Below, in pieces: positions 1 through 64,000 of a stretch of DNA of 64,000 bases. The stretch's first letter is position 1; every line of letters starts with the position of its first letter. The position numbers were made by a program, and so were the translations under genes. A model generated the notes under the pieces. The model was not told the origin of the DNA, made no database searches, and was given only the letters and a program-made list of their open reading frames with translations. Source of the DNA: Bradyrhizobium genosp. L (GTDB taxonomy: Bacteria > Pseudomonadota > Alphaproteobacteria > Rhizobiales > Xanthobacteraceae); the NCBI RefSeq assembly GCF_015624485.1, contig NZ_CP061378.1, positions 2,170,001-2,234,000 of the forward strand, read 5' to 3'.

Positions 1-917
1 ACGCCGGCTTCACGGCGAAGCATTTTCACGAGCATCTGGTGAAGGATCATCGCTTCAATTGGAGCTACACCTGGACCAAGACCTTCCTGCAGTCGAAGGG
101 GCTTCTGAAGAAGGCCCGCCGCCGCGGCGCACACCGACGCAAGCGTCCGCGCCGGCCGTTACCGGGGATGCTTCTGCATCAGGACGGATCGCGGCATCAA
201 TGGCTCGAAGGGCAGCCGATGTTCGATCTGATCGTGACCCTGGATGACGCGACGAGCGCAATCTATTCGGCGTTCCTCGTCGAGGAAGAAGGTACCGGCT
301 CGACCTTCCGCGCGCTGGAGGAAGTGTTTGGCCGGCATGGCCTGCCATTGAGCCTCTACACCGATCGGGGCTCGCATTACTTTCAGACGGCGACGGCTGG
401 CGGCGCGGTCGATCGCGTGGCGCTGACCCAGGTCGGCCGGGCGCTGGCACATCTGGGTGTCGAACATATCGCGGCTTATTCGCCGCAAGCGCGGGGCCGT
501 TCCGAGCGTGTCTTTCAGACGCTGCAAGACCGGCTGACCAAGGAGCTGGCATTGGCCGGGATCGCCACGGTGGAGGCCGCCAATTTATTTATTCGCGAGG
601 TCTACCTGCCGGCCCACAACGCCCGTTTTGCCGTCAAGCCCGAGCAGGACGGCAGCGCTTTCGTCGCGATTGCGGGTATCGATCTCGGCGAGATTCTTTG
701 CGTGCAGGAGGAGAGGCAGGTCGGCAACGACAATTGCGTGTCGTTCAACCGCTTGAAGTTGCAGATCCCGGAGAGTCCTTTGCGCGCGCATTTCGTCAAG
801 GCGCGGGTCAAGGTCCGTCAGTACCACGACGGCACCCACGCCATCTTCCACGGCCCGCGTTGTCTCGGTCGCTATGACCGCAGCGGCGCGGCCGTGGACA
901 TACCGATTGCCGCTTAA
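1..917 (+). mobile_element. ISNCY-type transposase, 3' part (5' end outside window)
   Basis: The frame is open from base 3, so the N-terminal DNA-binding part lies left of the window; the GTG at 39 is probably internal. The visible 304 residues contain an integrase-core fold: Asp in LDDATSAIYS, Asp in LYTDRGSHYF and Glu in RGRSERVFQ form a plausible DDE triad. A basic arginine-rich stretch (KARRRGAHRRKRPRR) precedes it. The family resembles long ISNCY/IS1202-like transposases. The visible part shows no frameshift or premature stop, so the enzyme could be intact. Family placement is from recognition of motifs, not a search. Confidence 0.8.
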
Positions 918-1305
918 ATCCGCTCGGCGGCGAGCCTGTGGACGGCATGGACAAGTCTGCGACTTGCCCACCCCGCCCACAGGAGAACAAAAGCAGACGA
1001 AGCGGACATTTGATGTGCTACCAAAACCGGCCAACTCAATTAGCTATCGACAGTTGCCGTGTCGAACGGCGGCGGCGGCACCTTTGCATGGGGTTGTTTT
1101 CGACATTTTGGCAGCGCCGCCGTCTTGTTGCCGCTAACGAAGCCGTGATCCCAAAATATCCGTTCACTCGGCGTCGGGCGCCGGCAAGGATTTTCTTCGT
1201 TTCCGGCCCGCGGAAGCCACAACATTGCTATTTTTGCCGCGCCCTTGCCGACCTCTCCCGCACCGCCAGATCAAATAAACCAACAATCGAGTCCGGGAGA
1301 TCACC
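918..1305. other. Non-coding stretch holding the likely right end of the insertion sequence
   Basis: No convincing gene is seen in these 388 bases. An imperfect inverted repeat (CTGTGG at 939 and CCACAG near 980) follows the transposase stop. A sequence resembling the terminal repeat of this kind of element lies around 1005-1055 (GCGGACATTTGATGTGCTAC). The exact element end cannot be fixed because the left end is outside the window. The rest is A+T-richer spacer leading to the next gene, with a GGGAGA ribosome site at 1295-1300. Confidence 0.35.
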
Positions 1306-2151
1306 GTGGGCCTTCAAGAAACTCGCATCGAGTCGCTGCCGTTCGTTACCGCCGAACTCAATTACCTCGCACCGACGCCGGGCAAGCCCCGGACCTACGC
1401 TTTCGATCCGCCGCCCGGCGAACCCAGATCCACCGCGCTGCCCGAACCGCACAATGTCCCGATCTTCGACGGCCGCCTGATCGCGGACGGCTTCTCGCTG
1501 GATCGCGAGGGCTTTGCGCTGGTCAAGCATCCGACCGCGGTCAGGGATTTCTACGACGACAATGAAGTCCGCAAGGTCTACTACCCGGCGGTCGAGGCCT
1601 TCCTGAAGGCGACGCTGAAGGCCGACCGGGTCTTCATCTTCGATCACACCGTGCGCAAGCGCGTCGAGGGTGCGGCGGATATCCGCGGCGCCGGTCCGCG
1701 CCAGCCCGCGACCCGGGTCCACGTCGACCAGACCGCGGTCTCCGGCCATAACCGCGTGTTCGAGCATCTGCCCGGTGAGGCCGAGCAGTTGATCAAGGGC
1801 CGCGTCCAGGTGATCAATCTGTGGCGGCCGATCCGCGGGCCGTTGCGCGATTCACCACTGGCGATGGCCGACGGCACGACGGTGGCACCCGAGGATCTGA
1901 TCGCCTCCGATTTGATCTATCGGAACCGCAGCGGCGAGACCTATTCGGTGAAGTACAATCCGAACCATCGCTGGTTCTACATCCCCGAGATGATGCCGGA
2001 CGAGGCGATCCTGTTGAAGTGCTACGACTCGGCGACCGACGGCCGCACCCGCTTCGGACCGCATACGGCGTTCATCGATCCGACCACGCCGGCCGACGCC
2101 GCCCCGCGCGAAAGCATCGAGCTGCGCACGCTGGTGTTCCACAAGCAATAG
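1306..2151 (+). CDS. CmcJ/NvfI-family oxidoreductase
   Basis: This is a 281-residue protein with a GTG start preceded by GGGAGA. It resembles the CmcJ/NvfI (AsaB-like, GA4-desaturase-related) family, whose members are found near secondary-metabolite or degradation genes and are thought to be iron/2-oxoglutarate-type hydroxylases or methyltransferase partners. Features consistent with the family are RVHVDQTAVSG around residues 140-150, the INLWRPIRGP segment, and the C-terminal RESIELRTLVFHKQ, which contains the conserved R-S-x-E-x-R pattern. No signal peptide or membrane segment is seen. The physiological substrate is unknown. It is followed by a REP-like hairpin and an MFS gene in the same direction. 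Confidence 0.75.
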   Translation: MGLQETRIESLPFVTAELNYLAPTPGKPRTYAFDPPPGEPRSTALPEPHNVPIFDGRLIADGFSLDREGFALVKHPTAVRDFYDDNEVRKVYYPAVEAFLKATLKADRVFIFDHTVRKRVEGAADIRGAGPRQPATRVHVDQTAVSGHNRVFEHLPGEAEQLIKGRVQVINLWRPIRGPLRDSPLAMADGTTVAPEDLIASDLIYRNRSGETYSVKYNPNHRWFYIPEMMPDEAILLKCYDSATDGRTRFGPHTAFIDPTTPADAAPRESIELRTLVFHKQ

Positions 2152-2177
2152 ACGCCACCTCACCCCGCACCAATGAT

Positions 2178-2208
2178 CGTCATGCCCGGGGCAAGCCCGG
2201 CCATGACG
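2178..2208. repeat. REP-like hairpin between two genes
   Basis: CGTCATG at 2178-2184 pairs with CATGACG at 2202-2208, and CCGGG/CCCGG pair inside with a short GGCAA loop region. It lies 26 bases after the stop of the oxidoreductase gene, so it may protect the mRNA end or terminate transcription. It overlaps an apparent upstream ATG extension of the following MFS gene, which argues against that extension being coding. Confidence 0.6.
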
Positions 2209-2301
2209 GGGCGGGCTGCTCTGCGCGCATCAGCGCTGGTTGGCACCGTCCGCCCGATAGTGCTACGCCCTCCCCAAAGACGCTCGGGGGAGAGGCGATT
2301 C

Positions 2302-3546
2302 GTGGACGGCGTGGCGGCGACGGAAGAAGCGGGGCTCGGTTTCCGCGCCCTGGTTCTTGCACTCCTGGCATTGGCTTGCGGCCACATGCTGTCGACACTG
2401 CTGCGGACCATCCCGGCGATCAGCCTCGATCTGATGGCGCGAGATTTCGGCACTTCGCCGCAGGCGCTCGCAAGCCTCACCTCGATCTATCATTTCTCCT
2501 TTGCCGCTTCGCAGGTGCCGGTCGGCGCGGCGATGGATCGCTTTGGCGTGCGTCCGGTGTCGCTGAGCCTGTTGGCCGGAACCGTGGGCGGGACGCTGGT
2601 CTCGGCGCTTGCCACAGGTCCGGCAAGCTTTGTGTTCGGGCAACTCCTGCTCGGTGTCGCTACCTCCGGCATGCTGATGTGCCCGATGACGCTGGCGGCC
2701 AAGCAGATGTCGGCCGCAAAATTCGGCCTGTGGTCCGGCCTGATCCTGTCGATCGGCAATATCGGCATGCTGCTGTCGGCGAGCCCGCTCGCCTTCGTGG
2801 TCGATCAGTTCGGCTGGCGCGCCGGGTTCTGGGTCTCGGCCGGATTCGGCGTCGCGGTGCTGTTCGCGGTATTCGCGCTGGTGCCGCGGCAACCGGCCGC
2901 GCATGCCGACGATTCCTCGCCACTGCAGCAGATGGGTGAGGTGCTGCGGCTCGGCCTGTCGCGCGGCCTGCGCGGGCTGATCGCGCTGTCGCTGGTCTCG
3001 CTCGGCGCCTCGCTGGTGTTGCGCGGCCTCTGGGGCGGGCCGTGGCTGATGGACGTCAAATCGCTGAGCCGCATCGAGGCCGGCAATGTCCTCGGCGTGT
3101 TCACACTGGCGCAGATCATCGGCCCGATCTGCGTCGGCATGCTCGATCGCAGGTTCGGACATCGCCGCACCATGGTGGCGGTCGCGCATATGCTTGCCGC
3201 GCTGCTGCTCGCGCTGATGGCAGCCGGAGCGCCGCATTTCCCGGTCTCGAACCTGTTCGGCGTCGCCGTGATGCCGTCGCAATACGACCTTCTGCTGCTG
3301 ATCCTGATTGGCCTTGCCACCTCGGCGCAACCGCTGATCTTCGGCATGACGCGGCAACTGGTCGATGCCCAGAACACCGGCAAGGCGCTGTCGGCCGTCA
3401 ACCTCGCCTTCTTCCTCGGCGCCGCGCTGATGCAGTCGACCACCGCCGGCGTCGCGGCGCTGTTCGGCCTGCCCGCCGTGCTGCTGTTCATGGCGGCTGC
3501 GCTGCTGATCGGGACCGCGCTGTTCCTGATCTATACGCGAAGCTAG
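2302..3546 (+). CDS. MFS transporter
   Basis: A 414-residue polytopic membrane protein with about 12 hydrophobic segments. I chose the GTG at 2302 because GGGGAGAGG lies about 7 bases before it and because the frame upstream runs through a REP-like hairpin. The segment AMDRFGVRPVSL between helices 2 and 3 matches the major facilitator loop motif (D-R-x-G-x-R), and a related DRRFGHRRT occurs in the second half. The cargo cannot be told from sequence. Its stop codon shares the palindrome CTAG with the stop of the convergent anti-sigma gene, so there is no room for a terminator between them. Confidence 0.85.
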   Translation: MDGVAATEEAGLGFRALVLALLALACGHMLSTLLRTIPAISLDLMARDFGTSPQALASLTSIYHFSFAASQVPVGAAMDRFGVRPVSLSLLAGTVGGTLVSALATGPASFVFGQLLLGVATSGMLMCPMTLAAKQMSAAKFGLWSGLILSIGNIGMLLSASPLAFVVDQFGWRAGFWVSAGFGVAVLFAVFALVPRQPAAHADDSSPLQQMGEVLRLGLSRGLRGLIALSLVSLGASLVLRGLWGGPWLMDVKSLSRIEAGNVLGVFTLAQIIGPICVGMLDRRFGHRRTMVAVAHMLAALLLALMAAGAPHFPVSNLFGVAVMPSQYDLLLLILIGLATSAQPLIFGMTRQLVDAQNTGKALSAVNLAFFLGAALMQSTTAGVAALFGLPAVLLFMAAALLIGTALFLIYTRS

Positions 3547-4307
3547 ATGGTCCGCGCCTGCTTGCGGATCTCGTTGGCCAGCGGTCTCAGGGAGTCCGCG
3601 GCCTTCGGTCCCACAAGGCTATAGCCCATGCCGCCATCGGCCCAGGCGAAACCCGCGACACCGCCGCTCGTATGCGGCGCCATCGGCGCGTTCTGATCCG
3701 TCGCCATCGGGCGCGTCAGCATCACCAGCCGGTCGCCATGGTCGTCGTCATACATGAACATCGCCGCGGGGCCGTGCGCGGTCGGCACCACGCGACCGCC
3801 CATGAAGCGGTAGCCGGACTGCGACAGGTCCGGCAGCTTGACCGGCTGACGCAGCCGGCTCGAGACCCACGCGGCGAGCTCGGTCGAGTCGCGCAGCTCG
3901 ACCGGGCGGCTGCGATCGGAAGCGTAGACATGGTAGGAATCGCTTGCTTCCTGCGCGAGCGCGGCCAGTCCGCCGGCCGGTGGCAGCGTTTCACCGCGGA
4001 TCACCCATCCACTGACGCCGCCGATCGCGAGCATCAGCATCGCCGCGATCGCCCAGCGGATTGAGGAGGGGCGCCGGCGCCGGCTCTCGATGATCCTGGA
4101 CAGGTTGAGCTGCGGCGGCAGCGGCTCTTCCGCGATCGGCGCCAACGCCGAACGCAACAGGCGACGCTGCTCGGAATAATCGGCGATGCGCTTTGCGACA
4201 TCCGGATGGCCCTCGAGATAGGCAGCGACCTCGGCCTCGCGTTCTGGCTCGAGGGCCCGATCGACGTAGGCGTGCAGATCGTCTTCCGCGATCGGGCGAT
4301 TGCTCAT
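3543..4307 (-). CDS. Transmembrane anti-sigma factor
   Basis: This 254-residue protein would bind and hold the ECF sigma factor encoded just before it. The cytoplasmic N-terminal region (residues 1-82) has the helical anti-sigma pattern LHAYVDRALEPERE, followed by one membrane helix at about 84-103 and a periplasmic domain. No HxxxCxxC zinc motif is present. The start ATG overlaps the sigma-factor stop as ATGA, with GGAG eight bases upstream inside the sigma gene. This spacing supports translational coupling and equal production of the pair. It is the last gene of a four-gene operon. Confidence 0.85.
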   Translation of the reverse strand: MSNRPIAEDDLHAYVDRALEPEREAEVAAYLEGHPDVAKRIADYSEQRRLLRSALAPIAEEPLPPQLNLSRIIESRRRRPSSIRWAIAAMLMLAIGGVSGWVIRGETLPPAGGLAALAQEASDSYHVYASDRSRPVELRDSTELAAWVSSRLRQPVKLPDLSQSGYRFMGGRVVPTAHGPAAMFMYDDDHGDRLVMLTRPMATDQNAPMAPHTSGGVAGFAWADGGMGYSLVGPKAADSLRPLANEIRKQARTI

Positions 4308-4834
4308 GAATTGCTCCGCAACTGCACGACATTGCTTGGCTGGATTCCGGCGGACCTTTCGAGCTCCTGCTGCAATCTCTCGCGCGCCCGCGACAAGCGC
4401 GACATCACGGTGCCGACGGGAATGTTGAGGACGTTGGCCGCCTCGGCATAGCTCAGGTCCTCGACGGCAACCAGCAGCAGCACCGCGCGCTGCTCGTCGG
4501 GCAGCCTGGAAAGCTTCCCCATCACGTCCTGATACATCAGCTTCTGTTCCTGCTCCGCATTCTGCCCGATCGCGTGTTCGGGCGCCTCGTCGATGGTGAC
4601 ATGCTGGCCACGCGTTGCCGCGCGGCGGAACTGGTTGACCGCGAGATTGTGCAGGATCGCAAACAGCCACGGCCGTGGATTGCCGTCCTCGCGCCGCTGG
4701 TGCCAATGCCCAACGGCGCGCTCGAGGCAGTCCTGCACCAGATCGTCGGCGGCCGCGTGGTTGCGGACCAGCGCGCGCGCATAGCGGCGCAACGCTGGAA
4801 TCACCGGCTCGATCTGGCGCAGCATGTCGCTCAT
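4304..4834 (-). CDS. ECF-type RNA polymerase sigma factor
   Basis: A 176-residue group 4 sigma factor. Region 2 lies at about residues 20-75 (HAAADDLVQDCLERA and RPWLFAILHNLAVNQFRR) and region 4 at about 105-160 (LPDEQRAVLLLVAVEDLSYAEAANVLNIPVGTVMSRLSRAR in outline). It has no C-terminal extension. It should direct RNA polymerase to stress- or metal-responsive promoters, probably including its own operon. Its start overlaps the stop of the beta-propeller gene as ATGA and its stop overlaps the anti-sigma start the same way. Confidence 0.93.
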   Translation of the reverse strand: MSDMLRQIEPVIPALRRYARALVRNHAAADDLVQDCLERAVGHWHQRREDGNPRPWLFAILHNLAVNQFRRAATRGQHVTIDEAPEHAIGQNAEQEQKLMYQDVMGKLSRLPDEQRAVLLLVAVEDLSYAEAANVLNIPVGTVMSRLSRARERLQQELERSAGIQPSNVVQLRSNS

Positions 4835-6291
4835 GGGGCCTGAACCTGGACGACCGCGCCGAGCTTCGATGGCTCTCCGGCCGCGATCACGAGATAGCGC
4901 TTTTCGGCCTTCACCGAGCTTTGCACGATCTGCCGGATCGGACCAGCGGCGTTGACGATCGCAGACCCCGCAGGGTTGGTCATGAACGCCGCGAGCGGCT
5001 CCACCATGCCGCCGCCGTCGGCATGCTCGGCGAGCCCCAGCACGTAGCGCTGCTTCGGCTCGAGGCCGGTGACGGAGGCCTGCACGATCTGGATCAGGCC
5101 CTGGTCGAACAGCGAGACGCTGGTCGGCGACGTCGCGCCCTTGACCTCCTGTTTCGGCGCGAGCGCGAGGTGCGCGACCTGGCCGGCGACGCCGAGGCTT
5201 TGCAGGTTCGTCCGGTCGTCCGGATTGGGCGCGGCCTCAGGCACATAGGCGATCGCCTGCGGCGCCTGGCCGATCGGGATGTTTGATATCACCTTGTTGG
5301 TCGCGGTGTCGATCGCAGCCAGCGCGTCGGCATTCTCGAGGCCGACATAGATCCGTGTGCCGTCGCCGGACGGCCAGATGCCGTGCGGGAGATTGCCCAC
5401 GGGAATGGTGGCGACTTGCGAGAAGTCGTCGGTCCTGAACACCTTGACCTGGTTGGTGCCGCCGATCGTCACATAGGCGAAGGTGCCCTTGGGGGTCCTC
5501 GCGAAGTTGACGTGGTTGGTGATCGGCCCGGTGTCGATGGTCTTGATCGGATTGAACGGCGGCTTGGCGTTGAACACCTGGGTCTTGCCGATATCCTTCA
5601 GCGTGAACCAGACCTGCTCGCCATCGGGCGTCGCCGCGATGTTCGGGCAGAACGGGCTTTCCTGCTTCACCTTTGCGACGATCTGGTGGTCGGCAACCGA
5701 GACGACATCGGTCTCCGGATTGAACGACGAGCAGATGTAGCCGTATTTGCCGTCGGGTGAGAAGATCTGCATGCCCGGCCCGGGTGGCACCTCGATGCGT
5801 GTCGTTTCCTTGAAGCTCTGCGCGTCGATCACCGAGATGTAGTTCTCGCCGCGCACGGTGACCCAGACCTCCTTGCCGTCGGGGGTGAAGAACGCCTCAT
5901 GCGGCGAACGCCCGACATAGGTGACGTGCTTGACCGTGTTGGTCGTCGTATCGATGAAGCTCACCGAGTTCGAGCCGATCGAGACGATGGCAAGGGTGCG
6001 GTGGTCGGGGGAATAGCCCATGCCGTGCACCAGCACCTGGCCCTTGTAGAGCGGGCTGAAATTGCCCGGCTGCGGGTCGCCGAGCCTGATCACGCCGAGC
6101 AGTTTGTTGTCGACGGGATCGGTGACCGACACCGTGTTCGAGAACTGCTCCGCGGCATAGACGCGGTCGTGATGGCTGATCGGGATATCGGCCGCGGATG
6201 CGGCGCCGGGCGCCTGTCCGGCGAAGGCGGTGGTCGACATCGCGACCACGGTCGAGGCCAACAGGGCCTTACGGAATTGACGGTTCATCAC
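4831..6291 (-). CDS. Periplasmic YncE-like beta-propeller protein
   Basis: The 486-residue product starts with a Sec signal peptide (about residues 1-25, ending near TTAFA) and carries repeated propeller blades of the YVTN/YncE type, for example RVYAAEQFSNTVSVTD, NSVSFIDTTTNTVKHV, NYISVIDAQSFKETT and RIYVGLENADALAAIDT. Such proteins are exported scaffolds or binding proteins, and enzymatic function is usually absent. The C-terminal 100 residues form a separate domain without a recognised name. Start and stop overlap its neighbours by ATGA, so it is coupled to the DUF305 protein upstream and the sigma factor downstream. Confidence 0.85.
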   Translation of the reverse strand: MMNRQFRKALLASTVVAMSTTAFAGQAPGAASAADIPISHHDRVYAAEQFSNTVSVTDPVDNKLLGVIRLGDPQPGNFSPLYKGQVLVHGMGYSPDHRTLAIVSIGSNSVSFIDTTTNTVKHVTYVGRSPHEAFFTPDGKEVWVTVRGENYISVIDAQSFKETTRIEVPPGPGMQIFSPDGKYGYICSSFNPETDVVSVADHQIVAKVKQESPFCPNIAATPDGEQVWFTLKDIGKTQVFNAKPPFNPIKTIDTGPITNHVNFARTPKGTFAYVTIGGTNQVKVFRTDDFSQVATIPVGNLPHGIWPSGDGTRIYVGLENADALAAIDTATNKVISNIPIGQAPQAIAYVPEAAPNPDDRTNLQSLGVAGQVAHLALAPKQEVKGATSPTSVSLFDQGLIQIVQASVTGLEPKQRYVLGLAEHADGGGMVEPLAAFMTNPAGSAIVNAAGPIRQIVQSSVKAEKRYLVIAAGEPSKLGAVVQVQAP

Positions 6292-6773
6292 TTGCTCTCC
6301 TGCATCTTCATCTCGTGGGACATGTTCATGTGATCGTGCGCGGGCGGTGCCGCCGGAGCGGCTTGCGTCGGGGCCGGCGCGGAGGCGGTGACCGGCTCGC
6401 CGATCGCGAGCTTCATGGCGTCGATCTCCTGCTGCTGCTCGACGATGATCTCCTGCGCGATGCGGCGCAGCTGCTCGTTCTTGCCGTAGCGCAGCTCGAT
6501 CACGGCCATGTCGATCGCGCCCTGATGGTGCGGCGTCATCATCGCGACGAAATCGCGATCGACGTCGCCGACAGGCTTCGCGGCCATGTCGTTCATCATC
6601 TTGGTCATCGCGGTTTCGTTCTCGGCGAGGAAGGCGCTTTCCTCGGCGGAAGTCGGCGCGTTTTGAGCCGGATGATGCTCGTCATGTGCCAGCACCACCG
6701 AGGGTGCGGCAAAGGCGAGCAGCACGCGCATGCCGAGCAGCGCGAGGCCGGGTCGGATCAATCGAAAATTCAT
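6288..6773 (-). CDS. DUF305 exported protein with Met/His-rich tail
   Basis: A 161-residue protein. I prefer the ATG at 6773 because AGGTGG precedes it and a signal peptide (about residues 1-28) follows. The central DUF305 region has FVAMMTPHHQGAIDMAVIELRYG, whose histidines and methionines are typical of the family. The C-terminus HDHMNMSHEMKMQESK and the mature N-terminus HDEHHP are rich in Met and His, as in periplasmic copper-binding proteins. That suggests metal binding, which is not proven. It is the first gene of the sigma-factor operon and overlaps the beta-propeller gene by ATGA. Confidence 0.85.
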   Translation of the reverse strand: MNFRLIRPGLALLGMRVLLAFAAPSVVLAHDEHHPAQNAPTSAEESAFLAENETAMTKMMNDMAAKPVGDVDRDFVAMMTPHHQGAIDMAVIELRYGKNEQLRRIAQEIIVEQQQEIDAMKLAIGEPVTASAPAPTQAAPAAPPAHDHMNMSHEMKMQESK

Positions 6774-6794
6774 TGTGTCCACCTGGTCGAAGGG

Positions 6795-6813
6795 AGCCGG
6801 CCCGGGGCCGGCT
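6795..6813. repeat. Perfect GC palindrome in the leader of the sigma-factor operon
   Basis: AGCCGGCCC and GGGCCGGCT flank a single G, giving a 9-bp perfect inverted repeat between the candidate promoter and the DUF305 ribosome site. It could be an operator or an mRNA hairpin that affects translation. It may also be only a GC-rich accident. Confidence 0.4.
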
Positions 6814-6822
6814 TGCATGGGT

Positions 6823-6849
6823 GGGACGCAGTGAGGCGTGTTCTATTCC
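6823..6849 (-). promoter_or_regulatory. Candidate ECF promoter of the DUF305-sigma operon
   Basis: Reading the minus strand, GGAATA (6849-6844) and CGTCCC (6828-6823) are separated by 15 bases. This resembles ECF promoters of the GGAAC/CGTC type, although the spacer is about one base short. The predicted start would be about 43 bases before the DUF305 ATG. No experimental support is available. Confidence 0.3.
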
Positions 6850-7010
6850 GTCGCGGTGATCACGACTTGCTGATCGATGGAATCGCCGGCTCGGGCTGAT
6901 ACGGGCCGGTTTGCGATCCGGAGACCTCTGGCTATAAAAGAAGAATCCCGGTTCCGATCGGCCGCATCGCGGCCGCCACCCTGCGCGATCGACGCGCCAA
7001 CAAGGCAAAA

Positions 7011-8663
7011 ATGTCCCCCAGGATCGATCCGATCACCCGTTCCGTCGTCCAGCATCGCCTGACGTCGATCGTGCGGGAAATGGGCGAAGCCATGCTTCGC
7101 ACCTCCTATTCGCAAATCCTCAACTCCAGCCGCGATTTTTCGCTCGGCATCTGCGACACAAGCGGACGGCTGATCGCGCAGGCCGATCACATCCCGGTCC
7201 ATGTCGGCGCGCTGCCTTGGGCAACACTGGCGGTCGAGGAGCGGTTCAAGGATGTTGCGCCGGGCGACGTCATCCTGCTCAACGATCCCTATCAGGGTGG
7301 CAGCCATCTGCCTGACCTGACCGCGTTCGTGCCTGTGTTCGACGGCGGCAAGCGGCTGCTCTGGACCATCGTGCGCGCACATCAGAGCGACATCGGCGGC
7401 GCCACCCACGGCGCCTACAATCCCGCCGCCACCGAGATCTATCAGGAAGGCATCCGCATTCCGCCGATTAAATTGTATGAAGCGGGCAAGCCGCGCGAAG
7501 ACCTGCTCGACCTGTTGGCGCTGAACATCCGCAACCCCCGGGAATTCCGCGGCGACCTCGCGGCGATGCTTGGCGCCGCGCATCTCGGCGAGCGGCGGGT
7601 GTCGAAATTATTCAGCGAGTTCGGCGCCGAGACCGTCGAGGCCGCGATCGAGGCGATTCTCGACGCCACCGAGCAGCAGACCCGCGCCGTGGTCTCGACC
7701 TGGAAGGACGGTGTGTTCCATGGCGAGGCGCTGCTCGATGATGACGGCCACGGCCGCACCGACATCAAGATCGCGGCCAAGGTGACCAAGAAGGGCAGTG
7801 ACATCGAGGTCGATCTCACTGGCTCCGATCCGCAGTCGACCAGTTTTGTCAATTCATCGCATGCCAACATGCAGGCCGCGGTCGCGATGGCATTCGCCTA
7901 TCTGATCGACGCCGACATCCCGAAGAACACCGGCGCGCTGCGGCCGCTGAAGGTGGTGGCCAAGCAAGGCACCATCGTCTGGGCCGATCCCGGCCGCCCC
8001 GTGACGCTGTGCACCAGCCATCCCTCCAACGAGATCGTCGAAGCGATCATCAAGGCGATGTCGGCATCGTGCCCGGATCGCGTGATGGGCGGCTGGGGCC
8101 GTCGCTTCCGCATCGCGATCCAGGGCGAGGACCCGCGCAACGGCCGCAACTTCATCTGGCACATGTTCCAGGCGCGGCCCGGCGGCGGCGCCTCGCCGGG
8201 AGGTGATGGCTATTCGTCGATCGGCGAATGGCACTCGGTCGGCGGGCTCAAATTCGGCAGCATCGAGGTCGCCGAGGTGCGCTTTCCCCTGTATTTCCGC
8301 CAGCATGAATTCCGCCCGAATTCCGGCGGCGATGGCCAGCATCGCGGCGGCCTCGGCGTCGCGCTCGACATGATGCTGGAGACGGCGAAGCCGGCGAAAG
8401 GCAACACCGCCGGCGACGGCGCGCGGCACGGCCCCTGCGGCATGCTCGGCGGAAAAGATGGCGAGCCGCATCACTATCGGCTGCTGTCGGAAGGCCGCGC
8501 GCCGCGGGTGCTGAAGACCAAGGAGGTCGGCATCGAGCTCCGCCCCGGCGACTGCCTGGAAGTTCGTTCTTCCGGCGGCGGCGGCTGGGGACCGCCTGAG
8601 AAACGTTCCGCGGAGGCGCGCTCGCGCGACGTAGCGCAGGGTCTGGTTTCGAAAGCGGTATAG
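7011..8663 (+). CDS. hyuB: Hydantoinase B/oxoprolinase family subunit
   Basis: The 550-residue product matches the B subunit of ATP-dependent N-methylhydantoinase/5-oxoprolinase/acetone-carboxylase-type enzymes. Recognisable segments are SRDFSLGICDTSGRLIAQ near residue 43, LNDPYQGGSHLPDLT near 91, HQSDIGG near 124, and the glycine-rich end SSGGGGWGPPEKR. These enzymes hydrolyse cyclic amides or carboxylate ketones using ATP bound by the A subunit, which is encoded next. The ribosome site is weak (AAGG). The pair is divergent from the sigma-factor operon. Substrate is not predictable from sequence. Confidence 0.88.
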   Translation: MSPRIDPITRSVVQHRLTSIVREMGEAMLRTSYSQILNSSRDFSLGICDTSGRLIAQADHIPVHVGALPWATLAVEERFKDVAPGDVILLNDPYQGGSHLPDLTAFVPVFDGGKRLLWTIVRAHQSDIGGATHGAYNPAATEIYQEGIRIPPIKLYEAGKPREDLLDLLALNIRNPREFRGDLAAMLGAAHLGERRVSKLFSEFGAETVEAAIEAILDATEQQTRAVVSTWKDGVFHGEALLDDDGHGRTDIKIAAKVTKKGSDIEVDLTGSDPQSTSFVNSSHANMQAAVAMAFAYLIDADIPKNTGALRPLKVVAKQGTIVWADPGRPVTLCTSHPSNEIVEAIIKAMSASCPDRVMGGWGRRFRIAIQGEDPRNGRNFIWHMFQARPGGGASPGGDGYSSIGEWHSVGGLKFGSIEVAEVRFPLYFRQHEFRPNSGGDGQHRGGLGVALDMMLETAKPAKGNTAGDGARHGPCGMLGGKDGEPHHYRLLSEGRAPRVLKTKEVGIELRPGDCLEVRSSGGGGWGPPEKRSAEARSRDVAQGLVSKAV

Positions 8664-8669
8664 GGCAGC

Positions 8670-10709
8670 ATGTACACGATTGGCGTAGACGTCGGCGGCA
8701 CCTACACCGACCTGGTTGCCACGGATCAATCCGGGCGTACCGTGTTCGCGAAATCACCCTCCACGCCGGCCGATCAGTCGATCGGCGTGATGGCGGGATT
8801 GGAGGAACTGGCGCGCCGTCTCGGCGTGACGCGCGCCGCGATGCTGGCCGCGACCGATCGGCTGGTGCACGGCACGACGGTTGCGACCAACGCGCTCTTG
8901 GAGCGCAAGGGTGCAAGAGTCGCGCTGCTCACCACCGAAGGCCATCGCGACGTGGTCGAGATGCGCGAGGGACTGAAGCCGGATCGCTACGATCTGCGCA
9001 CGCCGCCGCCGGAGCCGCTGGTGCCGCGCGAGCGCCGTTTTGGTGTCCGCGAGCGGCTGAAGGCCGACGGCAGCGCGGCCATTCCGCTCGATGATGGCGC
9101 GCTCGGCGATCTCATCGCCGAGGTGAGGCGGTCCGGCGCGAGTTCGATCGCGGTCTGCTTCCTGCACGCCTATCTCAATCCGGCGCACGAGATGGCCGCA
9201 GTCGAACGGCTGACGAAGGAGCTGCCTGAAGTCAGCATCTCGCGCTCCAGTGACGTGCTGCCGCAGATCAAGGAATATGAACGGGTCTCGACCACGATCG
9301 TGAACGCCTATGTTCAGCCTACGGTGCAGCGCTATCTCACCAATCTGGAGATGAGCCTCACTGAGGCCGGCTTTGCCGGCTCGCTGTTCGTCGTGCTGTC
9401 GCATGGCGGCATGGCACCGGTGGAGGAGGCCTCGCGGCTTGCCGCGGGCACGGTGCTATCGGGGCCGGCCGGCGGCATTTCCGGGAGCCGCCGCTGCGCG
9501 GATCTCCTCGGCATTCCCGATCTGGTGCCGTTCGACATGGGCGGCACCTCGACCGACATTTCCCTCATTGCCGACGGCCAGGCCTCGCTCTCCGCCGATG
9601 GCATGCTGGCCGGCCAGCGCATCGCGTTGCGCAGCCTCGATATCGCCAGCATCGCTGCCGGCGGCGGCTCGATCGCCAGTGTCGATGGCGGCCGCACGCT
9701 GCGGGTGGGACCGGAAAGCGCGGGCTCGGTGCCGGGCCCCGCCTGCTACGGCAATGGCGGCCTGGCTGCCACCGTCACCGACGCCAATGTCGTGCTCGGC
9801 TATCTCGATGCGAGTGCCTTCATGGGCGGCGCGCGGCCGCTCGATCGTGCGGCGTCGGAAGCCGCGGTTGATCGGATCGCGCAAGCGCTCGAGCTGTCGC
9901 GGATCGAGGCAGCCGCCGGCATCTACAAGATGATCAACCTGAAGATGGCCGACGGCATCCGCCTGATGACATTGCGCCGCGGCGTCGATCCGCGAAAGTT
10001 CGCGCTGCTGAGCTTTGGCGGCGCCGCCGGCATGCACGCCGCCGAAGTCGCGCGCGAGCTCGAGATCAGGCGCATCATCGTGCCGACGGTCGCCTCGGTG
10101 CTGTCGGCCTGGGGCATGCTGACCAGCGACCTGCGCTACGAGGTCAGCCGCACCCATTATGGTGCGGGCCGGATTTCCGCCGACGAGGTCCGGACGCTGT
10201 TCGCGGCCCTGGAGGAACAGGCCGCCGGCCGGCTGCGGTCCTGGTTCAAGGGCGAACTCGCGATCGAGCGTTCGGCCGAGATGCGCTATGGCGAGCAGGT
10301 GTTCGAGATCGACGTGCCGCTCGGCGACCTCGATCTCGGCGCCGCAGATCTGGTCGCGCAAATCGAGGACCGCTTCCATCGCCGTCACGAGGAGTTGTAC
10401 ACCTATGCCTCGCGCGGGCAGGAGGTGGTGTTCGTCAACGCCCGCGTCGCCGCGGTCGGCAAGGTTGCCCCGCAGGGCAGCGATGTCGGTGCGGTCACGT
10501 CGACCGCCCCATGCGCGCCGCGCGGCAAGCGGCAGGCCTGGCTCGGTGCCTGGCGCGAGGTGCCGGTCTATGCGCTCGACGATCTCAGGCCGGGCCATAC
10601 GCTCGCCGGTCCTGCGATCATCGAAGCGGAGACCACGACGGTGCTGGTCGACACTGGCGACCGGGTCACGGTCAATCCGCTGGGCTGGCTCGACATAACA
10701 TTGCGCTGA
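8670..10709 (+). CDS. hyuA: Hydantoinase A/oxoprolinase family subunit
   Basis: A 679-residue ATP-binding partner of HyuB, beginning six bases after its stop. The N-terminus GVDVGGTYTDLV is the phosphate-binding loop of the hydantoinase A/actin-like fold. VHGTTVATNALLERKGARVAL near residue 67 and VPFDMGGTSTDISL near 287 are the second and third nucleotide-binding segments, and LSFGGAAGMHA lies near 448. It probably forms a hetero-oligomer with HyuB to open a cyclic amide or activate a carbonyl compound. Length is normal for the family. The following binding-protein gene suggests uptake of the substrate. Confidence 0.9.
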   Translation: MYTIGVDVGGTYTDLVATDQSGRTVFAKSPSTPADQSIGVMAGLEELARRLGVTRAAMLAATDRLVHGTTVATNALLERKGARVALLTTEGHRDVVEMREGLKPDRYDLRTPPPEPLVPRERRFGVRERLKADGSAAIPLDDGALGDLIAEVRRSGASSIAVCFLHAYLNPAHEMAAVERLTKELPEVSISRSSDVLPQIKEYERVSTTIVNAYVQPTVQRYLTNLEMSLTEAGFAGSLFVVLSHGGMAPVEEASRLAAGTVLSGPAGGISGSRRCADLLGIPDLVPFDMGGTSTDISLIADGQASLSADGMLAGQRIALRSLDIASIAAGGGSIASVDGGRTLRVGPESAGSVPGPACYGNGGLAATVTDANVVLGYLDASAFMGGARPLDRAASEAAVDRIAQALELSRIEAAAGIYKMINLKMADGIRLMTLRRGVDPRKFALLSFGGAAGMHAAEVARELEIRRIIVPTVASVLSAWGMLTSDLRYEVSRTHYGAGRISADEVRTLFAALEEQAAGRLRSWFKGELAIERSAEMRYGEQVFEIDVPLGDLDLGAADLVAQIEDRFHRRHEELYTYASRGQEVVFVNARVAAVGKVAPQGSDVGAVTSTAPCAPRGKRQAWLGAWREVPVYALDDLRPGHTLAGPAIIEAETTTVLVDTGDRVTVNPLGWLDITLR

Positions 10710-10804
10710 GGCGGAACTCTGCCATCAACATTTCATTTTTCCGGCGTTGCCTTGGGCGATAAGGTCGGATCGCGCGGGAGGAGCGCCGGCACGCGCCGGC
10801 GTTT

Positions 10805-12049
10805 GTGGCGATGTTGATGCAAACAAGACAACAAACGACGCTTTCGATCATCCTCGTCTTCGCCGCGCTGCTGGCAGCTGCGCCTTTGCGCGCGCAACAG
10901 GCCGCGGAGGCCGCCACCGGCGAAATCCGTGTCGGCAATGTCATGCCCTACACCGGTCCGCTCGCGGCATTCGCGACCATCGGGCGTGCGGAAGCCGCCT
11001 ATTTCGACATGATCAACGAGCGCGGCGGCATCAATGGCCGCAAGATCAAGTTCGTCTCGGTCGATGACAGCTCCAATCCGAACACCGCGATGGAGCAGAC
11101 CCGCGATCTCGTCGAGAAGCAGAACGTGGCGCTGATGTTCGGCTCGTTCGGCACGCCGAGCAATCTCGCCGTGCGAAAATACCTCAACGAGAAGAAGATC
11201 CCGCAGCTGTTCGTCGCCTCCGGCGACGAGGAGTGGGCACATCCGAAGACCTACCCCTGGACCATGGGCTGGCAACCGACCTTCCGCGCCGAGGGGCGGA
11301 TCTACGCCAACTACATCCAGGCCGCCTATCCCGGCCGCAAGATCGCGGTGCTCTGGCAGAACGACCAGTTCGGCCGCGACCTGTTCCGCGGATTGCAGGA
11401 AGGGCTCGGCGACACCGCCGGCATGATCGTCGCCGATCTCGCCTTCGACGCCTCCGAGACCAGGATCGAGAACGAGCTCAGCATCCTGAAGAACTCCGGC
11501 GCCGAGATACTGGTGTTCGACGGCGCGCCGGCGATCGCGGCGCGCGCGATCCGCGTCGTCGCCGAGATGGACTGGCACCCGGTGTTCATCCTCGACAATG
11601 CGTCGGCCTCGATCGCCAGCGCCTTGCAGCCGGCAGGCCTTCAGAATTCGCTCGGCGTGATCTCGACCTCGTTCCTCAAGGACGCCGGCGACGCCTCCTG
11701 GCGGAACGATCCGCAGATCAAGGCGTGGGACGCCTTCATGGACCGATACTTCCCCGATGGCGACAAGGACGACATCTACGCCGTGTTCGGCTACGCCGCG
11801 GCCGACACCCTGTTCCAGGTGCTTCGGCAATGCGGCGCCGATTTCTCGCGCGACAACATCATGCGGCAGGCGGCATCGCTGAAGGACTACCACAGCCCGA
11901 TCGCGCTGCCGGGGATCGTGATCAACACCGGCCCGCAGGATTTCCGTCCGATCAAGCAGATGCGGCTGGTGCAGTTCGACGGCAATGCCTGGCAGCCGAT
12001 CGGCGACGTGATCGAGAGCGCATTCACGCCGGTGCGGGAGGATAATTAG
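10805..12049 (+). CDS. LivJ-type ABC transporter substrate-binding protein
   Basis: The 414-residue protein has a signal peptide ending near LRAQQ and then the type I periplasmic binding fold: IRVGNVMPYTGPLAAFATIG, YFDMINERGGINGRKIKFV and VALMFGSFGTPSNLAVRKY. This family binds branched-chain amino acids, urea, aromatic acids and other small molecules. Starts GTG 10805, ATG 10811 and ATG 10817 are all possible. GGGAGGAG at 10777-10784 is rather far away, and a GCCGGC/GCCGGC hairpin (10787-10802) lies between and might bring it closer. No permease or ATPase gene is next to it, so it may be an orphan serving another Liv system or the hydantoinase pair. Confidence 0.88.
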   Translation: MAMLMQTRQQTTLSIILVFAALLAAAPLRAQQAAEAATGEIRVGNVMPYTGPLAAFATIGRAEAAYFDMINERGGINGRKIKFVSVDDSSNPNTAMEQTRDLVEKQNVALMFGSFGTPSNLAVRKYLNEKKIPQLFVASGDEEWAHPKTYPWTMGWQPTFRAEGRIYANYIQAAYPGRKIAVLWQNDQFGRDLFRGLQEGLGDTAGMIVADLAFDASETRIENELSILKNSGAEILVFDGAPAIAARAIRVVAEMDWHPVFILDNASASIASALQPAGLQNSLGVISTSFLKDAGDASWRNDPQIKAWDAFMDRYFPDGDKDDIYAVFGYAAADTLFQVLRQCGADFSRDNIMRQAASLKDYHSPIALPGIVINTGPQDFRPIKQMRLVQFDGNAWQPIGDVIESAFTPVREDN

Positions 12050-12070
12050 GGGCGCAATGTGTGGGTTATG

Positions 12071-12193
12071 CGTCGTCCCGGCGAAGGCCGGGACCCATTA
12101 CCCCGAATGACAATTGTTGCGCCATGCTGGGGCCACAGCCTGCCTCAACGACGCAATCCTGTGTTATGGGTCCCGGCCTTCGCCGGGACGACG
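12071..12193. repeat. Paired-arm palindromic repeat, copy 1
   Basis: Arms of 28 bases at 12071-12098 and 12166-12193 are perfect reverse complements, and each arm itself forms a CCCGGC-gaag-GCCGGG hairpin. The centre has the shared GCTGGGGCCACAG. It lies between convergent genes (binding protein and enolase-family enzyme) and could act as a bidirectional mRNA end. Four more copies occur in this window. Confidence 0.85.
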
Positions 12194-12220
12194 ATGGGGT
12201 TGGCGGCGTCGCCATAACCG

Positions 12221-13435
12221 CTACTTCTTCGACCCATAGTTCAACAGCCCGCCCTTGTTCTTCGGCGGATGCGCGCGCAGGCCTTCCTCGTTCGGCTCGG
12301 TGCCCCAGCCCGGGCGATCCGGGATCACGAGATGGCCGTCGACGAATTCGGGTACATGGGTGAACAGCTCGTGGTCCCAGGCCAGCCGGTCGATGTCGGT
12401 CTCCATGATCCGCAGATTCGGCACCGCCGCGCAGAAATGCGCATTCATCATGCTGCAGAGGTGGCCGTAGAAATTATGCGGCGCGACGTTGACCTCGAAA
12501 TGTTCGGCGGCGGCCGCGATCTTCATCGACTGCCACACCCCGTTCCACGGCGTGTCGATGATCGCGACGTCCATCGCCTGCTCGCTGAAATAGGGCAGGA
12601 ATTCGCGCAGGCCCAGGAGCGTCTCGCAGGAAGAGATCGGATGCGGGCTCTGGCGGCGGATGTAGCCGAGCGCTTGCGGGTTGAAGGTGTCGATCTCGAC
12701 CCAGAACATGTCCATGTCGGCGATGGCGCGCAGGATCTTCAGGTAGCCCTCGGTCTTGGCGTTGAAGTTGAGGTCGAGTAGCAGATCTACATCCGGCCCC
12801 GCGCCGTCGCGGATCGCCTCCAGATGCATGCAGAGATTGCGCAGCACTGCACGATCGACATTGATCTCCGGCATGAACGGCGAGCCGAAGCCGGGGCGCC
12901 AGCCCTGTGGCTTGCCGTCGGCGTAGACGAAGATGTTGGTCTTCATCGCCGAGAACTTCTTCTCGCGCACCTCAGCCCCGATCGCCTTGACCCCGTCGAG
13001 ATCGGTGATGGCGGGCTTGTACCAATCCGGATGATTGATGCGCCAGGTCGCGCAATGCGACCAGTAGACCCGGACACGATCGCGGATCTTGCCGCCGAGC
13101 AGCTCATAGCAGGGCACGCCGAGCGCCTTGGCCTTGACGTCGAGCAGCGCGTTCTCGATCGCGCCGAGCGCCAGCGCGACCACGCCGCCGGCAGCCGGCC
13201 GTGTCGCCGCGAACAACTCGACATAGATCCGCTCATGCTCGAACGCATTCTTGCCGACCACCCGCGCCGACAGCCGTTCGATTGCCGCGGTGACGCCGGG
13301 CGCGCCAAAGCCCTCATCATATTCGCTCCAGCCGACCAGTCCGTCCGCGGTCGTCACCTTGACGAAGTGATAGTTTCGCCAGCCGGCATCGCAGGCGAGC
13401 GTTTCGACGCTTTTGATCGTGGTGGCCTTGGTCAT
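12221..13435 (-). CDS. Mandelate racemase/muconate lactonizing enzyme family protein
   Basis: The 404-residue product belongs to the enolase superfamily, which removes a proton next to a carboxylate with help of Mg2+. The N-terminal capping domain covers about residues 1-135 and the barrel the rest. Likely metal ligands are Asp in LLLDLNFN, Glu in FWVEIDT and Glu in SSCETLLG. Lys in AMKTN and His in VAPHNFYG are candidate acid/base residues. Many relatives are sugar-acid dehydratases, but the substrate here is open. It is divergent from the acyl-CoA carboxylase gene with 187 bases between them. Confidence 0.85.
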   Translation of the reverse strand: MTKATTIKSVETLACDAGWRNYHFVKVTTADGLVGWSEYDEGFGAPGVTAAIERLSARVVGKNAFEHERIYVELFAATRPAAGGVVALALGAIENALLDVKAKALGVPCYELLGGKIRDRVRVYWSHCATWRINHPDWYKPAITDLDGVKAIGAEVREKKFSAMKTNIFVYADGKPQGWRPGFGSPFMPEINVDRAVLRNLCMHLEAIRDGAGPDVDLLLDLNFNAKTEGYLKILRAIADMDMFWVEIDTFNPQALGYIRRQSPHPISSCETLLGLREFLPYFSEQAMDVAIIDTPWNGVWQSMKIAAAAEHFEVNVAPHNFYGHLCSMMNAHFCAAVPNLRIMETDIDRLAWDHELFTHVPEFVDGHLVIPDRPGWGTEPNEEGLRAHPPKNKGGLLNYGSKK

Positions 13436-13622
13436 GGTTTCCGCCCGGTCCGTTGTTCGTTGAGGAAGTAGAATAGCGCATCGGCGCGCGGGTCAATCTG
13501 CATAGCGTGCAGGCCCGCGCGCAAATTCCGCAAGCCGGAAGGTCGCGGCGCCGGCAGAGAAGCCCTTGCGTCGCGGCCGCGATCCGACCATGAAGGATCG
13601 TTGAGCCAAACCGGAACCGCCG

Positions 13623-16600
13623 ATGTCCTTCACAAAATTGCTGATTGCCAACCGCGGCGAGATCGCGATCCGCATCGCCCGTGCCGCGAGCGAGAGCGGC
13701 ATCGCCACGGTCGCGATCTATCCGGCCGATGACGCCGCGTCGCTGCATGTCCGCGCAGCCGACGAAGCCCGCGAGATCCCCGGCCACGGCGCACGGGCCT
13801 ATCTCGACATCGAGGAGGTGGTCGCAGCCGCCAAGGCCGCGGGCTGCGATGCGCTGCATCCGGGTTATGGCTTCCTCAGCGAGAACGCAGGCCTTGCGCG
13901 GCGCTGCGCTGCGGAGAAGATCGTTTTTGTCGGTCCGTCGCCGGAGGCGCTCGATCTGTTCGGCGACAAGGCCAGGGCGAAGGCGCTGGCGAAGACATGC
14001 GGCGTGCCGATCATTGCCGGCAGCTCGGGCACAACCTCGCTTGACGAGGCGAAGGCCTTCTTCGCTTCGCTCGGTGCCAACGCTGCCGTGATGATCAAGG
14101 CGATTGCCGGAGGCGGCGGCCGAGGCATGCGCGTGGTCGACGACGCAGGGAAGCTCGCGGAGGCCTATGCGCGCTGCCAGTCGGAGACCAAGGCCGCGTT
14201 CGGCAACGACGCTGTTTATGTCGAGCGGCTGATCCGCAAGGCACGCCATATCGAGGTGCAGATCATCGGCGATCGTCATGGCGCGATCTCTCATCTCTGG
14301 GAACGCGAATGCACCATCCAGCGCCGCAACCAGAAACTGATCGAGGTGGCGCCGAGCCCATCGCTGAACGATGCCTTGCGTGCGCGCATCATCGAGGCCG
14401 CGAAGCAGCTCGCCAGCGCCGCGCGCTACAACAATCTCGGCACCTTCGAATTCCTGGTCGATGACGAGGCGGACGATGGCGAGGGCGCCTTCGCCTTCAT
14501 CGAGGCCAATCCGCGGTTGCAGGTCGAGCACACCGTCACCGAAGCGGTGCTCGGCGTCGACCTGGTACGCGCACAGCTTGCGGTGGCGGCCGGCGCGACG
14601 CTTTCCTCGCTTGGGCTGGCGCAATCGGCCGTGCCGTTGCCGCGCGGCTACGCGATGCAGCTCCGCGTCAATATGGAGGTGATGGACGAGACCGGCGCCA
14701 CCAGGCCGACCGGCGGCACGCTCAGCGTGTTCGACCTGCCGTCCGGACCCGGCGTCCGCGTCGATACTTTCGGCTATTCCGGCTATCGCACCAGTGCCGC
14801 GTTCGACTCGCTGCTGGCAAAAGTCATCGTGCATTCGCCGAGCCCAAAATGGCCTGACGTGGTGCATAAGGCGGCGCGCGCCTTGCGGGAATTCCGCATC
14901 GGCGGCGTTGCCACCAACATCCCGTTGCTCGGCGCGGTGCTCGCGCATCAGAGCTTTGTCCGGAACAAGATCAACACGAGCTTCATCGATACCCATGTTG
15001 CAGCGCTGGTTGGCGCAGCCAGCGAGCATGTCGCGCCATTGATCGCGGTGAGTGAGGCGGCCGCATCCAGGGCCGCTGCGGAGGCGGCGCCGGAAGGATC
15101 GCTCCCGGTGCCGGCGCCGCTGCAGGGCACGATTGTCGAGATCGAGGTCGCGGAGGGTGATCTGGTCCGTCCGGGCCAGCAGATCGCCGTGCTGGAATCC
15201 ATGAAGATGGAGCATCTGGTCATCGCACCGCAGGGCGGCCGGGTGACGAAGATCGCGGGCGGGCCTGGCGTCACGCTGATGCATGGCGAGCCGATCCTGT
15301 TCCTGGAGCCGGCCGAGGTCGACGGCCACACCGCGGAGCAGGAGGCCGCAATCGACCTCGATCACATCCGGCCTGACCTTGCCGAGCTCGTCGCGCGCAA
15401 GGCGATCACCCTGGACGAGAACCGCCCGGCCTCGGTCGAGCGCCGCCGCAAGACCAACCAGCGCACCGCGCGCGAGAACGTCGCTCATCTGGTCGACGAC
15501 GGCTCGTTCGTCGAATACGGCTCGCTCGCGATCGCAGCCCAACGCCGCCGCCGTAAGGTCGAAGACCTCATCAAGAACACGCCGGCCGACGGCCTGATCG
15601 CCGGCGTCGCAACCGTCAATGCGAAAGACTTCGGCCCCGAAGGCGCGCGCTGCATGGTGATTGCGTACGACTACACCGTGCTGGCGGGCACCCAGGGCCA
15701 CATGAACCACAAGAAGATCGACCGCATGCTCACGCTGGCGGAACAGTGGCGGCTTCCGCTGGTGTTCTACGCCGAGGGCGGCGGCGGCCGTCCCGGCGAT
15801 ACCGATCGGCTCGGGATGACCGGGCTCGACGGTCCGTCCTTCGTGCAGTTCGCAAAGCTTTCCGGCCTGGTGCCCGTGATCGGCATCGTTTCCGGCTATT
15901 GCTTCGCCGGCAACGCCGCGATGCTCGGCGTCTGCGACGTCATCATCGCGACCAAAAATGCCTCGATCGGCATGGGCGGACCCGCGATGATCGAGGGCGG
16001 CGGGCTTGGCGTCTATCATGCGGCCGAGGTCGGCCCTGTCAGTTTCCAGTCACCGAACGGCGTGATCGACATCCTGGTCGAGGACGAAGCCGAGGCGACC
16101 ACGATGGCGCAGAAATACCTCGCCTACTTCCAGGGCGCGGTGCAGGGCTGGAAAGCGCCGGACCAGCGGCTGCTGCGCCGCGCGATCCCGGAGAATCGGC
16201 TGCGCGTCTACGACATCCGCAACGTCATCGATCTCCTCGCCGACGAGGGCTCGGTGCTGGAGCTCCGCCGCGAGTTCGGCGTCGGCATGATCACCGCCTT
16301 GATCCGCATCGAGGGCAAGCCATTCGGCCTGATCGCCAACAATCCAAAACATCTCGGCGGCGCGATCGATGCCGCGGCCGGCGACAAGGCGGCGCGCTTC
16401 ATGCAGCTCTGCGACGCCTTCGACATCCCGCTGATCTCGCTGTGCGACACGCCGGGCTTCATGGTTGGCCCCGAGGCCGAAAAGACCGCGATCGTGCGCC
16501 ACGTCGCGCGCATGTTCGTGACCGGCGCGAGCCTGACCGTGCCGTTGTTCGGCATCGTGCTGCGCAAGGGCTACGGCCTCGGCGCACAATCGATGATCGG

Positions 16601-16922
16601 CGGCGGCTTCCACGCCTCGTTCTTCACGGTGGCCTGGCCGACCGGCGAATTCGGCGGCATGGGCCTGGAAGGCTACGTCCGCCTCGGCTTCCGCAAGGAG
16701 ATGGAGGCGATCGAGGATCCGGTCGAGCGGGAGAAATATTTCCAGACCAAGGTCGCCGAACTCTACGCCAACGGCAAGGCGGTCTCGATCGCCTCCGTGC
16801 TCGAGATCGACGAGGTGATCGACCCCGCCGAGACCAGGCACTGGATCATGAGCGGCCTGCGCTCGGTGCCGAAGCCCGAGCCGCGCACGACGCGCAAGCG
16901 GCCGTGCATCGATGCGTGGTGA
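13623..16922 (+). CDS. Single-chain biotin-dependent acyl-CoA carboxylase
   Basis: This 1099-residue protein joins all three activities of an acyl-CoA carboxylase. Residues 1-445 are biotin carboxylase (LLIANRGEIAIRI, ATP-grasp GGGGRGMR near 164, EANPRLQVEHTVTE). Residues 500-565 are the biotin carrier with ESMKMEH, Lys528 being the biotin site. Residues 570-1085 are carboxyltransferase (GYCFAGNAAMLG, CDTPGFMVGPEAE, GGGFHASFF). It resembles the long single-chain acyl-CoA carboxylases described from mycobacteria and Rhodopseudomonas palustris, which accept long or varied acyl-CoAs. An obvious separate BT domain was not seen. Substrate chain length cannot be inferred. Confidence 0.9.
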   Translation: MSFTKLLIANRGEIAIRIARAASESGIATVAIYPADDAASLHVRAADEAREIPGHGARAYLDIEEVVAAAKAAGCDALHPGYGFLSENAGLARRCAAEKIVFVGPSPEALDLFGDKARAKALAKTCGVPIIAGSSGTTSLDEAKAFFASLGANAAVMIKAIAGGGGRGMRVVDDAGKLAEAYARCQSETKAAFGNDAVYVERLIRKARHIEVQIIGDRHGAISHLWERECTIQRRNQKLIEVAPSPSLNDALRARIIEAAKQLASAARYNNLGTFEFLVDDEADDGEGAFAFIEANPRLQVEHTVTEAVLGVDLVRAQLAVAAGATLSSLGLAQSAVPLPRGYAMQLRVNMEVMDETGATRPTGGTLSVFDLPSGPGVRVDTFGYSGYRTSAAFDSLLAKVIVHSPSPKWPDVVHKAARALREFRIGGVATNIPLLGAVLAHQSFVRNKINTSFIDTHVAALVGAASEHVAPLIAVSEAAASRAAAEAAPEGSLPVPAPLQGTIVEIEVAEGDLVRPGQQIAVLESMKMEHLVIAPQGGRVTKIAGGPGVTLMHGEPILFLEPAEVDGHTAEQEAAIDLDHIRPDLAELVARKAITLDENRPASVERRRKTNQRTARENVAHLVDDGSFVEYGSLAIAAQRRRRKVEDLIKNTPADGLIAGVATVNAKDFGPEGARCMVIAYDYTVLAGTQGHMNHKKIDRMLTLAEQWRLPLVFYAEGGGGRPGDTDRLGMTGLDGPSFVQFAKLSGLVPVIGIVSGYCFAGNAAMLGVCDVIIATKNASIGMGGPAMIEGGGLGVYHAAEVGPVSFQSPNGVIDILVEDEAEATTMAQKYLAYFQGAVQGWKAPDQRLLRRAIPENRLRVYDIRNVIDLLADEGSVLELRREFGVGMITALIRIEGKPFGLIANNPKHLGGAIDAAAGDKAARFMQLCDAFDIPLISLCDTPGFMVGPEAEKTAIVRHVARMFVTGASLTVPLFGIVLRKGYGLGAQSMIGGGFHASFFTVAWPTGEFGGMGLEGYVRLGFRKEMEAIEDPVEREKYFQTKVAELYANGKAVSIASVLEIDEVIDPAETRHWIMSGLRSVPKPEPRTTRKRPCIDAW

Positions 16923-16945
16923 GGTGACGGCGCAACATACTCCGT

Positions 16946-17067
16946 GTCGTCCCGGCGAAGGCCGGGACCCATAACCACCGAAGGTGATTGTTCGGCGACG
17001 CTGGGGCCACAGCTTTCCTCAACGACTAAGACCTGTGGTTATGGGTCCCGGCCTTCGCCGGGACGAC
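16946..17067. repeat. Paired-arm palindromic repeat, copy 2
   Basis: Perfect 33-base inverted arms at 16946-16978 and 17035-17067, each with the CCCGGC-gaag-GCCGGG hairpin and ending in ATAACCAC. The centre contains GCTGGGGCCACAG as in copies 1 and 4. It separates the ends of the convergent carboxylase and monooxygenase genes. Confidence 0.88.
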
Positions 17068-17105
17068 GGCGGTGATGCGGTCCGCGTTTCGCGTCAATAC
17101 GAACG

Positions 17106-18737
17106 TTACCCCACCCTCAACTCCACATACCCCTTCGCCGCAACCGCGTCGCATCTTGCCCGATACGCCGGCGCGCTGCCGCTGTAGCGGGCGACGATGC
17201 GGGTTTGCTTGCCGTCGACGTTGCGGTTGATGCCGGTCATCCAGGAGTCGATCTCGTTGGAGAGCAGGCCGACGCCGAGCGCCTTGACGTGATCTGTCCA
17301 GTCAGCGGTGCCCTCCGGCGTCGCGTCGAGGAAGGTCAGGCCCTTCGCTTGGGCAAACCGCATCAGGCCGGTGACCCAGTCGACGCTGTATTCGATGCTG
17401 CGCGGGATGTTGCCGAGTGCGGTGTGCGGGCCCATCAGCATCATCATGTTGGGGAAGCCGTCGACCATCAGTCCGAGATAGGTTTCCGGGCCGTGTTGCC
17501 ACTTCTCCTTCAATCGCGTGCCGCGCGCGCCTCTGAAGTCGATCTTGTCGAAGCTGCCGGTGATGGCGTCGAACCCGGTGGCATAGATGATGATGTCGAA
17601 CGCGTAGTCCTTCTCGCTGGTTCGGATACCCTCGGGCGTGACCCGTTCGATCGGCGTCTCCTTGAGATCGACCAGCTCGACATTGTCGCGGTTGTAGACC
17701 TCGTAATAGAAGGTCTCGAGCGGCACGCGCCGCGTGCCAAAGCCGTGATTCCTGGGGATCAGCTTTTCCGCGACCGCCTGGTCCTTGACGCGCTCGCGGA
17801 TTTTTCGGGCCACGAAATCGCTGATCGTGGCGTTCGCCTTGCGGTCGATCAGGATGTCCTTGAAATTGCCCTGCCAGATGCCGAAGCCGCGTTCGCCATA
17901 TAGCCGCTCGTAATTCGCCTCGCGCTCCTCGTCGGAGACCTCGAATGCGCCGCGGGTATCGGGCGTATGGACGAAGCAAGCAAAGGTCTCCTGGCAGCGC
18001 GCGAACATCTCGGGATAGCCGGCCTTGATCCTGGCCTGCATCTCCGCGTCGATCTTGCCGTTGTGCAGCGGCGCGGCCCAGTTCGGCGTGCGCTGGAACA
18101 CGGTGAGGTGCCCAACCTCGCTCGCGATGGTCTGGATGGTCTGGATCCCGGTCGCGCCGGTGCCGATCACCGCGACGCGCTTGCCGGCAAAATCCACTTT
18201 CTGCTTCGGCCAGCGCGCGGTGTGGAAGGACTGGCCCTTGAAGCTGTCGAGGCCCTCGATGCGCGGCAAGGTCGGCGTCGACAGCGGCCCGATCGCGGTG
18301 ATCAGGAAGCGGCAACTGTGGCGCGCGCCGCTTTCAAGCGTGACCTCCCAGCTCCGCGTCGCGTCCTGGTAGCTTGCGGCGGTGACGCGGCTCTCGAACT
18401 GGATATCGCGGCGCAGATCGAACTTGTCGGCGACAAAATTGCAGTAGCGCAAGGTTTCCGGCTGGCCGGCGAAATGCTCGGACCACTCCCATTCCTGCAG
18501 CAATTCCTTCGAGAAGGAGTAGCCGTAGGAATAGCTTTCGGAATCGAAACGCGCGCCGGGATACCTGTTCCAGTACCAGGTGCCGCCGACGCCGGTGCCG
18601 GCCTCGAACACGCGCGTCCTGAGGCCGAGCTCGCGCAGCCGGTAGAGCTGGTACATGCCAGACAACCCGGCGCCGATGATGATGACGTCGTAGTCCGGCG
18701 CAGCCGTCTCGATCTGATCCTGGCGCGGTGCGGCCAC
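17106..18737 (-). CDS. Flavin-binding Baeyer-Villiger-type monooxygenase
   Basis: I chose the GTG at 18737 (543 residues) because GGGGAG lies nine bases upstream and the first dinucleotide fold starts soon after; longer starts add only low-complexity residues. VIIIGAGLSGMY near residue 18 binds FAD, GGTWYWNRYPGARFD follows, FKGQSFHTARWP near 160 is the Baeyer-Villiger fingerprint F-x-G-x(3)-H-x(3)-W-P, and VAVIGTGATGIQ binds NADPH. The reaction is insertion of oxygen next to a ketone, or sulfoxidation or N-oxidation, with O2 and NADPH. The substrate is unknown. It is divergent from the GMC oxidoreductase gene. Confidence 0.9.
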   Translation of the reverse strand: MAAPRQDQIETAAPDYDVIIIGAGLSGMYQLYRLRELGLRTRVFEAGTGVGGTWYWNRYPGARFDSESYSYGYSFSKELLQEWEWSEHFAGQPETLRYCNFVADKFDLRRDIQFESRVTAASYQDATRSWEVTLESGARHSCRFLITAIGPLSTPTLPRIEGLDSFKGQSFHTARWPKQKVDFAGKRVAVIGTGATGIQTIQTIASEVGHLTVFQRTPNWAAPLHNGKIDAEMQARIKAGYPEMFARCQETFACFVHTPDTRGAFEVSDEEREANYERLYGERGFGIWQGNFKDILIDRKANATISDFVARKIRERVKDQAVAEKLIPRNHGFGTRRVPLETFYYEVYNRDNVELVDLKETPIERVTPEGIRTSEKDYAFDIIIYATGFDAITGSFDKIDFRGARGTRLKEKWQHGPETYLGLMVDGFPNMMMLMGPHTALGNIPRSIEYSVDWVTGLMRFAQAKGLTFLDATPEGTADWTDHVKALGVGLLSNEIDSWMTGINRNVDGKQTRIVARYSGSAPAYRARCDAVAAKGYVELRVG

Positions 18738-18987
18738 CTGTCGTTGCTCCCCGGTCTGTTGATTTCCGACAAGGCTAGCCGGAATGCCGGTGCAGACCAA
18801 ACGTTGAAAAGCGGGGCTGGTATCGCAATTTGCGGGGTGCGCGGCGATTGGTCGCCGAATCGCCAATGCCGGCTCTCGGCTGACTTTACTCCGCGTCCGG
18901 ATTCACCTTATCGTCGCGAAGACCATTCGTGACGCCTGCCGGGACGACGGGCGCGCTCGCCGAGAACAAGAACAACAAGGAATCCGA

Positions 18988-20586
18988 ATGAACGATCCCG
19001 TTGACGTCCTGATCATCGGCGCCGGCGCCTCGGGCGCGGCGGTGGCCTGGAGCCTCGCCGATACCAAGATGCACATCCTTTGCCTGGATCAGGGCGGCTG
19101 GATGAATCCCGCCGAATATCCGAGCACCGGCCGCGACTGGGAAGCCAAATTCTTCGGCGAGTGGTCGTCGAGCCCGAACATCCGCCGCCGGCCCGAGGAC
19201 TATCCGATCAACGACGACCACTCGCCGATCAAGGTGGTCAATTTCAACGCCGTCGGCGGCTCGACCGTGATGTACACCGCGCACTGGCCGCGGCTGCATC
19301 CCTCCGACTTCAAGGTGAAGACGCTCGATGGCGTCGCCGACGACTGGCCGATCGATTATGACGCGCTGACGCCGTTCTTCGAGGAGAACGACCGCATCAT
19401 GGGCACGTCGGGACTGTCGGGCGATCCGCTGTCGCCACTGTCGCATCCGCCGATGCCGCCGCAGCCGTTCGGGTTGTCGGGCCCGATCGTGGCCAAGGCG
19501 ATGAACAAGCTCGGCTGGCACTGGTGGCCGTCCGACACCACGGTCGCGACGACCGACTATGAGGGCAGGGCACGCTGCATCAATCTCGGCCACTGCACGC
19601 CGGCTTGCGCGCAAGGCGCGAAGTCCTCGACCGATATCACCTATTGGCCGCAGGCGATCCGCGCCGGCGTCGAGGTCAAGACCCATTGCCGGGTGCGCGA
19701 GATCCTGACCAACGAGCACGGCATGGCCTCCGGCGTCGTCTATTACGACAAGGACGGCGTCGAGCAGTTTCAGCCGGCCGAAGTCGTGATCATCGCCTGT
19801 AACGGCGTCGGCACGCCGCGGCTGCTCTTGAACTCGGTGTCGGGCAAATTCCCGAACGGGCTGGCCAATTCGTCCGGCCTCGTCGGCAAGAACCTGATGT
19901 TCCACCCGTACGCGCAGATCTATGGCTATGTGGAGGAGCCGACCGACTCCAACCGCGCGCCACCGACCTGCCTGTGGAGCAAGGAATGGTACGACACCGA
20001 CCTGTCGCGCGGCTTCGTGCGCGGCTACGGCGTCCAGTTCGTGCGCGGTGCCGGGCCGGTGTTCGAGGCCGTCACGAGCGAGCAGAAGGGCATTTTGCCC
20101 TGGGGCGCCGATCATCACCGCGTCTTCCGCAAGCTGAACGGTCACCGCATCGGCTTCTCTGCGATCTGCGAGGATCTGCCGGAGGAGCACAACCGGGTCA
20201 CACTCGATCCCGTGCTGAAGGACGGCCACGGCATCCCCGCACCGCGGATCGACTACACGATCAGCGAGAACAGCCGCAAGATGATGGATCATGCGCTGGC
20301 GCGCGGCCGCGAGATGCTCGAAGCGGCCGGCGCCACTGACCTCTGCACCAACGCGCCGATTCCGTGGGGTGGCTGGCATCTGCTCGGTACCGCGCGGATG
20401 GGCACCGATCCATCGCGCTCGGTCGTCAACGAATGGGGCCGCTCGCACGACGTGAAAAACCTCTTCATCGTCGACGGCAGCATCTTCGTCACCTCCGGCG
20501 GCGTCAACCCGACCTCCACCATCCAGGCCCTTGCGCTCTACATCGCCGATCAGATGAAGAGCCGCCTCGCCAATCTGTTCGACTGA
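18988..20586 (+). CDS. GMC-family FAD oxidoreductase (dehydrogenase large subunit)
   Basis: The 532-residue protein has the N-terminal FAD fold DVLIIGAGASGAAVAW, the GMC segment FNAVGGSTVMYTAHWPRL near residues 87-105, and the C-terminal active site WHLLGTARMGTDP (catalytic His) with GGVNPTSTIQALALYIAD. It resembles the large subunit of membrane sugar/gluconate dehydrogenases and oxidises an alcohol or sugar. No signal peptide is visible. The next gene encodes a subunit-3-like partner, but no cytochrome subunit is present nearby, so the electron acceptor is unclear. Confidence 0.88.
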   Translation: MNDPVDVLIIGAGASGAAVAWSLADTKMHILCLDQGGWMNPAEYPSTGRDWEAKFFGEWSSSPNIRRRPEDYPINDDHSPIKVVNFNAVGGSTVMYTAHWPRLHPSDFKVKTLDGVADDWPIDYDALTPFFEENDRIMGTSGLSGDPLSPLSHPPMPPQPFGLSGPIVAKAMNKLGWHWWPSDTTVATTDYEGRARCINLGHCTPACAQGAKSSTDITYWPQAIRAGVEVKTHCRVREILTNEHGMASGVVYYDKDGVEQFQPAEVVIIACNGVGTPRLLLNSVSGKFPNGLANSSGLVGKNLMFHPYAQIYGYVEEPTDSNRAPPTCLWSKEWYDTDLSRGFVRGYGVQFVRGAGPVFEAVTSEQKGILPWGADHHRVFRKLNGHRIGFSAICEDLPEEHNRVTLDPVLKDGHGIPAPRIDYTISENSRKMMDHALARGREMLEAAGATDLCTNAPIPWGGWHLLGTARMGTDPSRSVVNEWGRSHDVKNLFIVDGSIFVTSGGVNPTSTIQALALYIADQMKSRLANLFD

Positions 20587-20604
20587 GATTGCCAAAGGTT
20601 GACA

Positions 20605-21054
20605 ATGTCCGAAGCCAACGAACTGACTGCCGCCCAGCGCGCCGACCTCCGCACCGTCGCCGCGATGATCGTTCCCGAAAGCTCCGAGTACAAGGTGCCC
20701 GGCGCCGACGATCCCGCTGTTCAGGCCGACATGCTGGCGACGCTCGGCCGCGACACCGCGCTGGTGCGGCAGGCGCTCGACCATCTGGCGAAGCTCGCCG
20801 GCAGGCCGCTCGCCGAGCTCGACGATGCGAAGCGCGACGCGGTGGCGCAGGAGTTTCGCACCGGCGGCGGCGCGGCGGCGGCGACGCTCGTTCGCGTCGT
20901 GCTGCAATGCTACTACCGCGACGACCGCGTGCTGCGCTCGCTCGGGCTCGAGCTGCGCGCGCCGTTTCCAAAGGGTTATGTGCTGCCGGAGGGGGACTGG
21001 TCGCTGCTCGATCCGGTCAAGGCGCGTGGCGGCGCGCTGCGGCGGGCACCATAG
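20605..21054 (+). CDS. Gluconate 2-dehydrogenase subunit 3-like protein
   Basis: The start ATG at 20605 is preceded by AAAGG and lies 18 bases after the GMC stop. The 149-residue product shows the family pattern at the beginning, LTAAQRADLRTVAAMIVPES, and the C-terminal YYRDDRVLRSLG and FPKGYVLPEGDWSLLDPVKAR. In relatives this small subunit accompanies the FAD subunit to the periplasm through a Tat signal. Here no twin-arginine signal is seen, so the complex may stay in the cytoplasm. Role inferred from context and family. Confidence 0.75.
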   Translation: MSEANELTAAQRADLRTVAAMIVPESSEYKVPGADDPAVQADMLATLGRDTALVRQALDHLAKLAGRPLAELDDAKRDAVAQEFRTGGGAAAATLVRVVLQCYYRDDRVLRSLGLELRAPFPKGYVLPEGDWSLLDPVKARGGALRRAP

Positions 21055-21124
21055 CCAGGCCGGGCCTAACCACTTGCAGGGGCAGGAACCGGTCACCATC
21101 TGAGGGGACCAAAGGATTCTCGCC

Positions 21125-22144
21125 ATGCTGGATTTTACCTCAGTTACCGCCGTCGACACGCCGTCGACGCGGACGGCCGATGCTGCCCCGGACGACCGGG
21201 CCTTGCTGGACGCCTATTCCAATGCCGTCATCGACGTCACCGAACGCGTCGGCCCCGCCGTGGTCCGGGTCGAGACCGGGCCGAAGGTGCGCAATGCGCG
21301 CGAGCGCGGTGGCATGGGCTCGGGCATTGTGATCTCGCCCGACGGCTTCGTGCTGACCAACCATCATGTGGTTGGCTCCTCGAAGGAGATCCGGCTGCGC
21401 GACACCGAAGGCTTCGTCACCGACGCCCATGTGCTCGGCGTCGATCCCGATACCGATCTGGCGCTGCTGCGCGCAGATGGCGCACGCGACCTGCCCTACG
21501 CCTCGCTCGGCAACTCCAAGTCGCTGCGGCGCGGCCAGCTCGTGGTCGCGATCGGCAATCCGCTGGGCTTTGAGTCGACGGTCACCGCCGGCGTGGTGTC
21601 GGCGCTCGGTCGCTCGATCCGCTCGGTCAGCGGGCGCACCATCGAGGACGTGATCCAGACCGATGCGGCGCTCAACCCCGGCAATTCCGGCGGGCCGCTG
21701 GTGTCGTCGCGGGGAGAGGTGATCGGCATCAACACCGCGATCATCAACGGCGCGCAGGGCATCTGCTTTGCGGTCGCCAGCAACACCGCGCAGTTCGTGC
21801 TGTCGGAGATCATCCGCCATGGCTATGTCCGTCGTGCCTATATCGGCGTCGCCGGCCAGACCGCGCCGGTGCCAAGGCGCCATGCGGTGCTCGCCGGCGT
21901 CGAGAACAAGATGGGCGCGCTGCTGATGCAGATCGAGCCGGACAGCCCGGCGTCGCGCGCGGCGTTGTTGCCGGGCGATGTCGCGGTCAGGCTCGACGGC
22001 GTCGAGATCAACGGCGTCGACGATCTGATCCGCGCGCTGGATCACAGCCGGATCGACCGCACGCTGTCGATGGACGTGCTGCGGCTCGGCCGCCTGCGCG
22101 CGATCGAGATCCATCCGATCGAGCGGAAGCCGGCGAAGCAGTGA
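21125..22144 (+). CDS. HtrA/DegP-like S1C serine protease
   Basis: A 339-residue protease with catalytic triad His81 (TNHHVV), Asp111 (DPDTDLALL) and Ser188 (NPGNSGGPLV), followed by one PDZ domain at about 245-330 (GALLMQIEPDSPASRAALLPGD). DegP-type proteins normally carry a signal peptide. Here the N-terminus MLDFTSVTAVDTPSTR is polar and without a hydrophobic segment, so the enzyme may act in the cytoplasm, unless the true start is different. It degrades or guards misfolded proteins. It stands alone between the GMC pair and a palindromic repeat. Confidence 0.88.
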   Translation: MLDFTSVTAVDTPSTRTADAAPDDRALLDAYSNAVIDVTERVGPAVVRVETGPKVRNARERGGMGSGIVISPDGFVLTNHHVVGSSKEIRLRDTEGFVTDAHVLGVDPDTDLALLRADGARDLPYASLGNSKSLRRGQLVVAIGNPLGFESTVTAGVVSALGRSIRSVSGRTIEDVIQTDAALNPGNSGGPLVSSRGEVIGINTAIINGAQGICFAVASNTAQFVLSEIIRHGYVRRAYIGVAGQTAPVPRRHAVLAGVENKMGALLMQIEPDSPASRAALLPGDVAVRLDGVEINGVDDLIRALDHSRIDRTLSMDVLRLGRLRAIEIHPIERKPAKQ

Positions 22145-22169
22145 TCGGGACGATGCCGCACATGCGGTG

Positions 22170-22316
22170 CACCCTCTCCCCTTGTGGGAGAGGGTGGCGC
22201 AATCGAGCGGAGCGAGATGAAGCCGGGTGAGCGGTCTCTTTCCGCGAGCTCATCTGTGGAGAGAGACCCCTCATCCGGCGCTTCGCGCCACCTTCTCCCA
22301 CAAGGGGAGAAGGGGA
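22170..22316. repeat. Palindromic intergenic repeat (CTCTCCCC type)
   Basis: Two hairpins, CCCTCTCCCCTTGTGGGAGAGGG near 22172-22195 in outline and CTTCTCCCACAAGGGGAGAAG near 22292-22312, form inverted arms around a centre with AGCGGAGCGAGATGAAGCC. It lies between convergent genes and may end transcripts from both sides. The type recurs in diverged form at 34302-34440. Confidence 0.75.
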
Positions 22317-22333
22317 GTGGAGTCCGCGGCAGA

Positions 22334-23113
22334 CTACCGCAGCGCCGCCAGCAGCTCGTCGGGCTGCTCCACCATCATCATGTGCCCCGCACCGGCGAGC
22401 ACGATCGTCCGCGCATTCGGCGTCGCTGCGGCGAGCGCCTTGCCGGCCTTGGCAGGCGTCATCATGTCGCGCTCGCCGATGACGAACGTCGCCGGCACCT
22501 TGACCGCGGCCGCAGCAGCGAGCGCGTTCTGATACGCATTGCAGGCGTTGAGGTCGTTGTAGAGCACGCCCGGCCGCGCCTCCTGCAGCACCCGCTGCGC
22601 GCCCTGGTGCATCCACAGGCCCGGCGCGAGGCTGCCGCCGAGCTCGGCCTTGAAGCCGAGGCCCCAGATCGAGACCATGTCGATCGCGGCGGGATCGTTG
22701 GCCTCGGCGGCCTTCAGGAGATCGGGACCGACCGTCATCGTCGCGGCGGTGCCGATCAGCGCGAGACCGGACACCTTGTCTGGATGCCGCGCCGAGGTTT
22801 CGAGCGCGATCAGCGAGCCCATGGAGTGCCCGATCAGCCGGGCCTTCGAGGCGCCAGCGGCGGTGATGAGTGCCGCAGTCCAGTCGGCCATCTCGGCGAT
22901 ATCATGCAGCGGCTTGCCGGACGAGCGGCCGTGACCGGGCAGATCGGGCGCCAGCACCGCAAAGCCATGATGGGCGAACCAGCGGCTGTGCAGCGCCCAG
23001 GTCGAAGAGTCGAAGCCGGCGCCGTGCAGCATCACCACCGTGGCGAGCTGCGCATCGAACGGCTTGCCGCCGGTGGCGATGAAGGTGTCGATCCCGTTGA
23101 CGGACAGCTGCAT
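22334..23113 (-). CDS. Alpha/beta hydrolase
   Basis: The 259-residue protein has the hydrolase fold with oxyanion segment MLHGAG near residue 28, nucleophile elbow GHSMGS (Ser97), Asp in IGERDMMTP near 215 and His in GAGHMMM near 243. It has no lid domain or signal peptide. Members hydrolyse esters, enol-lactones or C-C bonds, and the substrate here is unknown. It follows the sulfhydrylase gene by three bases and is probably in the same transcript. Confidence 0.85.
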   Translation of the reverse strand: MQLSVNGIDTFIATGGKPFDAQLATVVMLHGAGFDSSTWALHSRWFAHHGFAVLAPDLPGHGRSSGKPLHDIAEMADWTAALITAAGASKARLIGHSMGSLIALETSARHPDKVSGLALIGTAATMTVGPDLLKAAEANDPAAIDMVSIWGLGFKAELGGSLAPGLWMHQGAQRVLQEARPGVLYNDLNACNAYQNALAAAAAVKVPATFVIGERDMMTPAKAGKALAAATPNARTIVLAGAGHMMMVEQPDELLAALR

Positions 23114-23116
23114 GGC

Positions 23117-24412
23117 TCAAGCCCTTTGCGAGGCGCGCAGCGCCTGGGCGAGATCGTCGATGATGTCCTGCGCGGCTTCGATGCCGACCGACAGCCGTAC
23201 CAGCTCTTCGCCGATGCCGGCGGCCTTGAGCTGGTCGGTGTCCATCTGCTGATGCGTGGTCGAGGCAGGATGGATCACCAATGTCTTGGCATCGCCGACA
23301 TTGGCGAGATGGCTGATCAGTTTCAGGGACTCGATGAATTTCTTGCCGGCAGCGCGGCCGCCCTTGATGCCGAAGCTGACGATCGATCCGGCGCCGCGCG
23401 GCAGCAGCTTCTTGGCGAGCGCGTAGTCCGGATGCGTCTCCAGCGACGGATGCAGCACCCAGTCGACCGCCTTGTTCGCGGCGAGGGCGTCCAGCACCGC
23501 ATGGGTGTTGCTGACATGGCGGTCCATGCGGACGCCGAGCGTCTCGATGCCCTGCAACAGCTGGAACGCGTTGGTCGGCGACAGGCAGGCGCCGAAATCG
23601 CGCAGGCCCTCGGTGCGGGCGCGCATGATGAAGGCGGCCTTGCCGAACTGCTCGTCGAAGACGATGCCGTGATAGCCGGCGTAAGGCTCGGTCAACTGCG
23701 GGAATTTGCCCGACGCACGCCAGTCGAACCGGCCGCCATCGACGATGACGCCCCCGATCGCGATGCCGTGGCCGCCGATCCATTTGGTGGCCGAGTTCAT
23801 CGTGATGTCGGCGCCGAGCTCGATCGGCTGGCTCAGATAGGGCGTGGCAAAGGTGTTGTCGATCAGCAGCGGAATCTTCGCGTCATGCGCGATTCCAGCA
23901 ACCGCGGGGATATCCAGCACCTCGAGGCCGGGATTGCCGATGGTCTCGCCGATCACGAGCCGCGTGTTCGGCTTGATCGCGGCGCGGAACTCATCGAGCG
24001 CACGCGGTTTGACGAAGCTCGTGGTGATGCCGAAGCGCGGCAGCGTGTGCGCCAGCAGGTTGATGGTGCCGCCATAGAGCGACGCGGAGGCGACGATATG
24101 GTCGCCGGCATTGAGCAGCGTCGCGATCGCCAGATGCATCGCGGCCATGCCGCTGGCGATGCAGATAGCGCCGACGCCGCATTCGAGCGCGGCGATGCGC
24201 TCCTCCAGCACTGATGTCGTCGGGTTGGAGATGCGGGTGTAGATGTGGCCGGTGCGTTCCAGATTGAACAGCGCCGCGGCGTGATCGGCATCCTGGAAGA
24301 CGTAGGACGTGGTCTGATAGATCGGTACCGCGCGGGCGCCGGTTGTGGGATCGGGGCGCTGGCCGGCGTGCAGGCTCAGGGTTTCGAAGGCAGGCGGCTT
24401 GGGTGCAGGCAT
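23117..24412 (-). CDS. metY: O-acetylhomoserine sulfhydrylase
   Basis: This 431-residue PLP enzyme of the Cys/Met metabolism family is expected to make homocysteine from O-acetylhomoserine and sulfide. The family signature appears as SNPTTSVLEERIAALE near residue 63, DNTFATPYL near 185 and NSATKWIGGHG with PLP-binding Lys210. The long form (about 430 residues) and the segment KPRALDEFRAAIKPNT favour MetY over cystathionine gamma-synthase, although related O-succinylhomoserine enzymes cannot be excluded. The upstream gap to pncB is only 44 bases and no SAM riboswitch is seen there. Confidence 0.85.
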   Translation of the reverse strand: MPAPKPPAFETLSLHAGQRPDPTTGARAVPIYQTTSYVFQDADHAAALFNLERTGHIYTRISNPTTSVLEERIAALECGVGAICIASGMAAMHLAIATLLNAGDHIVASASLYGGTINLLAHTLPRFGITTSFVKPRALDEFRAAIKPNTRLVIGETIGNPGLEVLDIPAVAGIAHDAKIPLLIDNTFATPYLSQPIELGADITMNSATKWIGGHGIAIGGVIVDGGRFDWRASGKFPQLTEPYAGYHGIVFDEQFGKAAFIMRARTEGLRDFGACLSPTNAFQLLQGIETLGVRMDRHVSNTHAVLDALAANKAVDWVLHPSLETHPDYALAKKLLPRGAGSIVSFGIKGGRAAGKKFIESLKLISHLANVGDAKTLVIHPASTTHQQMDTDQLKAAGIGEELVRLSVGIEAAQDIIDDLAQALRASQRA

Positions 24413-24456
24413 GCGAAACTCGTCAGGTCAGTCGATGAAGGGATCAAGCCGCCAGC

Positions 24457-25761
24457 TTAAACGTGAACTGCGGTGCGAACGCGGCCGGCATTGCCGAACA
24501 CGCGCAAATAGCGCTCGACTTCGGCCGGGTTGCCGGTCGCCTTCTCCGGATTGTCGGAGAGCTTTACGGCGGGGCGGCCGTCGACCGACGTCACCTTGCA
24601 GACGATCGAGATCGGATCGAGCTCGGTCGAGCCGTCGGGCGCGCAGCCGACGAAATCATTGGTGAGGTTGGTGCCCCAGCCGAAGCTGACGCGGACGCGG
24701 CCCTTGAAGTGATGGAACGTCTCCTCGATCGAGCCGACATCCATCGCGTCGGAGAACACCAGCAGCTTCTCCCGGGGATCGCGACCCTTCTCCTTCCACC
24801 ATTTGATGATGTCTTCGCCGGCCGAGATCGGCGGCGCGCTGTCGGGACGAAAGCCGGTCCAGTCGGCGACCCAGTCCGGCGCATCGCGCAGGAACGGCTT
24901 GGTGCCGAAAGCGTCGGGCAGCGCGATCAGCAGGTTGCCGCCGTAGGTGTGGCGCCACTGGTCGAGGATGCGATAGGGCGCCCAGCGCAGCTCCTCGTCG
25001 GAATTGGCGAGCGCCGCGGCCACCATCGGCAGCTCATGCGCGTTGGTGCCGATCGCCTCGAGGTCGTTGTCCATCGCGAGCAGCACGTTCGACGTGCCCG
25101 TGAAGGATGGCCCGAGGCCTTCCTTGACTGCCTCGACGCACCAGCGCTGCCACAGGAAACCGTGGCGGCGACGCGTGCCGAAATCGGACAGCCGCAGGCC
25201 GTCCAGCTTGCGCAGCCGCTCGACCTTGGCCCACAGCTTGGCCTTGGCGCGGGCATAGATCACGTCGAGCGCGAAGCGGCCGTAGTCCTTGGTCGCCGCG
25301 CGCGAGCGCAATTCGTTGAGGATCCCGAGTGCCGGAATCTCCCACATCGTGGTGTGGGTCCAGGGCCCGTGGAAATGCAGCTCATACTGGCCGTCGACCT
25401 TGTGCAGCTCGTATTCGGGCAGGCGGAAGGCGGCGAGCCAGTTGATGAAGTCGGGCGAGAACATCTGGGTCTTGCCGTAGAACGTGTTGCCGGCGAGCCA
25501 GATCAGCTCGTTCTTGCTGAAGCGGATGGTGCGGGCGTGGTCGAGCTGGGCACGCAGCTCGCCCTCGTCGATGACCTCGGCGAGCTTGATGTGGGTCGAC
25601 CGGTTGATCACCGAAAAGGTGGTGCGCGTGTCCGGATAGCATTCCCGGATCATCTGCTGCATCAGCAGCTTGTAGAAATCGGTATCCAGCAGGCTGCGCA
25701 CGATCGGGTCGAGCCGCCAGCCGTGGTTGTAGGTCCGGGTTGCAATATCGGTCAACGTCAT
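24457..25761 (-). CDS. pncB: Nicotinate phosphoribosyltransferase
   Basis: The 434-residue enzyme converts nicotinate and PRPP to nicotinate mononucleotide for NAD salvage. The N-terminal [16 protein letters not shown], the GTNAHELPM segment containing the probable phosphorylated histidine, and [17 protein letters not shown] are typical. Its location 61 bases behind nicB puts the salvage and catabolic uses of nicotinate side by side, probably in one transcript. Length is normal. Confidence 0.93.
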
Positions 25762-25822
25762 GCGGGAACTCTAGCGTGCCGGATGCCGCCCGCCCAGTGG
25801 GTTTTGAGCGGAACATGGCAGG

Positions 25823-28800
25823 TCAGCGCGCGATATCCTGGCGGATACGGCCGACGGTTGCGGCAACATCGGTCCAGCCGGGCTTGTCGGGCGCGAATTG
25901 CCGCCGGAGGAACGAAACGAGCTCAGTGACCTGGCCATCGCTCATGCTGTCCTTGAACGCAGGCATATAGCCGAGATCGGTGACCGCGGGCCTGGCGATG
26001 CCGTGCAGGATCACCTGGATCAGATTGTCGGGGGCTTCGCTGTGCAGATTGCTGTTGAGCGCCAGCGACGGCCGGCTGCCGAACAGCGGCGGACCACCGA
26101 CCTCGTGGCACACCGCGCAGGCGCCCTGGTAGATCCGCGCACCCGCCGATGCGGCCGTGGTCGCGGCGGTCGCGGCTTCGAGCTTCCCGGCCAGAGCATC
26201 GTGGGCCGCCCGATCGTCGGCTTCGTTGAACGAGGCGAGATAGACCGCCATCGCGCGGATGTCCTGGTCGGGCAGGGCGGCGAGCTCGTTGACGACCGGC
26301 GCCATCGGCCCCGCGGCGACGCCGTGATAGCGGGACTCGCCCGTGCGCAAATAGGCGTAAAGCTCGTTCTCGCTCCAGGGGATCGGCGCCTTCGACAGCG
26401 AGGTCAGCGCCGGCGCCTCCCAGCCTTCGGCCAAGCCGCCGGCGAGATAGGCGCCCTGCCGTTCGGCGCCGAGCGCGTTGCGTGGCGAATGGCAGGCGCT
26501 GCAATGGCCGAGCCCTTCCACCAAATAGGCGCCGCGATTCCAGATCTCCGACCTCGAGGCATCAGGCTGGAATGGTCCAGGCTGATGGAACAGCGCATTC
26601 CATCCCGCCAGCAGCGGCCGCAGGTTGAACGGGAAGGCCAGCGTGTTCGGCGGCGTCTCTGCGTGTACCGGCGTCTGCGCCATCAGATAGGCGTAGAGCG
26701 CCTGCAGGTCGGCTTCGCTGGTCCGGGCGAAATGCGTGTAAGGAAATGCCGGGTAAAGATGGCGCCCATCGCGATGGATGCCCTCGCGCATCGCGCGCTC
26801 GAAGGCGGGATAGGACCACACGCCGATCCCGGTATCGATGTCGGGCGTGATGTTGGTGGTGTAGATCGTGCCGAACGGCGTTTCGAGCGGCCGGCCGCCG
26901 GCATTGACGACGCCATGCTCGGACGTGTGGCAGACCGCGCAGGCGCCGAGCGCCGCGAGCGCCCTGCCGCGGGCGATGGTGGCGGCCGAATAAACCGATG
27001 CATCCGGCCGTGCGATCGGCGCAATCGCGCGCCAGGGCAGGATCGCTGCGCCGACACCGATCGCGGCGGCGCACAGCGCGGCCAGGCCCGCGAGCATGCC
27101 GCCGCGCTTTACGAACGGATTGTGCCATCTATCACTTGGCACTGTTGGCGCAGGGGACGGAAGCGGCGTCGCCGGCTGCTCGCCGCGCAAACCCTTCAGG
27201 ATTCGCTCCGGCGTGAACGGCAATTCGCGGAAGCGCACGCCGGTCGCATCATAGATGGCGTTGGCGATCGCGGCCGCGCTCGGCACCGAGGCGGATTCGC
27301 CGACGCCGAGCGGCGGCTGGTCCTGCCGCGGCAGCATCAGGACGTCGATCTCCGGCAGGTCGGGGAATTGGATGATGGGATAGGCGCCCCATTCCCGCGC
27401 CGTCACCGCGCCGCGCTCGAACGAGACCTCCTCCATCAGCGCCCGGCTGGTCGACTGGATGACGTTGCCCTCGATCTGGTGCCGCACGCCCTCCGGATTG
27501 ATCATCAATCCGGAATCCTGCCCGGCGACGACGCGCGTCACGCTGACATCGCCGGTCGCCTTGTTCACCGCGACGTCGGCGATCCAGGCCGACCACGCCG
27601 CGCCATAACCGGGAAACTTGCTGTGGACGTAGAGCGCATAGGCAAAGCCGCGGCCGCGGACGATGTCGCCTTCGGCCTCCGGCTCCCGCCGCACGGGACG
27701 GGGACTCCAGCCGGCGCGCTCGGCGACCGCGTTGACGAGATCGATCGCACGCTTGTCTTTCAGATAGCGCAGCCGGTATTCGATCGGGTCGATCTCGGCC
27801 TCAGTGGCGAGCTCGTCGATGTAGGATTCGTGCGCAAAGGTGTTCGGCAGCGCCGACACGCCGCGAAACCAGGAGGCGCGCACGATCGGCGGCATGTCGT
27901 TGGCGACCACGCGCATGTTGTCGTAGTCATAGGGCGGGATCGCGGTGCGGTCGCCCATCTCGATTACGGCCGCTTCAGGTGAGATCCGCCCTGTGAGCAG
28001 CAGCGCCAGGGTCGGCGCGCCGTTCGAGGGATAGCGCGTGGAGAAGTCGTAAGCAGCGACGCTGCCGTCGGCGTTGAGCCCGCCATTGACGTCCATCAGC
28101 TGCGCGGTGCCCTTCGGCTCCCAGGCATGCTCCTGCTCGCGGGTGAGCTGGACGCGCACGGGGCGGCCGACCGCGCGCGACAGCAGCAGCGCATCGGCGC
28201 AGACGTCGTCGGCGCAGTTGCGGCCGTAGCAGCCGGCGGCCTCCATCCTGATGATGTCGATCTCGGTCTCCGGCCGTTCGATCAATAGCGCCAGATCGCC
28301 GCGCAAAATGTGCGGGTTCTGCGTGCCGGACCAGATGCGGATCGCGCCGTCGCTGTAATCGGCGACCGCGCAGGACGGGCCGACCGAGCCGTGCATCTGG
28401 TACGGCCAAACATAGGTCCGCTGCATCGGCTTGGCCGCCGCCGCGATCGCCGCATCGACATCGCCCTTGTCGATCAGTTGCCGCGGCGTCGACGGATTGG
28501 CGCGCAGCGCCCGCTCGATATCGCTGAGATCGGTCAACGCCGGCCCCGGCTTCCAGCTTAGCTTGAGCTGCGCCGCGGCCTTGATCGCGTTCTCCTCGCG
28601 TTCGGCCACGACGCCGACGAAATCGCCGATCCGCACCACCGCGACGAGACCCGGAATATCGCGCACCGAGGCTTCGTCCACGGCGAGCAGGCTGGTGCCG
28701 ACAAACGGGCCGGCATCGACGCCGGCATAGGGCGGACGGACCACACGGCCGTGCAGCATGCCGGGCACGCGAACATCGTGGACATAGACCAGCTCGCCAG

Positions 28801-29350
28801 TGGCCTTCGCCGGCAGGTCGATGCGCGGCTGGGATTTGCCGACGATCGCGTAGGCGTTCACCGCCTTGACCGGAACGTCGTCGGCAAGCTCGAGCCGGAT
28901 GGTCTCGTCTGCGATCAGCTCGCCATAGCTGACGCTGCGATTGTCATGGCCGCGGATCAGGCCGTCCTCGACCGTGAGATCGCCGACCGGCAGCTCCAGT
29001 CGTTCTGCCGCGCGCGCCACCAGAAAATGCCGCGCTTGCGCTGAGGCCTTGCGCAGCGGCACGGCGGTGACCTGGATGGTCTCGCTCGCGATCGTGGCGC
29101 CCTGGTTCGGCACCACGGCGGTGTCACCGAGGATCACGACGACGCGGGCAAAGGAGACGTCGAGTTCTTCGGCGACGATCTGCCCGAGCGCGGTGCGGAT
29201 GCCGGTGCCGAGATCGACATGGCCATTATAGGCATTGACCGCGCCGTCGGCGGTGATGGTGATGAAGGTCTCGAACGCGCCTTCCGCGCCGAGCACGGCG
29301 GGGCGGACGACCGACAGCGAGCCGCGCGGGCTTTGCTCCGAACCTGCCAT
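25823..29350 (-). CDS. nicB: Nicotinate dehydrogenase large subunit with triheme cytochrome c domain
   Basis: A 1175-residue fusion. Residues 1-740 are a molybdopterin-binding xanthine-dehydrogenase-type domain, with the catalytic Glu in the GVGESASVP motif. One membrane helix lies near 760-785 (GGMLAGLAALCAAAIGVGAA). The C-terminal part has three c-type heme motifs: CAVCH near 802, CSACH near 948 and CAVCH near 1076. This arrangement and length match NicB of Pseudomonas putida, which with NicA hydroxylates nicotinate to 6-hydroxynicotinate and passes electrons through hemes to the respiratory chain. The start shares one base with the nicA stop (TGATG). Other isoquinoline-type substrates are possible, but the neighbours support nicotinate. 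Confidence 0.88.
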   Translation of the reverse strand: MAGSEQSPRGSLSVVRPAVLGAEGAFETFITITADGAVNAYNGHVDLGTGIRTALGQIVAEELDVSFARVVVILGDTAVVPNQGATIASETIQVTAVPLRKASAQARHFLVARAAERLELPVGDLTVEDGLIRGHDNRSVSYGELIADETIRLELADDVPVKAVNAYAIVGKSQPRIDLPAKATGELVYVHDVRVPGMLHGRVVRPPYAGVDAGPFVGTSLLAVDEASVRDIPGLVAVVRIGDFVGVVAEREENAIKAAAQLKLSWKPGPALTDLSDIERALRANPSTPRQLIDKGDVDAAIAAAAKPMQRTYVWPYQMHGSVGPSCAVADYSDGAIRIWSGTQNPHILRGDLALLIERPETEIDIIRMEAAGCYGRNCADDVCADALLLSRAVGRPVRVQLTREQEHAWEPKGTAQLMDVNGGLNADGSVAAYDFSTRYPSNGAPTLALLLTGRISPEAAVIEMGDRTAIPPYDYDNMRVVANDMPPIVRASWFRGVSALPNTFAHESYIDELATEAEIDPIEYRLRYLKDKRAIDLVNAVAERAGWSPRPVRREPEAEGDIVRGRGFAYALYVHSKFPGYGAAWSAWIADVAVNKATGDVSVTRVVAGQDSGLMINPEGVRHQIEGNVIQSTSRALMEEVSFERGAVTAREWGAYPIIQFPDLPEIDVLMLPRQDQPPLGVGESASVPSAAAIANAIYDATGVRFRELPFTPERILKGLRGEQPATPLPSPAPTVPSDRWHNPFVKRGGMLAGLAALCAAAIGVGAAILPWRAIAPIARPDASVYSAATIARGRALAALGACAVCHTSEHGVVNAGGRPLETPFGTIYTTNITPDIDTGIGVWSYPAFERAMREGIHRDGRHLYPAFPYTHFARTSEADLQALYAYLMAQTPVHAETPPNTLAFPFNLRPLLAGWNALFHQPGPFQPDASRSEIWNRGAYLVEGLGHCSACHSPRNALGAERQGAYLAGGLAEGWEAPALTSLSKAPIPWSENELYAYLRTGESRYHGVAAGPMAPVVNELAALPDQDIRAMAVYLASFNEADDRAAHDALAGKLEAATAATTAASAGARIYQGACAVCHEVGGPPLFGSRPSLALNSNLHSEAPDNLIQVILHGIARPAVTDLGYMPAFKDSMSDGQVTELVSFLRRQFAPDKPGWTDVAATVGRIRQDIAR

Positions 29351-29817
29351 CAATCGCGCGCCTCGAGCGCGTGGCCGGCCGCGCGCATCGCCGCACGGAT
29401 GATTTCGATGTGCGCGCCGCAGCGACAGAGATTGTAGCGCAGCGCTTCCTTCACCTCGTGCTCGGACGGCGTTGGATTGCGCGTCAGCAGCGCCTTGGTG
29501 GTGATGATCATGCCGTTGAGGCAATAGCCGCATTGCGCGGCCTGCTCGCGGATGAAGGCGTCCTGCACCGGATCGGGATGCTCGCGGCTGCCGAGGCCTT
29601 CCAGCGTCACGATACTGCGGTTAGCGCAACCCTCGATCGGAACGACGCAGGAGCGCGCGGCGACGCCATCGATCAGCACGGCGCAAGCACCGCATTCGCC
29701 GAGCCCGCAGCCATATTTCGGTCCGTTCAATGCGAGATCGTTGCGCAGCACGTAAAGCAATGCGGTGTCGGGAGCGGCATCGACATCATGGTTCCTGCCG
29801 TTCACGGTCAGGCGCAT
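29350..29817 (-). CDS. nicA: Nicotinate dehydrogenase small 2Fe-2S subunit
   Basis: The ATG at 29817 has GAGGGAGAAC just upstream and gives a 155-residue protein, the usual length. Cysteines in YGCGLGECGACAVLIDG bind the plant-type [2Fe-2S] cluster, and CGYCLNGMI with LCRCGAH bind the second cluster. It carries electrons from the molybdenum centre in NicB. It is the first gene of the leftward operon nicA-nicB-pncB, and a palindromic operator sits in its likely promoter. Confidence 0.9.
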   Translation of the reverse strand: MRLTVNGRNHDVDAAPDTALLYVLRNDLALNGPKYGCGLGECGACAVLIDGVAARSCVVPIEGCANRSIVTLEGLGSREHPDPVQDAFIREQAAQCGYCLNGMIITTKALLTRNPTPSEHEVKEALRYNLCRCGAHIEIIRAAMRAAGHALEARD

Positions 29818-29872
29818 CGCCCTGGTTCTCCCTCGTGTTTGCGCTGCAACGTCGGCGTCAATTCGCAGGGCG

Positions 29873-29900
29873 AGGATAACGTTTGTATACAAACGTGCAA
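29873..29900 (-). promoter_or_regulatory. nicA promoter with palindromic operator in the spacer
   Basis: On the minus strand TTGCAC (29900-29895) and TATCCT (29878-29873) are 16 bases apart. The perfect 18-bp palindrome ACGTTTGTATACAAACGT (29879-29896) fills that spacer. A protein bound there would block RNA polymerase, so repression of nicA-nicB is likely. The predicted start lies about 49 bases before the nicA ATG. Confidence 0.65.
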
Positions 29901-29984
29901 GCGGCGGCATGCCGCGCTGCAGCGCGTGCCCGCTTTATGAACAGGCTGCGCAAGCGAATGGCAGCTTTTGATTGCAAAGGCCGC

Positions 29985-30031
29985 TTGACAGGATTTGGGT
30001 CCGCGCGCAGGATCATTCGTATACGAACGAT
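29985..30031 (+). promoter_or_regulatory. hnr operon promoter with overlapping operator
   Basis: A perfect TTGACA (29985-29990) is followed after 17 bases by CAGGAT (30008-30013). The near-palindrome ATCATTCGTATACGAACGAT (30012-30031, one mismatched pair) covers the end of the -10 box and the expected start site. It has the same GTATAC core and flanks as the sites at nicA and at ena/fpr, so the same repressor probably binds. Confidence 0.65.
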
Positions 30032-30093
30032 ATGAGCGGGCGGCCGGATGCGCAGTATGATCGACCGCCGCCACAAGTCCAGGCTGGGTCACG

Positions 30094-31542
30094 ATGGCTG
30101 ACACTATGACCGTCGCCGCCGGCGACAAGATCCGCTGCGATGCCTGCCCGGTGATGTGCTACATCAAGCCGGGCGCCGCGGGCGCCTGCGACCGCTATGC
30201 CAATCATGACGGCACGCTGGTGCGGGTCGATCCGCACGTCGTGCTGGAGCGCACGGTGTCGCATGGCGGCAGACTGGTGCCGTTCCAGGCGAGCGGCGAT
30301 TGGGACGGCAAGCTCGTCCACCAGCCCGACATCTTCGTCACCGCGATCGGCGCGGGCACCACCTATCCGGACTACAAGCCGGCGCCCTTCATCGTGTCGT
30401 CGGAGGTCGACGGCGTCGACATGGTCACGGTGGTCACCGAGGGCATCTTCTCCTATTGCGGCGTCAAGGTGAAGATCGACACCGACCGCTATCTCGGCCC
30501 CGAAACGGCCGTGGTGCGCGCCGATGGTGAGGCGGTCGGCCACGTCACGACAAGCGAATACGGCTCGCAGATGCTCTCGCTCGGCGGCGTGCACCATCTG
30601 ACGGGCGGCTCGAAGAAGGAGGGCCGCGTCACCTGCGACACGCTGATGGATCTCTCCAACTGCAAGGCCGTGGAGCTTGTCATCGACGGCGGCGCCACCG
30701 TGGTGGTGCAGGCGGGCAGGGCGCCGATCGTCAACGGCGCAGCGGAAGAGCGGATGCGGGTCGGCTGCGGCTCGGCGACCATCGGCATGTTCGCCAAGCA
30801 GTGGCACGGCAAGGTCGACGAGGTCGTGGTGGTCGACGATCACATCACCGGCGTGCTGAGTGAGCACCAGGCCGGCAAGCTGCTCGATATCGCCGACACC
30901 GGCATCAAGATGAAGGGCCGGCGCTCGACACCCGGCCGCTATTTCCAGGTCGCGGAGCCCGGCACGGGCTGGGGCGGTACCAACATCTCGGACCCGCTGT
31001 CGATCCTCGGCCCCTTCAACGCGAAGGAGGCGCGCGCCGGGCTGACCATGTTGATGGTCTCAACCACGGGCGAGCATGCCTCCTATTACGTGCTCGACGA
31101 GGCGCTGCGGCCGGTCGAGACCGAGATGCCGGCGGACCTGAAATTCTCGGTCGAGCGCATCCAGGAGAATTGCGAGCCGGCGCTGTGCACCGTGCTGTTC
31201 ATGGGCGGCGCGGGCGGTTCGCTGCGCGCCGGCGTCACCGACAATCCGGTGCGGCTGACCCGCTCGGTGAAGGATGCGCTGACCCGGGTGACCTCTGGCG
31301 GCGCGCCGGTTTACGTCTGGCCTGGCGGCGGCATCACCTTCATGGTCGACGTGACGCAGATGCCGGCCGGCGCCTTCGGCTATGTGCCGACGCCGGCGCT
31401 GGTGGCGCCGATCGAGTTCACGATGCGGCTGTCGGACTACGCGGCGCTCGGCGGCCATATGGACTACGTCCGGCCGCTGTCCTCGCTGCGGGACAGCGCC
31501 GAGATCCGGCCGATGCCGTACATTCCCGGGCGGCGCGCATGA
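30094..31542 (+). CDS. hnr: 6-Hydroxynicotinate reductase
   Basis: The 482-residue protein resembles the 6-hydroxynicotinate reductase of Eubacterium barkeri, which uses reduced ferredoxin to form 1,4,5,6-tetrahydro-6-oxonicotinate. Cys15, Cys18, Cys22 and Cys32 in CDACPVMC...GACDRY look like ligands of an iron-sulfur cluster. The rest is a single domain with a glycine-rich GGAGGSLRAGVTDNPVRLTRS segment. It has no signal peptide and acts in the cytoplasm. Its stop overlaps the next start as ATGA. Enamidase and ferredoxin reductase genes nearby support the assignment, though I cannot test identity by search. Confidence 0.8.
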   Translation: MADTMTVAAGDKIRCDACPVMCYIKPGAAGACDRYANHDGTLVRVDPHVVLERTVSHGGRLVPFQASGDWDGKLVHQPDIFVTAIGAGTTYPDYKPAPFIVSSEVDGVDMVTVVTEGIFSYCGVKVKIDTDRYLGPETAVVRADGEAVGHVTTSEYGSQMLSLGGVHHLTGGSKKEGRVTCDTLMDLSNCKAVELVIDGGATVVVQAGRAPIVNGAAEERMRVGCGSATIGMFAKQWHGKVDEVVVVDDHITGVLSEHQAGKLLDIADTGIKMKGRRSTPGRYFQVAEPGTGWGGTNISDPLSILGPFNAKEARAGLTMLMVSTTGEHASYYVLDEALRPVETEMPADLKFSVERIQENCEPALCTVLFMGGAGGSLRAGVTDNPVRLTRSVKDALTRVTSGGAPVYVWPGGGITFMVDVTQMPAGAFGYVPTPALVAPIEFTMRLSDYAALGGHMDYVRPLSSLRDSAEIRPMPYIPGRRA

Positions 31543-32468
31543 GCCGGCTGCCGCAAATCGCGCTTCTTCCTGATGGCAAGCGGCTGCATTTGCAGGACGG
31601 TCCGATTGATCTGGTCATTGAAGCCACGGGCAGGGACGCAGATGTTCGTGCCGCCTACGAGGCCGCGGCGCAGCGCTTCACCGGCTTGCTCGATGATCTC
31701 TGTGCGGAGCTGCCGCTGTTGCGCAGCACGGCCGATCCACGGCACTGCGCGCTGAAGGGCGCGGTCGCGCGGCGCATGCATGCCGCGGTCGCGCCGTTTG
31801 CGGGCGATTGCTTCATCACGCCGATGGCCGCCGTCGCAGGTTCGGTGGCCGAGGAAATCCTGGGCGCGATGCTCAAGGCGGCAATGCTCGACCGCGCCTA
31901 TGTCAACAATGGCGGCGACATCGCGCTGTATCTCGCCGCCGGCGAACAGTTCAGCGTCGGCCTGATGGACCGGCCGGACCGTCATGGCGTGATGCGCACC
32001 ATAACCGTCGATGCCAACATGCCGGTGCGCGGCATCGCCACCAGCGGCCGCCACGGCCGCAGTTTTTCGCTCGGCATTGCCGATGCCGTCACCGTGCTGG
32101 CGCGCACCGCGTCGCAGGCCGATGCCGCCGCGACCGTCATCGCCAATGCCGTCGATCTGCCCGGCCATCCCGGCATCGTCCGGCTTCCGGCCAATGAATT
32201 GCAGCCGGACAGCGATCTCGGGGCGCGCCTGGTCACCCGCGATGTCGGTCCCCTGGCAGAACACGAGATCGAACAGGCGCTCGAGACCGGGGCGGCGCGG
32301 GCGCGCATGCTCCTGACGTCGGGATTGATCGAGGGCGCGGCATTGCGTCTACTGGGCGAAACGCGGTTGGTCGGTGCAACTGGGCACGAGGCGCCGGCAT
32401 CGCACGCGTTTCAAACAACAAGACTAGAAAAGCATGCCGCAGGCATGACCGGGAGCGAGGCCAGATGA
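31539..32468 (+). CDS. UPF0280 (ApbE-related) family protein
   Basis: A 309-residue protein of the UPF0280 group, related to ApbE FAD:protein FMN transferases. The family core is DCFITPMAAVAGSVAEEIL near residues 90-108 and AYVNNGGDIALYL near 123, the latter corresponding to the NGGD metal/FAD site of ApbE. No lipoprotein signal is present. It overlaps hnr and the next gene by ATGA, so it is translated with them. A role in attaching flavin to the reductase is an attractive inference but unproven. The last 50 residues are divergent. Confidence 0.75.
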   Translation: MSRLPQIALLPDGKRLHLQDGPIDLVIEATGRDADVRAAYEAAAQRFTGLLDDLCAELPLLRSTADPRHCALKGAVARRMHAAVAPFAGDCFITPMAAVAGSVAEEILGAMLKAAMLDRAYVNNGGDIALYLAAGEQFSVGLMDRPDRHGVMRTITVDANMPVRGIATSGRHGRSFSLGIADAVTVLARTASQADAAATVIANAVDLPGHPGIVRLPANELQPDSDLGARLVTRDVGPLAEHEIEQALETGAARARMLLTSGLIEGAALRLLGETRLVGATGHEAPASHAFQTTRLEKHAAGMTGSEAR

Positions 32469-33049
32469 GCGCCGTCATTCGCAAGATCGTCACCGTGGTC
32501 GAGGAAACCCATCTGGAGATGGGCAAGACCATCGCGCCGCCGACCCGGCGCGCCGCCGCGATCGCCGTGATCGAAAATCCCTTCGCCGGACGCTATGTCG
32601 AGGACCTCTCGCCGCTGATCGCGATCGGCGAGGAACTCGGCGAGTTGCTCTCCAGGCGGGCAGTCGCCGCGCTCGGCATCGACGGCGCCAGGGCGCAGAG
32701 CTACGGCAAGGCCGCCGTCGTTGGCGAAAATGGCGAGCTGGAGCACGCGGCCGCGATCTTGCATCCGAAGATGGGCGCGCCGGTGCGCAAAGTGCTGAGC
32801 AAGGGCGCGGCGCTGATCCCGTCGTCGAAGAAGCGCTCGGGTCCCGGCACCACGCTGGACATTCCGCTCGGCCACAAGGACGCGGCTTTCGTGCGCAGCC
32901 ATTTCGACGGCATGGAGGTGCAGATCAACGACGCGCCGCGCGCCAACGAAATCATGGTCGCGGTCGCGGTTACCGACAGCGGCCGGCCGTTGCCGCGGGT
33001 CGGTGGGCTGACGGTATCTGAGGTCAAGGGCGAAGACGGATTGCGATAA
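32465..33049 (+). CDS. AA_synth (DUF1185) family protein
   Basis: A 194-residue protein similar to the so-called amino acid synthesis family (PF06684), whose biochemical role is poorly known. Visible segments are KIVTVVEETHLEMGK at the start, NPFAGRYVEDLSPLIAIGEELG, YGKAAVVGENGELEHAAAILHPKMGAPVRKVL and the glycine/lysine region SSKKRSGPGTTLDIPLGHKDA. It is coupled by ATGA to the UPF0280 gene and precedes the transporter genes, so it probably serves nicotinate breakdown, perhaps ring-intermediate handling or cofactor assembly. Confidence 0.7.
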   Translation: MSAVIRKIVTVVEETHLEMGKTIAPPTRRAAAIAVIENPFAGRYVEDLSPLIAIGEELGELLSRRAVAALGIDGARAQSYGKAAVVGENGELEHAAAILHPKMGAPVRKVLSKGAALIPSSKKRSGPGTTLDIPLGHKDAAFVRSHFDGMEVQINDAPRANEIMVAVAVTDSGRPLPRVGGLTVSEVKGEDGLR

Positions 33050-33078
33050 TCTCTTTGAAGGCAAACTGGAGGTACGGG

Positions 33079-34296
33079 ATGCGTGGTTATTTCGTAGGGG
33101 TGGGATTGGCGATTGCGGTCGCGGGCATGGCCGGCAGCGCCATGACAAGACAGGCCTTGGCACAGAGCGGTGAGATCAAGATCGGCGAGATCAACTCTTA
33201 TTCGCTGCTGCCGGCATTCACCGAGCCCTACCGCAAGGGCTGGCAGCTCGCGGTGGAGGAGATCAATGCGGCCGGCGGCATCAACGGCAAGAAGCTCGTC
33301 GTCGTCTCCAAGGATGACGGCGGCAAGCCGGCGGACGCGCAGACCGCGGCGAACGAACTGGTCTCGAGCGAGAACGTCGCGATGCTCACGGGCACGTTCC
33401 TGTCCAACATCGGCCTCGCCGTCAGCGACTTCGCCAACCAGAAGAAGGTGTTCTTCCTCGCCGCCGAGCCTTTGACCGACGCCATCACCTGGTCGAAGGG
33501 TAACCGCTACACCTTCCGCCTGCGTCCCTCCAACTACATGCAGGCCGCGATGCTGGTGGAGGAGGCCGCAAAGCTTCCCGCAAAGCGCTGGGCGACGATC
33601 GCGCCGAACTATGAATACGGCCAGTCGGCGGTCGCGGTGTTCAAGAAGTTGATGTCGGAGAAGCGGCCCGACATCCAGTGGGTCGACGAGCAGTGGCCGC
33701 CGCAGGGCAAGATCGATGCGGGCCCGGTGGTGCAGGCGGTTGCCGCGGCCAACCCGGAAGCCATCCTGAACGTCGAGTTCGGCGCCGACCTGGTCAAACT
33801 CGTGCGCGAAGGCAACACGCGTGGTCTGTTCAAGGACCGCAAGGTGGTGAGCTTCCTCACGGGTGAGCCGGAATACCTCGATCCGCTGAAGGACGAGACG
33901 CCGGAGGGCTGGATCGTCACCGGCTATCCCTGGTACTCGATCAAGACGCCCGAGCACGAGACGTTCCTGAAGGCCTATCAAGCCAAGTACAACGACTATC
34001 CGCGGCTCGGCTCGATCGTCGGCTACGAGACCATCAAGTCGGCGGCCGCGATCCTCGCCAAGGCCAATTCGACCGATCCGGAAAAACTGATTGCGGCCGC
34101 CGAAGGCATTTCGGTGCCGTCGCCGTTCGGCGAGATCACCTTCCGCAAGATCGATCACCAGTCGACGCTGGGGGCCTTCGTCGGCAAGACCGCGCTGAAG
34201 GACGGCAAGGGCATCATGGTCGACACGTCCTATCGCAAGGGTTCGGACTATCTGCCCGGCGACGCCGAAGTCGAGAAGATGCGGCCGAAGGACTAA
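33079..34296 (+). CDS. LivJ-type substrate-binding protein, probable nicotinate uptake
   Basis: The ATG at 33079 has GGAGG seven bases upstream. The 405-residue product has a signal peptide ending near QALAQ and a type I binding-protein fold: IKIGEINSYSLLPAFTEPYRKGWQLAVEEINAAGG (seen in outline) and VGYETIKSAAAILAKA. It belongs to the branched-chain amino acid/aromatic acid class. Being within the hnr operon and ahead of matching permease and ATPase genes suggests that it binds nicotinate or a related pyridine acid. Confidence 0.85.
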   Translation: MRGYFVGVGLAIAVAGMAGSAMTRQALAQSGEIKIGEINSYSLLPAFTEPYRKGWQLAVEEINAAGGINGKKLVVVSKDDGGKPADAQTAANELVSSENVAMLTGTFLSNIGLAVSDFANQKKVFFLAAEPLTDAITWSKGNRYTFRLRPSNYMQAAMLVEEAAKLPAKRWATIAPNYEYGQSAVAVFKKLMSEKRPDIQWVDEQWPPQGKIDAGPVVQAVAAANPEAILNVEFGADLVKLVREGNTRGLFKDRKVVSFLTGEPEYLDPLKDETPEGWIVTGYPWYSIKTPEHETFLKAYQAKYNDYPRLGSIVGYETIKSAAAILAKANSTDPEKLIAAAEGISVPSPFGEITFRKIDHQSTLGAFVGKTALKDGKGIMVDTSYRKGSDYLPGDAEVEKMRPKD

Positions 34297-34301
34297 GAAC
34301 C

Positions 34302-34440
34302 TCCCCCTCTCCCCGTTCTTACGGGGAGAGGGTTGGGGTGAGGGGCGCTTTCCACGAGTTCAGCTTGTGGAGAGTCCCCCTCACCCGAATTCAAGCTGGC
34401 GCTTGAATTCGACCTCTCCCCGCAGGCGGGGCGAGGTGAA
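34302..34440. repeat. Intra-operon palindromes between binding-protein and permease genes
   Basis: CCTCTCCCCGTTCTTACGGGGAGAGG (seen at 34306-34331; arms CCTCTCCCCGT/ACGGGGAGAGG) forms a strong hairpin. Inverted GGGTGAGGGG/CCCCCTCACCC and CGAATTCAAG/CTTGAATTCG lie behind it. In this position it may stabilise the binding-protein mRNA and reduce read-through into the permease, giving the usual excess of binding protein. Confidence 0.75.
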
Positions 34441-34464
34441 CGACAACTCCAACGCGGACCGCCT

Positions 34465-36354
34465 ATGGCCTTCTACATCGTCCAGTTCCTGACCGGTCTT
34501 GCCAGCGCGGCGTCGCTGTTCCTGGTCGCGTCCGGCCTGTCGATCATCTTCGGCGTGACGCGGATCGTGAATTTCGCCCATGGCGCGTTCTATATGCTCG
34601 GCGCCTATGTCGCGTTCACGCTGACCGAGCGCCTCTCCGGGACGCTCGGCTTCTGGGGCGGAATCGTCGCCGCGGCCCTGATCGTCGCTGCGATCGGCGT
34701 GCTGGTCGAGATGGTGCTGCTGCGCCGGATCTATCATTCGCCGGAGCTGTTCCAACTGCTTGCGACGTTCGGCCTGACGCTGATGGTCGAGGATCTCGTG
34801 GTCCTGATCTGGGGCCCGGACGATCTGGTCGGCCGCCGCGCGCCGGGATTTAGGGGCGCGATCGATTTCTTCGGCCAGAACATTCCAAGCTACGACCTGC
34901 TTCTGATCGCACTCGGACCGGTCGTGCTCGGCGTTTTGTGGCTCTTGTTCCAGCGCACCCGCTGGGGCGTGCTGGTGCGCGCGGCGACGCAAGACCGTGA
35001 CATGGTCGCAGCGCTCGGCGTCAACCAGAAATGGCTGTTCACCAGCGTGTTCGCGCTCGGCGTCTTCCTTGCCGCGCTCGGCGGCGCGCTGCAGATCCCG
35101 CGCGATGCCGTCAATCATGCGATGGATCTGCGCGTCATCGTCGAGGTCTTCGTCGTGGTGGTGATCGGCGGCCTTGGCAGCATCATCGGCGCCTTCGTCG
35201 CGGCGGTGCTGGTGTCGGAGCTCAACGCGTTCGGCATCCTGATCTTCCCGAAGATCTCGATCATCCTGGTGTTCCTGGTGATGGCGGTGGTCTTGATCGT
35301 CCGTCCCTGGGGTCTGTTCGGCAAGCCGGAGGCGCCGGCGCGCCGCACGCCGGGCCTCACCGTCAATCCGTGGCGGCCGCTGACCTCGAACGAGCGGTTT
35401 GCGGCGCTCGCCGCGCTGATCGTCGCCGGCGCGCTGCCGTTGTTCGCCGGCAATTACGTCCTCACCGTCGGCTCGGAGATCGCAATCTTCGTGATCTTCG
35501 CGATCAGCCTGCATTTCCTGATGTCGGTCGGCGGGCTCGCCTCGTTCGGCCATGCCGCCTATTTCGGCCTCGGCACCTATGGCGTGGCGCTGCTCGCCAA
35601 GATGGCCGGCCTGCCGATGATCGCCTGCCTGCTGCTCGGCCCATTGTTGGGGTTGTTGGGGGCAGCCGTGTTCGGCTTCTTCGCGGTGCAGCTCTCCGGC
35701 GTCTATTTCGCGATGCTGACGTTGGCCTTCGCGCAGATCGTCTGGTCGATCGCGTTTCAGTGGGTCTCGGTGACCGGCGGCGACAACGGCATTCTGGGCG
35801 TCTGGCCGGAGAAATGGGCGGCGAGCCCGTCGCATTTCTACTGGCTCTCGCTTGGCGTTGCCGCGCTCGCGGTCGTAATCCTGCGCATCATCGTGTTCTC
35901 GCCGTTCGGTTTTGCGTTGCGCGCGACGCGCGACTCGCCGCTGCGCAGCGAAGCCATCGGCATCAACGGCAAGCGCATCCAGTGGACCGCCTTCGTGATC
36001 GCGGGCACCGTCGCCGGCCTCGCCGGCGCGCTGTTCGCCTATCTGAAGGGCAGCGTCTTCCCCGACAATATGGGCATCTCGCTGTCGGTCGATGCGCTGG
36101 TCATGGTGCTGCTCGGCGGGGTCGAGACGGTGTCGGGCGCGGTGGTCGGCGCCATCGTCTACAAGGCACTCAACATCTGGCTGGTCAGCCAGACCGACTG
36201 GTCGAAACTCGTGCTCGGTGCCTTCGTCGTGCTGATCGTGGTGGCATTCCCGAAGGGTATCGTCGGCACGATCGAAGCGTTGATGCATCGCCGCCGCAAA
36301 TCCGGATCGTCGTCGTCACCGCTGCTCACCTCCCGTGTCGAGACTGCCGAATGA
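34465..36354 (+). CDS. Fused LivH-LivM permease
   Basis: A 629-residue membrane protein joining both branched-chain-type permeases. The LivH half (about residues 1-285) has SGLSIIFGVTRIVNFAHGAFYMLGAY and the LivM half (about 305-600) has GGLASFGHAAYFGLGTYGVALLA and DSPLRSEAIGINGKRIQWTAF. About 16 hydrophobic segments are visible, with a short linker at RRTPGLTVNPWRPLT. Its stop overlaps the ATPase start as ATGA. Fusion is a known variant of this transporter class. Confidence 0.9.
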   Translation: MAFYIVQFLTGLASAASLFLVASGLSIIFGVTRIVNFAHGAFYMLGAYVAFTLTERLSGTLGFWGGIVAAALIVAAIGVLVEMVLLRRIYHSPELFQLLATFGLTLMVEDLVVLIWGPDDLVGRRAPGFRGAIDFFGQNIPSYDLLLIALGPVVLGVLWLLFQRTRWGVLVRAATQDRDMVAALGVNQKWLFTSVFALGVFLAALGGALQIPRDAVNHAMDLRVIVEVFVVVVIGGLGSIIGAFVAAVLVSELNAFGILIFPKISIILVFLVMAVVLIVRPWGLFGKPEAPARRTPGLTVNPWRPLTSNERFAALAALIVAGALPLFAGNYVLTVGSEIAIFVIFAISLHFLMSVGGLASFGHAAYFGLGTYGVALLAKMAGLPMIACLLLGPLLGLLGAAVFGFFAVQLSGVYFAMLTLAFAQIVWSIAFQWVSVTGGDNGILGVWPEKWAASPSHFYWLSLGVAALAVVILRIIVFSPFGFALRATRDSPLRSEAIGINGKRIQWTAFVIAGTVAGLAGALFAYLKGSVFPDNMGISLSVDALVMVLLGGVETVSGAVVGAIVYKALNIWLVSQTDWSKLVLGAFVVLIVVAFPKGIVGTIEALMHRRRKSGSSSSPLLTSRVETAE

Positions 36355-37142
36355 GCATGGTTCCCACATTGCTGTCGGTCGAGGGGCTGACCAAATCCTA
36401 TGGCGGCGTGCATGCCATGCGCGGCGTCTCGTTCGAGCTGCGCTCAGGCGAGATCCTGGCGCTGATCGGGCCGAACGGTGCGGGCAAGAGCACCTGCTTC
36501 AACGTGCTCAACGGCCAGATTGTGCCGGACTCCGGCCGTGTGCGCGTGCTGGGCGAGGACACCACCGGCAAGAAGCCGCGCGCGATCTGGCGTATGGGCG
36601 TCGGGCGCACCTTCCAGATCACGGCCACGTTCCCGACCATGACGGTGCGCGAGAACGTGCAAGTTGCGCTGGTCTCGCATGGTGGCCAGCTGTTCAACCT
36701 GTGGACCTCGACCGCGGCTTACGCGCGCGACGAGGCCGGACGACTGCTCGATCTGGTCGGCATGGGCGCCTATGCCGAGCGGCCCTGCGGCGAGCTCGCC
36801 TATGGCGACCTCAAGCGGCTCGAGCTTGCGATCGCGCTCGCCAACCAGCCGAAGCTGCTGCTGATGGACGAGCCGACCGCCGGCATGGCGCCGCGCGAGC
36901 GCGTCGAGCTGATGCGCCTGACGGCACGGATCGCCCGTGAGCAATCGATTGGCGTGCTCTTCACCGAGCACGACATGGACGTGGTGTTCGAGCATGCCGA
37001 CCGCATCCTGGTGCTCAACCGCGGCAGCCTGATCGCCGAGGGCTCGCCGGCCGAGGTTCGCGGCAATGCCGAGGTGCGCGCGATCTATCTCGGCGACGGC
37101 CTGCTCTATGACGCACGGCACCGCGAGGGAGCGCCGGCATGA
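36351..37142 (+). CDS. LivG-type ABC transporter ATPase
   Basis: The 263-residue ATPase has Walker A GPNGAGKST near residue 43, a LivG-type signature region GELAYGDLKRLELA, Walker B LLLMDEPTAGMAP and the switch His in FTEHDMDVVF. Starts at 36351 or 36357 are possible; the first gives the ATGA overlap seen throughout this operon. It energises the fused permease together with the next ATPase. Confidence 0.92.
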   Translation: MSMVPTLLSVEGLTKSYGGVHAMRGVSFELRSGEILALIGPNGAGKSTCFNVLNGQIVPDSGRVRVLGEDTTGKKPRAIWRMGVGRTFQITATFPTMTVRENVQVALVSHGGQLFNLWTSTAAYARDEAGRLLDLVGMGAYAERPCGELAYGDLKRLELAIALANQPKLLLMDEPTAGMAPRERVELMRLTARIAREQSIGVLFTEHDMDVVFEHADRILVLNRGSLIAEGSPAEVRGNAEVRAIYLGDGLLYDARHREGAPA

Positions 37143-37843
37143 AGCTCACGGTGAAGGACCTCAACAGCTTCTACGGCCCCGCGCATATCCTGTTCGACAT
37201 TGCCCTCGAAGTCGGTGAGGGCGAGGTGGTGGCGCTGCTCGGGCGCAATGGTGCCGGCAAGTCGACCACGTTCCGCTCGATCGTCGGCCTGGTCGAGAAC
37301 CGCTCCGGCCGCATCGTGTTCGAGGGCAGGGACGTCTCGCGCGAGCCGACACACGCGATCGTGCGCGGCGGCCTCGGCTATGTGCCGGAGGAGCGGCGTA
37401 TCTTCACCGACCTGACGGTCGAGGAAAATCTCGAGGTCGGCCGCCAGCCGAAACGATCAGGCGCGCCGCAATGGGACCGCGACAAACTGTTCAAGCTGTT
37501 CCCCAACCTCGGCGAGATGCGCGGACGGCCCGGCGGCCGCATGAGCGGCGGCGAGCAGCAGATGCTGACGATCGCGCGCACGCTGATGGGCAATCCGTCG
37601 CTGGTGCTGCTGGATGAACCCTCCGAGGGGCTGTCGCCAAAGATCGTCGAGCAGATGGTCGACGCGATCCTGAAAATGAAGAAGGAAGGCGTCTCTATCG
37701 TGGTCTCCGAGCAGAATTTGCATTTTGCCCGGCTGATCTCGGATCGCGCCTATATCATCGAGCGCGGCCGGATCTGCTTCGGCGGCACCATGGCCGAACT
37801 CGATGCGCGTCCGGACATCCGCGACGCGCATCTGTCGCTGTAG
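37139..37843 (+). CDS. LivF-type ABC transporter ATPase
   Basis: A 234-residue ATPase with Walker A GRNGAGKST, signature MSGGEQQMLTIARTLM and Walker B LVLLDEPSEGLSP, and the LivF-like C-terminus DARPDIRDAHLSL. It overlaps the LivG gene by ATGA and completes the transporter set of binding protein, fused permease and two ATPases. The MarR gene follows 14 bases later. Confidence 0.92.
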   Translation: MKLTVKDLNSFYGPAHILFDIALEVGEGEVVALLGRNGAGKSTTFRSIVGLVENRSGRIVFEGRDVSREPTHAIVRGGLGYVPEERRIFTDLTVEENLEVGRQPKRSGAPQWDRDKLFKLFPNLGEMRGRPGGRMSGGEQQMLTIARTLMGNPSLVLLDEPSEGLSPKIVEQMVDAILKMKKEGVSIVVSEQNLHFARLISDRAYIIERGRICFGGTMAELDARPDIRDAHLSL

Positions 37844-37857
37844 GGACGGACGGGACC

Positions 37858-38313
37858 ATGGCGAAGAGCGCGGTACAGAAGCGAAGCGCGAAGGCGGCGA
37901 AGCCGCTTTACGTGCTGGACGAGCAGATCGGTTTCATCCTGCGCCAGGTGTCGCAGCGCCACGCCGTGATCTTCGCCCGCGAGATCGGCATCAATCTGAC
38001 GCCGACGCAGTGGGCCGCGCTGTCGAAACTGTCCGAGGTCGGCCCATGCTCGCAGAACCAGCTGGGACGGCTGACCTCGATGGATGTCGCGACCATCAAG
38101 GGCGTGATCGACCGCCTCACCGCGCGCGGGCTGACGGAGACTGCACCCGATCCCGACGACGGCCGCCGGCTGATGGTGAGCCTGACGCGCGCCGGCGTGC
38201 AGATGGCCGAGAAAGCCGCGCCGAATGCGCTGACGATCTCGAAGGAAACGCTGGCCCCGCTCGACGCCAAGGAGCGCGAGACGCTGATGGCGCTGCTGGG
38301 CAGGTTGCGCTAG
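37858..38313 (+). CDS. MarR-family transcriptional regulator, probable repressor of the nicotinate genes
   Basis: The 151-residue protein has a winged helix with NQLGRLTSMDVATIKGVIDRL as the recognition region and the wing APDPDDGRRLMVSLT. It is the last gene of the hnr operon, so it would be autoregulated by the operator at 30012-30031. P. putida NicR, a MarR-type repressor of nic genes, is a functional precedent. The ligand might be nicotinate or 6-hydroxynicotinate. Binding to the GTATAC palindromes is an inference. Confidence 0.82.
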   Translation: MAKSAVQKRSAKAAKPLYVLDEQIGFILRQVSQRHAVIFAREIGINLTPTQWAALSKLSEVGPCSQNQLGRLTSMDVATIKGVIDRLTARGLTETAPDPDDGRRLMVSLTRAGVQMAEKAAPNALTISKETLAPLDAKERETLMALLGRLR

Positions 38314-38364
38314 CACAAATCCATCACCGTCGTCCTGAGCTACGAAAGTCGCCACACGCTCCAC

Positions 38365-38488
38365 CGTCGTCCCGGCGAAGGCCGGGACCCATACTCCGCA
38401 GCGGATGTAGTGGGCGGGACTCGTCGTTCCACCGGCGCGCAACAATGATCTTCGGTGGTTATGGGTCCCGGCCTTCGCCGGGACGACG
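38365..38488. repeat. Paired-arm palindromic repeat, copy 3 (inverted orientation)
   Basis: Perfect 28-base arms at 38365-38392 and 38461-38488. The inner sequence next to the right arm (GCGCAACAATGATCTTCGG) is the reverse complement of the left inner sequence of copies 2 and 4, so this copy lies the other way round and the other half of its centre has diverged. It is located between convergent marR and ena genes. Confidence 0.82.
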
Positions 38489-38520
38489 CTGAATGTTTGG
38501 TGCGGCTCGCCTTCCGCAAG

Positions 38521-39717
38521 CTACTTCGCCACGATCTCCGGCACCTTGCCCGCAGGCGGCGTATTGCGGCTGCGCTGGGTGCGGACGATGCCGTCGATGA
38601 TGGTCATGCCGATGCCGGGGAGGTCGCCGAGCTGCACGCTCTCCAGGATGTTCTTGCCCGGCGAGTGCTGCGCCTTGTCCATCAGCACGAAATCGGCGGA
38701 GCGGCCGACCTCGATCAGGCCGCAATCGAGCTCGCGCATCCGCGCGGTGTTGCCGGTGGCGAGGCAGAATGCGAGCTCCGCCGGCAGGTCGCCGAGCGAA
38801 GACAAGAGCGACACCATCCGCAAGATGCCGAGCGGCTGCACGCCGGAGCCGGCCGGGGCGTCGGTGCCGAGGATGACGCGATGCAGGTCGCCCATCTCGC
38901 GCGCGGTGCGCAAGGTGAACAGCGCGGAGCGCTCGTTGCCGTTGTGCACCAATTCCAGCCCGCGCTTGCAGCCCTCGCAGATGCAGCGGATCTGGTCGTC
39001 GGGTAGCGCCGTGTGACCGCCGTTGATGTGGCCGACCACGTCGGTGTCGGCTTCGAGCACCACGTCCTTGTCGATCAGGCCGGAGCCGGGGATGGAGGGC
39101 CCGCCGGTGTGGATCGTGCTCTGAATGCCGTATTTGCGCGCCCAGCCGACCATCTTGCGCGCCGTCGGGCCGTCCTTGACGCCGCCGAGCCCGACTTCGC
39201 CGAGCAGCTTGACGCCAGCCGCCGCCATTTCCTTGAAATCGTCCTCGACCATCTCGCATTCGATCACCGGCGCGCCGGCATGCACCTTCACGCCGCCGGG
39301 CCGCAGCGTCCAGAACGCCCGCTGCGCGAAGATCGCCATCGCCTTCAGCCCGACCACGTCGCGCGGTCGGCCGGGCATGTGCACCTCGCCGGCTGATATC
39401 ATGGTGGTGACGCCGCCGTGCAGATAGCTGTCGATCCAGTTGATCTGGTTCTGCCGCGGCGTCCAGTCGCCGGCGACGGGGTGGACGTGGCTGTCGATCA
39501 GGCCGGGCGCGACCGTGGTGCCGTTGGCGTCGACGATGGTCGTCGCGCCGTCGGTATTGACGTCCTTGAGGCGGCCGATCGCAGTGATCTTGCCGTTCTC
39601 GGCTGTGATGGTGTCGGCGTCCAGGATCGGCTTCTCCAGGGCCCCCGACAGCAACAGCCCGATATTGCGGATCACCAGCTTGCTGGGGCCGGTGGCCTGG
39701 GGCGCGTCATGAGCCAT
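38521..39717 (-). CDS. ena: Enamidase (6-oxo-1,4,5,6-tetrahydronicotinate amidohydrolase)
   Basis: The ATG at 39717 follows GGAAGGA and gives 398 residues. It is an amidohydrolase-superfamily enzyme with the metal motif DSHVHP (His77, His79), further ligands probably Glu in GEVGLGG, His in STIHTGG and GHINGGH, and the late Asp in GTDAPAGSG. It resembles the Eubacterium barkeri enamidase, which opens tetrahydro-oxonicotinate to 2-formylglutarate and ammonia, the step after the hnr reaction. The operator-bearing intergenic region separates it from the divergent ferredoxin reductase gene. Confidence 0.82.
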   Translation of the reverse strand: MAHDAPQATGPSKLVIRNIGLLLSGALEKPILDADTITAENGKITAIGRLKDVNTDGATTIVDANGTTVAPGLIDSHVHPVAGDWTPRQNQINWIDSYLHGGVTTMISAGEVHMPGRPRDVVGLKAMAIFAQRAFWTLRPGGVKVHAGAPVIECEMVEDDFKEMAAAGVKLLGEVGLGGVKDGPTARKMVGWARKYGIQSTIHTGGPSIPGSGLIDKDVVLEADTDVVGHINGGHTALPDDQIRCICEGCKRGLELVHNGNERSALFTLRTAREMGDLHRVILGTDAPAGSGVQPLGILRMVSLLSSLGDLPAELAFCLATGNTARMRELDCGLIEVGRSADFVLMDKAQHSPGKNILESVQLGDLPGIGMTIIDGIVRTQRSRNTPPAGKVPEIVAK

Positions 39718-39769
39718 GGGATGGTTTCCTTCCGATTCTGCCGAAATTGCCCGCGAATTTGAGCCCGCC

Positions 39770-39840
39770 TTGACTTTCCGATCAAGCCGGATTATTCGTT
39801 TGTATACGAATGATCGTATACAAACGATCCGGCCGGTCAA
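39770..39840. promoter_or_regulatory. Divergent ena/fpr promoters with double GTATAC operator
   Basis: A perfect inverted repeat of 14-base arms (TCGTTTGTATACGA at 39796-39809 and its complement at 39814-39827, spacer ATGA) contains two GTATAC cores. For fpr, TTGACT (39770-39775), 17 bases and TATTCG (39793-39798) form a possible promoter. For ena on the minus strand, TTGACC (39840-39835), 16 bases and TACGAT (39818-39813) do. Both -10 boxes overlap the repeat, as expected of a repressor site shared with nicA and hnr. Confidence 0.65.
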
Positions 39841-39887
39841 CGGGTTTCGAGCCCTTCCCGCCGCAGCACAGATCAGGGATTGGTGCG

Positions 39888-40661
39888 ATGAGCAATTTCA
39901 ACCAGGAAAGCGTCCTCAGCGTTCATCACTGGACCGACACGCTGTTCTCCTTCAAGACCACCCGCAATCCCTCGTTCCGCTTCCGCAATGGCGAGTTCAC
40001 CATGATCGGGCTCAAGGTCGGCGAGAAGCCGCTGCTGCGCGCCTACAGCGTCGCCAGCGCCAATTACGAGGACACGCTCGAATTCTTCTCGATCAAGGTT
40101 CCCGACGGCCCGCTGACCTCGCGCCTCCAGCATCTCAAGCAAGGCGACGAGATCATCGTCAGCCGCAAGGCCACCGGCACGCTCGTCATCGACAACCTCG
40201 AGGACGGCCGCAACCTCTATCTGGTCGGAACCGGCACCGGGCTCGCGCCGTTCCTCAGCGTGATCAAGGATCCCGAGACCTACGACCGCTTCGAGAAGGT
40301 CGTGCTGCTGCATGGCTGCCGCAAGGTGAGGGAGCTCGCCTATGGCGAGATGATCACCGAGACGCTGCCGAAGGACGAATTGATCGGCGACCTCGTGCGC
40401 GAGCAGCTGATCTATTACCCGACCGTGACCCGCGATCCTTTCCGCAACCGCGGCCGCATCACCGACCTCATCACATCGGGGAAGCTGTTCGCCGATATCG
40501 GCCTGCCGGCGCTCGACGCCGCGCATGACCGCGTCATGATCTGCGGCTCGCCGGCGCTGGTCGCCGACACCCGCACGCTGCTCAATGGCCGCGGTTTCGT
40601 CGAAGGTAACCACGGCGAGCCGGCGCAGTTCGTGGTCGAGAAGGCGTTCGCCGAGCGCTAG
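39888..40661 (+). CDS. fpr: Ferredoxin-NADP+ reductase
   Basis: The ATG at 39888 follows CAGGGA. The 257-residue flavoprotein has the FAD motif RAYSVASANYED near residue 52, NADP-binding GTGTGLAPF near 113, MICGSPALVADTR near 215 and ends EKAFAER as bacterial Fpr proteins do. It would deliver electrons from NADPH to ferredoxin. In this setting it probably feeds the ferredoxin-dependent hnr reductase. No ferredoxin gene lies next to it, so the carrier must be encoded elsewhere. Its stop overlaps the convergent soxA stop region. Confidence 0.9.
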   Translation: MSNFNQESVLSVHHWTDTLFSFKTTRNPSFRFRNGEFTMIGLKVGEKPLLRAYSVASANYEDTLEFFSIKVPDGPLTSRLQHLKQGDEIIVSRKATGTLVIDNLEDGRNLYLVGTGTGLAPFLSVIKDPETYDRFEKVVLLHGCRKVRELAYGEMITETLPKDELIGDLVREQLIYYPTVTRDPFRNRGRITDLITSGKLFADIGLPALDAAHDRVMICGSPALVADTRTLLNGRGFVEGNHGEPAQFVVEKAFAER

Positions 40662-41431
40662 GGCCTGACCGCCGGCGTCTCGATGGGCATGCCGCGCGCC
40701 CGTGTCATCAGATAGAGCTCCAGCTCGACCAGCTCCGGCGAGCCATAGTCGTATGGCTGCGCGCGGATGCCGGTGATGCAGGCGCGCAAGCGCCGCTGCA
40801 ACGATCCGAGCGATTGCCATTCCAGCCGGTAGAGCGGGTAGCCCGTCGGCTGTCCCTGCGTGATCGGGGAACCGGCGAGCTTCTTGTCCCAATTATCATC
40901 ATGGCAATTGGCGCAGGCGAGATTGAGCTGGCCTTGCCGCTGGGTGAACAGCTGATGCCCCTTCGCGATGAACGGCGTGAGCTCCGGATCGTCGCCGGTC
41001 TCGATCGGCATGCCCCGCGATTGCTCCGCGACATAGGCCGTCAGCGCCAATAGCTCGCGGCTCTCATAGGCAAATGGCGTCGCGTGCTGATGGTTGCTGC
41101 GGCAGAGGTTGATGCGGCCTTCGAGATCGAGCGGCTTGCCGAGCGTTTGCTCGAACGCCGGATAGTGCGCCGCGACGCCCTTCATGCCGGCGCGCGCGTC
41201 GCCATGGCAATCGGCGCAAGCCTTGTCCGCGGCGCCGGCCCTGCGTTTCCACAGCGCTTCGCCGTCGAGCACAAAGAGCATACCGGGATTGGCGGTATCC
41301 TCGTCCTGCATGGCCCTGCTGTCCGGGCCCATGAAGCTGGAACCGGAGCGGCGCTCGGCCTGCGGGATTTCAGTGGCAAGCGCCGCGCTTGCGACCGCCG
41401 TCAAAACCACGATGCAGCCGAAAAGCTTCAT
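40658..41431 (-). CDS. soxA: SoxA diheme cytochrome c
   Basis: A 257-residue exported protein (signal peptide residues 1-20, ending near ALATE). Two heme motifs are CADCH and CANCH, and Cys in LRRLRACITGIRAQ is the expected cysteine ligand at the SoxAX active site. With SoxX it joins thiosulfate to the SoxYZ carrier in the periplasm. Its ATG overlaps the soxZ stop as ATGA, and it is the last gene of the cluster. Confidence 0.88.
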   Translation of the reverse strand: MKLFGCIVVLTAVASAALATEIPQAERRSGSSFMGPDSRAMQDEDTANPGMLFVLDGEALWKRRAGAADKACADCHGDARAGMKGVAAHYPAFEQTLGKPLDLEGRINLCRSNHQHATPFAYESRELLALTAYVAEQSRGMPIETGDDPELTPFIAKGHQLFTQRQGQLNLACANCHDDNWDKKLAGSPITQGQPTGYPLYRLEWQSLGSLQRRLRACITGIRAQPYDYGSPELVELELYLMTRARGMPIETPAVRP

Positions 41432-41748
41432 TCGACCGTGATCGAAGCCTGTGCGGTCTCCGAAAATCCCTTGTCGCCGATCCATTCGAACTCGAACTTG
41501 CCGCTCTCCGTCACCGTCGTGAAGAAGGTGATGAACGGGTTGGCCGCAATCGCCGGATAGAGATCGGCGCGAAAGATCTCCGCGCCTTTGAAGCGGCAGC
41601 TAAAGCTCGTGATGATGTCGCGCGGCACCACGTCGCCGGAGGCGGTGTGGCGATAGCCGGTCTCCATGATGTGCGACATCAGCGTCTTGATCTCGATGAT
41701 GTCGCCGCGTTTGGCCTTCGCCGGCACGTTGATCAGGGCCGACGGCAT
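41428..41748 (-). CDS. soxZ: SoxZ thiosulfate-carrier subunit
   Basis: A 106-residue beta-sandwich protein of normal length, with the SoxZ pattern VPAKAKRGDIIEIKTLMSH, MVETGYR-like HIMETGYRHTASGDVVPRDII and the end FSETAQASITVE. It has no signal of its own and is carried out bound to SoxY. Start shares one base with soxY stop and stop overlaps soxA start. Confidence 0.92.
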   Translation of the reverse strand: MPSALINVPAKAKRGDIIEIKTLMSHIMETGYRHTASGDVVPRDIITSFSCRFKGAEIFRADLYPAIAANPFITFFTTVTESGKFEFEWIGDKGFSETAQASITVE

Positions 41749-42227
41749 CAGATCGCCTCCTCGGTGCAGGCGGCGAGCGTCACCACGACGTCTGCGGTCG
41801 CCGACCAGAAGGTGTCGTCGGAGAGCCGGGCGATCGCGGTCACCTTCTGGCTGTCGGCCAGCCTGATGCGAGTCGAGACCTGGGCGCGGCCGGCACGCGG
41901 GTTCAGATAGAAATTGCCGACGTTCGGCTGCGGGTTCTTCTCGTTGAAGACGTGGATGCTCTTGACGTGGTCGTCCGCCGTCATTGGGCTGGCGACGCTG
42001 ACCGTCAGCGGCACGGTGTTGCCGTTCTCGACCAGCGGCGGGATCTCGAGCTTGACCTTGCCGGTCCGCACATTGGCTTCGCCGACGACATTGCGGATCG
42101 CGGCCGATAGCATCGCCGGCGTCGCTTCGGCCGGCCGCATGATCACGACCGGGATAGCGCCCGCCACGACGGCGCCACCGGTCAGGCCCAGGAACGTCCG
42201 GCGCGTGCTGTGATCGGAATTCGCCAT
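41748..42227 (-). CDS. soxY: SoxY sulfur-carrier subunit with unusual C-terminus
   Basis: The 159-residue protein has a Tat signal (STRRTFLGLTGGAVVAGA) and the SoxY segment KSIHVFNEKNPQPNVGNFYL. SoxY normally ends in GGCGG, whose cysteine carries the sulfur substrate on a flexible arm. Here the tail is TLAACTEEAI, with Cys154 kept but glycine neighbours replaced and five residues added. Carrier function is plausible but altered flexibility is expected. Confidence 0.85.
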   Translation of the reverse strand: MANSDHSTRRTFLGLTGGAVVAGAIPVVIMRPAEATPAMLSAAIRNVVGEANVRTGKVKLEIPPLVENGNTVPLTVSVASPMTADDHVKSIHVFNEKNPQPNVGNFYLNPRAGRAQVSTRIRLADSQKVTAIARLSDDTFWSATADVVVTLAACTEEAI

Positions 42228-42235
42228 GTCTTATC

Positions 42236-42685
42236 CTAGTTCCGCAACGTCACCAGATAGGCCACGATATCCTCGATCTGCTCCGCCGACAGGATCGGCT
42301 TGCCGCGCCATGCGGTGCCGACGCGCGTCAGCCCATCGAGACGATAGTAGGACGGCATGATCGTCGCCGCATTGAGCCGCGACGCATCCACCAGCCGGAG
42401 CCGCAACTGCCCCTCCGACCAGCGGCTGCCGCTGCCGGCGAGGTTCGGCGCGAGGTCGCCCTGGAAGGCCTGTTCGGGAAATGGGCCGCTGTGGCAGAGG
42501 ATGCAAGTGGAGGAACGCTCGACGACCAGCGCGCGGCCGCGGCTTGCGTCGCCTTTGGTTCCCGTCAGGGAATCCGCGATCGCATCGCCGGCCACCGCAT
42601 AGGGACGCAGGCCCTCCGCCGCTGCCATCGCGCAGGTTGCGAACGAGGCCGCGGCGAGCAGCGTCACCAGGAAGGGTCTAGCCAA
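42236..42685 (-). CDS. soxX: SoxX monoheme cytochrome c
   Basis: A 149-residue exported protein with heme motif CILCH and the late Met in TIMPSYYRLDGLTRV as probable axial ligand. I favour the TTG start at 42685, which gives a signal peptide and has GGGGGA six bases upstream; it overlaps the end of soxF by eight bases. SoxX pairs with SoxA. Confidence 0.85.
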   Translation of the reverse strand: MARPFLVTLLAAASFATCAMAAAEGLRPYAVAGDAIADSLTGTKGDASRGRALVVERSSTCILCHSGPFPEQAFQGDLAPNLAGSGSRWSEGQLRLRLVDASRLNAATIMPSYYRLDGLTRVGTAWRGKPILSAEQIEDIVAYLVTLRN

Positions 42686-43949
42686 AGGCGTCCCCCGTGA
42701 TCGTCTTGAACCAGTCCAGCGCCCGTTCGGCCTCGCGCCGGCGCATCTCGGGCGAGGCGTCGACCGGGCTCGTGGTCACCTCCGCCTCGGCGTATTGATC
42801 CTCCTTCGGCTGATAGATGCCCTTCAGCGAGAACGCATAGCCCGGTGCCACCGTGTTGTAGCAGGCACCGTCGAGCCGCGGCGTCTCGGGCGGTTTGCCC
42901 GCGAGCGCATTCACGATCGCCGCCGCGCAGGCACGGCCCTGCGCGGCCGCGGCGGAGGCGGATTTCGGGATGCCGCCGGCGATGCAGGCATCGCCGATGA
43001 CGTGGATATTGGGCACGCGTTTGGAGGCGAATGTGACCGGATCGATCGGGCACCAGCCGGTATGGTCGGCGGCGCCTGCGATCTCGGCAATGCGGCCGGC
43101 GCGCTGCGGCGGAATCACATTGGCGACCGCGGCGCTGTAGTTACCGAAATCGGTGACGATCTCGTTGGTCGCCGGATTGACGGACGTTACGCGGCCACCC
43201 TGCGACAGCGCGATCCGCTCGATCATGCCGGGATAGAGCTCCTTCCAGGCGGCCTCGAACAGCTTCTGCTGCGAATAATTGTCCTTGGCATCGAGCACCA
43301 GGATCTTCGAACGCGGCTTGTTCGCCTGCAGGTAATGCGCGATCAGGCTGGCGCGCTCGTAGGGCGCGGGCGGGCAGCGCATCGGCGCGGCGGGGACGGC
43401 AATCACAACCAGGCCGCCGTCGTCCATGGCTTCGAGCTGCCTGCGCAACAGCGCCGTCTGCTCGCCGGCCTTCCAGGCATGCGGCATCTGGACCGACGCC
43501 GCCTCGTCATAGCCTGACAGGGCGTCGAAACGCAGCTCGATGCCCGGCGCGAGCACCAGCCGGTCGTAGGACAGCGTCGTGCCGTCGCCGAAGCCGATCG
43601 TGCGCGCCTGCGCATCGACCTTGGTGGCGGCCTGCGCGGCGACCGTGATGCCGTCGGCCGCAACCTTGTCGTAGGTGAATTGCTGCGCGCGAAGCTCGCG
43701 CAGGCCGGCGATCACCTCGTTGCTGAACGGGCAGGCGGTGAACGTCGTGTTCGGCTCGATCAGCGTGATCTGCAATTTCGGATCGAGCCGCCGCAGCGCC
43801 CGCGCGCAGGACGCGCCGCCAAAGCCGCCGCCGATCACCGCGATCCGCGCGGCGCCTTGCGCCAATGACGGACGCGCCAGCGCCGCGGCTGCGATGGCAG
43901 CCGCGCCACGGACGACATCCCTGCGCGTCTGAAGACGCGTGACGGTCAT
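42678..43949 (-). CDS. soxF: Sulfide dehydrogenase-type flavoprotein (SoxF/FccB)
   Basis: The ATG at 43949 gives 423 residues with a twin-arginine signal (TRRDVVRGAAAIAAAALA). FAD motifs are IAVIGGGFGGASCARAL near residue 38 and IHVIGDACIAGGIPKSA near 325. Redox cysteines are in TACPFSN and WCPIDP. It matches the flavocytochrome c sulfide dehydrogenase large subunit, which oxidises sulfide in the periplasm. The usual cytochrome subunit is not adjacent. It leads the sox genes and follows a molybdenum hydroxylase gene by 55 bases. Confidence 0.88.
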   Translation of the reverse strand: MTVTRLQTRRDVVRGAAAIAAAALARPSLAQGAARIAVIGGGFGGASCARALRRLDPKLQITLIEPNTTFTACPFSNEVIAGLRELRAQQFTYDKVAADGITVAAQAATKVDAQARTIGFGDGTTLSYDRLVLAPGIELRFDALSGYDEAASVQMPHAWKAGEQTALLRRQLEAMDDGGLVVIAVPAAPMRCPPAPYERASLIAHYLQANKPRSKILVLDAKDNYSQQKLFEAAWKELYPGMIERIALSQGGRVTSVNPATNEIVTDFGNYSAAVANVIPPQRAGRIAEIAGAADHTGWCPIDPVTFASKRVPNIHVIGDACIAGGIPKSASAAAAQGRACAAAIVNALAGKPPETPRLDGACYNTVAPGYAFSLKGIYQPKEDQYAEAEVTTSPVDASPEMRRREAERALDWFKTITGDAFG

Positions 43950-44004
43950 GCGGGACAATCCGGAAAATGAAGCGGCGGCCGGTGAGCCGCCGCCTCTCGC
44001 TTCA

Positions 44005-46212
44005 TCAGGCGAAGGTGATGTTCTGGGTGCGCAGCGGGAAGGTCCTGACGCGCTTGCCCGTCGCGGCGAAATAGGCGTTAAGCACGGCAGGCGCGGCAAC
44101 GCCGATGGTCGGCTCGCCGACGCCGCCCCAGAATCCACCGCTCGGCACCATCACCGCTTCGACCTTCGGCATCTCGTTGATCCGCATCGAGTTGTAGGTG
44201 TCGAAATTGCTCTGCTCGATGCGGCCGTCCTTCACGGTGCAGCCGCCATAGAACAGCGCGCTGAGGCCGTAGACGAAGGAGCCCGCGATCTGCCGCTCCA
44301 CCTGCGCCGGATTGACGACGTAGCCCGGATCGGTGGAAGCGACGATGCGATGCACCTTGATCTTGCTGCCGTCGGTCACCGAGATCTCGGCGGCGCCGGC
44401 AACATAGCTGCCATAGCCCATCACCTGCGCGATGCCGCGATACACGCCCTGCGGGGCCGGCGTGCCCCAGCCGATCTTCTCGGCCACGGCATTGAGCACC
44501 GCGAGATGTTTCGGGTGCTTGCCCATCAGCTTGCGGCGGAATGCGAGCGGGTCCTGGCCTGCCGCAAGCGCCAGCTCGTCCATGAAGCATTCCATGTAGA
44601 TCGCGTTGTGATTGACGTTGACGCCGCGCCAGAAGCCCGGTGGCACGTGCGGGTTGCGCATCGCATGCTCGACCAGCAAATTCGGCACCGAATAGCCGAT
44701 CGCGGCCTCGCCGGTTGCAGCGACGCCCTGGAACGCAGCCGGATCCATGCCGTTCTGCAATGCTTCGGGACGCACCGAGAACAGGATGGACTGGCCGGAC
44801 AGCCGGTAATGCAGGCCGACCAGGTTGTTGTCGGCATCGAACGCACCGGTCAGCTTGCATTGCGTGATCGGATGATACTTGCCGTGCTGCATGTCCTCTT
44901 CGCGCGACCACAGCAGCTTGATCGGGGTGCCCGGCATCTGCTTGGCGATCGCCACCGCCTGGCGGACATAGTCGGTCATGCCGCGCCGGCCGAAGCCGCC
45001 GCCGAGCATCAGCTTGTGCACGTCGACCTTCTCCGGCGGCAGGCCGGAGGCCTCCAGCGCCGCGGCGTAGGCGGCCTCGCCATTCTGCGTGCCGCACCAC
45101 ACCTCGCATTTGTCCGATGTGTAGAGCACGGTGGCGTTCATCGGCTCCATCGTGGCGTGGTTCTGGTAGGGATAGCTGTAGACAGCTTCCACCTTCTTCG
45201 CTGCGCCTGCGATCGCGGCTTTCACGTCGCCATTCTGCTGGCCGACATAGGCCGGCTGCGCATCGTCGAGGCCCTCGGCGAGCCATTTTGCGATCGTCTC
45301 GCTGGAGACTTTCGCGTTGTCGCCCTCGTCCCAGACGATCGGCAGCGCGTCGAGCGCGGTCTTGGCGTGCCACCAGGTGTCGGCGACGACGGCAACTGCG
45401 CTGTCGCCGACCGGCACCACCTTCTTGACGCCCTTCATGCCGGCGATCTTGGCTTCGTCAAAGCTCTTCACCTTGCCGCCGAACACCGGGCAATCCTTGA
45501 TCGCGGCGTTGAGCAAGCCGGGCAATTTGACGTCGATGCCGTAGATCATCTTGCCGGTGGTCTTGTCTGCGGTGTCGAGCCGCTTCAGGCCTTTGCCGGC
45601 GATGGTCCAGTCCTTCGGGTCCTTGAGCTTGACGTCCGTGGGCGGCGCGAGCTTGCCGGCGGCTTCCGCGACCTTGCCGTAGGTCGTGGTCTTGCCCGAC
45701 GGCGTGTGGGTGATGACGCTGTGGGCGGCCGTGCACTCCGCGGCCGGCACCTTCCAGTCGTTGGCTGCGGCCTGGATCAGCATCATGCGCGCCGCCGCGC
45801 CGCCCTTGCGCACATAGTCCTGCGAGGTGCGGATGCCGCGGCTGCCGCCGGTCGAGAAATCGCCCCAGGCGCGCTTGCGGGCGACGCTCTGGCCGGGCGT
45901 CGGGAATTCGGTCGTCACCTTCGACCAGTCGCATTGCAGCTCCTCGGCGACGAGCTGGGCGAGACCGGTCAGCGTGCCCTGGCCCATCTCGGAGCGGGCG
46001 ATGCGGATCACCACGGTGTCGTCGGGTTTGATCACGACCCAAGCGTTGACTTCAGGTGCGTTGACTTCAGGTGCGTTGACCTCGGGCGTAACGTCGGCCG
46101 CGTGTGCTTGCCGTGGCCCGAACGGAAGGTCGAAGCCGATCGCAAGGCCGGCGCCGGCGCTTGCGGTGCCGATCACGAAGGCGCGACGGTTCAGTCTGAC
46201 GTGCTGATTCAT
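44005..46212 (-). CDS. Molybdopterin-binding large subunit of an isoquinoline 1-oxidoreductase-type enzyme
   Basis: The 735-residue protein has a Tat signal (RLNRRAFVIGTASAGAG) and the xanthine-dehydrogenase-type molybdenum domain, with MGQGTLTGLAQLVAEEL, GGGFGRRGMTDYVRQA, and catalytic Glu in GGVGEPTIGVA. Unlike NicB it has no cytochrome domain. Near the mature N-terminus a PEVNA unit occurs three times in tandem, encoded by a 15-base repeat at about 46043-46088. The substrate is probably an aromatic N-heterocycle or aldehyde, but nothing in the context names it. Start at 46212 is ten bases after the small-subunit stop. Confidence 0.87.
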   Translation of the reverse strand: MNQHVRLNRRAFVIGTASAGAGLAIGFDLPFGPRQAHAADVTPEVNAPEVNAPEVNAWVVIKPDDTVVIRIARSEMGQGTLTGLAQLVAEELQCDWSKVTTEFPTPGQSVARKRAWGDFSTGGSRGIRTSQDYVRKGGAAARMMLIQAAANDWKVPAAECTAAHSVITHTPSGKTTTYGKVAEAAGKLAPPTDVKLKDPKDWTIAGKGLKRLDTADKTTGKMIYGIDVKLPGLLNAAIKDCPVFGGKVKSFDEAKIAGMKGVKKVVPVGDSAVAVVADTWWHAKTALDALPIVWDEGDNAKVSSETIAKWLAEGLDDAQPAYVGQQNGDVKAAIAGAAKKVEAVYSYPYQNHATMEPMNATVLYTSDKCEVWCGTQNGEAAYAAALEASGLPPEKVDVHKLMLGGGFGRRGMTDYVRQAVAIAKQMPGTPIKLLWSREEDMQHGKYHPITQCKLTGAFDADNNLVGLHYRLSGQSILFSVRPEALQNGMDPAAFQGVAATGEAAIGYSVPNLLVEHAMRNPHVPPGFWRGVNVNHNAIYMECFMDELALAAGQDPLAFRRKLMGKHPKHLAVLNAVAEKIGWGTPAPQGVYRGIAQVMGYGSYVAGAAEISVTDGSKIKVHRIVASTDPGYVVNPAQVERQIAGSFVYGLSALFYGGCTVKDGRIEQSNFDTYNSMRINEMPKVEAVMVPSGGFWGGVGEPTIGVAAPAVLNAYFAATGKRVRTFPLRTQNITFA
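46043..46088. repeat. Three tandem 15-base units inside a coding region
   Basis: The unit GCGTTGACTTCAGGT occurs twice exactly and a third time with small changes, encoding PEVNA three times on the minus strand. It lies just after the Tat cleavage region, where length changes would be tolerated, so it may vary between strains. Confidence 0.85.
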
Positions 46213-46222
46213 GGCTGCCTCC

Positions 46223-46672
46223 TCATGCGTTCGCGGCAGCATGGATCGCCTCGCGCACCTGCTGGAAGGTGCCGCAGCGGCAGATATTGGTGATGGCGTC
46301 GTTGATGTCGTCGTCGGATGGTTTCGGATTGTCCTTCAGCAGCGCCGCCACCGCCATGATCATGCCGCTCTGGCAATAGCCGCATTGCGGCACGTCGTTG
46401 GCGATCCAGGCCTGCTGCACCTTGTGCAGTGCGCCGTTGACCGCGAGCCCTTCGATCGTGGTGATCTCCTTGCCGGCGGCCTCACTGACCGTGACGCCGC
46501 AGGAGCGCATCGCGACGCCGTCGACATGCACGGTGCAGGCGCCGCACTGCGCGATGCCGCAGCCATATTTGGTCCCGGTCAGTCCAATATTTTCACGTAT
46601 CGCCCACAGCAGCGGCGTGTCGTCCTCGACATCCACATTGATTGTCTTGCCGTTGATCTTGAGGTTTGCCAT
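46223..46672 (-). CDS. 2Fe-2S small subunit of the molybdenum hydroxylase
   Basis: A 149-residue IorA-type subunit with cysteine motifs [17 protein letters not shown] and CGYCQSGMI...ICRCGTF for two [2Fe-2S] clusters. It precedes the molybdopterin subunit in one operon with the sox genes downstream. Codons and length are ordinary. Confidence 0.9.
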
Positions 46673-46824
46673 CGCTTTCCCCTGAATGGTCCAATCCTCC
46701 GATTGGACTTCAGCGCGATGTTGGCCTCGAAACTGGAACGGTTCAAATCAAGAAAATGCGTTTGCAGCGCGCAAGAAAGGTGATGCTGCGGTGTTGAGCC
46801 GCAGCATCCCGCGCCACATGCCTG

Positions 46825-48225
46825 TCATGCTTTTTTCGGCGAGGCGACCACCAGCCGCAGGAAGCTCATGACGGCGCCGAGCGCGGCAAAGCCGGCACCC
46901 AGCGCCAGTGCCACCGTCGCGCCTTCGCGGTCGGCCAGCGCAAAGCACAGCGCGGCGAGCGCGGCACCGGTGGTCTGTCCCACCAGCCGGGCGGTTGCGA
47001 CGATGCCGCTGGCGCTGCCGCTCCGATGCGGCGGAGCGCTCGACATGATCGCCTTCATGTTGGGGGTCTGGAAGAAGCCGAATCCGAAGCCGCAGATCAT
47101 GGTGCGCCAGACGATGTTGGCGACGCTGGGCTCGGCCGGCAGGGTCGCCAGCAGCACCATGCCGATCCCGAGCAGCAGCATGCCGATGCCGCCGAGGATG
47201 CCGGCCGGATAGCGATCCGACAGCCGCCCGCCGATCGGCGCCATGAAGGCGACCACCAGCGGCCAGGGCGTCATGAAGAAGCCGGTCTCGACCTGAGAGC
47301 GATGCAATATGTCCTCGAAGTAGAACGGCAGCGAGACGAAGCCGAGCCCTTGCACGGCGAATGAGCAGACCGCGGTGGCGGCGGAGAGCGCGAACACCGG
47401 CCGCCGGAACAGGTCGATCGGCAGCATCGGCGCCGGATGATCGGCATGCCGCCGGGTCAGGATCCAGCCGAACAGCAGCGCGCCGACCAGTTCGGCGATG
47501 ACGAGCGCCGGCGCCGCCTTGTGCGCGGCGCTGCCGATGCCGATGATGAAGAGGCCGAGGCAGGCCGAGGTCAGCGCCGCGCCGAGGAAGTCGAACGAGT
47601 GGGTGGCGCGCGGCGTCGACGGCAGCGTCTTCAGGCCGATCAGGAGCGCGATCACGCCGAACGGGATATTGACGGCGAACAGCCAGGGCCATGGGCCGAG
47701 CGCGAGGATGCCCGAGGCGATCGTCGGCCCCAGCGTGAAGGCGGTCGCGACGACCAGCGCGTTGTGGCCGAAGCCGCGGCCGTGCATCCGGCTCGGATAG
47801 ACGAAACGCACCAGCGCGGTGTTGACGCTCATCAGCCCGCTGGCGCCGAGCCCCTGCAACGTACGCGCCACCAGCAGGCTCGGCAGCGACCAGGCCAGCG
47901 CACAGCCGAGTGACGCCACCGTGAACAGCAGCAGGCCGCACAGATAGATCCGCTGGTGGCCGACGATCTCGCCGAGTGCGCCGAGCGGCAACAGGGTGGC
48001 GACCAGCGCGATCTGATAGACGTTGACGACCCATACCACTTCGGCGGGGCTGACATGCAGATCGTTGGCGATCGCCGGCAGCGCGATGTTGGCGATCGCC
48101 GTATCGAGCGAGGCCATCGCCAGCGCGGTGAAGATCGCGGCCACCGCCCAGCGTCGCCGTTCCCAAGGCAATCCATCGGATGTTGGCGCCGAGGTTGCGG
48201 CGGCGATCGGGGTCTTGTCGAGCAT
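46825..48225 (-). CDS. MFS multidrug-type exporter (DHA2 family)
   Basis: The ATG at 48225 gives 466 residues with about 14 hydrophobic segments, characteristic of EmrB/QacA-type drug:H+ antiporters. LDTAIANIALPAIANDL in the first helix, LGALGEIVGHQRIYL and RTLQGLGASGLMSVNTALV are family motifs. No TetR or membrane-fusion gene is adjacent, so cargo and control are unknown. Confidence 0.88.
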   Translation of the reverse strand: MLDKTPIAAATSAPTSDGLPWERRRWAVAAIFTALAMASLDTAIANIALPAIANDLHVSPAEVVWVVNVYQIALVATLLPLGALGEIVGHQRIYLCGLLLFTVASLGCALAWSLPSLLVARTLQGLGASGLMSVNTALVRFVYPSRMHGRGFGHNALVVATAFTLGPTIASGILALGPWPWLFAVNIPFGVIALLIGLKTLPSTPRATHSFDFLGAALTSACLGLFIIGIGSAAHKAAPALVIAELVGALLFGWILTRRHADHPAPMLPIDLFRRPVFALSAATAVCSFAVQGLGFVSLPFYFEDILHRSQVETGFFMTPWPLVVAFMAPIGGRLSDRYPAGILGGIGMLLLGIGMVLLATLPAEPSVANIVWRTMICGFGFGFFQTPNMKAIMSSAPPHRSGSASGIVATARLVGQTTGAALAALCFALADREGATVALALGAGFAALGAVMSFLRLVVASPKKA

Positions 48226-48379
48226 GCCTGAAAGTGTCTCCAGGCCGCCATGTACACCGTCAGCTCGGCCTTCCCCAGCCGTTCCGCTGCATGCTGCGTA
48301 TGCGATGCGGCTGGGCCCCGTCATCCCTGTCATTCCGGGTTCGCGTCAAGAGGCGCGCCCCAGAATGACGACGCTTCGT

Positions 48380-48830
48380 TTTTTCGGAATTCTCTCTTGA
48401 CGTGGACCCCAACTCAGATGTTTAATGTCTGCGTCTCACCCGATCGAGGGGCGCTGCGCATCGTCACAGACGCGGTGTGAGATGCGGTGGACGCCGAGCG
48501 TGTCAGTGACGACAGCACGCGAGGCGAACGGCGAAATCGTGCAGGCCTGACGTCCTAGTGGTAGATGTCTCCCAGTGAGAGATCGCTGGCGACGGTGACA
48601 CAAAAGCCCAGTCTCGCCGGGGCGAGCACGTATAAGCCGTAACCCATCGCGCAGGGAAAGCCGGGTTGTTCCCGGTTACACCTGTGGTCCTACTCCCGTG
48701 CTTTTTGTTGCACGGGACCCATGGGTGCAATCGGCACCCGGCTTTCCCTGCGCCCTCTGTTCTCAGAGCGGCGGAACGAACAGCAAGACTCGGGCAATTC
48801 ATGTCGCGAGAATACGAACATATGTCCCCG
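48380..48830. repeat. Structured repeat family element, possible non-coding RNA
   Basis: An 18-base arm (GCGCAGGGAAAGCCGGGT, 48649-48666) is exactly complementary to 48736-48753. Inside lies CCCGTGC/GCACGGG (48695-48701 and 48710-48716) around a T-rich loop. Text of this kind (CCCAGTCTCGCCGGGGCGAG, CATGGGTGCAATCGGCACC) is, as I recall, scattered through Bradyrhizobium genomes and often mis-annotated as small proteins. The ends given are approximate. Whether it is a transcribed RNA or a mobile repeat is unknown. Confidence 0.55.
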
Positions 48831-48849
48831 ATACCGCAACATATTCAGT

Positions 48850-48971
48850 GTCGTCCCGGCGCAGGCCGGGACCCATAACCACCGAAGGTCATTATTGCGC
48901 GACGCTGGGGCCACAGCTCACTTCGACGACTCCACCCTGTGGTAACGGGTCCCGGCCTGCGCCGGGACGAC
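48850..48971. repeat. Paired-arm palindromic repeat, copy 4
   Basis: Arms at 48850-48882 and 48939-48971, with CCCGGCGCAGGCCGGG in one arm and the matching change GCCTGCGC in the other; the centre holds GCTGGGGCCACAG. One mismatch separates ATAACCAC from GTGGTAAC. Confidence 0.85.
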
Positions 48972-49163
48972 GATGTGGTGAGAGCCGTGCGCAAGACCCC
49001 GCGTTGTCCTGGCCTTCGCCAGGACGACAACGGATCTGGTCGTCGGCGTGTCACACAACCGCACGCGGGCGACTTTCGGATAGCTTGCTTCATCGTCGCG
49101 ATCGATTACCCTTGGTATACAAGCTGGCCGCCACGTCAGAATGGGCGGCAAAGGGGAAGCGCA

Positions 49164-50939
49164 TTGCACGGACAGGCCGACCGGCGCAGCGAGGTTATCC
49201 GTGGCGCCAGCGATGGCGTGCGTCGCCGTGCGTTCACCGGCCTCTGGGTTGCCTCGCTGCTGGTGATCCTGGCGTTCCTGGTCGTCTATCCCGTCATCAT
49301 GCTGCTGCTCGGCGCGCTCACCGATACCAATCCGGTGGTCGACGGCCTGACGCGCAGCCTGAGCCACCTCTCGGTCGCGAACTTCCTCACCGTGCTCGCC
49401 AATCCCAATGTCGGCGATGCCCTGCTCAACACGCTGCTCGCCTGCGGCGGAGGGACTGCGATCGCGGTCGCGATCGGGCTGTTGTTCTCATGGATCGTCG
49501 TGCGCACCAACACGCCGTTCAAGGGCTTCATCGCCGCCGCCAGCATCCTGCCGCTGTTCGCCCCGCCGCTGGTGGCGGGCGTGGCCTGGGCGATCCTCGG
49601 CTCACCGAAGACCGGGCTGATCAACACGGTGTTCAAGTGGATGGGCTCCGACTTCCGCGTCGATCTCTATTCGATGTGGGGCCTGGTGTTCGTGTTCGGC
49701 ATCTACTACGCGCCCTACGTCTACATGTTCACCTCGTCCGCGCTACGCAACATGGACCCGAGCCTGGAGGAGGCCGCGGAGATTTCCGGCGCCAGCGCGT
49801 TCGCGACCCTGTTCACGGTGACGTTCCCGCTGATCATGCCGGCGATCGTCTCGGGCATGCTGCTGTCGTTCATCGTGATGCTCGGCATCTACGGCATCCC
49901 CGCGGTGCTGGGCGCGCCGACCAACATCAACGTGCTCACCACCTATATCTTCAAGCTCACCAACTGGTCGCCGCCGCTCTACAACACCGCGGCCGCGGTC
50001 GCGATCCTGCTGATGGTGGTGACGGGGCTCCTGGTCTATCTGCAACAGCGGGTGCTGAGCGGGCGCAGCTACACGACGGTCGCCGGCAAGGCGTTCCGTC
50101 CGCGCAGCCTCGATCTCGGGCCGTGGCGCTGGCTCACCTTCGCGCTCGGCGTGGTCTATCTCCTCGTCGTCGTGGTGCTGCCGTCGCTGGCGATGATCGT
50201 GGCGGCGTTCCGAAAATTCATGTTCATCCGCGACGTCGCCAGCCTGTTCGACATGCGGCAATATTCGCTGATGCATTTCCAGAGCATTTTCGACAACCCG
50301 CTGACACTGAAGTCGATCTACAACGCCCTCGAGGTCGGCATCATCACGGCCGTTGTCGGCGGCGCGCTGGCGTTTGCGATCGGCTACACCATCCATCGCA
50401 CCCGCGTCCCCGGACGCCGCACCATCGATTTGATCTCGACCGTGCCGGTCGCCATTCCCGGGCTCGTGGTCGGCGTCGCCTATCTCTGGGCCTGGATCGG
50501 CGTGCCCGGCGGGCTCTACGGCACGATCTGGATCCTGGCGCTCGCCTTCATCGCGCGCTTCATGCCCGACACCGTGAAGGCGCTGTCGACCTCGTTCCTG
50601 CAGATCCATCGAGAGCTCGAGGAGGCCGCCTGGGTCTGCGGCAGGGGTATGCTCTCGACCATCATGACGATCGTGCTGCCGCTGGCGCGGCCGGGTGTGC
50701 TGGCGTCGATGACGCTGCTGTTTGTGCTGGCGATCCGCGAGCTCGGCTCGTCGCTGTTCCTTTACACCAGCAACACCATGGTGATGTCGGTGTTGCTGCT
50801 CGACTATTACGAGGGCGGCAATGTCGGCAAGACCGCCGCCTTCAGCCTGGTGCAGACCGTGCTGCTCGGCGTCCTGATCGGCGGCGCCAACTGGCTGTCG
50901 CGCGGCGCCGCGCAGCGCAACGTGGCGCGGACCGGATAA
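49164..50939 (+). CDS. Two-domain ABC transporter permease (iron/polyamine type)
   Basis: A 591-residue membrane protein with two binding-protein-dependent permease domains, each with an EAA-like loop (LEEAAEISGASAFATLFTVTFPL in outline and LEEAAWVCGRGMLSTIMTIVLPL in outline). About 12 helices are visible. The fused layout is typical of Fe3+ (FbpB/AfuB) importers. I prefer the TTG at 49164 because AAGGGGAAG lies six bases upstream; the frame to its left runs through palindromic repeats. Confidence 0.85.
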   Translation: MHGQADRRSEVIRGASDGVRRRAFTGLWVASLLVILAFLVVYPVIMLLLGALTDTNPVVDGLTRSLSHLSVANFLTVLANPNVGDALLNTLLACGGGTAIAVAIGLLFSWIVVRTNTPFKGFIAAASILPLFAPPLVAGVAWAILGSPKTGLINTVFKWMGSDFRVDLYSMWGLVFVFGIYYAPYVYMFTSSALRNMDPSLEEAAEISGASAFATLFTVTFPLIMPAIVSGMLLSFIVMLGIYGIPAVLGAPTNINVLTTYIFKLTNWSPPLYNTAAAVAILLMVVTGLLVYLQQRVLSGRSYTTVAGKAFRPRSLDLGPWRWLTFALGVVYLLVVVVLPSLAMIVAAFRKFMFIRDVASLFDMRQYSLMHFQSIFDNPLTLKSIYNALEVGIITAVVGGALAFAIGYTIHRTRVPGRRTIDLISTVPVAIPGLVVGVAYLWAWIGVPGGLYGTIWILALAFIARFMPDTVKALSTSFLQIHRELEEAAWVCGRGMLSTIMTIVLPLARPGVLASMTLLFVLAIRELGSSLFLYTSNTMVMSVLLLDYYEGGNVGKTAAFSLVQTVLLGVLIGGANWLSRGAAQRNVARTG

Positions 50940-50963
50940 CAACAAGCGAGGGGAGGATTGACG

Positions 50964-51989
50964 ATGGATAGACGAACCTTCACCAGATTGGCCTTGGCGA
51001 GTGCTGCGACAGTCGCGTTGGCGCCGCGCGCGCGGGCCGACGAGTTCGGCTCGCCCGAGCTCGTCGCCGCGGCCAAGGCCGAAGGCAAGCTCGTCTTCTA
51101 CACCGCGAACTATGCCGAGATCGAGCAGCAGGTGATCAAGGCCTTCAACAAGCGCTTTCCCGGCATCGAGGTCGAGATGGTCCGCGCCCCCGGCGGCCAG
51201 CTCATCACGCGGGTGAAGACCGAGGCCGCCGCCGGCAAGCTGATCGCCGACATCGTCGATCATTCCGACCGCGCGCTGATGCAGCCGCTGGAAGATCTGT
51301 TCCAGGACTATGCGCCGCCGAACGCGGCCGACTACAGCAAGGACGCGCTGATCTCGCCAAAGTTCTGGCCGCGCGCGACGATCGCCTGGTCGATCGCCTA
51401 CAACACCGAACTGGTGAAGAACCCGCCGAAGAGCTGGATGGACCTGACCAAGCCGGAATACGACAAGCTGACCGGCCAGGTGTTCGCACAGTCCGGCGGC
51501 ACCACCTGGACCCGGATCATGTTCGAGCGCCAGGTGCTCGGCGAGGACTACTGGGCCAAGCAGGCCGCGACCCATCCGGTGCTCTATCCCTCGGGCGCGC
51601 CGATGGCCGACGCGCTGGTCCGTGGCGAGATCGCAATGGGCCCGCTGCTCTACAACGTGATCTACCAGAAGCAGAAGGACGGTGCGCCGATCGAGATCTT
51701 CTTTCCGCCGGAGGGATCGCCGGTCAATCCTTACGCCACCGGCATTCCCAAGACCGCCGCGCATCCGAACGCGGCCAAGCTGTTCCTGAACTGGTGCCTG
51801 TCCAAGGAAGGCCAGGGGTTCATGATCAAGGAGTTCGGCAACCTCACGTCGCTGAAGGAGCCGCCGGCGTTTCCGGTGGGCTTCGATCCCAAGACGGTCA
51901 AGCTCTGGTATCCGAATTTCGACCAGTACGTGAAGCTGCACGCGGCATGGGTCGCGGACTGGGACAAGACGTTCGGCTATCGGCAGTAG
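50964..51989 (+). CDS. Extracellular solute-binding protein (iron-type, family 1)
   Basis: The ATG at 50964 follows GGGGAGG and gives 341 residues. The N-terminus MDRRTFTRLALASAATVALA resembles a Tat signal. The mature part, LVAAAKAEGKLVFYTANYAEIEQQVIKAF in outline and GIPKTAAHPNAAKLFLNWCLSKEGQ, is typical of AfuA/FbpA-like proteins. The conserved tyrosine pairs of ferric-binding proteins are not clear, so the ligand could be another small molecule. Confidence 0.85.
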   Translation: MDRRTFTRLALASAATVALAPRARADEFGSPELVAAAKAEGKLVFYTANYAEIEQQVIKAFNKRFPGIEVEMVRAPGGQLITRVKTEAAAGKLIADIVDHSDRALMQPLEDLFQDYAPPNAADYSKDALISPKFWPRATIAWSIAYNTELVKNPPKSWMDLTKPEYDKLTGQVFAQSGGTTWTRIMFERQVLGEDYWAKQAATHPVLYPSGAPMADALVRGEIAMGPLLYNVIYQKQKDGAPIEIFFPPEGSPVNPYATGIPKTAAHPNAAKLFLNWCLSKEGQGFMIKEFGNLTSLKEPPAFPVGFDPKTVKLWYPNFDQYVKLHAAWVADWDKTFGYRQ

Positions 51990-52002
51990 GGGCGGTGCGG
52001 GA

Positions 52003-53106
52003 ATGACGGCGACGCTCGAGGTCACCGAGCTCAGAAAACAGTTTGCGATCGGCCGCCCGGCGATCGACGGTGTCAGCTTCACGGTGCCGGCCGGCGAGAT
52101 CGTGGTGCTGCTCGGCCCTTCCGGCTGCGGCAAGACCACGACCTTGCGCTGCGTCGCCGGGCTGGAGCATCCGACCGGCGGCGAGATCGCGATCGCCGGT
52201 CGCGTGGTGTCGCAGCCTTCGCGTGGCATTCTGGTGCCGCCGCGTGCGCGCAATCTCGGCATGGTGTTCCAGTCCTATGCGGTGTGGCCGCACATGACGG
52301 TGCGGCAGAACGTGGTCTATCCGTTGAAGCACCGCAAGATCAGCCGCACGGACGCCGGTCGCATGGTGGAGGAGGCGCTCGCGCTGGTCGGGCTATCCGA
52401 ATATGGCGACCGTCCGGTGGTTGCGCTGTCGGGTGGCCAGATGCAGCGCGTCGCGCTGGCGCGCAGCATGGTGTACCGGCCGCAATTGCTGCTGCTCGAT
52501 GAGCCGCTGTCGAATCTCGACGCCAAATTGCGGTTGCGGCTGCGCGACGATCTCCGCGTCATCCTCAAGCAGACCGGCATGACCGCACTCTACGTCACCC
52601 ATGACCAGGCCGAGGCGGTCGTGCTCGGCGACCGCATCGGCGTGATGCGCGACGGCAAGCTGTTGCAGATGGACACGCCCGACGCGATCTACAATCGCCC
52701 GGCGGATCTGTTCGTCGCCAATTTCACCGGCGCCACCAACGAGCTCGCCGGTACGCTGGTGGCGTGCAACGGCGATTATGGCGTGGTCGATTTCGGCGAT
52801 GGCCGTCAAGGCGAGGTCGCGCTGTTCCATGCGCTTGCGCCCGACGAGAAGGTGCGCGTCGCGCTGCGACCGGAGAACATCGCGATCGGCGGGAGCGATG
52901 GCGCCAACACCTTCGCGGCAAAGGTGGTGGACCGCCGCTATCAGGGCACCCAGACCGCCTATGGCATCGAGCTGTTCGGCAAACGGCTGGAGGCGGTCGA
53001 ACTCGGCACCGCCGCGCGCCACCAGGTCGGCGTCGAGGTCCCGGTCTCGCTGCCGCGCGAATGCCTGTGGGCCTATCGCGACAGCGGGTCGGTGTCGCAT
53101 GAATAG
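52003..53106 (+). CDS. ABC transporter ATPase (PotA/FbpC type)
   Basis: A 367-residue ATPase with Walker [10 protein letters not shown] near residue 37, signature LSGGQMQRVALARSM, Walker B LLLLDEPLSNLDAKLR and a C-terminal TOBE domain from about residue 245 (VALRPENIAIGG). It begins 13 bases after the binding-protein gene and completes the permease-binding protein-ATPase operon. Confidence 0.92.
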   Translation: MTATLEVTELRKQFAIGRPAIDGVSFTVPAGEIVVLLGPSGCGKTTTLRCVAGLEHPTGGEIAIAGRVVSQPSRGILVPPRARNLGMVFQSYAVWPHMTVRQNVVYPLKHRKISRTDAGRMVEEALALVGLSEYGDRPVVALSGGQMQRVALARSMVYRPQLLLLDEPLSNLDAKLRLRLRDDLRVILKQTGMTALYVTHDQAEAVVLGDRIGVMRDGKLLQMDTPDAIYNRPADLFVANFTGATNELAGTLVACNGDYGVVDFGDGRQGEVALFHALAPDEKVRVALRPENIAIGGSDGANTFAAKVVDRRYQGTQTAYGIELFGKRLEAVELGTAARHQVGVEVPVSLPRECLWAYRDSGSVSHE

Positions 53107-53123
53107 GGCATGATCCGGACTTG

Positions 53124-53894
53124 CTAGGTACTCAATCCCAGGCGCGCATAGATTCGCCGCGCATAGGCACCGAACGCGTCAGTGGTCTTGATCGGCAAGT
53201 CGCGCGGAAAGGGCAGCTCGATCGGGAAGTACTCGGCCATCCTGGCCGGACCCGCCGTCAGCACGGCGCAATGCGAGGCCAGGAATACGGCCTCCTGGAT
53301 CGAGTGGGTGACGAAGATGATGGTCTTGCCGCTCTCGCGCCAGATCCGCAGCATCTCAAGATTCATCTGCTCGCGGGTCAGTGCATCCAGCGCGCCGAAC
53401 GGCTCGTCCATCAGGATCAGCTTCGGATCATGGACGAAGGCGCGCGCAATCGCCGTGCGCTGCTGCATGCCGCCGGAGAGCTGCTGCGGATATTTGTCCT
53501 CATAGCCGGCGAGCCCGACCAGCCTGAGCAGGTCGCGCGCACGCTCCCGCGCCGCCTTCATCGGCAGGCCGACGATCTCGGCGGGCAGCAGCACGTTGTC
53601 GAGGATGGTGCGCCACTTCAGCAGCAGCGCCTGCTGGAACACCATGCCGATGTCGCGCGCGGGATTGAACGGCGTGGTGGCGTTGCCGATCTTCACCGTG
53701 CCGCCATCGGCAGCGTGCAGGCCGGCCAAAATCTTCAGCACCGTGGTCTTGCCGCAGCCGGACGGGCCAACCAGCGACACCAGCTCGCCTTCCTGCACGT
53801 CCATCGTGACGTCGGACACCGCGAGGAATTCGGCGCCTTTGGACCGGTAGACCTTGCGGACGTTGCGCAGGCTGATGAAGGGCTCGCCCGTCAT
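53124..53894 (-). CDS. ABC transporter ATPase (SsuB/TauB type)
   Basis: A 256-residue ATPase with Walker [10 protein letters not shown], signature [15 protein letters not shown] and Walker [20 protein letters not shown], as in nitrate/sulfonate/taurine importers. The ATG at 53894 overlaps the DapA-like stop as ATGA; an ATG nine bases upstream is also possible. It is the last gene of the leftward operon that begins with the permease at 57583. Confidence 0.9.
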
Positions 53895-54946
53895 GCCAGC
53901 CATTTCTGCAAATTCTCGGCGACGAACGCGTCGTCCGAGAGATCGGCATGCGCGCGGCAGACGCGGTCGATCTCGGCCATCTGGCCGGGGCTGAGGCCCT
54001 CATTGGGATCGAGACACCAGATTCCCTGCATCAACCCCTGGCGGCGGAGGATCTCGTGACAGCCGGCGATACAGCCGTGGAAATTGTTGGCGACGTCGAA
54101 GAGGGCGCTGTTGCAATCGGTGACGCGGGCGTCGAGCGCAAGCAGGTCGGCCGGCACGGTCTCCTTGTGGCGGGCCGCCTTGCACATCTCGAACTGCCTG
54201 ATCGCGCTCGCGGTCCACACCGACCAGTGGCCGAGCAGGCCGCCCTTGAAATAGGTCCGCGTGGTGACGCCGTTGTCGCGCAGGTCGAACGGAAGGGTGA
54301 GGTCGAGCAGGATATGGTCGTCATTGCCGGTATAAAGCGCGACGCGGTCGAGCGCGCCGGCCGCCGCGACGCCGCGCAGCACGTCGAGCGTGCGATAGCG
54401 GTTGAACGGCGCGATCTTGATCGCGATGACGTTATCGATTGCGGCAAAGCGCCGCCAGAAATCGGCACTGAGGATCACGCCGCCGACCGCCGGCTGCAGA
54501 TAGAAGCCGACCAGCGGAATCTCCCGCGCCACCGACACGCAATGCGCGATGATCTCGTCCTCGGACGCCGATTTCATCGCGGCGAGACTGAGCAGGCCGG
54601 CGTGATAGCCGATGCCGCGGGCGATCTTCGCCTCGGCAACGGCCTGGCTGGTCGGGCCGGCGAGGCCCGCGACCATCGCGAGCGGTCGTTTCGTCCATGC
54701 GGTGGCCGTTTCGGTGGCCAATTCCAGCACCGGCTTGTACAGGCCGACGTCGCGGATCGCGAACTGGGTGGTGTGGACACCGACGGCGAGACCGCCGGAA
54801 CCGGCGTCGATGTAGTAGCGCGTCAGCGCGCGCTGATGCTTCGCGTCAAGCCGGCGGTTGGCATCGAGCGCCAGCGGATGCGCGGGCAGCACGGTGCCGT
54901 CGGCGATCAGCTTGCGTATCTCGGGCTTGATCTCGCTATGGTGCAT
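53891..54946 (-). CDS. DapA/NAL-family lyase or aldolase
   Basis: A 351-residue member of the dihydrodipicolinate synthase family. Lys177 in VIAIKIAPF is the expected Schiff-base lysine and Tyr149 in LVGFYLQP the proton relay. The length is about 50 residues above typical DapA, with an extended C-terminus (CHEILRRQGLMQGIWCLDPNEGLSP). Lysine biosynthesis is unlikely in this operon. It probably cleaves or forms a 2-oxo acid. The substrate is unknown. Confidence 0.8.
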   Translation of the reverse strand: MHHSEIKPEIRKLIADGTVLPAHPLALDANRRLDAKHQRALTRYYIDAGSGGLAVGVHTTQFAIRDVGLYKPVLELATETATAWTKRPLAMVAGLAGPTSQAVAEAKIARGIGYHAGLLSLAAMKSASEDEIIAHCVSVAREIPLVGFYLQPAVGGVILSADFWRRFAAIDNVIAIKIAPFNRYRTLDVLRGVAAAGALDRVALYTGNDDHILLDLTLPFDLRDNGVTTRTYFKGGLLGHWSVWTASAIRQFEMCKAARHKETVPADLLALDARVTDCNSALFDVANNFHGCIAGCHEILRRQGLMQGIWCLDPNEGLSPGQMAEIDRVCRAHADLSDDAFVAENLQKWLA

Positions 54947-54954
54947 GGCGTGTC

Positions 54955-55776
54955 CTATCCAAATTCCGGGCCGGCGACGGCGAAGGGCAATTCCGCGCCC
55001 GGTGCGGTCCGCGGGCCGAACCGCATCCGCTGGAACGGTCGCTCGATGGTCCAGCCCGCCGCGGTCAGGCCTCTGACGAAGTCGGCCTGCGACTGCACGG
55101 CATCGACGATCAGCGGTCGCGTCTCTGACCCTGCGATCGCGTCGACCAGCGCCAGCGCGCTCGCGGCGTTGTCGGCGTACAACGGGCCGATATGGCGCGC
55201 GACGCGGCCGTCGCGAACCAACGCGATGACACCACCATCGGAAGCGAGACGCGATCGGGGGCGATCGCAGAACTCGTGCAGCAGCGCGTCGCGCGCAAAG
55301 CCGTACGCGGCGCGGTCGCGCGCGATCAATTCATTCGGACTTCCCGCCCTCACTTCCGCACGCGGGGCTTGCGAAGGATTGATCAGGCGAAGCCGCCGCA
55401 ACTCGAACGTCGGCGTGAAGCCGAGCGGTCCGTACACGGCAGCCCCGGCCGGCGTCGCGTCGAGCCACGTCGTCAGGTCCAGCCTGCGCGCAGCCGCGAG
55501 GCAGGCATCGACCAGTCGGGTCGCGAGGCCGCGCCGTTGCCGGCTTGCGGTTACCAGCACCATGCTGATCCATGCGTTGCCGTCGGAATACGGCAACAGC
55601 GCTGCGGTCGCGATCAGGTGGTCACCGTCACGGATGCCGAACACGATGCCGTGCTCAAGGAAAAAGCGCCAGTCGGCCTCGTTCTGGTTCCAATGCGCCT
55701 CGGTCGACAGCAGCAGTGCCGCCGGCGCGTCATCGATCCCGAGCTCGACGATCGCCGGCCCGTCAGTAACGGCCAT
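54955..55776 (-). CDS. GNAT-family N-acetyltransferase
   Basis: The 273-residue protein has an N-terminal GNAT domain (VLVTASRQRRGLATRLVDACL near residues 73-93 is the acetyl-CoA site, R-x-x-G-L-A) and a second, weaker GNAT-like half from about 150. Stop lies eight bases before the DapA-like start, and its start overlaps the epimerase gene by 14 bases. Substrate unknown. Confidence 0.8.
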   Translation of the reverse strand: MAVTDGPAIVELGIDDAPAALLLSTEAHWNQNEADWRFFLEHGIVFGIRDGDHLIATAALLPYSDGNAWISMVLVTASRQRRGLATRLVDACLAAARRLDLTTWLDATPAGAAVYGPLGFTPTFELRRLRLINPSQAPRAEVRAGSPNELIARDRAAYGFARDALLHEFCDRPRSRLASDGGVIALVRDGRVARHIGPLYADNAASALALVDAIAGSETRPLIVDAVQSQADFVRGLTAAGWTIERPFQRMRFGPRTAPGAELPFAVAGPEFG

Positions 55777-56800
55777 CGCGCACCTCGTATTTGGTGGGCT
55801 TGCCGAGGCTCGGCATCGACCGCGCCACCCAGTCGGCAGTCCACGTAATGAGCTGATCGGTGTCGACGATCGGCAGGCCGAACAGTTTGAGCGCTTGCGA
55901 CGTGTTGGTGAGCCACGCGGTCGGCTCCTCCTTGCCCACGATCAGCGGCGCGCGGCCGAAGCGCTGGCCGAATTTAGCAGCGAGGTCGCGCACCGCGAGG
56001 ATCTCGTGGCCGCTGACATTGATCGGCGAGGTCGGCGTGTCGCAATGCGCGAGACAGCGCAGCGCCTGCGCGGCCGCGTCGCCCTGCCAGATGAAATTGA
56101 CATGGCCAAGGCTGACATCGATCGGTTTGCCGGTCAGCACCTTGGAGGCGATGTCATGCAGCACGCCGTAGCGCATGTCGATCGCATAATTGAGCCGGAA
56201 CAGACGGCCGGGCGTGGAGAATTTGCGGGAGAAATATTCGAACATCCGCTCGCGCCCGACGCACGACTGCGCGTATTCGCCGGGCGGGTTCGGCGCCATG
56301 CCCTCGTCGGAGCCTTTGCCGTCGGTCGGCACGAAGGGATAGACGCAGCCGGTCGAGAACGCGACGATTCTGGACTTGGTAAAGGCCTGCGCGACGAGGG
56401 CCGGCACATGGGCATTCATCGCCCAGGTCAGCGACAGATCGCCCTCGGCGCCGAACTTGCGGCCGGCCATGAAGATGACATTGGGGCTCTTCGGCAGTGC
56501 CTCGATCGCGACCGCGTCCAGCAGGTCGCAGTTGATGGTCTCGATGCCGCGCGCCTCGAGCCAGCCCTTGACGCTCGCGTCGCTGAAGCGCGCGACGCCG
56601 ATCACGCGACGATCGGGCAGCGCGCGCTTGGCGAGGGCCGCCAGGGTCGGGCCCATCTTGCCGGCGACGCCGAGGATCATGATGTCGCCGTCGACCTTGC
56701 CGAGATCGTCGATCAGCGCCTGGCTCGGCCGGCACAGCAATTCGTCGAGCGCTGCGATATCGGGGATCGCATCAGGAAGGGTGTCGCGGCTGAGCAGCAT
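55763..56800 (-). CDS. NAD-dependent epimerase/dehydratase-like protein
   Basis: A 345-residue Rossmann protein with ILGVAGKMGPTLAALAKRAL near residue 42 and STGCVYPF near 148 of the extended short-chain dehydrogenase type. The usual YxxxK dyad is not clear: the tyrosine region reads EYAQSCVGRERM, with Cys where Lys would be expected. It may therefore bind a nucleotide-linked substrate without normal redox chemistry. Encoded between the permease and acetyltransferase genes. Confidence 0.75.
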   Translation of the reverse strand: MLLSRDTLPDAIPDIAALDELLCRPSQALIDDLGKVDGDIMILGVAGKMGPTLAALAKRALPDRRVIGVARFSDASVKGWLEARGIETINCDLLDAVAIEALPKSPNVIFMAGRKFGAEGDLSLTWAMNAHVPALVAQAFTKSRIVAFSTGCVYPFVPTDGKGSDEGMAPNPPGEYAQSCVGRERMFEYFSRKFSTPGRLFRLNYAIDMRYGVLHDIASKVLTGKPIDVSLGHVNFIWQGDAAAQALRCLAHCDTPTSPINVSGHEILAVRDLAAKFGQRFGRAPLIVGKEEPTAWLTNTSQALKLFGLPIVDTDQLITWTADWVARSMPSLGKPTKYEVRDGRY

Positions 56801-56812
56801 GACTTGTCCTTG

Positions 56813-57583
56813 TTATTGCAGCCTGACGTCGCGGACCACGAACAGCCGTTCGAGGCCGAGCACGAGGCCGTAGAGGGCGACGCCGAGCAAAGTGAGCAGC
56901 ACCACGGCCATCACCATCGCCGGCGTATCGAGCGAGGACTGCACCTGGATCATCAAATAACCGAGCCCGCGCTCGGAGGCGATGAACTCACCGACGATGG
57001 CGCCGGCCACGGCGAGGATCGCGCCGACCTTCATCCCGGAGAACACGTAAGGCAGCGAGCCCGGCAGCTGGATCTTCCGGAACAGCGTCCAGCGCGAGCC
57101 GCGCAGCGACTTGACGAGATCGAGCAGATCGGGCTCGACCTCGCTCAAGCCCCGCGCGGTGGTCAAAAGAATCGGGAAGAAGCAGATCGAGAACGCGATC
57201 AGGATATTCGGCAGGATGCCGTAGCTGAACCAGACGATGAACAGCGGTCCCAGCGCGACCTTCGGGATCATGTTGAGGGTGACGAACAGCGGCAGCAGCA
57301 CCACGCTGACCAGCGGCGCCCAGCTGAACACCACGGCCAGCGCGACACCGACCAGCGCGCCGAGACAGAAGCCGCCGAGGATTTCGGCCGCCGTCACCAG
57401 CAGGTTCGGCAGCCAGGCGTATTTGGCGGCGCCCAATGTGGCGATGGTCGCGAGCGGAGAGGGCAGGATGAACTTCGGGATATGGAAGGCATCGACGGCG
57501 ACCTGCCAGAGCAGGATCACGGCGAGATGAACGATCAGGATGATCGCGATCGTTCGGGTCGATCGTCCGCCGTCGGTGGACAC
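56813..57583 (-). CDS. ABC transporter permease (SsuC/TauC type)
   Basis: A 256-residue permease with about six helices and the family loop DLVKSLRGSRWTLFRKIQLPGSLPYVFSGM in outline (E/D-L-x(3)-A-like-G). The start is GTG at 57583, directly before the hydrophobic N-terminal helix. It is the first gene of a leftward unit (permease, epimerase, GNAT, DapA-like, ATPase). The matching binding protein is encoded divergently at 58611. Confidence 0.87.
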   Translation of the reverse strand: MSTDGGRSTRTIAIILIVHLAVILLWQVAVDAFHIPKFILPSPLATIATLGAAKYAWLPNLLVTAAEILGGFCLGALVGVALAVVFSWAPLVSVVLLPLFVTLNMIPKVALGPLFIVWFSYGILPNILIAFSICFFPILLTTARGLSEVEPDLLDLVKSLRGSRWTLFRKIQLPGSLPYVFSGMKVGAILAVAGAIVGEFIASERGLGYLMIQVQSSLDTPAMVMAVVLLTLLGVALYGLVLGLERLFVVRDVRLQ

Positions 57584-57625
57584 CTGGATACTCCGTGGCT
57601 GCGCCTGTTCCGTCGGCGCCGAGCG

Positions 57626-57666
57626 AGGCTAGCTCGGCCTGCGGCAACTTTCAACCATCTGGTTGA
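57626..57666 (-). promoter_or_regulatory. Promoter and operator of the permease operon
   Basis: The perfect palindrome TCAACCATCTGGTTGA (57651-57666) ends in the -35 box: on the minus strand TTGAAA (57654-57649), 17 bases, TAGCCT (57631-57626). The start would be about 36 bases before the GTG. A sister site with the same geometry lies at 58513. Confidence 0.6.
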
Positions 57667-57694
57667 TTATTGTAGGTTGCTCCAAAGTCGCGGT

Positions 57695-57816
57695 GTCGTC
57701 CCTGCGAAAGCAGGGACCCATAACCACGAGGAGGCGTTGTTCCAAGGACTGCGGCCCCAACAGTGCAAACCAACTCCCATTCGTGGTTATGGGTCCCGGC
57801 TCAAGGCCGGGACGAC
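57695..57816. repeat. Paired-arm palindromic repeat, copy 5 (diverged)
   Basis: The left arm has CCCTGCGAAAGCAGGG and the right arm CCCGGCTCAAGGCCGGG. The arms no longer match each other fully, but each keeps its own hairpin through paired changes. It is located between the tetR stop and the permease promoter. Confidence 0.8.
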
Positions 57817-57862
57817 AGCGAGCATGTGGCGCGGCCTTCGACTACATCTACGCCGTAATGGA

Positions 57863-58510
57863 CTACGGCCGCAGCGATTGCATCACGAGGTCGACGACGT
57901 GCTTGCGTCGCGCGCGCTTCGCGACGGCGCTGGAGAGGTCCTTGCCGAAGATCGCCGACAGCGTCGGGGTGTTGGAGAAGAAGAAATAGCTCAGGCCGGC
58001 GATCGAGATATAGAGGTGCACGGGGTTGACGCCCTTGCGGAAGGTTCCGGCGCGGACGCCCTCGGCCAGGATCGTCGAGACCATGCTGACCAGCGGCGAA
58101 TGCATCGCCTCGAGCTTGCGGGAGCCGCGCACATGGCGCGCGCCGCCGCGGTTCTCGTCGTTCAGCAGCACGATGAAATCTGGATGGGCGTCGAGATGGT
58201 CGAACGAGGCCTCGATCAGCGTCTTGATCGCCTTCTCGGGCGGCAGGCCCTCGAGATTGAGCTTGCGCTCCTGGGCCCGGATCTCCTCATAGACCCATTC
58301 GAGCACGGCGAGGTAGAGCGCGTCCTTGTCGCCGAAATAGTGGTAGACAAGCTGCTTGTTGACGCCGGCGCGGGCCGCGATCTCGTCGACCCGGGCGCCG
58401 GCCAGGCCATTCCGCGCGAACTCGCGCCGCGCGGCCGTCAGGAGCTTCCGTTGCGTCGCGGCAGGGTCGCGCCGCTGCGGCCTTGTGTCGTCCGTTCTCT
58501 TCCGGGGCAT
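57863..58510 (-). CDS. TetR-family transcriptional regulator
   Basis: The ATG at 58510 gives 215 residues. The N-terminal helix-turn-helix is at about 20-60 (NGLAGARVDEIAARAGVNKQLVYHYFGDKDALY in outline), with a ligand domain after it. It is flanked by the two transporter units, and a 16-bp operator begins two bases before its own start codon, so autoregulation and control of both units are likely. Inducer unknown. Confidence 0.87.
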   Translation of the reverse strand: MPRKRTDDTRPQRRDPAATQRKLLTAARREFARNGLAGARVDEIAARAGVNKQLVYHYFGDKDALYLAVLEWVYEEIRAQERKLNLEGLPPEKAIKTLIEASFDHLDAHPDFIVLLNDENRGGARHVRGSRKLEAMHSPLVSMVSTILAEGVRAGTFRKGVNPVHLYISIAGLSYFFFSNTPTLSAIFGKDLSSAVAKRARRKHVVDLVMQSLRP

Positions 58511-58512
58511 TT

Positions 58513-58553
58513 CCAACCAGACAGTTGACAACGCGTGTCGTCCTCTGTTGCAT
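58513..58553 (+). promoter_or_regulatory. Operator and promoter of the binding-protein gene
   Basis: The imperfect palindrome CCAACCAGACAGTTGA (58513-58528) overlaps a perfect TTGACA (58525-58530), which is followed after 17 bases by TTGCAT (58548-58553). Compared with the site at 57651 in the same orientation, 13 of 16 bases are identical. Confidence 0.6.
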
Positions 58554-58610
58554 TGGTAGCGTCGGGGACGCGCAACGACAAGGCCCGCCTCGCGATATGA
58601 GGAGCTGATC

Positions 58611-59615
58611 ATGAGGGGTTTGAGAGCCGCGGCTGCCGCGATCGCGCTGGCGATGACGGCGGGGCCGTGCGTCGCCGGCGAGGCGGTCAATCTGATCCTG
58701 AACTGGACGCCGACCGCGGACCATTCGCCGTTCTACTACGCCAAGGCGCAGGGCTGGTACGAGAAGGCCGGCATCGATCTCACCATCGAAGTCGGCAAGG
58801 GCTCCGGCGTCTCGGCCCTGAAGGTCGGCTCCGGCGGCTCGCCGTTCGGCATCGCCGATCTCGCGACCATGCTGGTGGCCAAGAGCAAGGGCGCGGACGA
58901 CGTGGCGCTGATGAGCATCTACGCCAACACCGGCCAGACCTTCTACTGGCTGAAGAGCTACGGCGTGAACGGGCCGAAGGATTTTGCCGGCCACAGGATC
59001 GGCAACCCGCCCGGCGATGCCTCGCGGGTGATGTGGCCGGCCTTCGCGAAGGCCGCCGGCCTTGCGCCTGATTCCGTGACCTTCGTGAATGTCGGTCCGA
59101 CCGCCAAGATCGCGGCGCTGAAGAGCCATACCGTCGACATCATCAGCGACTTCTACAATGAGCACGATCTCAAGGTGATCGAGTTCGGCAGCGACCTCGG
59201 TTACCTCAACTGGAAGGACATCGGCCTCAACCCCTACGGCAACTCGCTGATCGTCAACGGCGCCTACCTGGCCAAGAACCCGAAGCTGGTCGAGGAGTTC
59301 GTGCGGATCACGCAGAAGGCCTATGCCGCCTGCGTTGCCGACGCCGCGCCGTGCCTGAAGGCGCTGCTCGATCAGGTCTCCGGGCTCGACAAGGAGAACC
59401 AGCAGCGGCAGTGGGAGCGGATCAAATATCTGATGACCGACGAGTTCACCACCTCCAAGGCGCTCGGCTGGATCGATGGCGAGCGGATGAAGAAGGATTA
59501 CGAGCTGGTGCAGACCTATCTCGGCATGGAAAAACCGTTCGACGTCACCACGGCGTTCTCGACCAAGATGCTCGACGGCAGCATCAAGATGGATGCGAGC
59601 AAGGTGAAGAAGTGA
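58611..59615 (+). CDS. NMT1/SsuA-type substrate-binding protein
   Basis: The ATG has AGGAG nine bases upstream. The 334-residue product has a signal peptide ending near VAGEA and the NMT1/THI5-like binding fold: LILNWTPTADHSPFYYAKAQGWY, GIADLATMLVAKSKG and IIYANTGQ-like MSIYANTGQTFYW. Such proteins bind pyrimidine precursors, riboflavin-like compounds, or sulfonates. It is divergent from tetR and probably serves the permease and ATPase at 53-57 kb. Confidence 0.87.
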   Translation: MRGLRAAAAAIALAMTAGPCVAGEAVNLILNWTPTADHSPFYYAKAQGWYEKAGIDLTIEVGKGSGVSALKVGSGGSPFGIADLATMLVAKSKGADDVALMSIYANTGQTFYWLKSYGVNGPKDFAGHRIGNPPGDASRVMWPAFAKAAGLAPDSVTFVNVGPTAKIAALKSHTVDIISDFYNEHDLKVIEFGSDLGYLNWKDIGLNPYGNSLIVNGAYLAKNPKLVEEFVRITQKAYAACVADAAPCLKALLDQVSGLDKENQQRQWERIKYLMTDEFTTSKALGWIDGERMKKDYELVQTYLGMEKPFDVTTAFSTKMLDGSIKMDASKVKK

Positions 59616-59746
59616 CCGGTTGACCGCATCGGTTGGCAATCCTGATCGCGAGGATGCGCGGACCGCCTGGATTTGCTAATCGTGTCGATGTCGGCTTAGC
59701 TGCCGTCGACCAACGATAAGAGAATCCTTCAGCGAGGCGCCCACCG

Positions 59747-61567
59747 ATGACGATGACCGACCAGTCCCGGGACGCGAAGCCTGTCGCGATCGACAAGGAG
59801 CGGCTGCGTCAGAAATATCTCGCGGAACGAAATAAGCGGCTGCGCGCCGACGGCAACGACCAGTATCTCCAGATCAAGGGCCAGCTGGCGCATTATCTCG
59901 ACGATCCCTACACGCCGGTCACGGCGCGGGCGCCGAAGACCGACCATGTCAGCTTCGCCTTCATCGGCGGCGGCTTCGCCGGGCTTGCTACCGCCGCGCG
60001 GCTGACGGAGGTGGGCATCAAGGATGTCCGCATCGTCGAGAAGGGCGGCGATTTCGGCGGCACCTGGTACTGGAATCGCTATCCCGGCGCGCAGTGCGAC
60101 ACGGCCTCGATGGTCTACATGCCGCTGCTGGAGGAGACCGGCCACATGCCGTCGGAGAAATACGCGCATGCGCCGGAGATCCTGGCGCATTGCCAGCGCA
60201 TCGGCAAACATTTCGGCCTCTACGGCAACGCGGTGTTTCATACCGAAGTGACGAGCCTCGACTGGGACGAGGCGCAGTCGCGCTGGATGATCCGCACCAC
60301 CAGGGGCGACGCCTTCACCGCACAATATGTCGGCATCGGTACCGGACCGCTGCATGTGCCGAAACTGCCCGGCATTGCCGGCATCGAGAATTTCAAAGGG
60401 CACTCGTTCCACACCAGCCGCTGGGATTACGACTACACCGGAGACGATCCCCGGGGCGCGCCGATGGACAGACTGGCCGACAAGCGGATCGGCATCATCG
60501 GCACCGGCGCGACCTCGGTGCAGTGCATTCCCCATTTGGCGCGCGCGGCCAAGGAGCTCTACGTGTTTCAGCGCACGCCGTCTTCGGTCGATGTGCGCGC
60601 CAATGCACCGATCGATCCCAGCTGGTTCGCCGACATCGCAACGCCCGGCTGGCAGCTGCGCTGGTTGGAGAATTTCACCGCCAATCAGGCTGGCGGCTCG
60701 GCCGAGGAAGACCTGGTGCAGGACGGCTGGACCGATCTGTCGAAGCGGATCCGCGCCAAGGTGATGCTGCTGCCGCGCGAGCAGCGGACCGTGGAGAACA
60801 TGCGGGCGGCCTTCGAGGATTCCGACTTCGAGAAGATGGAAGAAATCCGCAACCGCGTCGACGGCATCGTTCGCGATCGCGAGACGGCCGGGAAACTCAA
60901 GGCGTGGTACGGCCAGCTCTGCAAGCGGCCGTGTTTCCACGATGCGTATCTTCAGGCGTTCAACACGCCCGGTACACATCTGGTCGACACCGATGGCAAG
61001 GGCGTCGAAGAGATCACCGCGAACGGAATTGTCGTCGCGGGGAAGGAATATCCGCTCGACTGCATCATCTACGCTTCGGGCTTCGAGGTCGGCACCGAAT
61101 ACAAGCGCCGCGCCGGGTTCGACCTGACCGGCCGCGGCGGCGTCAAGCTGTCGGACTATTGGTCCGAGGGCATGCGCACCAAGCACGGCATCCATGTGCA
61201 TGGATTCCCCAACGTGTTCTTCGTGCAACCGACGCAGGGCGCCAATTTGATCTCCAACGTGCCGCACAATCTGACCGAGGCCGCGCGAACCATCGCGCTG
61301 CTGGTCGGCCACGCGCAGGCCAACGGCTTCAAGGAAATCGAGGTTGCCAAGGAGGCCGAGGATCGCTGGGTCGAATTGCTGCTCACCAGCGTCGGCCGCA
61401 TGATCGGCGGCCCCGATTGCACGCCGGGCTACTACAACAATGAGGGACGGGAGCCGGGTCCGGCCGCGCGGCTCAACGTCGGCTATCCCGCGGGCGCCTC
61501 CGCCTACTTCAAATATATCGACGGCTGGCGCCGCAGCGGCCAGTTCGAAGGCGTGCAGTTTCGCTGA
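59747..61567 (+). CDS. Second Baeyer-Villiger-type flavin monooxygenase
   Basis: A 606-residue flavoprotein with FAD motif FIGGGFAGLATAARL near residue 72, GGTWYWNRYPGAQCD, fingerprint FKGHSFHTSRWD (F-x-G-x(3)-H-x(3)-W-D) near 218 and NADPH motif IGIIGTGATSVQCI. An N-terminal extension of about 65 residues (KERLRQKYLAERNKRLR) is typical of the cyclohexanone/4-hydroxyacetophenone monooxygenase branch. It would oxygenate a ketone or a thioether. Placed between the binding-protein gene and the sulfatase gene, probably in one transcript. Confidence 0.9.
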   Translation: MTMTDQSRDAKPVAIDKERLRQKYLAERNKRLRADGNDQYLQIKGQLAHYLDDPYTPVTARAPKTDHVSFAFIGGGFAGLATAARLTEVGIKDVRIVEKGGDFGGTWYWNRYPGAQCDTASMVYMPLLEETGHMPSEKYAHAPEILAHCQRIGKHFGLYGNAVFHTEVTSLDWDEAQSRWMIRTTRGDAFTAQYVGIGTGPLHVPKLPGIAGIENFKGHSFHTSRWDYDYTGDDPRGAPMDRLADKRIGIIGTGATSVQCIPHLARAAKELYVFQRTPSSVDVRANAPIDPSWFADIATPGWQLRWLENFTANQAGGSAEEDLVQDGWTDLSKRIRAKVMLLPREQRTVENMRAAFEDSDFEKMEEIRNRVDGIVRDRETAGKLKAWYGQLCKRPCFHDAYLQAFNTPGTHLVDTDGKGVEEITANGIVVAGKEYPLDCIIYASGFEVGTEYKRRAGFDLTGRGGVKLSDYWSEGMRTKHGIHVHGFPNVFFVQPTQGANLISNVPHNLTEAARTIALLVGHAQANGFKEIEVAKEAEDRWVELLLTSVGRMIGGPDCTPGYYNNEGREPGPAARLNVGYPAGASAYFKYIDGWRRSGQFEGVQFR

Positions 61568-61600
61568 GCGCAGCGACCCGTTGCGTGAGGGAGAAAAGCG

Positions 61601-63535
61601 ATGACAAGCAGCGACATGTCACATCAGGCGCCGAAGCCAGCGTCCCCGTCGGTGACCGCCCGGCACCAGGCCACGCTGCAGGCGCTGCCGTTCTCCGACA
61701 CGCGTGATTTCGACGACGCCGCGCGCGGCTTCCTCGGCACCATCGAGAACGCGAAGATCAGCTCCGCGCAGGGCCGGACGGTCTGGAGCCTCGAGCCTTA
61801 CGGCTTCTTGTCGGAGGAGACCGCGCCGCCGACGGTCGATCCCAGCCTGTGGCGGCAGTCGCGGCTCAACATGCATCATGGCCTGTTCGAGGTAGTGCCG
61901 GCCGTCTACCAGGTGCGCGGGCTCGACATCGCCAACATGACGCTGATCGAAGGCGACACGGGTGTCATCGTGGTCGACACGCTGACCTCGATCGAGGGCG
62001 CGCGGGCCGCAATGGAGCTGTACTTCGAGCATCGCGGCAGGAAGCCGGTCGTCGCCGTGATCTTCTCCCACACCCACACCGACCATTGGGGCGGCGCGCG
62101 CGGCGTGGTCGATGACGCGATGCTGGCGGCCGGCGTGCCGGTCATCGCGCCGAACTTCTTCATGGAGCACGCGGTCTCGGAGAACATCATCGCAGGGCCC
62201 GCGATGCTGCGTCGCGCGCAGTACCAGTTCGGCCCGTTCCTCGCCAAGGGCGTGCGTGGCCACGTCGATTGCGGGCTCGGCAAGACCATGGCGGCCGGCG
62301 GCGTGGCGCTGTTGCGGCCGACCGATCTGATCGTCGCGACCGGCGACGTCAGGGTGATCGACGGCGTCGAATTCGAATTCCAGATGGCGCCGAACAGCGA
62401 GGCGCCGGCGGAGATGCATTTCTTCATCCCGCGCTACAGGCTGTTGAACCTCGCGGAGAACTGCACGCACAACTTCCACAATCTGCTGCCGTTCCGCGGC
62501 GCCGACGTCCGTGATGCGCTGGCCTGGTCGAAATATCTCGGCGAAGCCCTGCAGATGTGGGGCGGCAGGGCCGAGGCGATGTGCGGCCAGCATCACTGGC
62601 CGGTGTGGGGCAGGGAGCGGATCGATACCATGATCCGCCAGCAGCGCGACCTCTACAAATACGCGCATGACCAGACCATTCGGCTGATGAACCACGGGCT
62701 CAACGCCGCTGAGATCGCCGAGGCGATCCGGCTGCCGCAGAGCCTCGAGGGCGCCTGGCACGGCCGCGGCTATTACGGCCATATCCGGCACAATGTGAAG
62801 GCGATCTACCAGAAATATCTCGGCTGGTACGACGCCAATCCGGTCAACCTCGATCCATTGCCGCCGGTCGAGGCCGGGAAAAAGTATGTCGAGTACATGG
62901 GCGGGGCGGATGCGATCCTGAAGCGGGCTACTGCGGATTTCGCCAAGGGCGAATTCCGCTTCGTGGCGCAGGCGCTGAGCCATCTGGTGTTTGCCGAGCC
63001 TGACAACCAGGCGGTGCGCGCGTTGCTGGCCGATACGTTCGAGCAGCTCGGCTACGCCTCGGAAAGCTCGACCTGGCGCAACGCCTATCTGTTCGGCGCC
63101 CAGGAGTTGCGACAGGGCATGCCGAAGACGCCGCCGCGCTCCCCGATGCCGCGCGAGACGCTGGCTGCGCTGCGCACCGAGCAGCTCTGGGACGTGCTCG
63201 GCATCCGCCTCAATGGCCCCAAGGCCGAAGGCGAGCGCATCGTGCTGAACTGGAATTTTACCGATACCGGCGAAAGCTTCATCCTCAATCTGGAGAACTC
63301 GGCGCTGACCTATGTGAAGGGCGCGCAGGCTTCCGATGCGCAGGCCGGCTTTACGCTCGCGCGCGGCGTGCTCGATGAAGTCATCGCCAAGCTGACCACG
63401 TTTCCGGAGGCGGTCGCTGCAGGCAAGATCAAGGTGACCGGCGACCCGATGCAGCTCGCGGAGCTGATGGCGCTGATGGATGAATTCCCGCGGATGTTCG
63501 AGATCGTCGAGCCGAAGCGGGCGGTGGTGACCTGA
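61601..63535 (+). CDS. Alkyl sulfatase of the metallo-beta-lactamase fold (SdsA/Yjcs type)
   Basis: The 644-residue enzyme has the metal motif SHTHTDHWGG (His157, His159, Asp161, His162), a dimerisation region, and a C-terminal sterol-carrier-like domain (about 520-640, QAGFTLARGVLDEVIAKL). It matches SDS-type alkylsulfatases that release sulfate from primary or secondary alkyl sulfates. No signal peptide is visible, so it probably acts in the cytoplasm after uptake. It starts 34 bases after the monooxygenase gene. Confidence 0.88.
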   Translation: MTSSDMSHQAPKPASPSVTARHQATLQALPFSDTRDFDDAARGFLGTIENAKISSAQGRTVWSLEPYGFLSEETAPPTVDPSLWRQSRLNMHHGLFEVVPAVYQVRGLDIANMTLIEGDTGVIVVDTLTSIEGARAAMELYFEHRGRKPVVAVIFSHTHTDHWGGARGVVDDAMLAAGVPVIAPNFFMEHAVSENIIAGPAMLRRAQYQFGPFLAKGVRGHVDCGLGKTMAAGGVALLRPTDLIVATGDVRVIDGVEFEFQMAPNSEAPAEMHFFIPRYRLLNLAENCTHNFHNLLPFRGADVRDALAWSKYLGEALQMWGGRAEAMCGQHHWPVWGRERIDTMIRQQRDLYKYAHDQTIRLMNHGLNAAEIAEAIRLPQSLEGAWHGRGYYGHIRHNVKAIYQKYLGWYDANPVNLDPLPPVEAGKKYVEYMGGADAILKRATADFAKGEFRFVAQALSHLVFAEPDNQAVRALLADTFEQLGYASESSTWRNAYLFGAQELRQGMPKTPPRSPMPRETLAALRTEQLWDVLGIRLNGPKAEGERIVLNWNFTDTGESFILNLENSALTYVKGAQASDAQAGFTLARGVLDEVIAKLTTFPEAVAAGKIKVTGDPMQLAELMALMDEFPRMFEIVEPKRAVVT

Positions 63536-63539
63536 AGGA

Positions 63540-63626
63540 CGTAGGGTGGGCAAAGGCGCGAGCGCCGTGCCCACCATCCACGACGTGCTCGTGAGGGTGG
63601 GCACGCTGCGCTTTGCCCACCCTACG
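63540..63626. repeat. Nested palindrome between convergent genes
   Basis: CGTAGGGTGGGCAAAG (63540-63555) pairs perfectly with 63611-63626, and inside it GTGCCCACC (63567-63575) pairs with GGTGGGCAC (63596-63604). It lies five bases after the sulfatase stop and 28 bases before the end of the convergent livF gene. It may terminate or protect both transcripts. Confidence 0.85.
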
Positions 63627-63654
63627 GCCTTAGGATGACGGGGGACTGGCGGCC

Positions 63655-64000
63655 TCAAATCCCCAGATACGCCGCCTGCACCTGCTTGTTGTCGGCGAGT
63701 TCGGCGCTCGAGCCCTGCATGATGACATTGCCGCTTTCGAGCACATAGGCGCGCTGCACCAGCGACAGCGCGCGGCTGACATTCTGCTCGACCAGGAGGA
63801 TCGCGGTGCCCATCTTGTGGATCTCGCCGATCTTCTCGAAGGTCACGTCGGTCATGACGGGCGCGAGCCCTAGCGAGGGCTCGTCGAGCATCAAGAGCCG
63901 CGGCTTCAGCATCAGGCCGCGGCCGACCGCGACCATCTGCTGCTCGCCGCCGCTCATGGTGCCGGCGAGTTGCTTCCTGCGGTCGGCGAGGCGGGGGAAG
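63655..64000 (-). CDS. LivF-type ABC transporter ATPase, C-terminal part
   Basis: The frame is open to the right edge, so the N-terminus with Walker A is outside the window. The visible 114 residues include FPRL-like LPRLADRRKQLAGTMSGGEQ (signature motif), Walker B LLMLDEPSLGLAP, VEQNVSRALSLVQRAYVLE and the end QVQAAYLGI typical of LivF. An ATG at 63957 is internal. It belongs to a further branched-chain-type transporter to the right. Confidence 0.9.
   Translation of the reverse strand, partial: FPRLADRRKQLAGTMSGGEQQMVAVGRGLMLKPRLLMLDEPSLGLAPVMTDVTFEKIGEIHKMGTAILLVEQNVSRALSLVQRAYVLESGNVIMQGSSAELADNKQVQAAYLGI

Follow-up and report, generated by a model that had tools for sequence, protein, structure and literature searches.

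The closest described systems to the locus considered here are MarR-type repressors of nicotinate breakdown. BpsR is released by 6-hydroxynicotinate (6HNA), and Tyr15, His23, Arg26 and His32 are strictly conserved among its orthologues, whereas NicR lacks the 6HNA residues of BpsR, according to the available part of PMC6837509. NicR has also been addressed in Burkholderia (PMC10269826, as far as its accessible text goes). A nicotinate gene cluster is conserved in Bradyrhizobiaceae strain SG-6C and Azorhizobium caulinodans, as stated in the accessible sections of PMC3511419. For the reductive nicotinate pathway (Hnr/Ena), no named regulator was found among the matches listed in the open literature, and, when the literature was searched for the motif letters, no title among the matches listed concerned nicotinate. 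NadQ, a regulator of NAD synthesis (PMC5343134, in its available portion), was considered and set aside, as its gene set is different.

The present locus lies in a window, which is the whole stretch of DNA analysed (64,000 nt), and its features are collected in the table below. Palindromes in its promoters are very likely MarR operators that would repress nicA, the operon hnr-...-marR, ena and fpr, with 6-hydroxynicotinate as the most likely ligand. Judged from sequence, the locus would have the make-up of a MarR-type catabolic repressor regulon, with a MarR domain, palindromes in the target promoters and a linked regulator placed under the same operator. No Pfam or NCBIfam family matched the hnr product. 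The following gene in the operon encodes a protein matching NF003322 (PRK04334), which we take to be UPF0280, and its likeness to ApbE is weak and below the Pfam cut-off.

Table. Genes and putative operators of the nicotinate locus (positions in the window)
Feature	Position	Strand	Basis or remarks
nicA large subunit, molybdopterin and cytochrome c domains	25823..29365	-	MoCoBD_1, MoCoBD_2, Cytochrom_C, Cytochrome_CBB3
nicA small subunit, [2Fe-2S] protein of molybdenum hydroxylase	29368..29817	-	Fer2, Fer2_2; ATG at 29817
Operator 1 (putative), nicA promoter	29879..29896		ACGTTTGTATACAAACGT, perfect 18-bp palindrome
Operator 2 (putative), hnr promoter	30012..30031		ATCATTCGTATACGAACGAT, palindrome with one arm position mismatched
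hnr, 6-hydroxynicotinate reductase-like	30094..31542	+	Name from the initial annotation and the cluster in PMC3511419 (available part)
UPF0280-type protein, hnr operon	31539..32468	+	NCBIfam NF003322, 427.6 bits (cut-off 290)
AA_synth protein, hnr operon	32465..33049	+	Pfam PF06684
ABC transporter	33055..37843	+	Substrate-binding protein 33055-34296 (NCBIfam, below cut-offs); permease 34465-36354 and ATPases ending 37142 and 37843 (by eye)
marR, proposed repressor, final gene of hnr operon	37858..38313	+	PF01047, 41.3 bits (cut-off 24.6)
ena, amidohydrolase (enamidase-like)	38521..39717	-	Amidohydro_1, Amidohydro_3; enamidase name from the initial annotation
Operator 3A (putative), between divergent ena and fpr	39796..39813		Exact TCRTTYGTATACRAAYGA
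Operator 3B (putative), weaker copy 14 bp from 3A	39810..39827		2 mismatches in the 16-mer
fpr, ferredoxin-NADP reductase-like	39888..40661	+	NAD_binding_1; best NCBIfam NF008178, ferredoxin--NADP(+) reductase, below cut-off

The initial annotation had placed sites at three positions, and re-examination of the sequence bears out all three, including the perfect 18-bp palindrome and the 14-base arms with two cores. The latter arms are perfect, are separated by a 4-base gap (39796-39827) and amount to a pair of overlapping sites whose GTATAC cores are spaced by 14 bp. From site end to gene start the distances are 61 bp for nicA, 62 for hnr, 78 for ena and 60 for fpr. In the window, TTYGTATACRAA gives 5 matches at up to 2 mismatches, compared with 1.02 (sd 0.98, largest 4) over 100 shuffles. 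The expectation that the motif would be particular to pathway starts held up in the 7.40-Mb genome, where exact copies of CRTTYGTATACRAAYG occur at three places only, namely in the promoter regions of nicA, hnr and ena/fpr. Allowing 2 mismatches raises the number of places to 9 (3 for the reversed control). The six added, all with 2 mismatches, are the second ena-fpr copy (39811-39826) and five outside the locus (L005-L009). In three of these five (L005, L007 and L008) the site is spanned by a long open frame, no pathway gene was recognised at any of them when N-termini were read by eye, and they were set aside as chance matches.

The sites are well conserved in Bradyrhizobium-type loci. Both nicA-hnr cores are retained, at no more than 1 mismatch of 12, in all 79 regions measured, and mean identity to the commonest base is 0.94 in operator 1 and 0.92 in operator 2, compared with 0.67 in the rest of the region. 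Similarly, each of the 35 ena-fpr regions measured has one or more sites within 2 mismatches, and the pair spaced by 14 bp is present in 34 of the 35 when as many as 4 mismatches of 18 are tolerated in the second site.

The initial annotation had each site overlapping a plausible -35/-10 pair, and this claim survives in part. A consensus promoter scan returned one pair in the ena-fpr region, on the ena strand (TTGACC 39840 / TACGAT ending 39813), and none in the nicA-hnr region. Since the scan gave almost nothing, the promoter statements rest on conservation in alignments read by eye, of 79 rows for nicA-hnr (the window and 78 loci) and 36 for ena-fpr (the window and 35). These show conserved TTGAC boxes for hnr at 29985 and for fpr at 39770, and a conserved TATCCT box that abuts the nicA palindrome; the hexamers are less clear than had been claimed. 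The nicA site occupies the gap between its putative hexamers, and that of ena overlaps a predicted -10, while the hnr site lies 3' of its TTGACA box, with no clear -10 in scan or alignment. Placement between hexamers or over a -10 is typical of repression. A terminator or RNA hairpin was also considered as a reading of the palindromes and rejected, with no terminator-like matches in either the nicA-hnr or the ena-fpr region.

Across 397 genomes of the order (Rhizobiales), a near-exact site (up to 1 mismatch) accompanies Hnr in 59 of 91 genomes, versus 4 of the 306 without Hnr, as raw counts uncorrected for relatedness; the reversed motif occurs in 7 of the 397, none of them with Hnr. In 79 more distant loci, 55 matches to the 18-mer were counted at up to 2 mismatches, where 200 permuted palindromes averaged 0.07 (maximum 3); the 55 fall in 41 loci, leaving 38 with none. 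Only a minority of the pathway genes in these loci have a site within 250 bp: hnr (10/79), the nicA small subunit (2/36), ena (3/15), the substrate-binding protein (2/25) and marR (3/59), with fpr at 11/20. Among regions around other sites, BLAST places the start of a pathway homologue within 260 bp of the site in 15 of 31 and detects no nearby pathway homologue in the other 16. Furthermore, the site stands 5' of a different, FAD-type dehydrogenase subunit in 5 of 11 loci examined (Pfam confirmed the subunits of L153, L177 and L204), and in two loci (L289 and L292) the genes beside the sites are ADP-ribosylglycohydrolases, likewise confirmed with Pfam.

Among solved structures, the MarR protein is closest to 2nnn_A (161 bits), followed by BpsR (6pcp and 6pco, 78 and 77 bits). 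The BpsR alignment is gap-free over the first helix, and three of the four residues with which BpsR contacts 6HNA (Tyr15, Arg26 and His32) have aligned counterparts in Tyr18, Arg29 and His35, whereas the His23 position is taken by Phe26. All four residues of the window protein recur in 73 of 73 aligned Bradyrhizobium-type copies; in part of the group, the His35 position holds Ala (18 of 59) or Asn (4 of 59). In the tree, BpsR and a BpsR-like copy (L317) separate from the other 90 rows with support 100/99, and 2nnn falls inside the group of the window protein, in a 46-row branch (95/90). Orthology with BpsR was rejected because both tests failed, the residue set being incomplete and the tree placing BpsR outside. 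The counterparts found for three of the four ligand residues make 6-hydroxynicotinate the probable inducer.

In the proposed mechanism, a MarR dimer would occupy the promoters of nicA, the hnr-...-marR operon, ena and fpr, lying on their elements or between them, and would keep these promoters low while no nicotinate is used. A metabolite of the pathway, with 6-hydroxynicotinate the most likely one, would then bind between the two MarR subunits and open the dimer, so that the DNA would be released. Operator 2 would also autoregulate marR, and the position of marR as last gene of the hnr operon would make the circuit self-limiting. Binding by MarR, repression and the identity of the ligand are what we infer from these patterns.

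Other explanations have to be weighed against this one. That the palindromes arose by chance, or are merely promoter boxes conserved for RNA polymerase, is extremely improbable and to a large extent excluded: the sites do coincide with or adjoin likely -10 regions, and GTATAC resembles a -10 box, but the symmetry spans 16-18 bp, the exact genome matches are confined to this locus, the excess over permuted palindromes holds in distant loci, and sites also occur at remote pathway genes. It is rather doubtful that MarR activates, or that nicotinate or a later intermediate is the inducer instead of 6-hydroxynicotinate. The one BpsR ligand residue that is missing, the Ala or Asn at the His35 position in part of the group, and an hnr site downstream of its TTGACA box with no clear -10 could all be read in this way, whereas the positions of the nicA and ena sites argue against activation and the release of BpsR by 6HNA (PMC6837509, available part) argues against another inducer.

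The palindromes could instead be real operators of another, unlinked transcription factor, with marR a passenger of the operon, which is quite unlikely. Of the 32 Hnr genomes without a near-exact site, 27 carry MarR, and a near-exact site is present in four hnr loci whose fetched stretch contains no MarR. MarR also occurs in 13 genomes without Hnr, adjoining nicA-like, transporter or aas/ena-like genes in 7 of them, and no site was found beside those genes. Moreover, the genome that contains the window encodes a MarR paralogue (C1:1081797, 46% identity), but its recognition helix is different and its 16-kb stretch holds no site. Against a passenger role, 86 of the 91 Hnr genomes also encode a MarR homologue, and of the 80 hnr loci fetched 61 contain MarR, its place in the cluster varying. 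Sites lie directly 5' of marR in three loci (L143 and L147, of one genus, and L149), and in one genome (G050, L286) a site precedes an fpr-marR pair distant from hnr. Recognition-helix class tracks operator class, an association that amounts to nearly one clade. The three loci fetched from beyond the taxonomic class (L210, L211 and L213) have neither MarR nor site within the 20 kb covered. The initial proposal of one repressor, with MarR as the best candidate, is upheld by this co-occurrence of site, MarR and Hnr, by sites that track rearranged genes and precede marR, and by the link of helix to operator; as such, sequence comparison supports the MarR that closes the hnr operon as the best candidate regulator.

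A specific, testable operator and regulator are thereby proposed for the reductive nicotinate pathway of Bradyrhizobium and relatives. Searches with the motif could reveal missing members of the pathway, and the helix-operator link provides a natural collection in which to study changes of repressor specificity. More tentatively, and with the balance slightly against it, a single MarR lineage may serve as the established nicotinate regulator across much of the alphaproteobacteria, with an operator that tracks rearrangements, unlinked genes and the replacement of the first enzyme by the non-orthologous FAD-type dehydrogenase, with recognition helix and operator core changing together in a side branch and the regulon reaching ADP-ribosylglycohydrolase in some genomes. 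This last extension, if true, would connect the breakdown of nicotinate with the turnover of NAD or ADP-ribose.

To compare the locus with known systems, PDB 2nnn, a probable transcriptional regulator for which no function is given, is closest by sequence but has Tyr at the His35 position. For the cluster of SG-6C and Azorhizobium caulinodans, the words 'MarR' and 'operon' are absent from the available text of PMC3511419, and 'regulator' appears once, for a different locus. NicR of Pseudomonas putida, a MarR-type nic repressor, shares the family and the link to nicotinate breakdown, a likeness drawn from its description in the accessible part of PMC6837509. BpsR of Bordetella (PDB 6pco/6pcp), also a MarR-type nic repressor, has the same MarR fold and control of nicotinate breakdown, whereas its pathway is that of nicC/nicE and that of the window is Hnr/Ena. 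MarR-type catabolic repressor regulons are already known, and it is this MarR and its proposed regulon that are rated as new.

The palindrome finding is real. All three palindromes that the initial annotation had read as operators of the nicotinate genes were found in place (see table), and the 12-mer core gives five matches in the window at up to two mismatches, compared with 1.02 expected. A motif scan of the 7.40 Mb genome, as that annotation had proposed, returned three exact matches of the 16-mer, all at this locus. At up to two mismatches there were nine places against three for the reversed pattern; the remaining six are the second ena-fpr copy and five weak places elsewhere.

Features of the nicotinate locus (window coordinates)
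Feature	Position	Strand	Description
Nicotinate phosphoribosyltransferase gene	24457-25761	-	directly downstream of nicA, same strand
Site 1	29879-29896		perfect 18-bp palindrome, 61 bp upstream of nicA
TGCCCGCTTTATGAACAG	29927-29944		between two divergent sites
Site 2	30012-30031		one position mismatched; end 62 bp upstream of hnr
UPF0280-type gene	31539-32468	+	in the hnr operon
marR	37858-38313		proposed repressor gene
Site 3	39796-39827		overlapping pair of sites between divergent ena and fpr; core-to-core distance 14 bp
SoxA-type cytochrome and further frames	40658-44138	-	start right after fpr, opposite strand

Conservation was assessed in the best 80 of 398 confirmed Hnr relatives, nearly all Bradyrhizobium. 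The nicA-hnr region was measurable in 79 of these loci, and its two cores are present in all 79 at no more than one mismatch of 12, and in 77 at up to three mismatches of 18. In a 79-row alignment of this region (the window plus 78 loci, limited to regions shorter than 400 bases), mean identity is 0.94 and 0.92 over the two sites and 0.67 over the remainder. Where ena and fpr adjoin, a site occurs at up to two mismatches of 18 in 35/35 loci, and in 34 of them a second site, with no more than four mismatches, is spaced exactly 14 bp from the first; these counts leave out the other 45 loci, in which a gene is missing, apart or cut off. The TGCCCGCTTTATGAACAG stretch shows good conservation in Bradyrhizobium-type loci too and fits no nameable element.

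When the 18-mer was sought in 79 distant hnr loci with up to two mismatches allowed, 55 matches turned up, compared with an average of 0.07 for 200 permuted palindromes; such a site is present in 41 of the loci and absent from the other 38. Sites lie within 250 bp of fpr (11/20), hnr (10/79), ena (3/15), marR (3/59), the nicA small subunit (2/36) and the substrate-binding protein gene (2/25), and never of genes usually inside operons, namely upf0280 (0/72), aas (0/61), the permease (0/38), the ATPases (0/47 and 0/44) and the nicA large subunit (0/8). In a survey of 397 genomes of the order, Hnr was found in 91, a homologue of MarR, orthologous or not, at E-values up to 1e-25 in 99 and the 18-mer at up to one mismatch in 63. 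Relatedness being ignored, the site coincides with Hnr in 59 genomes and occurs without it in four, MarR and Hnr coincide in 86, and the near-exact site is absent from 27 carrying both; the reversed control pattern occurs in seven, none with Hnr.

Thirty-one regions were picked around listed sites outside hnr loci; at least nine more listed sites, all from a single family (f20), were left out. In 15 of the regions, a gene homologous to fpr, ena, nicA or the gene for the substrate-binding protein starts within 260 bp of the site. Among the other 16 are three regions, all from one genus, where an ADP-ribosylglycohydrolase gene lies 28-29 bp downstream of the site (L287, L289 and L292; L-numbers denote fetched loci, G-numbers surveyed genomes), and regions with unrelated genes such as those for citrate synthase and a glycosyltransferase, beside which the sites may be chance. 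In two genomes without Hnr (L296 and L297), TCATTTGTACACAAATGA lies 32 bp upstream of one common gene, which in L296 encodes citrate synthase by Pfam. In G050 (L286) the site precedes fpr with marR adjoining, more than 1 Mb from hnr, and in L280 the gene opposite ena encodes a ferredoxin. Among 11 further loci, five have the site before an FAD-type molybdenum-enzyme subunit without counterpart in the window's nicA. Pfam assigns this subunit in L153, L177 and L204; in L169 and L176 the assignment is by sequence, 51-55% identical to those three or to one another.

The proposed overlap of the sites with promoters is likely, not proven: alignments read by eye show conserved TTGAC boxes upstream of the hnr and fpr sites and a conserved TATCCT beside the nicA site, whereas a sigma-70 consensus scan found no promoter in nicA-hnr and one in ena-fpr, and the conservation reading yields no clear -10 box for hnr. 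On the minus strand, a weak TTGCAC and TATCCT flank the nicA palindrome, which by eye fills the gap between them.

The assumed gene identities are borne out as far as families can tell, with nicA matching a hydroxylase with [2Fe-2S], molybdopterin and cytochrome c parts, and the others an amidohydrolase, a ferredoxin-NADP reductase-like protein, an ABC transporter and a MarR protein. Flavin attachment is the job of ApbE proteins, and since the UPF0280-type protein has a weak ApbE likeness (PF02424, under cut-off), it might serve Hnr. Hnr itself matched no Pfam or NCBIfam model; its name comes from the initial annotation and a published cluster description (PMC3511419). Nicotinate phosphoribosyltransferase, recognised by a NAPRTase family match, is an NAD salvage enzyme competing for nicA's substrate, and the motif scan of the window found no site at its gene. 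The open frames listed with the SoxA-type cytochrome resemble sulfur-oxidation genes by eye.

Within the limits of sequence evidence, there is good support for one regulon with MarR as the best candidate repressor. MarR is found in 61 of 80 hnr loci fetched across the order and beyond (57/71 counting loci of at least 18 kb), its position in the cluster varies widely, and a site lies directly upstream of marR in L143 and L147, of one genus, and in L149. In seven of the 13 genomes with MarR and without Hnr, it adjoins nicotinate-type genes: nicA-like (G116, G300, G349), aas and ena-like (G072), or a transporter operon (G077, G236 and, at a contig end, G183); no site lies beside these genes in any of the seven. 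Among distant loci whose MarR carries Lys81 in the recognition helix, 21/40 have the GTATAC 18-mer at up to one mismatch, against 1/19 with another residue there (Fisher 0.0004; a further 21 loci, four of them with such a site, lack an aligned MarR and are left out). This association is only suggestive because 18 of the 19 non-Lys81 copies form one clade in the tree, in effect one evolutionary change.

The proposed regulator and operator are new, of a known kind; among open-access papers in the matches listed, no description of either was found. The closest solved relatives of MarR are 2nnn, a probable transcriptional regulator, and BpsR, the Bordetella repressor of nic genes, which falls outside the MarR group of these clusters in the tree. 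In BpsR, 6-hydroxynicotinate is contacted by Tyr15, His23, Arg26 and His32 (PMC6837509), which correspond to Tyr18, Phe26, Arg29 and His35 in the window MarR. His35 is kept in 73/73 Bradyrhizobium-type and 37/59 distant copies, and Tyr18 and Arg29 are conserved throughout the 132 aligned cluster copies.
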